From: a virus | Virus record (IMG/VR): IMGVR_UViG_3300035698_004778 | Span: 1-27,180 of that record | DNA: 27,180 nt | Direction: 5' to 3' (one strand) | Shown: piece by piece, positions 1 through 27,180 of the stretch | Position numbering within the stretch: position 1 is the first letter of the stretch | Layout: every line of letters begins with the position of its first letter | Notes under the pieces: generated by a model | Told to the model about the DNA's origin: nothing | The model's database searches: none | What the model saw: only the letters and a program-made list of their open reading frames with translations | Position numbers and translations under genes: made by a program

Positions 1-2
1 AG

Positions 3-401
3 TTTCCAACAATAGAAGCGGTAAAAGAAAAGGTAAAGTTATTTAGAAAAGTGTACGAGGAAAGAGGGATTGCTTTGATTGAAGAAATGGAAAAGTTTAC
101 CGGATTATATTTTAAAGATTATCCAATTGATTGTCATATTGTATCTGCTATCAGCAGAGATATGTCTTCCCCTTTAATAATAAGAAGTAGATATAATGAA
201 GATGAGTTTTTGGAAATATTAATGCACGAGCTAGTACATATTTTGGAGGGACAAAACAAAGTACCTTTTATTCCTGGATATAATGAGACTGTCTCTGGTC
301 ATATCCCTGTATATAGAATATTAAGACATCTAGGCTACGATAATGAGCCTGTATCAGATGATTATATAAAGGCGTGGGAGTTAAGTAAAATCCCCAACTA
401 G
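3..401 (+). CDS. HExxH metallopeptidase-like protein (5' partial)
   Basis: The frame is open to the left edge, so the start lies outside the window; a GTG at 51 is possible but the residues before it (about 16 codons) look like coding sequence. The visible 132 residues contain an MHELVHIL motif (HELVH encoded at 225-239), the zinc-binding and catalytic signature of gluzincin-type metallopeptidases. The motif is followed by a GH pair about 20 residues on, which could supply a third ligand. No membrane segment or signal is visible in the part seen. The stop codon sits inside a terminator stem, so this gene ends a + strand transcription unit. The family is not recognised beyond the motif; an ImmA/IrrE-like or SprT-like role cannot be told apart. 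A peptidase assignment rests on HExxH alone. Confidence 0.55.
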   Translation, partial: FPTIEAVKEKVKLFRKVYEERGIALIEEMEKFTGLYFKDYPIDCHIVSAISRDMSSPLIIRSRYNEDEFLEILMHELVHILEGQNKVPFIPGYNETVSGHIPVYRILRHLGYDNEPVSDDYIKAWELSKIPN

Positions 402-425
402 CCGTAGCTAGTGGGGATATTGTTT
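386..425. terminator. Bidirectional intrinsic terminator between convergent genes
   Basis: The arms ATCCCCAACTAGC (390-402) and GCTAGTGGGGAT (407-418) pair over 12 bp with one bulged A and a 4-nt loop. On the + strand the stem is followed by ATTGTTT; on the - strand it is followed by TTTTAC. It therefore fits termination of both the + strand peptidase-like gene and the - strand acidic peptide gene at 440-547. Confidence 0.75.
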
Positions 426-439
426 AGGCTACAAGTAAC

Positions 440-547
440 CTAATGTTTTGGGAACGACTCGTCGTCGAAGTTGTCCTTGTCTGGCCCGTCAGTGTCGGTA
501 TCCGTATCGGAACTCGCACTTGCATTATCAGTACTGTATTTGTACAT
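440..547 (-). CDS. Tiny acidic peptide (35 aa), unknown
   Basis: This ORF encodes 35 residues starting MYKYSTDNAS, followed by a Ser/Asp/Thr run with alternating DT units and an acidic tail with FDDESF. Twelve of 35 residues are Asp or Glu and only three are Lys, so it is strongly acidic and probably disordered. No Shine-Dalgarno sequence precedes the ATG, which is usual in this window. Support comes from context: a minus-strand promoter-like pair lies at 597-624, a dyad in the leader at 568-583, and a bidirectional terminator just after the stop. I recognise no family. Small acidic phage proteins can mimic DNA or bind basic host proteins, but that is only a possibility here. It may also be a chance ORF. 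Confidence 0.4.
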   Translation of the reverse strand: MYKYSTDNASASSDTDTDTDGPDKDNFDDESFPKH

Positions 548-567
548 GGCGTTGTCTGGGTATTGTC

Positions 568-583
568 ATCTCGGAATTGAGAT
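568..583. promoter_or_regulatory. Palindrome in leader of the acidic peptide gene
   Basis: ATCTC-GGAATT-GAGAT is a perfect 5-bp dyad around an AATT-containing centre. It lies just downstream of the predicted minus-strand transcription start (about 590), where an operator or a small leader hairpin would act. No known regulator site is recognised. Confidence 0.3.
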
Positions 584-596
584 AACTTCTATTTCA

Positions 597-624
597 AATA
601 TACCACTATAGATATTTATTACAA
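597..624 (-). promoter_or_regulatory. Minus-strand sigma70-like promoter
   Basis: Reading the - strand, TTGTAA (619-624, 4/6 to TTGACA) is separated by 16 nt from TATATT (597-602, 5/6 to TATAAT). It points at the 35-aa acidic peptide gene, with a leader of about 40 nt, and lies just past the terminator of the upstream minus-strand gene. Confidence 0.45.
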
Positions 625-629
625 TAAAG

Positions 630-638
630 TTATCCACA
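630..638 (+). promoter_or_regulatory. DnaA-box-like 9-mer TTATCCACA
   Basis: This is an exact match to the strong bacterial DnaA box TTATCCACA, lying in non-coding DNA between the minus-strand terminator (641-681) and the minus-strand promoter (597-624). A second copy with one mismatch (TTATCCACT) lies at 3725-3733 just after ssb. A single exact 9-mer can occur by chance, so function is open. Confidence 0.35.
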
Positions 639-640
639 GT

Positions 641-681
641 CAATATAAAAGCAGTTGCACGGATTGGACGTACAACTGCTT
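641..681 (-). terminator. Intrinsic terminator of the minus-strand 70-aa gene
   Basis: AAGCAGTTG (649-657) pairs with CAACTGCTT (673-681). After one C.A mismatch the pairing continues ACG/CGT, giving a 13-position stem with a 7-nt loop. On the - strand the stem ends in CTGCTTTTATATTG, a usable U-tract. It lies about 55 nt after the stop of the gene at 736-948. The rest of 402-735 holds only the tiny acidic gene, its control sites and this hairpin. Confidence 0.65.
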
Positions 682-735
682 CCCTCCTTTCGTTAGGTTG
701 CTTACTATTTGGCTTTAGGTAGCGACTCCATCGGC

Positions 736-948
736 TCAAAAACCTGTGTATTGACGTATTTTACGTAGATTATCTTCATCTTGAAGATGTCTCTTGTTTT
801 GCTCCATAGCAACTAGCGTGTCTGAATCAGACTCCATTATAACCTTGTCGGCTATGGCATCCCATTGTGAGTAATACTCATCTGATGTGGAATAGAACCT
901 ATCTCTTGGTGTTTGATTGTATCGTGTGAATTTATCATTAACTTGCAT
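736..948 (-). CDS. Small protein of unknown function (70 aa), divergent from the early operon
   Basis: The start is the ATG at 948: AGAAAGGAAC lies about 8 nt upstream, one of the few clear Shine-Dalgarno sequences in the window. A longer reading from 984 would place the promoter -10 (973-978) inside the gene. The protein begins MQVNDKFTRYNQTPRDRF and is rich in Tyr, Asp and Gln with a charged C-terminal helix (about residues 40-66). There is no helix-turn-helix, membrane segment or metal motif. It is the only well-supported minus-strand gene apart from the acidic peptide, with its own promoter and terminator. Its position opposite the recombination operon is where a regulator or early host-takeover protein often lies, but the sequence gives no direct sign of DNA binding. 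Function unknown. Confidence 0.7.
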   Translation of the reverse strand: MQVNDKFTRYNQTPRDRFYSTSDEYYSQWDAIADKVIMESDSDTLVAMEQNKRHLQDEDNLRKIRQYTGF

Positions 949-972
949 AATAAATGTTCCTTTCTGACTCTC

Positions 973-1001
973 ATTATACACCACAGATCGTAAAAGTTAT
1001 A
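973..1001 (-). promoter_or_regulatory. Minus-strand promoter for the 70-aa gene
   Basis: On the - strand a perfect TATAAT (973-978) lies about 25 nt before the ATG at 948. At 17 nt upstream the -35 position (996-1001) reads TATAAC, a poor match, so the promoter may need an activator. It abuts the + strand -35 at 1005. Confidence 0.5.
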
Positions 1002-1004
1002 CAC

Positions 1005-1033
1005 TTGCTTATATCAATCGCTTGCTATATAAT
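1005..1033 (+). promoter_or_regulatory. Promoter of the recombination operon
   Basis: TTGCTT (1005-1010) and a perfect TATAAT (1028-1033) are separated by 17 nt, giving a start near 1040 and a leader of about 37 nt to the ATG at 1077. The direct repeat CTTGCT (1004-1009 and 1021-1026) covers the -35 and the end of the spacer and could be a regulator site. Confidence 0.6.
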
Positions 1034-1076
1034 AATGACAGGTCGAATAAGAAAAAATTATAACTAAAGAAAATCT

Positions 1077-1595
1077 ATGGAAACAAAAATACTCACAAAA
1101 AAGATTAAAGCAACAAACCGGCATTGGAAAAACTTCCTTGATAAAGATTATCTAGGAAGTCACAATCTAGAGAAAGGAGAAGAAATGCTCCTAACAATAG
1201 ACAGTTTTGTCGGGGAAGAAGAAATCACTACAAAAGACGGAAAAAAAGTAAAACAGGTTTTGTATTTCAAAGAACAAGTACCCAAGATGATATTAAATAT
1301 CACAAACGGGAATATGCTAACAAGACTCTACGGATCACATCCCGATGGTTGGAATGGAAAGCAAATACAAGTGTATGCAACAGAAGTCAAAGCATTCGGA
1401 GCGACAACAGATGCACTTCGTATCCGAGACTTTGTACCAAAAATAGAAGTTGATATAATGGGAAGTATTGCACAACTGCAAACTGCGAAAACTCTAACTG
1501 AATTAAAAAACATTTGGACAAAGTTCCCAGTATCAGCCAGAAACAATACCGTACTTATTAAAAGCAAAGATGAGATAAAATCGACATTATCATGA
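1077..1595 (+). CDS. Conserved phage protein, possibly OB-fold DNA-binding
   Basis: This 172-residue soluble protein opens the early operon. The N-terminal half has the pattern KATNRHWKNFLDKDYLGSHN followed by LEKGEEMLLTI; the middle has the beta-strand-rich segment GKQIQVYATEVKAFG, then LRIRDFVP. I associate this kind of protein with phage recombination cassettes, next to YqaJ or RecT-type genes, and the strand pattern could form an OB-like barrel, but no established function or symbol can be given. Its stop overlaps the exonuclease start (ATGA), implying translational coupling and a shared process. A role as the ssDNA-binding or annealing partner of the exonuclease is inference. Only a weak purine stretch precedes the ATG. 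Confidence 0.8.
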   Translation: METKILTKKIKATNRHWKNFLDKDYLGSHNLEKGEEMLLTIDSFVGEEEITTKDGKKVKQVLYFKEQVPKMILNITNGNMLTRLYGSHPDGWNGKQIQVYATEVKAFGATTDALRIRDFVPKIEVDIMGSIAQLQTAKTLTELKNIWTKFPVSARNNTVLIKSKDEIKSTLS

Positions 1596-2302
1596 AAATA
1601 CTCAACGTAGAACAAGGCACAGCCGAATGGCACGAAGCAAGACGATGTAAAGTAACTGGAACTAAACTCCAAGCCGTAATGGGAACAGGAGGAGCGAAAA
1701 GAAGTTTAATCGCAGAACTAATCGCAGAAAAAGAAACGGAGCAGTCAAAGATAATGACTCCGACACAAACAATGGAACGAGGTACAGCAGAAGAAGAATT
1801 CGCTATCAAAAAGTTTGAAAGCATAACCGGAAAGAAAGTAGATCGAATAGGAATGTGTATCCACGAAAGTCTGAATTGGGTAGCATTATCCCCAGACGGA
1901 TTGATCAAGGATAAGAACGGAAAATATACCGAAGCCGTAGAAGTAAAATGTCCAGACTCAAAAAAAGCGATACTCTACAGGATAGAGAACATGATACCTG
2001 CAGAAGAAACTGGGCTAATGGGAGCAAGAGGATTACTAGCAGGAGCGCCATTTCTAGGCGTACCAAGCGAGTATAAATGGCAAGTGGTCCACTACTTCCT
2101 AGTGAACGAGTATCTGCAAAAGCTATACTTTATCGTGTATGACGAACGATTTATTCAAGAGGATGCAAAGGTTTACATAGTCGAAGTAAATCGAGATAAC
2201 GAACTACTACAAGAAGCCATAACAGAGGCGAGAATGGAACTTGATGCATTCAAACTGCAATGGGAAAAATGGGCAGAGATTATATTACCAACTGAATTTT
2301 AA
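1592..2302 (+). CDS. YqaJ/lambda-exonuclease-type recombination nuclease
   Basis: The protein has 236 residues, normal for the family, with the PD-(D/E)XK exonuclease motifs in order: QGTAEWHEAR (8-17), RGTAEEEFA with the helix Glu (63-71), SPDG with the metal-binding Asp102, EVK (117-119) giving the catalytic Glu and Lys, and YKWQVVHYFLV (161-171) with the Gln/Tyr motif. This family resects double-stranded DNA ends 5' to 3' to leave 3' single strands for annealing. The start overlaps the previous stop. It acts in the cytoplasm with the SSB three genes downstream and probably with an annealing protein. No clear RecT, Erf or Redbeta homologue is nearby. All key residues are present, so it should be active. 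Confidence 0.92.
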   Translation: MKILNVEQGTAEWHEARRCKVTGTKLQAVMGTGGAKRSLIAELIAEKETEQSKIMTPTQTMERGTAEEEFAIKKFESITGKKVDRIGMCIHESLNWVALSPDGLIKDKNGKYTEAVEVKCPDSKKAILYRIENMIPAEETGLMGARGLLAGAPFLGVPSEYKWQVVHYFLVNEYLQKLYFIVYDERFIQEDAKVYIVEVNRDNELLQEAITEARMELDAFKLQWEKWAEIILPTEF

Positions 2303-2305
2303 AAC

Positions 2306-2491
2306 ATGAGAAAAATCAAATGGTACGACTTAGTCAAATACAGAGGAGGGAACTTCCGAGTGACTGAATTTGACCTAGACGGAATGGTAAAACTTGTGAG
2401 TATTGATACCTATGTCGAGGACTCAATACTCGGACACATCCAAAAAATCCAATGGGTATCTAAAAGAGAATTAGAATTAACTACAAAATAA
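2306..2491 (+). CDS. Small early protein of unknown function (61 aa)
   Basis: This is a 61-residue charged protein starting MRKIKWYDLVKYRGGNF. The pattern of short strands around a GG turn suggests a small beta-barrel (SH3/KOW-like), but this is only an impression. It sits 3 nt after the exonuclease stop and touches the next start, so it belongs to the recombination operon. No Shine-Dalgarno sequence is visible. Function unknown. Confidence 0.65.
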   Translation: MRKIKWYDLVKYRGGNFRVTEFDLDGMVKLVSIDTYVEDSILGHIQKIQWVSKRELELTTK

Positions 2492-3298
2492 ATGAACACA
2501 AAAGACATTGAGAAGTTTGATCCTACAAAAGCAGAACTAAATAAACTAGTGAAGAGTACACAAGGTTTGACAGTATCTGACCTAGAGGATAAAGAGCAAC
2601 TGGAAGTAGTAAGAAAAGGTCGCATAGAATTAAAAAATATGCGAGTGAAAATTACAAAATATGGAAAGGGATTAAGAGAGGATGCAAATGCATTCCTTAA
2701 GACAGTGCTATCTAAAGAAAAAGAATTGATTGGAATAATTGAACCAGAAGAAACTCGACTAAAAGCGATTGAAGAAGAGGCATCTATGCTTGCAATAAAA
2801 AAGGAAAGATTAGAAAAACTGCCAGTAAGAAAAGAAAGACTGGAATCAATCGGAGATAAAGTACAAGCAAAGGATGATGAACTGCTATCAATGGACTCTA
2901 ATGAATTTGAAGCATACGTCAATACTAGGACTGCTAAAAAACTTGATTCCGATAGAGAAGAGATTGAAAGAATAGAGAGAGAAAAAGAAGAAGAATCTAG
3001 GGTAGAGAGTGACAAAAAAGAAGCCGAAATGAAAGCTAGAGAAGACGAACTTAAAAGAAAAGAGGAAGCTAATCTTGAAAAAGAAAGACAAATCGAAGCC
3101 GAAAAGAAACTGTTGAAAGAGAATAGATTAAAAGCTGAAGAAGAAAAGAATGAACTAGAAAAGCAACAAGTATACAGAGATTGGAGACATCAATTCGGAT
3201 ATACTCCAGAGAATAAAGAAGAATTCAAAGAAGAAAAAGTCGGAGATACAATTGTATTATGGAAAAAACTAGGAACATTTAACATTAATTCAAAATAG
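2492..3298 (+). CDS. Long coiled-coil protein of the recombination operon
   Basis: This 268-residue protein has a folded N-terminal part (about 1-85) with the helical motif KNMRVKITKYGKGLREDA. A highly charged Glu/Lys coiled coil follows (about 85-225, with repeated EEIERIE, EAEMKARE and EKERQIEAE patterns), then a short C-terminal segment with YRDWRHQFGYTPEN. I associate proteins of this kind with ssb in phage early operons, without an established function. Possible roles are a Gam-like nuclease inhibitor or a scaffold for exonuclease and SSB; neither is shown. It starts directly after the preceding stop and ends 1 nt before ssb. The Glu/Lys bias makes distant similarity searches unreliable over the coil. 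Confidence 0.8.
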   Translation: MNTKDIEKFDPTKAELNKLVKSTQGLTVSDLEDKEQLEVVRKGRIELKNMRVKITKYGKGLREDANAFLKTVLSKEKELIGIIEPEETRLKAIEEEASMLAIKKERLEKLPVRKERLESIGDKVQAKDDELLSMDSNEFEAYVNTRTAKKLDSDREEIERIEREKEEESRVESDKKEAEMKAREDELKRKEEANLEKERQIEAEKKLLKENRLKAEEEKNELEKQQVYRDWRHQFGYTPENKEEFKEEKVGDTIVLWKKLGTFNINSK

Positions 3299-3299
3299 T

Positions 3300-3722
3300 A
3301 TGTATATAAATAAAGCAATGATTTATGGAAATCTAACAAGAAATCCAGAACAGAAAGCACTACCAAGTGGAATCGCAGTCACAAACATATCGATCGCAAC
3401 TAACCGGACATGGAAAGATAAAGATGGAAACAAACAAGAATCAGTAGATTATCACGAGGTTGTGGTATTCGGAAAAATGGCCGAGAGTGTGGCGCAATAT
3501 CTGAAAAAGGGTAGCTCGGCATACATTGAGGGAAGATTGCAAACAAGATCGTGGAAGACAGATGCCGGAGAGAACAGATACAAGACTGAGGTCATCGCAG
3601 AAAGCGTTCAATTCGGGCCAAAACGAGGGGATGGTGGAGAGAATACGGGGAGTACGACAGATACTTCGACTAAGGCAGAAGTGACTGAAGAAGAGATAGA
3701 TCCGGAGGATATTCCATTTTAG
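3300..3722 (+). CDS. ssb: Single-stranded DNA-binding protein
   Basis: The 140-residue protein matches bacterial-type SSB. The OB fold spans about residues 1-108, with MYINKAMIYGNLTRNPE, SIATNRTWKDKDG, DYHEVVVFGK, YLKKGSSAYIEGRLQTRSW and YKTEVIAESVQF in the usual order. A short disordered linker follows, and the acidic tip DPEDIPF (134-140) recruits partner proteins in known SSBs. It coats ssDNA made by the YqaJ-type exonuclease and by replication. It is last in the operon that begins at 1077; a new promoter follows. No Shine-Dalgarno sequence precedes the ATG, which is 1 nt after the previous stop codon. Confidence 0.95.
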   Translation: MYINKAMIYGNLTRNPEQKALPSGIAVTNISIATNRTWKDKDGNKQESVDYHEVVVFGKMAESVAQYLKKGSSAYIEGRLQTRSWKTDAGENRYKTEVIAESVQFGPKRGDGGENTGSTTDTSTKAEVTEEEIDPEDIPF

Positions 3723-3732
3723 AGTTATCCAC

Positions 3733-3762
3733 TTGGATATTATATGGCAACAGATGTATAAT
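3733..3762 (+). promoter_or_regulatory. Promoter for the replication initiator gene
   Basis: TTGGAT (3733-3738) and a perfect TATAAT (3757-3762) are separated by 18 nt, 31 nt before the ATG at 3794. A second TATAAT at 3771-3776 has no -35. It sits in the only sizeable gap (71 nt) of the early region. Confidence 0.5.
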
Positions 3763-3793
3763 AACGACATTATAATCTAATTGAGTACAATCT

Positions 3794-4606
3794 ATGTCAA
3801 AACCTTTCAAAGTTAGGGATAGACGAAATAAGGGATGGTTCTATGTAGACAATGAATATATAAACGGATTAGGAAAGTATCTAGGACCGGTGGCAACTTC
3901 GATATACATGTCACTATGTAGACATGCAGATGCTGATCAAAAATGCTTCCCATCACAAGAGCTTATGGCGGAAGAGCTAGGAGTGAGTGTAAGAACAGTA
4001 ATAAGACACTTGGATAGTCTGAAAAAACACAATGTGATAGTGGTACATAGAAAATATACTGGAAGAAAATGGGACAAAAACGAGTACACTTTATTGGATA
4101 AATCGGAGTGGATATATCCCAATAAAATACCACATGACAATTTGTCACATGGTACAGACCACGTGACAGAAACGACAGAACCACGTGACAGAAACGACAC
4201 AAACCACATGACACAGAGTCACACTAAGGATACTAATGGAAGAAGACTCAATAAGAAGACTAATGGTGGCGACAAAAAGTCGCCACGTGCGAAAACCATC
4301 AGGTTCGAACCGATTGATAAAGAACTATCTGATTTATTGTTTGAAAAGATTGAAGAAAACAATCCAACCACGAGAAAACCGAACATAGACAAGTGGGCCG
4401 ACAATATAAGAAAAATGAGAAAGATAGACGGTCGAACGGTGGATCAGATAAAATTCATAATCAAATGGAGTCAAAGAAATAACTTCTGGCAAGCGGTAAT
4501 ACTCTCGACAAACAATCTAAGAGAAAACTTCGACAAAATGGTCGCACAAGTCAGAAGAGAAGCCGGAAAGGAGCAAATTAAAAAAGATGATCTAATAATC
4601 GCCTAA
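3794..4606 (+). CDS. Winged-helix replication initiator (lambda O-like layout)
   Basis: The 270-residue protein has three parts. Residues about 28-100 form a winged helix-turn-helix (CFPSQELMAEELGVSVRTVI then RHLDSLKKHNVI, followed by the wing YTGRKWDKNEYTLL). Residues 110-168 are a polar, low-complexity linker. Residues about 172-255 are a helical C-terminal domain containing GRTVDQIKFIIKWSQ then NNFWQAVILSTNNLRENFD, the pattern seen at the C-terminus of phage initiators and DnaD-like replisome organisers. The wHTH should bind origin repeats and the C-terminal domain should recruit the host helicase or loader. The linker DNA carries four short repeats and a hairpin (4129-4286), matching the arrangement in lambda O. 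No phage helicase or polymerase is visible, so host replication proteins are probably used. Confidence 0.82.
   Translation: MSKPFKVRDRRNKGWFYVDNEYINGLGKYLGPVATSIYMSLCRHADADQKCFPSQELMAEELGVSVRTVIRHLDSLKKHNVIVVHRKYTGRKWDKNEYTLLDKSEWIYPNKIPHDNLSHGTDHVTETTEPRDRNDTNHMTQSHTKDTNGRRLNKKTNGGDKKSPRAKTIRFEPIDKELSDLLFEKIEENNPTTRKPNIDKWADNIRKMRKIDGRTVDQIKFIIKWSQRNNFWQAVILSTNNLRENFDKMVAQVRREAGKEQIKKDDLIIA
4129..4286 (+). other. Candidate replication origin inside the initiator gene: iterons plus hairpin
   Basis: The 11-mer ACCACRTGACA occurs four times, at 4129, 4158, 4180 and 4203. Copies two and three are part of a perfect 20-nt direct repeat (4158-4177 and 4180-4199) with a 22-nt period. An inverted copy with two mismatches lies at 4143-4153, forming the dyad TGACAA-T-TTGTCA. 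About 45 nt downstream, GTGGCGAC (4266-4273) and GTCGCCAC (4279-4286) form a perfect 8-bp hairpin with an AAAAA loop. The 22-nt period is not a multiple of three, so the repeats fall in different reading frames, which argues for selection on DNA. The location matches ori-lambda within gene O. Confidence 0.65.
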
Positions 4607-4607
4607 T

Positions 4608-4967
4608 ATGCAAAAACTAAAAGTAAAGATAATCGCAGGATTTAGAAAGGATCAAGAGCATACAATCGATGCAGAAGAAGCCCACATTGCCTACCGTTTA
4701 TTTATGAACCCAGACAAGAGGGCAATATTCTCAAACGGGATAGCAATCAAAGGTTCGGACATCAGGTCGATCGTGCCGGACTATCACGCCACGATGGGAT
4801 GGAACGCAAGCCACTTCCTAAATGATGACGACTGGAACGAAATCAGCAAGCTCGGAGTTGGAAAGAAATTATCAAAAGCACTTGCCGAGGGTAAAGAGTT
4901 GGCGAAACTTCCTCAAGAAGAAGCAAGTAAATTATTAAAGGAGACGTTAAAACTTAATCAAGGATAA
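4608..4967 (+). CDS. Protein of unknown function (119 aa) next to the replication initiator
   Basis: This soluble 119-residue protein begins MQKLKVKIIAGFRKDQEHTI, has a strand-rich first half (IDAEEAHIAYRLFMNPD, then FSNGIAIKGSDIRSIVPDYH), a WNASHFLNDDDW segment and a helical Lys/Glu/Ala tail. It starts 1 nt after the initiator stop codon with no Shine-Dalgarno sequence, so it is probably co-expressed. The first half could be a small beta-roll that binds nucleic acid or a partner, but no family is recognised. A helicase-loader role would fit the position; the sequence has no Walker A motif to support it. Confidence 0.7.
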   Translation: MQKLKVKIIAGFRKDQEHTIDAEEAHIAYRLFMNPDKRAIFSNGIAIKGSDIRSIVPDYHATMGWNASHFLNDDDWNEISKLGVGKKLSKALAEGKELAKLPQEEASKLLKETLKLNQG

Positions 4968-4987
4968 AAGTATGAGATAATCGGGGA

Positions 4988-5428
4988 GTGAAAAGAACAG
5001 GAATAAAAAGAAAGAGCAAGACTCTTATTGCGAAACTAAAAAATACTTTATGGGAACTTTGTAAAAGCATTGTCAGACGAAGAGACGGAAACACCTGTGT
5101 CATCTGTGGAAAGGAAAACCTAGAGGGATCAGGATGGCATACCGGACACTTCATTCCAAGCTCAACGTGTGGGGCATTCCTACGCTACGATCTACGAAAC
5201 CTCCACTCATCATGCTATTACTGCAACGTGAATCTAGGAGGCAACGGCGCATTATTCCTAATCAGACTCGAAGAAGAATATGGTAGACCATTCGTAGACC
5301 AGATAATCCGAGACAAAAACATCTCAATCAAAGCCGACATATTGTTCTATCAAAAGAAAATCGAAGAGTACACAGAATTGGATAAATTAGATCAAGAAGA
5401 ATTACAAGAATATACTATAAATCTATGA
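4988..5428 (+). CDS. NinG/Rap-like HNH-type recombination endonuclease
   Basis: The 146-residue protein resembles lambda NinG (Rap), a nuclease that cuts branched recombination intermediates. It starts with a basic helix (KRTGIKRKSKTLIAKLK), then RRRDGNTCVICG (zinc Cys37 and Cys40), HTGHF (His51, His54), DLRNLHSSCYYCN (His73, Cys76, Cys79) and the helical tail with EEEYGRPFVDQII. The GTG start at 4988 is the only in-frame choice after a TGA at 4973-4975; GGGGA directly precedes it. Its neighbour at 5549 looks like NinB, the usual partner in lambdoid nin regions. The TGA stop overlaps the next ATG. It is somewhat shorter than lambda NinG. Confidence 0.78.
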   Translation: MKRTGIKRKSKTLIAKLKNTLWELCKSIVRRRDGNTCVICGKENLEGSGWHTGHFIPSSTCGAFLRYDLRNLHSSCYYCNVNLGGNGALFLIRLEEEYGRPFVDQIIRDKNISIKADILFYQKKIEEYTELDKLDQEELQEYTINL

Positions 5429-5556
5429 GTACAGCAGAACTAATAAACAAACTGAATAGACAAAATATATGTACAAGAGGAGTGGGTACATATAGTTGTG
5501 GATGTAAAGAGTGTCACAAATTATTTATAAAGTTTGCTAAAAAACACTATGAGTAA
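5425..5556 (+). CDS. Small Cys-rich protein (43 aa), probable zinc knuckle
   Basis: This short gene fills the gap between the NinG-like and NinB-like genes, overlapping both (ATGA at 5425-5428; 8 nt at 5549-5556). The 43 residues begin MSTAELINKLNRQNIC and contain YSCGCKECHKLF, with Cys16, Cys25, Cys27, Cys30 and His31 as possible zinc ligands. A helical N-terminus and a basic helical tail flank the cluster. Tight overlap on both sides and the metal-ligand spacing support a real gene. I recognise no family; small zinc-knuckle proteins are common in phage recombination or transcription regions. Confidence 0.6.
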   Translation: MSTAELINKLNRQNICTRGVGTYSCGCKECHKLFIKFAKKHYE

Positions 5557-6106
5557 AAAATCAGAGCCGACAACAAAGTCACAACAAATGAGAGGGAGAT
5601 GCATACTGGTCGAGAATAAGAAAAGGTTCAGAATAAATCACCCGGACCTCCTAGCCCTATTTCTAGAATTACATTGTAATCCAGGAGACAACATGACAAT
5701 CTGGTTCGAATCGAAAAAGCCGAAGAGATCAGAAATGCAAAACAATTACATGCACTTGTACTTCTCACTAATCGGTAGATCAAGTGGACACACAATGAAG
5801 CAAATCAAGAACTGGGCAAATCAAGAATTCTTATCGAAAGGAATAACCGAAGTATTCGGGATAGATGTACGAGAAGTTAAAAGTACAGCCGATCTAACCA
5901 GAGGAGAATTGTGCGAATATTTAATGCGCATCGAAGAAGAGACTGGGATACCAACTCCGAACAGTGAACCGTTCTTGAAACCACTAACTCACAAAGAATA
6001 CGATGAACTCACATTGAATCAACAGCGAGCGTATGGTATACTGAAATCCAGTATATTCATAGATGTAAAAGGGAAAGATAAAAGTAAATTATTAGAAAAT
6101 GCATAA
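5549..6106 (+). CDS. NinB-like recombination protein (putative)
   Basis: I take the ATG at 5549 (185 aa) rather than an upstream TTG at 5534, because the ATG overlaps the previous stop as ATGAGTAA. After a short polar N-terminus, strands around RGRCILVENKKRF and a KKPKRSEMQNNYMHLYFSLI helix resemble the 'RS-EQN-(K/Y)-W/Y' helix of lambda NinB. The C-terminal part has ELCEYLMRIEEETGIPTP, like the NinB helix ending in a GI motif. NinB (Orf) is a recombination mediator that helps load annealing proteins on SSB-coated DNA. Adjacency to a NinG-like gene and an SSB gene supports this. Similarity is partial, so the call is moderate. Confidence 0.5.
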   Translation: MSKKSEPTTKSQQMRGRCILVENKKRFRINHPDLLALFLELHCNPGDNMTIWFESKKPKRSEMQNNYMHLYFSLIGRSSGHTMKQIKNWANQEFLSKGITEVFGIDVREVKSTADLTRGELCEYLMRIEEETGIPTPNSEPFLKPLTHKEYDELTLNQQRAYGILKSSIFIDVKGKDKSKLLENA

Positions 6107-6110
6107 AACG

Positions 6111-6263
6111 ATGGAAACAAAAAAGAAAAAGAAAAAGAAAAACAAATCAGCAGTTGTAATGGGAAAGCTTGGCGGTAGAGCTAACTTCGAAAAACACGGA
6201 AGAGAAAAAATGGTCGAAAATGGACAGAAAGGAGCAGAGGCTCGGTGGGGTAAGAAAAAGTAA
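6111..6263 (+). CDS. Small basic protein with GGRA/RWG motif (50 aa)
   Basis: A 50-residue ORF runs from ATG 6111 to TAA 6261-6263. After a poly-Lys start (METKKKKKKKNK) it has MGKLGGRANFEKHGRE then QKGAEARWGKKK. The paired 'GGRA-x-KxGRE' and 'KGAEARWG' segments recall small phage and bacterial proteins with KGG-type repeats. The codons fit a real gene better than the alternative frame, which would make an N-terminal extension of the HNH gene. Leader AAAACGATG matches that of the gene at 6700. It is likely nucleic-acid-binding because it is very basic. Function unknown. Confidence 0.6.
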   Translation: METKKKKKKKNKSAVVMGKLGGRANFEKHGREKMVENGQKGAEARWGKKK

Positions 6264-6264
6264 G

Positions 6265-6693
6265 ATGATTAGAGTACCCTATTGGATAAATAAATATTAT
6301 TACGTGAGAAAGCATAGTGGATGGATAAGAGGTAAGCCTAATGAACGAGTAAAAGAACAACGACAAGAAGTCTTTAATATTGACCCTAAAATAAAACACG
6401 AACAGGTCGATGATATTGTCAGATATTTCAGAGACTACTATCGAGGAGCGCCATGGTTCGGATTATCAAAAAAGGACAGACTTAAATTGTTTAAAGAAAA
6501 AGATGGAATTTGTTGTCTGTGCGGATTACCAGTTGCACACGGACAGATGACCGTAGAACATAAAAAAGACCAAGTGGAATGTATTGTAGATGATGAAGAC
6601 CCACATGTCTGGGAGAACTACGATCTAGCACACGAAGAATGTAATAGCCAAAAACCGAACGCTTTCAGTGATGCTAAAAAGGATGTAATATAA
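6265..6693 (+). CDS. HNH endonuclease
   Basis: I start this at ATG 6265 (142 aa), directly after the preceding gene; an earlier ATG at 6169 would lie wholly inside that gene. Residues 1-60 are a basic tether (MIRVPYWINKYYYVRKHSGW). The HNH core follows: DGICCLCGLPV with Cys84 and Cys86 or Cys83, TVEHKKDQ with the catalytic His99, and YDLAHEECNSQK with His123, Cys126 and Asn127, completing the zinc-bound beta-beta-alpha-metal fold. Phage HNH proteins include homing nucleases and packaging partners. This one is about 3 kb before the terminase genes and may be a free-standing homing-type enzyme. Confidence 0.82.
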   Translation: MIRVPYWINKYYYVRKHSGWIRGKPNERVKEQRQEVFNIDPKIKHEQVDDIVRYFRDYYRGAPWFGLSKKDRLKLFKEKDGICCLCGLPVAHGQMTVEHKKDQVECIVDDEDPHVWENYDLAHEECNSQKPNAFSDAKKDVI

Positions 6694-6699
6694 AACGAT

Positions 6700-6903
6700 A
6701 TGCCAACAAAAACCATTAAGAATAACGTAGAGAAACTCCGAACAATAACTGTAGACGAATTTCTCGCATTAGAATTCAACTCTTTAAAAGACCCGAAGAG
6801 AAATGTTGTAAAGCTAAAAAATTCAATCAGAAAAAACGGATGGTCATTCCCCCTAGTCGGAAGTGATATAGGTGTAGAAAATTATCATCTTATCAATAAT
6901 TAA
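6700..6903 (+). CDS. Short ParB-like N-terminal module (67 aa), possibly truncated
   Basis: The protein contains EKLRTITVDEFLALEFNSL followed by VVKLKNSIRKNGWSFPL. This matches the start of ParB/Srx-like nuclease domains, where a helix 'KLKxSIxxNGFSFP' precedes a 'IIDGHQR' motif. Here the protein stops after about 16 more residues (GVENYHLINN) and the GHxR catalytic or ligand motif is absent. It is therefore either a degenerate remnant or a minimal module with another role. It starts 6 nt after the HNH gene and ends 6 nt before the KH gene. The assignment rests on one helix, so it is tentative. Confidence 0.5.
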   Translation: MPTKTIKNNVEKLRTITVDEFLALEFNSLKDPKRNVVKLKNSIRKNGWSFPLVGSDIGVENYHLINN

Positions 6904-6909
6904 AGAAAC

Positions 6910-7173
6910 ATGACAACAGAAGATTTAAGAGATTACATATCGTTTTTAATAAAACCAATTTTGCAATACCCAGATGAATTCACGATAGACATGACAGATG
7001 AAGATACTGGAGTACTGTACACAATATCAACGAACCAAAGTGACTTCGGTCGAATAATAGGAAAGTCGGGAGCTACAATATCAATGATCCGTGCAATTGT
7101 TAGAATAGTCGGAATAACAAACGAGATAGAAGTTGTATCAATAGAGCTTCCGGATGCAGATACAAAAAATTAA
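6910..7173 (+). CDS. KhpA-like KH-domain RNA-binding protein
   Basis: The 87-residue protein has the size and layout of bacterial KhpA (YlqC). The helix LRDYISFLIKPILQYPDEF is followed by a strand pair and the KH signature GRIIGKSGATISMIRAIVR (47-65), with the nucleic-acid-binding loop GKSG. A last strand (IEVVSIEL) follows. KhpA proteins bind RNA, often with KhpB, and influence mRNA or small-RNA function. No KhpB-like gene is visible, so the phage protein may dimerise with itself or with a host subunit. It precedes the GroEL-like gene by 17 nt and is probably in the same transcript. Confidence 0.8.
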   Translation: MTTEDLRDYISFLIKPILQYPDEFTIDMTDEDTGVLYTISTNQSDFGRIIGKSGATISMIRAIVRIVGITNEIEVVSIELPDADTKN

Positions 7174-7190
7174 CAAATAAAAAATAAATT

Positions 7191-8798
7191 ATGAATACAG
7201 AGGAAAATAAGAGAGTTATTGTTACAGGAAAAGAAGCAGACAATGTTAAAAGAAAAGCTACGGCATTCGTAGGGGATATAGTATCCTCAACACTTGGACC
7301 CGCAGGTCGCAACGCTCTACTCGACAGAGACAGGAGAGACAGACCGCCACTAGCGACAAATGATGGTAAATCAATCGCCGGAGAGATTAGAATGGAAAAC
7401 GAATGTGAGGACTTAGTCGTTCAATCATTCGTAGAAACAACACTTCGAGCAAGTGATGGCGCAGGAGATGGAACTACAACAGCAATCACAATCGGTAGAA
7501 AACTAATCGAAGACTCAATGGATGAAATAGGAGATTTAGAACTCGGTATGCTATCAGGCAACAAAAGCGTTATGGAAGTATCACGACAGATAGAATCTGA
7601 AAAGGATATTGTTGTGAGTGAACTAAAAGAAATGGCAGAACCTGTAGACACGTTAGAAAAACTGAAAGACGTAGCATTCTCATCAGTAGAGAATAAAGAA
7701 ATCGGAGATATTGTAGCCGAAGCAGTATTCGAAGTAGGAAAAGATGGATTCACGACTCAACAAGTCGGATATGATGGAGTGATAACACGAGAGACGGTCA
7801 AAGGAATGAAAATCTTCGCAAAATACGCAGCGCCATTCATGGCAACAAACCATAAGAAACAAGCCGTGTACTTAGATGTACCAATTATGGTATCAAACCT
7901 AACATTCCAAAACATCACAATAATGATGGGAATGTTTGAGGATATGACAAAGCAAGCTCCAGGAAAACACAACGCTATGGTTGTTATCGGTTCGAAGTTT
8001 GAATCAGAAGCTATTCAGCAAGTATATAACATTGTTAAAAATGCAGAAACCAAAGGAAACCCGCCTTTTAGAATTCTAATGGTAAAAGCTCCATCACTAA
8101 CAGATGAGGAACTGGAAGACGTAGCATCATATGTGGATGCACGATTCATAAACTCAGATACCAAAATCGGAATGAAGTCACAAGATGTGAAATATAACGA
8201 TCTAGGATTCGCAAAGAAGATGATTGTTGGAGAGGATGAAACTATTATCACAGGAGGTCGTGGAACAGAAACAAAGACAATCACAGAGGATGGAGAAGAA
8301 AGACTTGTATCGAGAGTAGAGTCACGAATTGAAGAAATCAAAGGAGCGCTAGAAACAGAAAAGGATGATGACTTCTTTAAAAAGAAAGTCAAAAAACGAC
8401 TCGGCATTATCTCAGGAGGTATTTCGGTAGTAACCGTAGGAGCTAAATCAGACACAGAACGTTCATATCTAATGCTCAAGGTAGAAAACGCAATCAACAG
8501 CTCAAAGCTCGCACTACAAGAGGGAGTGGTACGAGGAGGAGGTCTTGCACTAAAGAGCATTGCAGAAAAATACCCAGACATGCTAATCTCCGGAGCATTG
8601 AATGCGCCAAACGAATGGATCATTAAAAACGCAGGAGGGACTCTAGAGATAGGGGAGAACGTCATTGATCCGGTAAAGGTAACACGAACTGCCCTAGAGA
8701 GCGCAGTATCGGTAGCCAAGATTATTATCACAACTGACACAATCATCGCAGAGAAACAAGGGAGCATACTGGATGAGCTTAAAAACGTAATCGGCTAA
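7191..8798 (+). CDS. Phage-encoded GroEL-like chaperonin with Asn at the Asp398 position
   Basis: The 535-residue protein aligns by eye with GroEL along its full length. It has TLGPAGRN (34-41), ATNDGKSIA with Asp58 (GroEL Asp52), AGDGTTTA with Asp93 (Asp87), an apical domain about 185-370, EGVVRGGGLAL (444-454) for nucleotide binding, and DPVKVTRTAL (493-502). At VENAINSSK the residue equivalent to GroEL Asp398 is Asn433. Alanine at 398 in E. coli GroEL nearly abolishes ATP hydrolysis while still allowing ATP binding, so cycling here may be slow or altered. The C-terminal GGM tail is missing and no GroES gene lies in the window. Phage chaperonins are known (for example in giant Pseudomonas phages). 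It probably folds phage proteins in the cytoplasm. Confidence 0.93.
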   Translation: MNTEENKRVIVTGKEADNVKRKATAFVGDIVSSTLGPAGRNALLDRDRRDRPPLATNDGKSIAGEIRMENECEDLVVQSFVETTLRASDGAGDGTTTAITIGRKLIEDSMDEIGDLELGMLSGNKSVMEVSRQIESEKDIVVSELKEMAEPVDTLEKLKDVAFSSVENKEIGDIVAEAVFEVGKDGFTTQQVGYDGVITRETVKGMKIFAKYAAPFMATNHKKQAVYLDVPIMVSNLTFQNITIMMGMFEDMTKQAPGKHNAMVVIGSKFESEAIQQVYNIVKNAETKGNPPFRILMVKAPSLTDEELEDVASYVDARFINSDTKIGMKSQDVKYNDLGFAKKMIVGEDETIITGGRGTETKTITEDGEERLVSRVESRIEEIKGALETEKDDDFFKKKVKKRLGIISGGISVVTVGAKSDTERSYLMLKVENAINSSKLALQEGVVRGGGLALKSIAEKYPDMLISGALNAPNEWIIKNAGGTLEIGENVIDPVKVTRTALESAVSVAKIIITTDTIIAEKQGSILDELKNVIG

Positions 8799-8983
8799 TG
8801 AAAAGGATAATTACTGACAATAAAACACTCCACTACGACATGGGAGAGATGTCACTAACTCTTTCTATAGATCAAGACATCAAAAAGCTATGTGACATGA
8901 TTGAAATAATCAACATGGCAAAGGATGATGTGAGTAAAATATTGGTAGAAATGCAAACAGAATCAGAGTTAAACAAAAAATAA
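8798..8983 (+). CDS. Small protein of unknown function (61 aa) coupled to the chaperonin
   Basis: The ATG overlaps the chaperonin stop (TAATG), so translation is probably coupled. The 61 residues start with a short beta-like segment (RIITDNKTLHYDMGEMSLTL) followed by an amphipathic helix (SIDQDIKKLCDMIEIINMAK). It does not resemble GroES: it is too short and has no mobile-loop or barrel pattern. A helper for the chaperonin is conceivable from position alone. No family recognised. Confidence 0.65.
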   Translation: MKRIITDNKTLHYDMGEMSLTLSIDQDIKKLCDMIEIINMAKDDVSKILVEMQTESELNKK

Positions 8984-8992
8984 AGAAATAAA

Positions 8993-9196
8993 ATGACAGA
9001 TACAAAAAAGCAAAGAGCAATAGCAGTAAAGTCAAACAGAGGAATGGGAGCATCAAAGATACTAGGATACAGACCTCCACAAAAAAGGATTATGGTATAT
9101 AGTAAGGATAGTACAAAAAGTGCATTGGCATCAGATGGACAAAGAATCAACTGGTACAAGCTAGACAATAGAAGAGCGAGGAGGGCAAGAGTTTAA
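8993..9196 (+). CDS. Small basic protein of unknown function (67 aa)
   Basis: This 67-residue, strongly basic protein starts MTDTKKQRAIAVKSNRGMG and ends NRRARRARV, with a Tyr- and Lys-containing middle. It lies between the chaperonin operon and the small terminase, 9 nt after the previous stop. The basic charge suggests nucleic-acid contact. No motif or family is recognised. Confidence 0.6.
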   Translation: MTDTKKQRAIAVKSNRGMGASKILGYRPPQKRIMVYSKDSTKSALASDGQRINWYKLDNRRARRARV

Positions 9197-9216
9197 CAGA
9201 GAAAAAAAAGAGAATT

Positions 9217-9594
9217 ATGGCAGTTTCAAAAAATTCATTAAAAAACCTAAAGATTATTAAGAAAGGGGAACGTAAAAATCCTAATGGTAGACCGAAAGGA
9301 GCTTTGTCGTTAACTAACCAAGTGAAAGAGATACTGAGAGAAATTGCAGAGACGAAAGATAAGAATGGAAAGAAAATAAAAATGACAAAAGCTCAACTGC
9401 TCGGATTGAGTATTGTAAACAGAGCAATCAAAGGCAACGACAACATGTCCAAGTTAGTGTGGAACTACCTAGACGGAATGCCGAAGCAAGATGTCAAACT
9501 CGATGTAGAAGGCGTAACACCATACACAGATGATCAACTCAAAACAATCGCAAAGAGAGTCGCTGGCACTAGTAGCAAGCGCATCAAAAAATAG
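9217..9594 (+). CDS. Terminase small subunit-like DNA-binding protein
   Basis: The 125-residue protein begins with a basic stretch and the motif NPNGRPKGALSLTNQVKEIL, typical of the GRPKG-type proteins that precede phage large terminases. A helical segment with QLLGLSIVNRAIKGNDNMSK and WNYLDGMPKQDVKLDVEG follows, where 'DGMPKQ' is common in these proteins. The small subunit recognises the packaging start site and hands DNA to the large subunit. It overlaps the large terminase gene by 65 nt in another frame. AAGAGAA upstream is a weak Shine-Dalgarno-like sequence. Confidence 0.75.
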   Translation: MAVSKNSLKNLKIIKKGERKNPNGRPKGALSLTNQVKEILREIAETKDKNGKKIKMTKAQLLGLSIVNRAIKGNDNMSKLVWNYLDGMPKQDVKLDVEGVTPYTDDQLKTIAKRVAGTSSKRIKK

Positions 9595-10960
9595 TCTGGT
9601 AAACTTCCAGATAGCAACGAATCCAAAGTATGATCCTAACTGGCATCACGAACTGATAGCAAAAGAGCTTGAGCATGTTGAAGCGTATGGAGATAGAGAC
9701 TACAAGATACTTATTTTGTCTGTACCTCCTCGTCATGGAAAGAGTCAGCAAGCTACAATCGACTTCCCTGCATGGTATCTAGGAAAGAACCCAGACAAGG
9801 AAGTCATCACAGCATCATATTCAAGTGAATTGGCACAGGACTTCGGTACAAAGACACGTACAAAAATAGAAAGCGAACAGTATGAGATTATATTCCCAGA
9901 CGTTAAACTAAAAGCAGACGAACGTGCAAAGGCTAAATGGAAGACATCTAGCGGTGGAAGTTATATATCAGTTGGAGTTGGTGGACCGATAACTGGTAGA
10001 GGAGCAGACATAATGATTATTGATGATCCCGTGAAAAACCGAGAGGAAGCGAACTCGGAAGTATATCGGAGTAAGATATGGGAATGGTTCACATCAACAG
10101 CTTTCACACGATTAGAGCCAGGAGGAGTTGTAATTGTTATTTTAACTAGATGGCACGATGATGACTTAGCCGGAAGAATTATTGCGCACCCAGAACTGTC
10201 AAAGCGTATAAAGATAATGAACTTCCCTGCAATATCCGAGATAGAAGATACACACAGACATGCAGGTCAAGTATTGTGGCCGAAGAAATATCCAAAGGAA
10301 GCACTAGAGGAAATCAGGACAACACTCGGTCCATACGACTGGTCATCACTCTATCAACAGACTCCGATACTATCCGAGAACCAAGAGTTTAAGAATGCGT
10401 GGTTCAAACAAATAGGATTAGTGGAAGTGGAACGAATGAACACTCGGAAGTTTCTAACAGTTGATACTGCAATGAGTAAAAAAGCGCAGGCAGACTTCAC
10501 CGGATTTTGTGATAACTCAATCAATACCGAGAAGTTCTGGCACTTGAAAGCGTGGCAGGCAAAGATTGGACCAGAGGAGTTAGTCGATACCCTATTTACT
10601 CTACACAGAGAGAGACGATACGAAAAGATAGGGATAGAAAAGACAGCATACCTAGAGGGACTGAAACCTTTCCTAGACTCGGAGCAAAGAAAGCGTGGGA
10701 TATTCCTGCCAATAGTAGAGCTACATCACAACTCAACTGCAAAGGAAGTGAGGGTCAGAGCATTGACACCACGATACGCAAGTGGTTCGGTATTTCACGT
10801 AGACGGACATTGTACTGATCTAGAAAATCAGATGGTAAGGTTTCCGTTTGGTGTACACGATGACATAATAGATGCAGTTGCGTACCAAGAGCAAATCGTA
10901 GGAGATGACGAGGAGTTAATGGGAAAGGTTCAACAATTCAGACCGAAGATGTCCACATAG
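9530..10960 (+). CDS. Terminase large subunit
   Basis: The 476-residue packaging motor has an ATPase domain with Walker A VPPRHGKS (65-72), Walker B IMIIDD (161-166) and the coupling segment LTRWHDDD (205-212). It also has a C-terminal RNase H-like nuclease with LTVDTAMS (Asp312), IGIEKTAYLEG (Glu370) and HDDIIDAVAY (Asp444, Asp445, Asp448). All catalytic residues are present. It pumps DNA through the portal and cuts it. The ATG at 9530 overlaps the small subunit by 65 nt; no later in-frame ATG would keep the NPKYDPNWHHELIA segment that normally precedes the ATPase core, so I accept it. Confidence 0.95.
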   Translation: MINSKQSQRESLALVASASKNSLVNFQIATNPKYDPNWHHELIAKELEHVEAYGDRDYKILILSVPPRHGKSQQATIDFPAWYLGKNPDKEVITASYSSELAQDFGTKTRTKIESEQYEIIFPDVKLKADERAKAKWKTSSGGSYISVGVGGPITGRGADIMIIDDPVKNREEANSEVYRSKIWEWFTSTAFTRLEPGGVVIVILTRWHDDDLAGRIIAHPELSKRIKIMNFPAISEIEDTHRHAGQVLWPKKYPKEALEEIRTTLGPYDWSSLYQQTPILSENQEFKNAWFKQIGLVEVERMNTRKFLTVDTAMSKKAQADFTGFCDNSINTEKFWHLKAWQAKIGPEELVDTLFTLHRERRYEKIGIEKTAYLEGLKPFLDSEQRKRGIFLPIVELHHNSTAKEVRVRALTPRYASGSVFHVDGHCTDLENQMVRFPFGVHDDIIDAVAYQEQIVGDDEELMGKVQQFRPKMST

Positions 10961-10997
10961 CATTTTCAATACTTGACAGACATGCTACACTTGATGT

Positions 10998-11189
10998 ATG
11001 AGAGATACTACATTCGAAGAGCTAGAAGAGATTAACAAAAAATCTCCTATACATACAGATTTTATAAACGATGATATAATTGCTTTGCCTAAATTGAAGA
11101 GACAAGATAACTCTCAATACCCGACAGAAACAAAAGCCTTACAATATAAAAAACATGTTAGCCCACTACATAGAAAAAGCAACAAGTAA
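10998..11189 (+). CDS. Small protein of unknown function (63 aa) before the portal
   Basis: This 63-residue hydrophilic protein begins MRDTTFEELEEINKKSP and ends in a basic tail (YKKHVSPLHRKSNK). Its end overlaps the portal start by 35 nt in another frame. TTGACA occurs 25 nt upstream of its ATG, but no good -10 fits. Function unknown; the overlap suggests a virion-assembly gene or a coupled leader for portal translation. Confidence 0.55.
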   Translation: MRDTTFEELEEINKKSPIHTDFINDDIIALPKLKRQDNSQYPTETKALQYKKHVSPLHRKSNK

Positions 11190-13116
11190 AGAAAGGAGTA
11201 ACTATACTCCTCCAAAAGCTGTGAAAGAGATGACAGTATCTAATCAAAAAGATGCACAGCATGTTTATGATTTACAACAGAAACCTTTCAGAGAGTTTAA
11301 CGACATGTCCGTGCTAGATCGGCAGGATTTGATGCAAAAGACTTTTAATACATATGAGGAAGCGCCACCAAATGATCCAGACGAAAGTTGGAAGTGGAGA
11401 GGAGTAAATCCAACATCGAGAAACAAATCAATATCAATGGCAGCACACTTGATTTCATCAATGCTCTATCCTAATGCAATGGGACAAAATGAGTTAGATG
11501 AAGAGGACAAAGGAGCATCAGAAGTGATGTCATCGATGATCAAGTGGAATATAGACAACTCGGACTACGAAATGAGCATGCTCTTTGGTGTTGTAGCATC
11601 GTGTGTAAATCCCTGCGCATACATAGAACTGGAATATATAGAATCAATGCAGACAGTGCGTGAAGATCTAAAGAATGGAGATGTCAGTATCAAAGAGGTT
11701 ATAGATCAAATCACGACAGGTATTCAAGTCGAGAACGTTCCAATGGAAGAGGTAATGATTTCAAACTTCTATCAATTCCATCATCAGAAGCAACCTTTTA
11801 TTGTCCGAAGAAAACTAATTGATTTCCAAGAGTTTGAAAACAAGTACTCAGGACACAAAAATCTAAAGTTTGTGAAGCCAGGAGTGCAGGTAGTATTTAA
11901 TGCAGAAAATAACACATTTTATGAAGTTGAAGAAACAAGCAAGGATCATCTAGTGGAAGAGCTTACATTCAAGTCACGGACAAAAGACTTTGAGATTACA
12001 TATGTGAACGGAATATACTTCGGAAAAGATAACGTAGAAGCTAACAAAATGAAACACCGAAGATGTGTAATGGGTAAGTTTGGGGATAAAATGGAAGTGC
12101 CTGTCTACAGTGAAGCCAAATGGGGATATGAACCAATCGATGAAAAAAAGTTCTATTACTACAAATCACTTGTGGATAAGTTATGGCCAGAGCAAAGATT
12201 GCTTGATCGTATGTCACGACTAGATGTAGACACTTCAGTTATGGATGCATTACCTGCACTTATTACTACAGGAGCGCCAAAGGTAGACTCATCTGTTCAC
12301 TTTCCTGCAGCAGTTACAGCATTTCCAAAAGATGCAACTGTTATTCCACTTAACACAGGTCGAAACCTCAACTCTCTAAAAAACAAAATAATCGAAACAG
12401 AACAGACCATGAATAAAAGCTCACAAGATGATATTCGTGGAGGTTCTGCTCCACAAGGTCAACGAACTGCCTATGAGATAGCGAGAGTCGAACAGAATGC
12501 AATCATCAAGGAATTCGCCATTTTTGGGCGAATGGTGGGCAATGCTGTGGAACAGATAGGAGACTTGATGGTCGATTTGATTATCAAGTATCAAACTGTT
12601 GGAGAGGCAGAAGAAATCAGTATCGGAGCATACAGATTGACTGACAAAAACTACACTCTCCAAAATGAAACAATTGATGGTAGAAAGTTCACTAAGAAGA
12701 TAAGATTTACTGATGAAATGATGGGAAGAGACATGACAGAAGATGAAGTCATCGAAGATAGCTATAAAAAATTAGACGAATCAGAAAAAAGTGGTGTATA
12801 CTTATATGAGGCGAATCCCGTTCTTTTCGCAAACAGGAAATATACTATCAATATAGAACCAGATCAGATGATGCCTCGCCTTGAAGCATTCAAAGAAGAG
12901 AAGAATATCAGGGCAAGGAATTTGATGTTGTCTAGTCCCTATGCAAATATAGAAGAGGTGGATAGGGACTTCTTGTTCGATCCTTTGACAGAGGGTCAAA
13001 GTGATAAGTATATGAAGAAAGCGAATGAGCTGGGGATAACCGGGGCGCAGGATGGGTCGATACCGGCAGAAGATGATTTATTAAATAAAACACAACAAAA
13101 TGGCATACTTGAATAA
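11155..13116 (+). CDS. Portal protein
   Basis: At 653 residues this has the size of portals of short-tailed phages. It follows the terminase and precedes the scaffold and capsid genes. The N-terminus has the charged DMSVLDRQDLMQKTFN and RNKSISMAAHLISSMLYPN segments; the clip/stem region includes FYYYKSLVDKLWPEQRLLDR. Near residue 426 it has DIRGGSAPQGQRTAYEIARV, matching the portal motif 'GG-x-x-T-A-x-E-(I/V)' before the long crown-side helix. The dodecameric portal sits at one capsid vertex, passes DNA and holds the tail. The ATG at 11155 overlaps the previous gene; the next in-frame ATG would remove about 25 residues. Confidence 0.83.
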   Translation: MLAHYIEKATSKERSNYTPPKAVKEMTVSNQKDAQHVYDLQQKPFREFNDMSVLDRQDLMQKTFNTYEEAPPNDPDESWKWRGVNPTSRNKSISMAAHLISSMLYPNAMGQNELDEEDKGASEVMSSMIKWNIDNSDYEMSMLFGVVASCVNPCAYIELEYIESMQTVREDLKNGDVSIKEVIDQITTGIQVENVPMEEVMISNFYQFHHQKQPFIVRRKLIDFQEFENKYSGHKNLKFVKPGVQVVFNAENNTFYEVEETSKDHLVEELTFKSRTKDFEITYVNGIYFGKDNVEANKMKHRRCVMGKFGDKMEVPVYSEAKWGYEPIDEKKFYYYKSLVDKLWPEQRLLDRMSRLDVDTSVMDALPALITTGAPKVDSSVHFPAAVTAFPKDATVIPLNTGRNLNSLKNKIIETEQTMNKSSQDDIRGGSAPQGQRTAYEIARVEQNAIIKEFAIFGRMVGNAVEQIGDLMVDLIIKYQTVGEAEEISIGAYRLTDKNYTLQNETIDGRKFTKKIRFTDEMMGRDMTEDEVIEDSYKKLDESEKSGVYLYEANPVLFANRKYTINIEPDQMMPRLEAFKEEKNIRARNLMLSSPYANIEEVDRDFLFDPLTEGQSDKYMKKANELGITGAQDGSIPAEDDLLNKTQQNGILE

Positions 13117-13390
13117 AGATAAACTAAAAAGAGCAACTGATGCGGCAAACGGTACGAGAGTATTCGGAGCTGAATCAGTAGAAGCTCGTGCGCTTGCACT
13201 AGGTAAAGAGGCAGAATTAAAAGGGGAAAAACTAATTGACTTTATATACACGAAGTTTGGTGGAGCGAAGACAGAAGAGCTAGAAGAAAATGTAAGGAAA
13301 GGAAAAGAACTCGAAGTGGGTGTGATTGAAGAAGAAGTAAAGGGTACAGAGGTCGAACAAGTAGGAAAGAAAACAAAACCAAAGAAATAA
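13100..13390 (+). CDS. Protein of unknown function (96 aa) after the portal
   Basis: The start overlaps the portal end by 17 nt. The protein has an Ala-rich helical N-terminus (AYLNKDKLKRATDAANGTRV), a middle with EKLIDFIYTKFGGAKTEEL, and a disordered Glu/Val/Lys tail ending KKTKPKK. No family is recognised. The position between portal and scaffold suggests a head-assembly or minor virion role. Confidence 0.65.
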   Translation: MAYLNKDKLKRATDAANGTRVFGAESVEARALALGKEAELKGEKLIDFIYTKFGGAKTEELEENVRKGKELEVGVIEEEVKGTEVEQVGKKTKPKK

Positions 13391-13393
13391 ACC

Positions 13394-13732
13394 ATGAAAA
13401 CAGTAAGACGATATTTAAGAAAAAAGCTCATTAACTGGTTAATAAAGGATTTGTTTGTAGTAATAGATGAGCGTGATCTATTCTATGTCGAGAACGGTAT
13501 TCCATATTTCGGTGGGAAAGTAATAGAAGCCGAACCAATGGAACGTTTGAAGAGAGATGCAGAGAGGTTTCATAAATCATTTTTGTGGAACATGCTCTCT
13601 CGTAGACTTAAGTGGGAAGCGACAGATAAAATCGCAAACAAATCAACGACCGTAGAGGATATTATCGGAGGAAAAATACTATTGTATTTGACTCAGGTCA
13701 TTGATAATACTCTCAACGATATTAAAAAATAG
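13394..13732 (+). CDS. Small phage protein between portal and scaffold (112 aa)
   Basis: This 112-residue helical protein has a basic amphipathic N-terminus (RRYLRKKLINWLIKDLF). The central segment ERLKRDAERFHKSFLWNMLS is followed by ATDKIANKSTTVEDIIGGK and a final helix. I associate the pattern 'E-x-x-L-x-x-x-x-x-W-x-x-L ... K-S-x-T-x-E-D-x-I-x-G-K' with small proteins next to portal genes in several phages, of unknown function. It starts 3 nt after the preceding stop and is followed by the structured 137-nt gap. Confidence 0.7.
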   Translation: MKTVRRYLRKKLINWLIKDLFVVIDERDLFYVENGIPYFGGKVIEAEPMERLKRDAERFHKSFLWNMLSRRLKWEATDKIANKSTTVEDIIGGKILLYLTQVIDNTLNDIKK

Positions 13733-13741
13733 CATCTTGCA

Positions 13742-13859
13742 GGTCTATTTCTTGAATCATTGGGTCGAACTAGCAATAGTATGATTCAAGTAATAGGCCC
13801 GTAAGGGCGGGAACTCTACCCCATAGAGATTAACTGTGGCAACTCTAGCCCTAATAGAG
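13742..13859 (+). ncRNA. Structured intergenic RNA segment before the scaffold gene
   Basis: Hairpin A pairs 13742-13749 with 13792-13799 (8 bp including one G.U) and, after a single T.T mismatch, CTTGAATCAT (13751-13760) with ATGATTCAAG (13781-13790): 18 pairs closing a 20-nt loop. Two short hairpins follow with the same stem, CTCTA/TAGAG (13814-13828 and 13843-13859). AGGGC (13804-13808) can pair with GCCCT (13848-13852) in the loop of the last one, a possible pseudoknot. No U-tract follows hairpin A, so it is not a plain terminator. It ends 10 nt before the scaffold ATG. I see no ORF and no tRNA fold. Confidence 0.5.
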
Positions 13860-13869
13860 ACAAAACATT

Positions 13870-14607
13870 ATGGATACAGAAAAAAAAGAAGCCGAGTCTA
13901 CAGAGGAAGCTGAAGAAGAAACAAAAGAAGAAGAGTCAGAAGAATCAGAAGAATCTGAAGATGAGGAGTTTGATTATTCGAAAGAGATGGAGAGATTAGA
14001 AGAAAAGAAAGCTTCTAAATATTCTCCCCTTGAAAAAGCAACATTTAGTGCTAAAAAGATTGCCGAAGAAATCGCAAAGCTTGGTGGAGATCCTGCAAAG
14101 GTCTTCGGGACATCTTCTAAAGAAGAAGAGGATGACGATGGTAAAGGATTTAAAATAAATAGCATGGAAGACTTGACCGGTATGATTGAGAAAGTCGTAG
14201 AGGGCAAGGTTGGAATCGTTAAGTCTACATTTGCTCAAGCAGAAGTAGATACAAGAATCTCAAAGCTGTCCAAGAATGATAACGAGAAAAAGGTAATTCA
14301 GTACGTATTCGAGAATGTTATCCAGAAAACTGGAGACACGGATGAAGATGTTGAAAATGCGTACATCATTGCGAATAAAAACCGTACTAAGGAGATTTTC
14401 AAAGCCCTAACAAGTAAAGAGAAGAACGAAGACAGTAAAAAAATCACAAGTGGTGGGTCGCAGAAACGGACTGAAAAGGTCACACGAAATAAAGTGTCAC
14501 CTCAAGAGGAAAATTTCGCAAAACAAAAAGGTCTTGTGTGGAGCGAAGAGGATGGGCGACACGTCTCTCCTGCTCGAAAGAAGCACGTAGAATCTCTCAA
14601 AAAATAG
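13870..14607 (+). CDS. Capsid scaffolding protein (putative)
   Basis: The 245-residue protein is extremely acidic for its first 40 residues (EE, ES and ED runs) and helical in the middle (EKATFSAKKIAEEIAKLGGD; MEDLTGMIEKVVEGKVGIVK). It ends in a basic segment (EDGRHVSPARKKHVESLKK). An acidic, helical body with a short basic C-terminal tail, encoded between portal and major capsid protein, is the hallmark of phage scaffolds; the basic tail normally binds coat protein. It would direct procapsid assembly and leave or be degraded before packaging. Sequence similarity is not a guide in this class, so the call rests on composition and gene order. Confidence 0.72.
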   Translation: MDTEKKEAESTEEAEEETKEEESEESEESEDEEFDYSKEMERLEEKKASKYSPLEKATFSAKKIAEEIAKLGGDPAKVFGTSSKEEEDDDGKGFKINSMEDLTGMIEKVVEGKVGIVKSTFAQAEVDTRISKLSKNDNEKKVIQYVFENVIQKTGDTDEDVENAYIIANKNRTKEIFKALTSKEKNEDSKKITSGGSQKRTEKVTRNKVSPQEENFAKQKGLVWSEEDGRHVSPARKKHVESLKK

Positions 14608-14637
14608 TCAGACATTTTAACCACGTTCCTTAGCATC

Positions 14638-14656
14638 ATTCCCGCTTAGTTGGAAT
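14638..14656 (+). other. Small hairpin in the scaffold-decoration gap
   Basis: ATTCC (14638-14642) and GGAAT (14652-14656) form a 5-bp stem with a 9-nt loop, extendable by a few imperfect pairs. There is no U-tract, so it is more likely an mRNA structure than a terminator. The rest of this 71-nt gap shows no promoter. Confidence 0.25.
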
Positions 14657-14678
14657 CATATGCGAGGCGTAAATAAAA

Positions 14679-15197
14679 ATGGCCAGAGCAGATCTAAAAG
14701 TGATTAGTGGTCACGGACCAACTATCACATATAATGTAGATGACAGAACAACTTCATCTCAAACTGTTGCACTAGAACCAGGAGAGCCTGTAAAAGTAAG
14801 TACTAACTTTGTTATTGCTCTTGCTACAGGAGATCCACAAATTGCAACTGATGAGTTTGTAGGAATCGTTCGAAAGAAAAGTACAGAAACTTCAACTGTT
14901 GATGGAACAGTAGAGGTTCTTTGTACTGTTCCAGGACTTACAGTTATTCGAGGAAAGGCAACAACAGTAGCTAATATTGATACTGCAGCAGAATTGATAG
15001 GTGTCATTGGTGACTGGGTTACTATCGATGTAACTGGAGCAGGAACTAATGGACCAACAGGTGTATTCACATTCAATGAGGACGAGGGGAGTGACCCTAA
15101 CGTTCACGGATTTAAGATTATTCGAGGGAATACTGTAAAAGGTACTCTTGATTGTCTAGTACACTCAATGGCATCACAAGCAGGAACAAACGTTTAA
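14679..15197 (+). CDS. Capsid decoration-like protein (putative)
   Basis: This 172-residue, beta-rich protein begins MARADLKVISGHGPTITYNV and has the turn GEPVKVSTNFVIALATGD, then ATDEFVGIVRKKSTE, followed by alternating strands and Gly/Asp turns. Small beta-rich proteins directly before the major capsid gene are commonly head-decoration proteins that stabilise the shell, and the 'G-E-P-V ... D-x-F-x-G-I-V' pattern resembles those. Cysteines are few (two). A minor head protein is the alternative. The leader is AAATAAAA with no Shine-Dalgarno sequence. Confidence 0.55.
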   Translation: MARADLKVISGHGPTITYNVDDRTTSSQTVALEPGEPVKVSTNFVIALATGDPQIATDEFVGIVRKKSTETSTVDGTVEVLCTVPGLTVIRGKATTVANIDTAAELIGVIGDWVTIDVTGAGTNGPTGVFTFNEDEGSDPNVHGFKIIRGNTVKGTLDCLVHSMASQAGTNV

Positions 15198-15233
15198 TCA
15201 TTAAAATCCATTTAACAATTAACTTTATAAATT

Positions 15234-16184
15234 ATGGGACCAAACACAGGACTGTCTCCAGAGACAGTAAAAGAATCTCTGGATGAGGTGTACTACCCAG
15301 AATACGACTACAAGGAGGGAAGAGGAATCATCACAGCAGAAAACGGAACATTCTTCAATCAGAAGAACACATCGAAGAGTGCCGTTCAAACTGAAGAATT
15401 CCTACCAGTAGGAGAATGGGAAGAGCATGCTGAAGAAGAAGAAATTCGAGTTGCAACTGTGCGAACAGACAACAAGAAAGTACATACTGTATTGAATTAT
15501 AAGAAAGCATTGAAAATCCCAGTAGAATACTACGAAGATGAAATGCATGAAGTAGTAAACAACGCAATTCGATCAATGGCACGACGTGCTAGAACTACGA
15601 AAGACAAAGTTGCTCTTTCAAAGTTCTCGAATGGATTCTCAACTGAAACTACATCAGATGGTGTAGCAGTATTCAGTAACTCGCACACACTACTTTCAGG
15701 GGACTCAATGGATAACTTGGAAACAGGTGTATTCAATGCAACGAACCTTGAAACAATGGTGCGATCATTGCGCCGTCAAAAAGCTCAAGATGGAGATTTG
15801 GGAGGACATGACGCTTATGGTTTGCTTGTTGCGCTTAACCTGTACGAAGATTCACTAGAAGTGACTCGTTCAGAACTAAAGCCAGGAACAGCGAACAACG
15901 ATACAAACATCTTTATGCTTTCTGCAGCGTACCCCTCACTAGAAATGGTAGGAACATCTGCATTCTTGCATTCAGATTATAGTACAGCGACTAACGTAGA
16001 CACAGCGTACTACGTGACATCACGAAATCACTCTTTGAATCGATGGGTGCGTATCTCAATGGATACAAACATTATTGATTACAAGTTTGATGACAAAGAC
16101 CGATACACATACAAAGGTCGATATCGAGAAATTACTTCTTGGGTATCTCCAGAGGGTGTAGCGGCTTCAAATGGAACTGTTTAA
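15234..16184 (+). CDS. Major capsid protein (HK97 fold)
   Basis: The 316-residue protein sits after scaffold and decoration genes and has the expected parts. An N-terminal arm (1-30) leads to an extended acidic loop region (EWEEHAEEEEIRV, 61-73) and a long spine helix about 103-133 (MHEVVNNAIRSMARRARTTK then KVALSKF). VFSNSHTLLSGD (146-157) resembles the 'FSN-x-H-x-L' motif of many phage capsid proteins, and LRRQKAQDGD (179-188) follows. It has no cysteine. It forms the icosahedral shell. The leader TTATAAATTATG has no Shine-Dalgarno sequence although this should be the most strongly translated gene. Confidence 0.85.
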   Translation: MGPNTGLSPETVKESLDEVYYPEYDYKEGRGIITAENGTFFNQKNTSKSAVQTEEFLPVGEWEEHAEEEEIRVATVRTDNKKVHTVLNYKKALKIPVEYYEDEMHEVVNNAIRSMARRARTTKDKVALSKFSNGFSTETTSDGVAVFSNSHTLLSGDSMDNLETGVFNATNLETMVRSLRRQKAQDGDLGGHDAYGLLVALNLYEDSLEVTRSELKPGTANNDTNIFMLSAAYPSLEMVGTSAFLHSDYSTATNVDTAYYVTSRNHSLNRWVRISMDTNIIDYKFDDKDRYTYKGRYREITSWVSPEGVAASNGTV

Positions 16185-16207
16185 TTATCAACTAATCATC
16201 AACCAAA

Positions 16208-16681
16208 ATGGAAAAAGGAACAATTAAAATATGGGTGGCAATCGCAATTGCAATCGTCATCGCATTGATTGGTCTGGTTGGTGGTAATCAATCAGAACCA
16301 AGAGTCGCAGGTATGTCAAATCTAGATGGATTGACACTCGTACCGGTAGACTCGACAGACGGATTAAAGGTAGGTTCAAACGGAAGTACAAACCAAGAAA
16401 TCAATTCGACAACTTGTACGTTGGCAACAACAGAGCTTCCACTAGAAGCTACTTCAACTGATGCTTTCACTTGTGCAATCACAGGTGTAAACACAGGAGA
16501 TCAAGTATTTGTATCTTTACCATCTAACAGCGGTTCTAATCTAGGAGGATTTGTCGTAGATTCAGCAACAGCAGGAAGCGGTACTATTACAGTTGGGATT
16601 ACCAATTTGACAGGAGCGGCGACATCGTCATTCCCATTGGCAACAACTTCGGTACAGGTTCTTTATTTCGACACATTGTAG
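16208..16681 (+). CDS. Membrane-anchored, Thr/Ser-rich small protein
   Basis: Residues 8-24 are a clear hydrophobic helix (IWVAIAIAIVIALIGLVGG) after a short charged start, so this is a signal anchor or an uncleaved signal. The remaining 130 residues are Thr/Ser/Gly-rich beta-type sequence with exactly two cysteines (Cys70 and Cys89), suited to a disulfide outside the membrane. ATST and ATTE runs resemble Patescibacteria surface proteins. It lies directly after the major capsid gene, an unusual place for a membrane protein. Possible roles are a virion head fibre, an exported surface protein (for example blocking superinfection) or a receptor-binding part. The gene at 16753 has the same architecture. 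Function unknown. Confidence 0.75.
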   Translation: MEKGTIKIWVAIAIAIVIALIGLVGGNQSEPRVAGMSNLDGLTLVPVDSTDGLKVGSNGSTNQEINSTTCTLATTELPLEATSTDAFTCAITGVNTGDQVFVSLPSNSGSNLGGFVVDSATAGSGTITVGITNLTGAATSSFPLATTSVQVLYFDTL

Positions 16682-16729
16682 TGGTTATTCCACTCCATCC
16701 CTTTACAGGGGTGGGTCTGGGATAATCAC
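16681..16729 (+). terminator. Strong two-part stem-loop after the anchored protein gene
   Basis: GTGGTTATTCC (16681-16691) pairs fully with GGGATAATCAC (16719-16729) with two G.U pairs. Inside it CCATCCC (16695-16701) pairs with GGGGTGG (16708-16714). The stem begins at the last base of the stop codon. The sequence after it (ATTAAAAAC) lacks a U-tract, so it may be an attenuator, mRNA-stability element or processing site rather than a full terminator. Confidence 0.5.
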
Positions 16730-16752
16730 ATTAAAAACTAATCAAAATCAAA

Positions 16753-17190
16753 ATGAAAAATACATTAAACATCATACTTTCAACAACTATCGTGGCAGTA
16801 TTGATTGCAATTACAGGAGTCTTTATTGCAAAGAGCGGGACTGTTTTCGGACAGGCAGGTAATCTTTCTCAAAAGTCTTGTGTGCCGACTTTAAGTACTG
16901 TCTCAATTGGAGCTGATATATCAACACAATTGGTATCGACAAGTTCAAACCGAGCATGGCTTCGAATCGAGGTCAATCAAAATGCAACGAACACAATAGC
17001 TCTTGCATTAAATGACGTGCCAGCAGTTGTGAACGGTGGAATCATCCTAAACAAAGCAAACACAAACGGTGCGAGTACAACTCCTCATATTGAAATGGGA
17101 TTGAACACAGACCTTCCATATGTAGGATCAGTAACAGGAATCACAAACATTGGATCAACAACCGCTTTAATAACTGAATGTATATACTAA
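16753..17190 (+). CDS. Second membrane-anchored small protein
   Basis: This 145-residue protein repeats the architecture of the gene at 16208. A hydrophobic helix at about 8-26 (ILSTTIVAVLIAITGVFIAK) is followed by a beta-rich, Asn/Thr/Ser-rich domain with only two cysteines, Cys43 near the start of the domain and Cys143 near the end, which could join as a disulfide. NTNGASTTPHIEMGLN lies in the middle. It begins 23 nt after a strong stem-loop. I recognise no family; the pair with 16208 suggests exported or virion-surface proteins with a related job. Confidence 0.72.
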   Translation: MKNTLNIILSTTIVAVLIAITGVFIAKSGTVFGQAGNLSQKSCVPTLSTVSIGADISTQLVSTSSNRAWLRIEVNQNATNTIALALNDVPAVVNGGIILNKANTNGASTTPHIEMGLNTDLPYVGSVTGITNIGSTTALITECIY

Positions 17191-17193
17191 ATT

Positions 17194-18336
17194 ATGTTAG
17201 TTTCAGACGTAAAATTCAATATCAAAAGACTACTACACGGTGCTTCTGAAGTATCAGTGGGAGATATTGAATTGATGATGGAACGTGCAGCAAACACAAT
17301 GCTCACAAAGGTAGATTTACTAAGTACCATTCGAACTGTAGGACTTACCAACGTGGTCCACGATGATATTTATAACTACGCTCTACCATCAGACTTCAAT
17401 AAACCGATTGATTTGTACCCACAGGATAGTAGGTACGAGGGGGACAAAGCCGGAAGACGATTTGCAGAAGCATTTGACCTTAGTAAAGCGCTAGAAGAAA
17501 AGCAAATATCAATCGAATCAAAAGAGGGAACTAAAATACTACGAGTAAATTGGAAATCTCGACAAGGAAAGGTTCTCCATGATATGAATTCTCTAACAAG
17601 TAACGGAACGTGGAGTGCAGTAGGTTCTGCGACAGGATTGGCAGCCGATACCATATTCAAGGTATCAGGAAGTGCATCGATTAAGTTTGATTTGGTAGCA
17701 GACGATGATGGAATCCAAAACACTTCAATGGATGCAGTCGATATGACACTAGAGGATGAGGTAGCAGATGTATTCGTATCAGTCTATATTCCATCTGTGC
17801 CGGATGACATCACAGCGGTATGGGGAAATGACTTAACTACGAATTACTGGACAAGCACAGCACAAACCACACAAGCCGATGGAACAGCACTTCGAGTAGG
17901 GTGGAACATCCTAAAATTCTCATGGTCGTCAGCAACAGAAACGGGAACAGTAGTACCGACATCGATTGATTCGTTCAAGGTAACCGTAGGAAGCTCTGTG
18001 GCAATGAGTGACATCCGAATAGACAACATTATATTCTCAATCGGTAGAAACTTCGATATAAAATACTACTCAAAGTTTATTTATAAAAACTCATCAGGCA
18101 CATGGTTAACACGAACCACAGATGACGGAGATACAGTGGTCTTGGACAATGATGAAATACAAATCTATCTTCTTGAATGTTTGGTGGCATCATCGCAACA
18201 ACTCCAGTCAAAGAACATGGCCAACGACATTGCATTTGCGAAAAATGAATTGCTTGAGCTATACGCTAAATATAAAGAAGAACATCCGAGTCAAGTTAAA
18301 AAAACAAGGGGACATTATTACAAACTAAACTTCTAA
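17194..18336 (+). CDS. Head-tail adaptor-like protein with inserted beta-sandwich domain
   Basis: This 380-residue protein follows the head genes. Its N-terminus (MLVSDVKFNIKRLLHGASEV, about 1-60) and C-terminus (EIQIYLLECLVASSQQLQSK and a KNELLELYAKYKEEH helix) look like the two halves of a small helical connector protein as in P22 gp4 or T7 gp11. Between residues about 135 and 282 lies a beta-rich domain (NGTWSAVGSATG; SASIKFDLVADD; VGWNILKFSWSS; IRIDNIIFSIG) with the strand pattern of carbohydrate-binding jelly-rolls. It would sit on the portal and hold the nozzle. A tail spike base is an alternative. Function from order and pattern, not from a recognised family. Confidence 0.55.
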   Translation: MLVSDVKFNIKRLLHGASEVSVGDIELMMERAANTMLTKVDLLSTIRTVGLTNVVHDDIYNYALPSDFNKPIDLYPQDSRYEGDKAGRRFAEAFDLSKALEEKQISIESKEGTKILRVNWKSRQGKVLHDMNSLTSNGTWSAVGSATGLAADTIFKVSGSASIKFDLVADDDGIQNTSMDAVDMTLEDEVADVFVSVYIPSVPDDITAVWGNDLTTNYWTSTAQTTQADGTALRVGWNILKFSWSSATETGTVVPTSIDSFKVTVGSSVAMSDIRIDNIIFSIGRNFDIKYYSKFIYKNSSGTWLTRTTDDGDTVVLDNDEIQIYLLECLVASSQQLQSKNMANDIAFAKNELLELYAKYKEEHPSQVKKTRGHYYKLNF

Positions 18337-18338
18337 AC

Positions 18339-20258
18339 ATGGATGATTTCAAAATCAACATAATAGATAAATTCGCTAGCTACAATAGTGCGAGCGATAA
18401 ATCAAAGTTGCCTATAAATCATCTTGTTAGAGGTTCTAAAAACGTCTTTAAAAAAATAACAGGTGCGATTGCTACACGAACAGGATTGAAACGTCGAGGA
18501 TCAGCAGACTCAACCGATGCCGGAGTAACATCATCATTTGATTGGAACACTAATGTGGGGAATATAAGACCATTGAGAGTGGCGAATAATAAGTTACAAG
18601 TGGAGTCAGACATTGTAACGAGTGGAACATACGTCTGGTATGACTTGGTACTTACAAGCACACTACTTTCTCCGGCAACTGTATTCACAAGATTTGTATT
18701 CGATACATGGTGGGACAATGACGAAAAGACAGACAGACTCTTAATGGTTAGAGGAGATGACAATTTAATATCGTGGTCAGGTGGAATGGCAAAGGTTGAA
18801 TCATCAACTGCGAACACAATAACTTTAGTAGGAGATACAACGTGGGCGGCACAAGGATTCGCAACAGTTATAGCAGGAGAGCAGAGGGTAGTAATCGGTG
18901 GAGTAGAATATACATACACAGGAGGAGAGGACACAGACACTTTGACTGGAGTAACGCCAGATGCATCAGGAATAACAGTCGGAGCAGTCGCAATCCAGGC
19001 ACTTATCGTAGAGGCCACTGTACCAGTCACAGATAATAAGGCAGATTACATCAAGGTTATAAATAATCAAGTGTGGGCAGGTTCGTACTCATCAAAGGTA
19101 ACTTATATCTCGTCTGATTTAGATTTTAGAGACTTTGTAAATGCAGGTTCATACGTTTATGGAGATCCAGATAAAATCACTATGGACAATAACGGAAAAG
19201 GTATCGGAATCAGTAATGATGGGCGAGTCGTTTTGTTTGCAGGAGATTCGGATATGTACATTGTCACTCCGAACACGAACGTTACATTCTCATACACAGG
19301 TGGAGACGGAAACACACGACTCATGTACCAAAAGATTGAAAAGAAACAACTATCAGGATTGACTTCGGCACTAGGACACGAATTTATCGGAAACTTAGGA
19401 GAATATCTTGTGTGGGTAGATCAGAAGAATAGATTGCGAGCATTGGGGACATTTGCAAACGTAGATGCAATCAAACCTATATCATTATCGGTTCAAGTGC
19501 AGAATGAATTGACTGAAGATGACCTTACTGGAGGACATTTACGAGTTATCCAAGACAACGATGGCGAGACTGTTTATATCACAGCGCCAAACACAGGCCG
19601 TGACTGGATGTATCAAATAAGGGACTCTATAGACGAAAATGGGCAAGTTACGACAGAAAGGCTGTGGCAACCTCCTCAAGTGCGAGGAATAGCCCGTTTT
19701 GCCGTGATTAGTGGGGTTATATACGGACATTCAAACGTAAATCCGCAACTTTATCAGGTGTGGGACACAAATCAATGGCATGATGATAATCCAGCCGATG
19801 AAACTATTCCGTACACTTGTGTGGCCAGATTCCCATACGACAACAACAAGCAATCGGAAAAGTTACTATCTTTTGATAAACTATATACAGAGGGATATAA
19901 ATCACAAGGATTGGAATTACTAGCAACAGTTTATTTTGACTATCAAGGAGCGACAGGAACACGAGATTTGATAATTGACAACGCAGATAACCTAGCGAGT
20001 TTCTTCACAGGCGTAATACCTCCATCAATGGGGACATCTTCACTTGGGGATAATCCATTGGGAGACGGAATTGTCCCAGAGGGAGGGGAGCAGGAACTCT
20101 TGCCAAAGTTTAGAGCATTAAATGACCTTGACCTACAGGACTGCTTCGAATATGCCATTGAATATTACTCAACCGAAGCAGATTCTAGATGGGAACTGCT
20201 TAGAATTGGTACAAATGTCAAAGAGTCATCAAATAACCCAACATTTATAAGAAAATAA
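18339..20258 (+). CDS. Tail nozzle-like protein (tail tubular B / P22 gp10-like)
   Basis: The 639-residue, beta-rich protein begins MDDFKINIIDKFASYNSASD and continues KNVFKKITGAIATRTGLKRR, where an early 'I-x-x-R-x-G-x-x-R' element resembles the start of podophage nozzle proteins. Repeated blade-like strand units follow (KVINNQVWAGSYSSKVTYIS; NDGRVVLFAGDSDMYIVTP; IRDSIDENGQVTTERLWQPP) compatible with a beta-propeller. In P22 and T7 such proteins form the tube end below the adaptor and carry the fibres. It directly follows the adaptor-like gene (2 nt). Some blade segments resemble any propeller, so the exact family is uncertain. Confidence 0.65.
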   Translation: MDDFKINIIDKFASYNSASDKSKLPINHLVRGSKNVFKKITGAIATRTGLKRRGSADSTDAGVTSSFDWNTNVGNIRPLRVANNKLQVESDIVTSGTYVWYDLVLTSTLLSPATVFTRFVFDTWWDNDEKTDRLLMVRGDDNLISWSGGMAKVESSTANTITLVGDTTWAAQGFATVIAGEQRVVIGGVEYTYTGGEDTDTLTGVTPDASGITVGAVAIQALIVEATVPVTDNKADYIKVINNQVWAGSYSSKVTYISSDLDFRDFVNAGSYVYGDPDKITMDNNGKGIGISNDGRVVLFAGDSDMYIVTPNTNVTFSYTGGDGNTRLMYQKIEKKQLSGLTSALGHEFIGNLGEYLVWVDQKNRLRALGTFANVDAIKPISLSVQVQNELTEDDLTGGHLRVIQDNDGETVYITAPNTGRDWMYQIRDSIDENGQVTTERLWQPPQVRGIARFAVISGVIYGHSNVNPQLYQVWDTNQWHDDNPADETIPYTCVARFPYDNNKQSEKLLSFDKLYTEGYKSQGLELLATVYFDYQGATGTRDLIIDNADNLASFFTGVIPPSMGTSSLGDNPLGDGIVPEGGEQELLPKFRALNDLDLQDCFEYAIEYYSTEADSRWELLRIGTNVKESSNNPTFIRK

Positions 20259-20268
20259 CAATAAAAAT

Positions 20269-22230
20269 ATGGAAATATTAAAAACAATCACAGGAATATT
20301 ACTAGCGCCACTGTTTATGGCGGCAGGATGGGCAGGAGTACTTCCTAATCAGCAACTTGATGTGTCTCCAGTAATTAAGGATCAAGTCGAGCAAGCGATA
20401 GAAGAAAACTTCGGAGCATTTAGCGTAACTGGAGGTGGAACATACAGACTTAAAGCATCAATAGGTTCAGTTGACACGACAGTAAACCTAACTGCTTTTA
20501 AAGAACCAGTTTCAAACACTCCATATACAATGAGTTATATAAATACTACGATTGGATACGGAACTCTCTCTCCACAAACAACACGTTCGGAATTCATCTC
20601 ATTCACAGGGATAACACAGAATTCAAATGGTTCAGCACAACTGACCGGAGTTTCCAGAGGGTTATCTAGAACTCCACAAGGAAATGGATGTACAGCTTCA
20701 ACTACTCTGGCACAAAAGCATGCCGGACAATCAACTTTTATATTATCTGATTCCCCTTGTCTATTTGCAGAGTACGCAGTGAAAAGTAATGACGAAACTA
20801 TTACAGGTTCGTGGACTGTACCAACTCCAACGGCAGCAGGAAACCCTACGACAAAGACTTATGTTGATGCACTTGTAAATGGTGGAACAGTATCAACCGA
20901 TGCAGTGATTGTAGCGGCAACCGCAGGCGAAACTGTAGCGAGTGGGCAACTAATATACTTCAACCGATACGAAGCAGAGTGGAAATTGACTGATGCCGAT
21001 GTAGCTTCAACAACAAATGGAATAATGCTCGGAGTTGCTCAAGGTGCAGGAACAGACGGTGTAGGAATTAGTGGAGGTGTATTGCTCAAAGGATTAGATA
21101 CAAAGAATCCGGGTGGAACTAATGGAGATGTCATTTATATTTCAAACACAGCCGGAGCAACTACAACCTCAGCAGGAACTACAGAACGAGCAATCGGAAT
21201 AATGCGTTCAAATACAGCATTTTACTTTGATCCAACGTTCTCAGTACCAAACCTGCAACTTTCAACTGGAAAGATTGATAGTAACTTAATTGCGACTTCA
21301 ACATTGGGACTAGATCACTTCGGAGGTAATGCATCAGACGGTGCGCTGACCTGTACATCGGGAACTACATACATTGACTTATTAGGAGCGACTACAACAG
21401 TGAAAGAATATAGCTCAATTTCAATCACAGGAACTTGTGCAATTGGATTTATAAATGCAGCGACTAACGGAGTAGCTACAACAGGAAGTGCCGTGATATT
21501 TAAATCTCAAGGAGATGTGACTATTACATCAAGTGCAACTAGAGCAATTGACGTTAGATCACTCGGAGCATATGGAGGTGCAGGAGGTTCAGTATTCGCA
21601 ACAGGGACAATCGCATATAAAGGCGATAGTTGGCTAACAACCCCATGGCATGGAATGGGAGGAGGTCCGGGACTAATTGGGAGTCGTTCAGGACTAGAAG
21701 CAGGCGGAGCAACAACAACTCCATTCTCTATATCATCATCGAACGCATCGGGTATATTTAAATATATCTTCGGAGCAGGTGGAGGTGGAGGTGGTGGAGG
21801 ATGTGCAAATGGTGGTTCAGGAGGTCCGGGAGGTGCAGGTGGACACGGTGGTGGTTCACTTAAACTTCAATCAGGTGGAGCATTAAACTTCACAGGGACA
21901 ATTGATGCATCAGGAATCGCAGGAACAGCAGGGAGTGCTTCATCAGGTGCAGGAACAGGTGGTGGAGGTGGAGGTGGAGGTGGAGGAGGTTCAGTTCATA
22001 TTGAATACAATGTCCTTACTGCTAACACAGGAACTTTAATAACAACAGGAGGTGCAGGTGGAACTGGTGGAGGTAATACAAGCCCAGGTACATGTTACGG
22101 TGGAAATGGTGGATCAGGTGGAGCAAGTGCAACAAGCACACTTCCGACAGCAAAATCATCAGGAACTACAGCAACACCAGGTTCACCAGGTGCAGGTGGT
22201 GTATACTTTATTGGTAAGAGAGTAAATTAA
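20269..22230 (+). CDS. Glycine-rich, export-signal-bearing adhesin / tail fibre
   Basis: The 653-residue protein starts with a hydrophobic segment (about 4-24, TITGILLAPLFMAAGWAG) like a signal peptide or anchor. Residues about 60-330 are Thr/Ser-rich beta sequence with a T-K-T-Y-V-D trimer-type motif near 200. About 330-500 is a beta-solenoid-like region. The C-terminal 150 residues are glycine-rich (runs of 9 and 11 Gly near 504 and 563) ending GVYFIGKRVN. Long Gly runs of this kind form polyglycine-II helices in known phage adhesins (S16 gp38). Six cysteines occur as three close pairs. It probably binds the host surface. An N-terminal export signal on a virion fibre is unusual. Confidence 0.72.
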   Translation: MEILKTITGILLAPLFMAAGWAGVLPNQQLDVSPVIKDQVEQAIEENFGAFSVTGGGTYRLKASIGSVDTTVNLTAFKEPVSNTPYTMSYINTTIGYGTLSPQTTRSEFISFTGITQNSNGSAQLTGVSRGLSRTPQGNGCTASTTLAQKHAGQSTFILSDSPCLFAEYAVKSNDETITGSWTVPTPTAAGNPTTKTYVDALVNGGTVSTDAVIVAATAGETVASGQLIYFNRYEAEWKLTDADVASTTNGIMLGVAQGAGTDGVGISGGVLLKGLDTKNPGGTNGDVIYISNTAGATTTSAGTTERAIGIMRSNTAFYFDPTFSVPNLQLSTGKIDSNLIATSTLGLDHFGGNASDGALTCTSGTTYIDLLGATTTVKEYSSISITGTCAIGFINAATNGVATTGSAVIFKSQGDVTITSSATRAIDVRSLGAYGGAGGSVFATGTIAYKGDSWLTTPWHGMGGGPGLIGSRSGLEAGGATTTPFSISSSNASGIFKYIFGAGGGGGGGGCANGGSGGPGGAGGHGGGSLKLQSGGALNFTGTIDASGIAGTAGSASSGAGTGGGGGGGGGGGSVHIEYNVLTANTGTLITTGGAGGTGGGNTSPGTCYGGNGGSGGASATSTLPTAKSSGTTATPGSPGAGGVYFIGKRVN

Positions 22231-22231
22231 C

Positions 22232-23815
22232 ATGCCTCCAACACAACCAACACAAAAAAAGAGTTTCAACAATATGTCAGTAGGACAAGCAACTGATTAT
22301 ATTAACGAATTGAAAGAGCAAACTATCCCAGTTACTCCGCCTACTCCACAAACAGTATTGTCTCCAAATACCGCATTAGAAGACGTTCAGAAAAAATCAA
22401 ACCAATTAAACAAAATTCAAAAGGAAAAGAAAGCCACTCCAAAACAGCAAGACTCTATTTCGGATGCAGAACGACAGATATTAGACTTTGAAGATTCAAG
22501 TCAAGCAGAAGAAAAGAGGATTACTGCATTATACGATGCATACGCAACTCAAATGGATGTTAGATCACAACAGACAATGGATTCAATCAAAACTATAAAG
22601 CAAGCTCAAATACGTGATGAGAAAGAATCAAACGAAAAGACTAAACTAGCATATGAACGATATGGGATAAGGCAAGGATTGGCTAGATACGCAGGGGAAT
22701 CAACACAGGCCACTCTAAATCAAGTAGAGAAAGACGGACTGCAACGAATAGGGGATATTGTGAACGAAGAATCGACTTTATTGGTAGAAGCTCAAACTGC
22801 ACGTGAAAACAATCAATTCTCTGTATTTAGAGATAAAATGAATGCATTGGAGGGTATTCGAAAGGATAAAAACGATACTATTAAGACACTTCGAGATGAA
22901 GCGAATACACAACGAGCATTGTCGCAAGAAAGAATAGAAAAAGCATCACGAGACGGTGCGATACTTATTCTGTACGATCAAGGGATTACAGACGTGTCAT
23001 CGGCAATTGTATTATTGAACTATGATGATCAAGGTAACATGATTGGAGATTTTACTGCCGAAGAAATAAGTGGAACATTGGGACTAGTCGGGATTGAAGA
23101 TAGTGCAGACACTTCGGGATTCCCTGCAACTTCAAGACTATTATTGGCAATGAAACCGGATGCGACAATACAAGAGATGATAGAGTTTGAGAGACAATTT
23201 AGTGGAGCGGGTAGAGCGCCAAGTACAGGAGGAGGTGGTTCAGAAAAATCAAATCAACAAATCGATAATGAAAGAGCTGCGTTCAGTCAATTTAAAGGAG
23301 AGCCGATTATAAAAAATTATAATGAAGTATTAAATAAAAAAATAACAGTAGATAACATTGTGAATAGAGGAATCAGTGGACCAGGCGATCTTGCGTTAGT
23401 GTTCGAATTTATGAAGTCGCTCGATCCAACATCAGTTGTACGAGAAAGTGAGTATGAGTCAGCTTCAAAATCAGGAAACATGTTCGTAGGTGCTTTTGCT
23501 AGATTCAATGGATACCTAAGACCAAATGGAGGTATTCTGCCACAAAACGTCAGAGAAGAGTTTAATGCATTAGTTAATATAAAGATGAATGCATCACAGA
23601 GACAATACAATAATCTCAAGAAAGAATATGAAGATACTGCAATAAGACAAGGTCTTGATCCAAGAAATGTGGTTATAAATTATTCAGGTGCATTAAATGA
23701 AGTGAAAGTAGAAGAGTTAAAACAAGGAGAAATAAAAGTAGAGGAAATCTCATCAGGTCGAGTGGGAGCTATACCTGAATCAGAATTTAAACCAGATGTT
23801 TATCGGAAATTATAA
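22232..23815 (+). CDS. Internal virion (ejection) protein, putative
   Basis: This 527-residue, mostly helical protein has a Pro/Gln-rich disordered start (about 1-75) and then long charged helices (SQAEEKRITALYDAYATQ; VEKDGLQRIGDIVNEESTLL). A Gly-rich linker near 335 leads to a C-terminal domain with GISGPGDLALVFEFMKSLDP and SVVRESEYESASKS, a pattern I associate with phage internal and ejection proteins and lytic-transglycosylase partners. Such proteins are stored in the head and injected first. There is no signal or membrane segment. A tape-measure role is less likely because the phage looks short-tailed. Confidence 0.62.
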   Translation: MPPTQPTQKKSFNNMSVGQATDYINELKEQTIPVTPPTPQTVLSPNTALEDVQKKSNQLNKIQKEKKATPKQQDSISDAERQILDFEDSSQAEEKRITALYDAYATQMDVRSQQTMDSIKTIKQAQIRDEKESNEKTKLAYERYGIRQGLARYAGESTQATLNQVEKDGLQRIGDIVNEESTLLVEAQTARENNQFSVFRDKMNALEGIRKDKNDTIKTLRDEANTQRALSQERIEKASRDGAILILYDQGITDVSSAIVLLNYDDQGNMIGDFTAEEISGTLGLVGIEDSADTSGFPATSRLLLAMKPDATIQEMIEFERQFSGAGRAPSTGGGGSEKSNQQIDNERAAFSQFKGEPIIKNYNEVLNKKITVDNIVNRGISGPGDLALVFEFMKSLDPTSVVRESEYESASKSGNMFVGAFARFNGYLRPNGGILPQNVREEFNALVNIKMNASQRQYNNLKKEYEDTAIRQGLDPRNVVINYSGALNEVKVEELKQGEIKVEEISSGRVGAIPESEFKPDVYRKL

Positions 23816-23826
23816 AAAACAATACT

Positions 23827-25608
23827 ATGGCATTTAGAGAACTACAAAATACTGCAACAGAACCACAAAGTGGTGGATTTCGAGAGTTGCAAACTCCACA
23901 ACAACCAGAACAAGAGGAGAGGTCTATTCCAGAAAAGCATGTCGGTGGGCTTGCAGGTAAGTTTTTAAACTCAGACTTCTTCAAGAGTGAAAAAGGACTC
24001 GGAGAATCTGTAGGGAGTGCAATGGGAATGCAGGACACGAATGCCGGTATCGAAAGAACGATTCAAACTCAAACAGCGCTATTGGATAAACTCCGAAAGG
24101 TTAGAAATCAGGATGGAGATACAACTTCAATTAAAAAAGCGCTTGCACAAAGTCAAAGAACAATGGGAATGCTAAATGAATACAATACACAAAATCCATT
24201 GGCGAATAAGAGTAATACACAAATATTCGGGGAAGCGGCAGGAACACTTCTAGATATGACAGCAGTTGCTCCGGCATTAAAAGTTTCAACTAAACTATTG
24301 AATGGACTATCTCCATTGGGTAAGAACGCAGTCACAGGGCTTGTAAATGGCGCAGTATTCGGCGGTACGGAGAGTTTTGCACGAGCTTTGCAAGATGATC
24401 AAGGAAAGGGCGATATAGCCATGAAGACTGCAATTGGTGCAGGTGGAGGTGCAGTATTTGGAACGGCGCTCGGAGCGGTAGTACCAGGAGCAGCGAAAAC
24501 AGCAATGGCTATTAAAGACGGAATCAAACCTGCCCATATAATGCAGAGGGTTGCGAGGATTAGTAAAGGAAAGCAGGCGAAGTTTGAAAAAATAGCAGGA
24601 GAAAGTGTCGGAGATTATTTAACTAAACGTGGAATATTTGGCGACATCGATGAAATTACAGGACAACTGTATAAGAGGTTCGAATCCTCAAAGAAACTAG
24701 CAGATGATGCACTAGAACAGATTGATGGACTATACGAACCGGAAGTAGTTAAAACTGCATTAGGAGAACTACTAGAAAGAGAAGCAAGAACATCATCTCC
24801 TGGTGCTTTGTCTCCAAACCTAAGTAGAGTAAAGAGATTAAATGATAAATTAAATCAAAAAGGTCTATCAATGTCTGAAATAAATAAAGTCAAAAGACTT
24901 TATGAGAAGAATATAAAATTAGATTACTTGAGACAAAACCTCCCAGAGTCAATTGCAAGAGCAAATAATGTTGATGATGCAATCAGAAAGTGGCAATTTG
25001 ATAAATCGGATGAAATGGGACTTAAAAACCTCCCAGAAATAAACAAAGAAACAAGACTGGCTAGACAACTTGCCGATGACTTGGGAGCAGAACATGCAGG
25101 ATCAGCAGGAAACAACGCAATAACACTAACTGACTGGATTATACTATCGGGTGGAGAACCAACATCAGTCGGTGCTTTTCTTGCGAAGAAGACTCTATCC
25201 AGTAGAGGTGTCAGTTCAGCATGGGCAAAGTATTTGTATGACGGACCAGAAGTAGGATTTCCAAAGGCACAGTTTGAGACTCCATTCGGACAACAACCAC
25301 GACTAGGAGCAGGCACAAGAGGACAATCATCAAACAACGTTCCTATTGAACTCCCCACTTCAATAACCGAGCAAGCTCTCGGAAAAGATGAGATTAAAAA
25401 TGCTGTTATAAAGAGAATGAGCAGGCTAGAAGAACTCGATGCTACAGAGGAAGCGTTGTTTAATAAAATCGTGAATAAACAAAAACTAACTTCCGAAGAA
25501 GAAAGTTTATTGAATAAATTGGTATCGGATGAGCCGTCTTTTAACTCGGGAACTGTCCCTGAAACAGTAGGGGAAAAGTTTGGAAAGATATTAGGAAAAG
25601 ACGATTAG
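23827..25608 (+). CDS. Membrane-interacting internal virion (ejection) protein, putative
   Basis: The 593-residue protein starts with two FRELQ repeats (residues 3-7 and 18-22) in a Gln/Pro-rich segment. Residues about 137-230 are Gly/Ala-rich and hydrophobic (IFGEAAGTLLDMTAVAPALK; IGAGGGAVFGTALGAVVPGA) like the glycine-zipper segments by which ejection proteins enter membranes. Helical Lys/Glu domains follow. It directly follows the other ejection-type gene. In podophages three such proteins form a channel through the cell envelope; a third is not identified here. The leader ACAATACTATG is repeated before the gene at 25701. The function is inferred from composition and position. Confidence 0.6.
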   Translation: MAFRELQNTATEPQSGGFRELQTPQQPEQEERSIPEKHVGGLAGKFLNSDFFKSEKGLGESVGSAMGMQDTNAGIERTIQTQTALLDKLRKVRNQDGDTTSIKKALAQSQRTMGMLNEYNTQNPLANKSNTQIFGEAAGTLLDMTAVAPALKVSTKLLNGLSPLGKNAVTGLVNGAVFGGTESFARALQDDQGKGDIAMKTAIGAGGGAVFGTALGAVVPGAAKTAMAIKDGIKPAHIMQRVARISKGKQAKFEKIAGESVGDYLTKRGIFGDIDEITGQLYKRFESSKKLADDALEQIDGLYEPEVVKTALGELLEREARTSSPGALSPNLSRVKRLNDKLNQKGLSMSEINKVKRLYEKNIKLDYLRQNLPESIARANNVDDAIRKWQFDKSDEMGLKNLPEINKETRLARQLADDLGAEHAGSAGNNAITLTDWIILSGGEPTSVGAFLAKKTLSSRGVSSAWAKYLYDGPEVGFPKAQFETPFGQQPRLGAGTRGQSSNNVPIELPTSITEQALGKDEIKNAVIKRMSRLEELDATEEALFNKIVNKQKLTSEEESLLNKLVSDEPSFNSGTVPETVGEKFGKILGKDD

Positions 25609-25635
25609 GAGTATCTAAACGAAATCCAAGCAACT

Positions 25636-25689
25636 ATGCCTATGAAAAGTATTCCGAATAACATAATAACTGCTACAATTACAACATAA
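25636..25689 (+). CDS. Very short ORF (17 aa), doubtful
   Basis: ATG 25636 to TAA 25687-25689 would encode MPMKSIPNNIITATITT in the 92-nt gap between the ejection protein and the fibre-like gene. No Shine-Dalgarno sequence is seen. Amino-acid composition resembles the Thr/Asn-rich structural proteins, but at this length it may be chance. Confidence 0.2.
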   Translation: MPMKSIPNNIITATITT

Positions 25690-25700
25690 AACACAATACT

Positions 25701-26639
25701 ATGCCAATCAAACTAAATCAACAACAAAAACTAGAAGTATACCGAACTGCGAAAGTAAAGCAGGATTTAGGATTTATGTTGGCATTGGATATGATCGTAA
25801 AACAAGTCGAGGAATCTATCCAAGAAACTTTCAAGAGAATGATGCCGGAGATGATTGATAAAGCACAGGAATTCAAGCTTGGAGAGATAACTGAACGATT
25901 GACTCGTAGCGTATTAAACGACATCAAAGGAGAGCCAGGACACAGTCCAGTAAAAGGAGTGGACTACATGACAAAAAGCGATATAAATACCCTCGCACAT
26001 GAAATATTAGAGTATGCAAGACCACGAAAAGGAGAGGATTATATGACCATGAATGAAAAGAAAGAATTCGCAGATATGGTATTGGAAATGATAGGACCAA
26101 TCAAAGACGGAAAGACTCCAAAGGCAGGAGTTGACTATCTAACTCCGAAACAAGCTATTAAAATCATTCTTGCAGAAGTCAAGAAATTCGCAAAGTCTAC
26201 TGGTCGAACGATAGAGAGCATGAATTCAGAAAAAATAAAAGAGAATTTAGGAACTGCCGAATATGTAGAAGTAATAGCAAGAGCAATTGAGCGACTTCCT
26301 GTAGATAAAAAACTAGACTATAACTACGGATTGAAGAATCAACCAGGAGTCAAACTATACGATGAGAAACAAACAAAGGGACTGAAAAGACTCGGTAGAG
26401 GTACTGGTTCAGATGTCAGAGCTTATGATGTATCAGGACTTCTAAACGGAGTATTAAAGACATTTACAATACCGTCAAACTCAAGAGTATTGTCAGTAAC
26501 ATCATCTTCGTTCCCAACGACATTCAGGCCAACAGTTGATTACACGACAACCGGAACAACAATTACATTCACATCAGAAGTAGATGCAGGCACAACATTA
26601 TCAGCAGGGCAAACCCTAGTAATCGTATATGTAGAATAA
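25701..26639 (+). CDS. Fibre- or spike-like protein with three DYMT repeats
   Basis: This 312-residue protein has an N-terminal helical part (1-75). Three tandem units of about 30-40 residues follow, each opening with a Gly/Asp-Tyr motif: KGVDYMTKSDINTLAHEIL, KGEDYMTMNEKKEFADMVL and KAGVDYLTPKQAIKIILAEV, joined by PGHSPV or GKTPKA linkers. Residues about 230-312 form a Thr/Ser-rich beta domain (SRVLSVTSSSFPTTFRPT; VDAGTTLSAGQTLVIVYVE). The linker style resembles 'KGVDY' repeats common in fibre shafts. No signal peptide is present, unlike the next gene, whose ATG overlaps its stop (TAATG). It is probably a tail fibre or spike component. Confidence 0.6.
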   Translation: MPIKLNQQQKLEVYRTAKVKQDLGFMLALDMIVKQVEESIQETFKRMMPEMIDKAQEFKLGEITERLTRSVLNDIKGEPGHSPVKGVDYMTKSDINTLAHEILEYARPRKGEDYMTMNEKKEFADMVLEMIGPIKDGKTPKAGVDYLTPKQAIKIILAEVKKFAKSTGRTIESMNSEKIKENLGTAEYVEVIARAIERLPVDKKLDYNYGLKNQPGVKLYDEKQTKGLKRLGRGTGSDVRAYDVSGLLNGVLKTFTIPSNSRVLSVTSSSFPTTFRPTVDYTTTGTTITFTSEVDAGTTLSAGQTLVIVYVE

Positions 26640-27180
26640 TGAAAAAAACACTAAAAATAATAATATTATTGATGACGATATTTGGACTTTATTCATATGC
26701 TAATGCACAACAATTCGGCGCTCCATCATCATCATTCCAACGATCATTGATTCCAATAGATTCAACAGAGAACGTGGGAACATCAACAAGCCCATGGGAT
26801 GAGGGACACTTCAACCACTTGCTCACAGGATATATTGATATTAGCTCTACAACAGCAACATCTACATTTTCTGGAAATGTGAACGTATCAGGAAATCTAC
26901 AAGTAGACGGGGTATTATTTGCGCCTATCTCTTTTGTATCTTCTGGAGATATAACAGCAAATGCTTTTATTACAAATGGGGGTGCTTCAACAGACTTTGT
27001 AAAAGGAGACGGATCACTTGATAGCTCTACGTACTTAACCTCTGTATCAGGTGGGGACCACGGAACACTTTCAGGCTTATCTGATGACGACCACACTCAA
27101 TATGCTTTATTACTTGGTAGAAGTGGAGGACAAACTTTAATAGGTGGTACAGCTAGTGGTGATGACTTAACTCTGCAATC
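26639..27180 (+). CDS. Tail fibre with Sec signal peptide (3' partial)
   Basis: The ORF runs off the right edge; about 180 residues are visible. It begins with a textbook signal peptide, MKKTLKIIILLMTIFGLYSY then ANA|QQF, a type-I signal peptidase site after residue 23. The mature part has PWDEGHF, an ISSTTATSTFSG segment typical of Parcubacteria surface proteins, a GDITANAF..GGASTDFVKGDG unit and the phage-fibre motif GDHGTLSGLSDDDHTQYALL then GRSGGQTLIGGTASGDDLTL. That last motif is widespread in phage tail-fibre and spike proteins. A cleavable signal peptide on such a protein is odd, as tail fibres are normally assembled in the cytoplasm. Confidence 0.82.
   Translation, partial: MKKTLKIIILLMTIFGLYSYANAQQFGAPSSSFQRSLIPIDSTENVGTSTSPWDEGHFNHLLTGYIDISSTTATSTFSGNVNVSGNLQVDGVLFAPISFVSSGDITANAFITNGGASTDFVKGDGSLDSSTYLTSVSGGDHGTLSGLSDDDHTQYALLLGRSGGQTLIGGTASGDDLTLQ

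Follow-up and report, generated by a model that had tools for sequence, protein, structure and literature searches.

On the accepted view, tailed phages are put together entirely in the cytoplasm and leave the cell by lysis. Export of virion proteins is a feature of the Inoviridae, whose coat proteins pIII and pVIII are Sec-exported and stay in the inner membrane until they enter the particle. Membrane passage at the other end of the cycle is known in podoviruses, whose internal proteins cross membranes during infection, and lambda carries lom, which codes for a known outer-membrane protein. A further possible comparison is RSA-ATP1, which the consulted part of its description presents as an uncultured patescibacterial tailed phage of an ultra-small host (PMC13059738).

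The window (the whole stretch of DNA analysed, 27,180 bases, IMG/VR record IMGVR_UViG_3300035698_004778, from an uncultured virus) shares with T7/P22-type podoviruses the nozzle fold and the order capsid, adaptor, nozzle, fibre and internal proteins. The window genes located below from 9530 onwards lie on the + strand. The large terminase subunit (9530..10960) matches PHROG 38 (E 8e-103), the portal (11155..13116) was called by position and size without a family match, and a probable head cement or decoration gene (14679..15197) was called by position, also without a family match; a gene at this place, preceding the capsid gene, is present in relatives too. The major capsid protein (15234..16184) shows weak but consistent matches to PHROG 371 and Pfam Mu-like gpT. 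The tail adaptor (17194..18336) was called by position only, between the gene named B below and the nozzle gene; it is conserved at the same position in 33 aligned sequences, and a search against solved structures gave no match. The tail nozzle, of the T7 gp12 / P22 gp10 type (18339..20258), gave no match in a sequence search of phage records, and its model (pLDDT 86) matches the tails of cyanophage A4, T7, Carin1, P22 and Sf6 (Foldseek E 1e-16 to 1e-11). Two large genes occupy the place of internal virion proteins (22232..25608), and the one starting at 23827 matches an internal virion protein family, PHROG 342 (E 1e-5). Since the nozzle model folds like those of T7 and P22, and since a terminase and a capsid-type gene are present, the virus is by its gene content a podovirus, known here from genes alone. 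A filamentous phage is ruled out by the same three genes. Upstream of the terminase the window also codes for a GroEL-type chaperonin (7191-8798, PHROG E 3e-71), with a large gene of similar size at that place in the relatives L003, L006 and L009, as well as for NinG/Rap-like and HNH endonucleases (4988-5428 and 6169-6693).

Set among these genes are four others that a sequence-only reading had singled out as beginning with export signals or membrane anchors. Gene A (16208..16681), directly 3' of the capsid gene, codes for a small protein with the anchor WVAIAIAIVIALIGLVGG followed by a Ser/Thr-rich domain with 2 Cys. Gene B (16753..17190) codes for another small protein, with an N-terminal signal or anchor and 2 Cys, one at each end of the mature domain. 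Gene F (20269..22230) codes for a tail-fibre protein in which the anchor and a linker (residues 1-50) precede a tail-fibre domain (51-190), a second domain reaching to about residue 325 and a Gly-rich tip. Gene D (26639..27178) codes for a distal fibre with the cleavable signal MKKTLKIIILLMTIFGLYSYANA-QQ, and its sequence ends after 180 aa, cut by the contig end. The most hydrophobic 15-residue stretch at each N-terminus was set against 20,000 shuffled versions of its protein; p was 0.00025 for A, 0.009 for B, 0.021 for F and 0.014 for D, and above 0.15 for each of the ten other packaging and structural genes tested. The claim of four signals was confirmed and came out stronger than it had been put. 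The core genes, i.e. portal, capsid, adaptor, nozzle, internal proteins and the fibre stalk described below, carry no signal, and neither do the terminase and the probable cement gene.

Signals were called by a hydropathy rule and cleavage sites were read by eye. Applied to five annotated phages (T7, lambda, Pam1, KPP25 and ctsTn925; 72 genes from their structural regions), the rule gave 2 positives, lambda lom and a KPP25 gene that lies beside the endolysin and is spanin-like in appearance. Chance hydrophobic N-termini were rejected on the shuffles and the control phages together. The clean cleavage site reported for D is present (SYANA-QQ) and is the sole textbook site among the four; the segments of A and F look like uncleaved anchors, and that of B reads as intermediate between an anchor and a cleaved signal (VFG-QA). 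The remarks on composition also hold: Ser and Thr make up 24-30% of the mature parts of A, B, F and D versus 11-19% elsewhere, and a recount of cysteines agrees with the even numbers given for A, B and F (2, 2 and 6) and with none in the capsid protein.

The family of F includes members with and without the signal. Scanning with the conserved F domain gave 38 database loci, some of them near-copies; a signal or anchor plus linker precedes the domain in 24/38, and the gene starts at the domain in 14/38. That a start codon had been overlooked in the signal-less forms was rejected: stop codons just upstream exclude a missed signal in 13/13 distinct signal-less members checked. The F domain is homologous between the two groups, no part of the protein is better conserved than the tail-fibre domain, and some members of each form match the tail family PHROG 863. 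The F of the window gave no match in a sequence search of phage records; its model (pLDDT 85) matches viral tail-fibre proteins in BFVD (E 1e-7 to 1e-4), its best matches among solved structures being phage capsid decoration proteins with weak E-values. By its known fibre domain and its place after the nozzle gene, F is a tail-fibre protein. A clear type I cleavage site, which is absent from A and from most F proteins and clear in D and in several B, is found in the F of L108. The fibre N-termini of L139:7860, L140:7848, L157:9817 and L160:10475 are type IV prepilin-like (KGF/RGF, then a hydrophobic stretch) and not ordinary signals.

A comparable division is seen in the distal fibre. The fibre stalk (25701..26639) overlaps the start of D, and in the signal-bearing phages a signal-less stalk gene (248-312 aa) is directly followed by a separate D with a cleavable signal, an arrangement found in the window, L105, L109, L113, L118, L120, L122, L123 and L134. 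The signal-less L111, L115, L130 and L131 have a single gene of 515-865 aa that comprises stalk and distal part and has no signal. The stalk profiles of the two groups align with 98% probability (E 1e-13), a value to which coiled-coil bias may contribute. Among the D-type proteins of relatives, that of L120 matches families of virion structural proteins and tail spikes (E 4e-37 and 4e-23), that of L123 an esterase and a tail fibre, that of L109 a lectin domain and that of L134 a tail fibre. That the exported candidates are proteins of virion type is thus upheld by the fold and family matches of F, by the family matches of D-type proteins in relatives and by the gene order of signal-less podoviruses.

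Signals also tend to occur together. Between capsid and adaptor, 20/24 loci with a signal-bearing F carry an A-type as well as a B-type gene with an anchor; L121, L136 and L137 clearly have one such gene, and L140 has unrelated genes at the A/B place. Loci with a signal-less F mostly have soluble small proteins at these places, the exceptions being L129 and L172, with an anchored A, a soluble B and a signal-less F, and L116, with two signal-bearing neighbours and a signal-less F. The A protein of L159 has no anchor and starts, with MGITNYDSLTLSEDLVVG, exactly where the anchored forms continue (GITNYDSLTLGENLIVG in L108). In L157 and L160, which were found independently by the nozzle scan, A, B and F are all anchored. 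Throughout the relatives examined, signals belong to the outer genes of virion type, and a core gene hardly ever has one; in L139:5938-7824 the nozzle-type gene itself starts with a hydrophobic stretch resembling an anchor. The nozzle tree shows 4 changes in the signal state of F, at least 3 of them on well supported branches. Since this amounts to only 3-4 changes, the coupling reflects few independent events, and independent-contrast tests of it gave no significance, there being too few pairs on the nozzle tree.

Downstream of the terminase, 12/93 genes are of signal type in terminase relatives of at least 50% identity and 8/197 genes in those below 42%, the recurring places being two small genes after the capsid gene and then the fibre genes. 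One such signal-bearing protein, in L007 (MKKYIIFALLLIALPAYA-KF), matches the Pfam Phage Tail Collar family (E 1e-20) and a PHROG tail protein (E 3e-36). L088:17868-20694, from an Omnitrophota bin, has Shine-Dalgarno sites and signal-bearing proteins downstream of its terminase, one of them with a lectin domain; from this locus the trait may reach beyond the lineage of the window. A nozzle profile was positive in 0/193 genomes of that phylum, which shows little.

Several features of the family bear on whether these segments act in export. In four of the comparisons made (B with its counterpart in L104, the closest relative, and F with those of L108, L110 and L122) the signal segments are 15-36% identical and the mature parts 60-68%; for B of L104 the values are 20% and 63%. 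In the same closest relative the signals of A and F are 97% and 69% identical, as expected at short distance. Cysteine numbers are even in 39/40 anchored A/B proteins and exactly two in 33/40, counts that are inflated by kinship; size-matched signal-less genes of the same contigs have odd numbers in 23/76 and exactly two in 9/76. Kinship likewise inflates the counts for F, where the number is even in 14/15 signal-bearing proteins and a Cys pair occurs in 13/25 signal-bearing versus 0/14 signal-less members. The even count proposed earlier as a sign of disulfides is strong across the family and means little in a single protein. Charge is positive before the hydrophobic stretch and lower after it (positive-inside bias), and tetramers of the Ala-Thr-Ser-Thr type are enriched in exported F and not in the nozzle of the same phages. 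Because diverging signals, Cys pairing and charge bias come together, Sec export and folding in an oxidising place are likely. A, B, F and D are thus very probably exported via Sec, judging from their sequences, and we infer that they would be oriented with the C-terminus outside, their disulfides forming in an oxidising place. The idea that virion-cluster proteins are exported, as first put forward, is well supported by signals that are kept though diverged, family-wide Cys pairing, the positive-inside bias and signal-less sisters that lack the Cys pair.

What the exported proteins do next can be told with less confidence; the sequence-only reading had offered two options, placement on the host's surface and the fitting of some virion parts at the envelope. 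The reading that we favour, at about an even chance, is that a cytoplasmic core is later joined by exported A, B, F and D to form the virion. The core, i.e. head, portal, adaptor, nozzle, internal proteins and fibre stalk, would be built in the cytoplasm, and the adhesive proteins of the exterior (A, B, F and D) would be sent through the Sec pathway of the host, where they would be held by an uncleaved N-terminal anchor or freed by signal cleavage and would form their disulfides, to be added to the core once it arrives at the envelope or crosses it. Tentatively, and short of an even chance, the virion would then be assembled in two compartments and its parts united at the envelope as it leaves the cell, the division into a stalk gene and a distal gene being the genetic mark of this. 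Joining as such, which we consider roughly balanced, is favoured by the conservation of the fibre domain of F above its other parts, by the lack of a soluble replacement and by the stalk kept beside the exported distal fibre. Against joining stands the look of the anchors of A and most F proteins, which appear uncleaved and, unless the fibre were freed, would keep it in the membrane of the host, and we know of no mechanism by which a cytoplasmic capsid picks up membrane-anchored fibres.

The same anchors, with the fibre side outside, fit a second reading that we think possible if rather doubtful, in which the exported proteins are not virion parts and remain on the surface of the infected cell as adhesins that block superinfection, hold virions or bind neighbours. 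Distal parts with lectin, esterase and Gly-rich binding domains would suit such adhesins, and genes for phage surface proteins, that for lambda Lom among them, are known near tail genes. This reading leaves the conserved fibre domain at the same gene place unaccounted for, no second, soluble F being seen in signal-bearing loci to replace the exported one, and it would be hard to see why a stalk is kept as its own gene directly before an exported distal part that it never meets. A reading of the four genes as accessory cargo (morons), coding for unrelated surface proteins within the late operon, would agree with how common single accessory surface genes are in phage late regions, lom being an example, but is improbable given four positions in a fixed order across many contigs, signal-less homologues of F and A in the same place and the tail and virion family matches of F and D-type proteins. 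Very improbable, too, is that the helices are an entry device inserting into the membrane of the next host at injection and not export signals: they do stand at the N-terminus of fibres adjoining the nozzle gene, and podovirus internal proteins do pass through membranes in infection, but the helix would be lost wherever D, several B and several F have classical cleavage sites, the Cys pairing speaks for synthesis into an oxidising compartment, and the signal segments are the least conserved part. An artefact, with host genes joined by assembly error or start codons wrongly placed, is conceivable for a window and relatives that are all uncultured contigs, but is scarcely credible when the arrangement recurs in more than 20 separate contigs and upstream stops confirm the starts of the signal-less forms.

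Concerning the host, Shine-Dalgarno sites precede 1/27 window genes at the four-base level and 0/27 at the five-base level, which suggests that the host initiates translation in another way. Such sites are missing from most relatives of either group as well, and the lack was therefore rejected as a mark of the signal-bearing group. From the repeat style (Ala-Thr-Ser-Thr) and the missing Shine-Dalgarno sites, a patescibacterial host is no more than suspected. One MAG labelled Pacearchaeota (G030) holds two phage contigs with signal-bearing fibre-type genes (L095/L096, on G030:C22, and L087); an archaeal host on this basis was rejected, mis-binning being likelier, with the nozzle profile positive in 1/279 genomes of the phylum, namely this one.

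If export is true, either the particle is finished at the envelope or the infected host is covered with phage receptor-binding proteins. Under the favoured reading, in which exported parts join the core, this would be, to our knowledge, the first tailed phage to finish its particle at the envelope. Either outcome bears on adsorption, spread and the exclusion of rivals by phages of uncultured, possibly ultra-small microbes, and homologues with and without the signal make the question directly testable. A search of the open-access literature, with most subscription journals outside it, found no earlier description of export signals on tailed-phage fibres.

Among the systems compared, the consulted part of the RSA-ATP1 description makes no mention of signals on virion proteins (PMC13059738), whereas the phage of the window has them on its outer proteins. 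The tail fibres of T7 and lambda are without an export signal, whereas the fibres and the small head- and neck-region proteins of the window carry one. Lambda Lom resembles the genes of the window in being signal-bearing and near tail genes, but it is a single, non-virion outer-membrane protein, whereas in this family several genes of virion type change state as a set, with signal-less homologues at the same positions. A likeness to the proposed assembly is seen in pIII and pVIII of the Inoviridae, Sec-exported virion proteins that stay in the inner membrane until they join the particle; filamentous phages leave by extrusion and lack both capsid and terminase, whereas the phage of the window has a capsid and a nozzle and would export only its outer parts.
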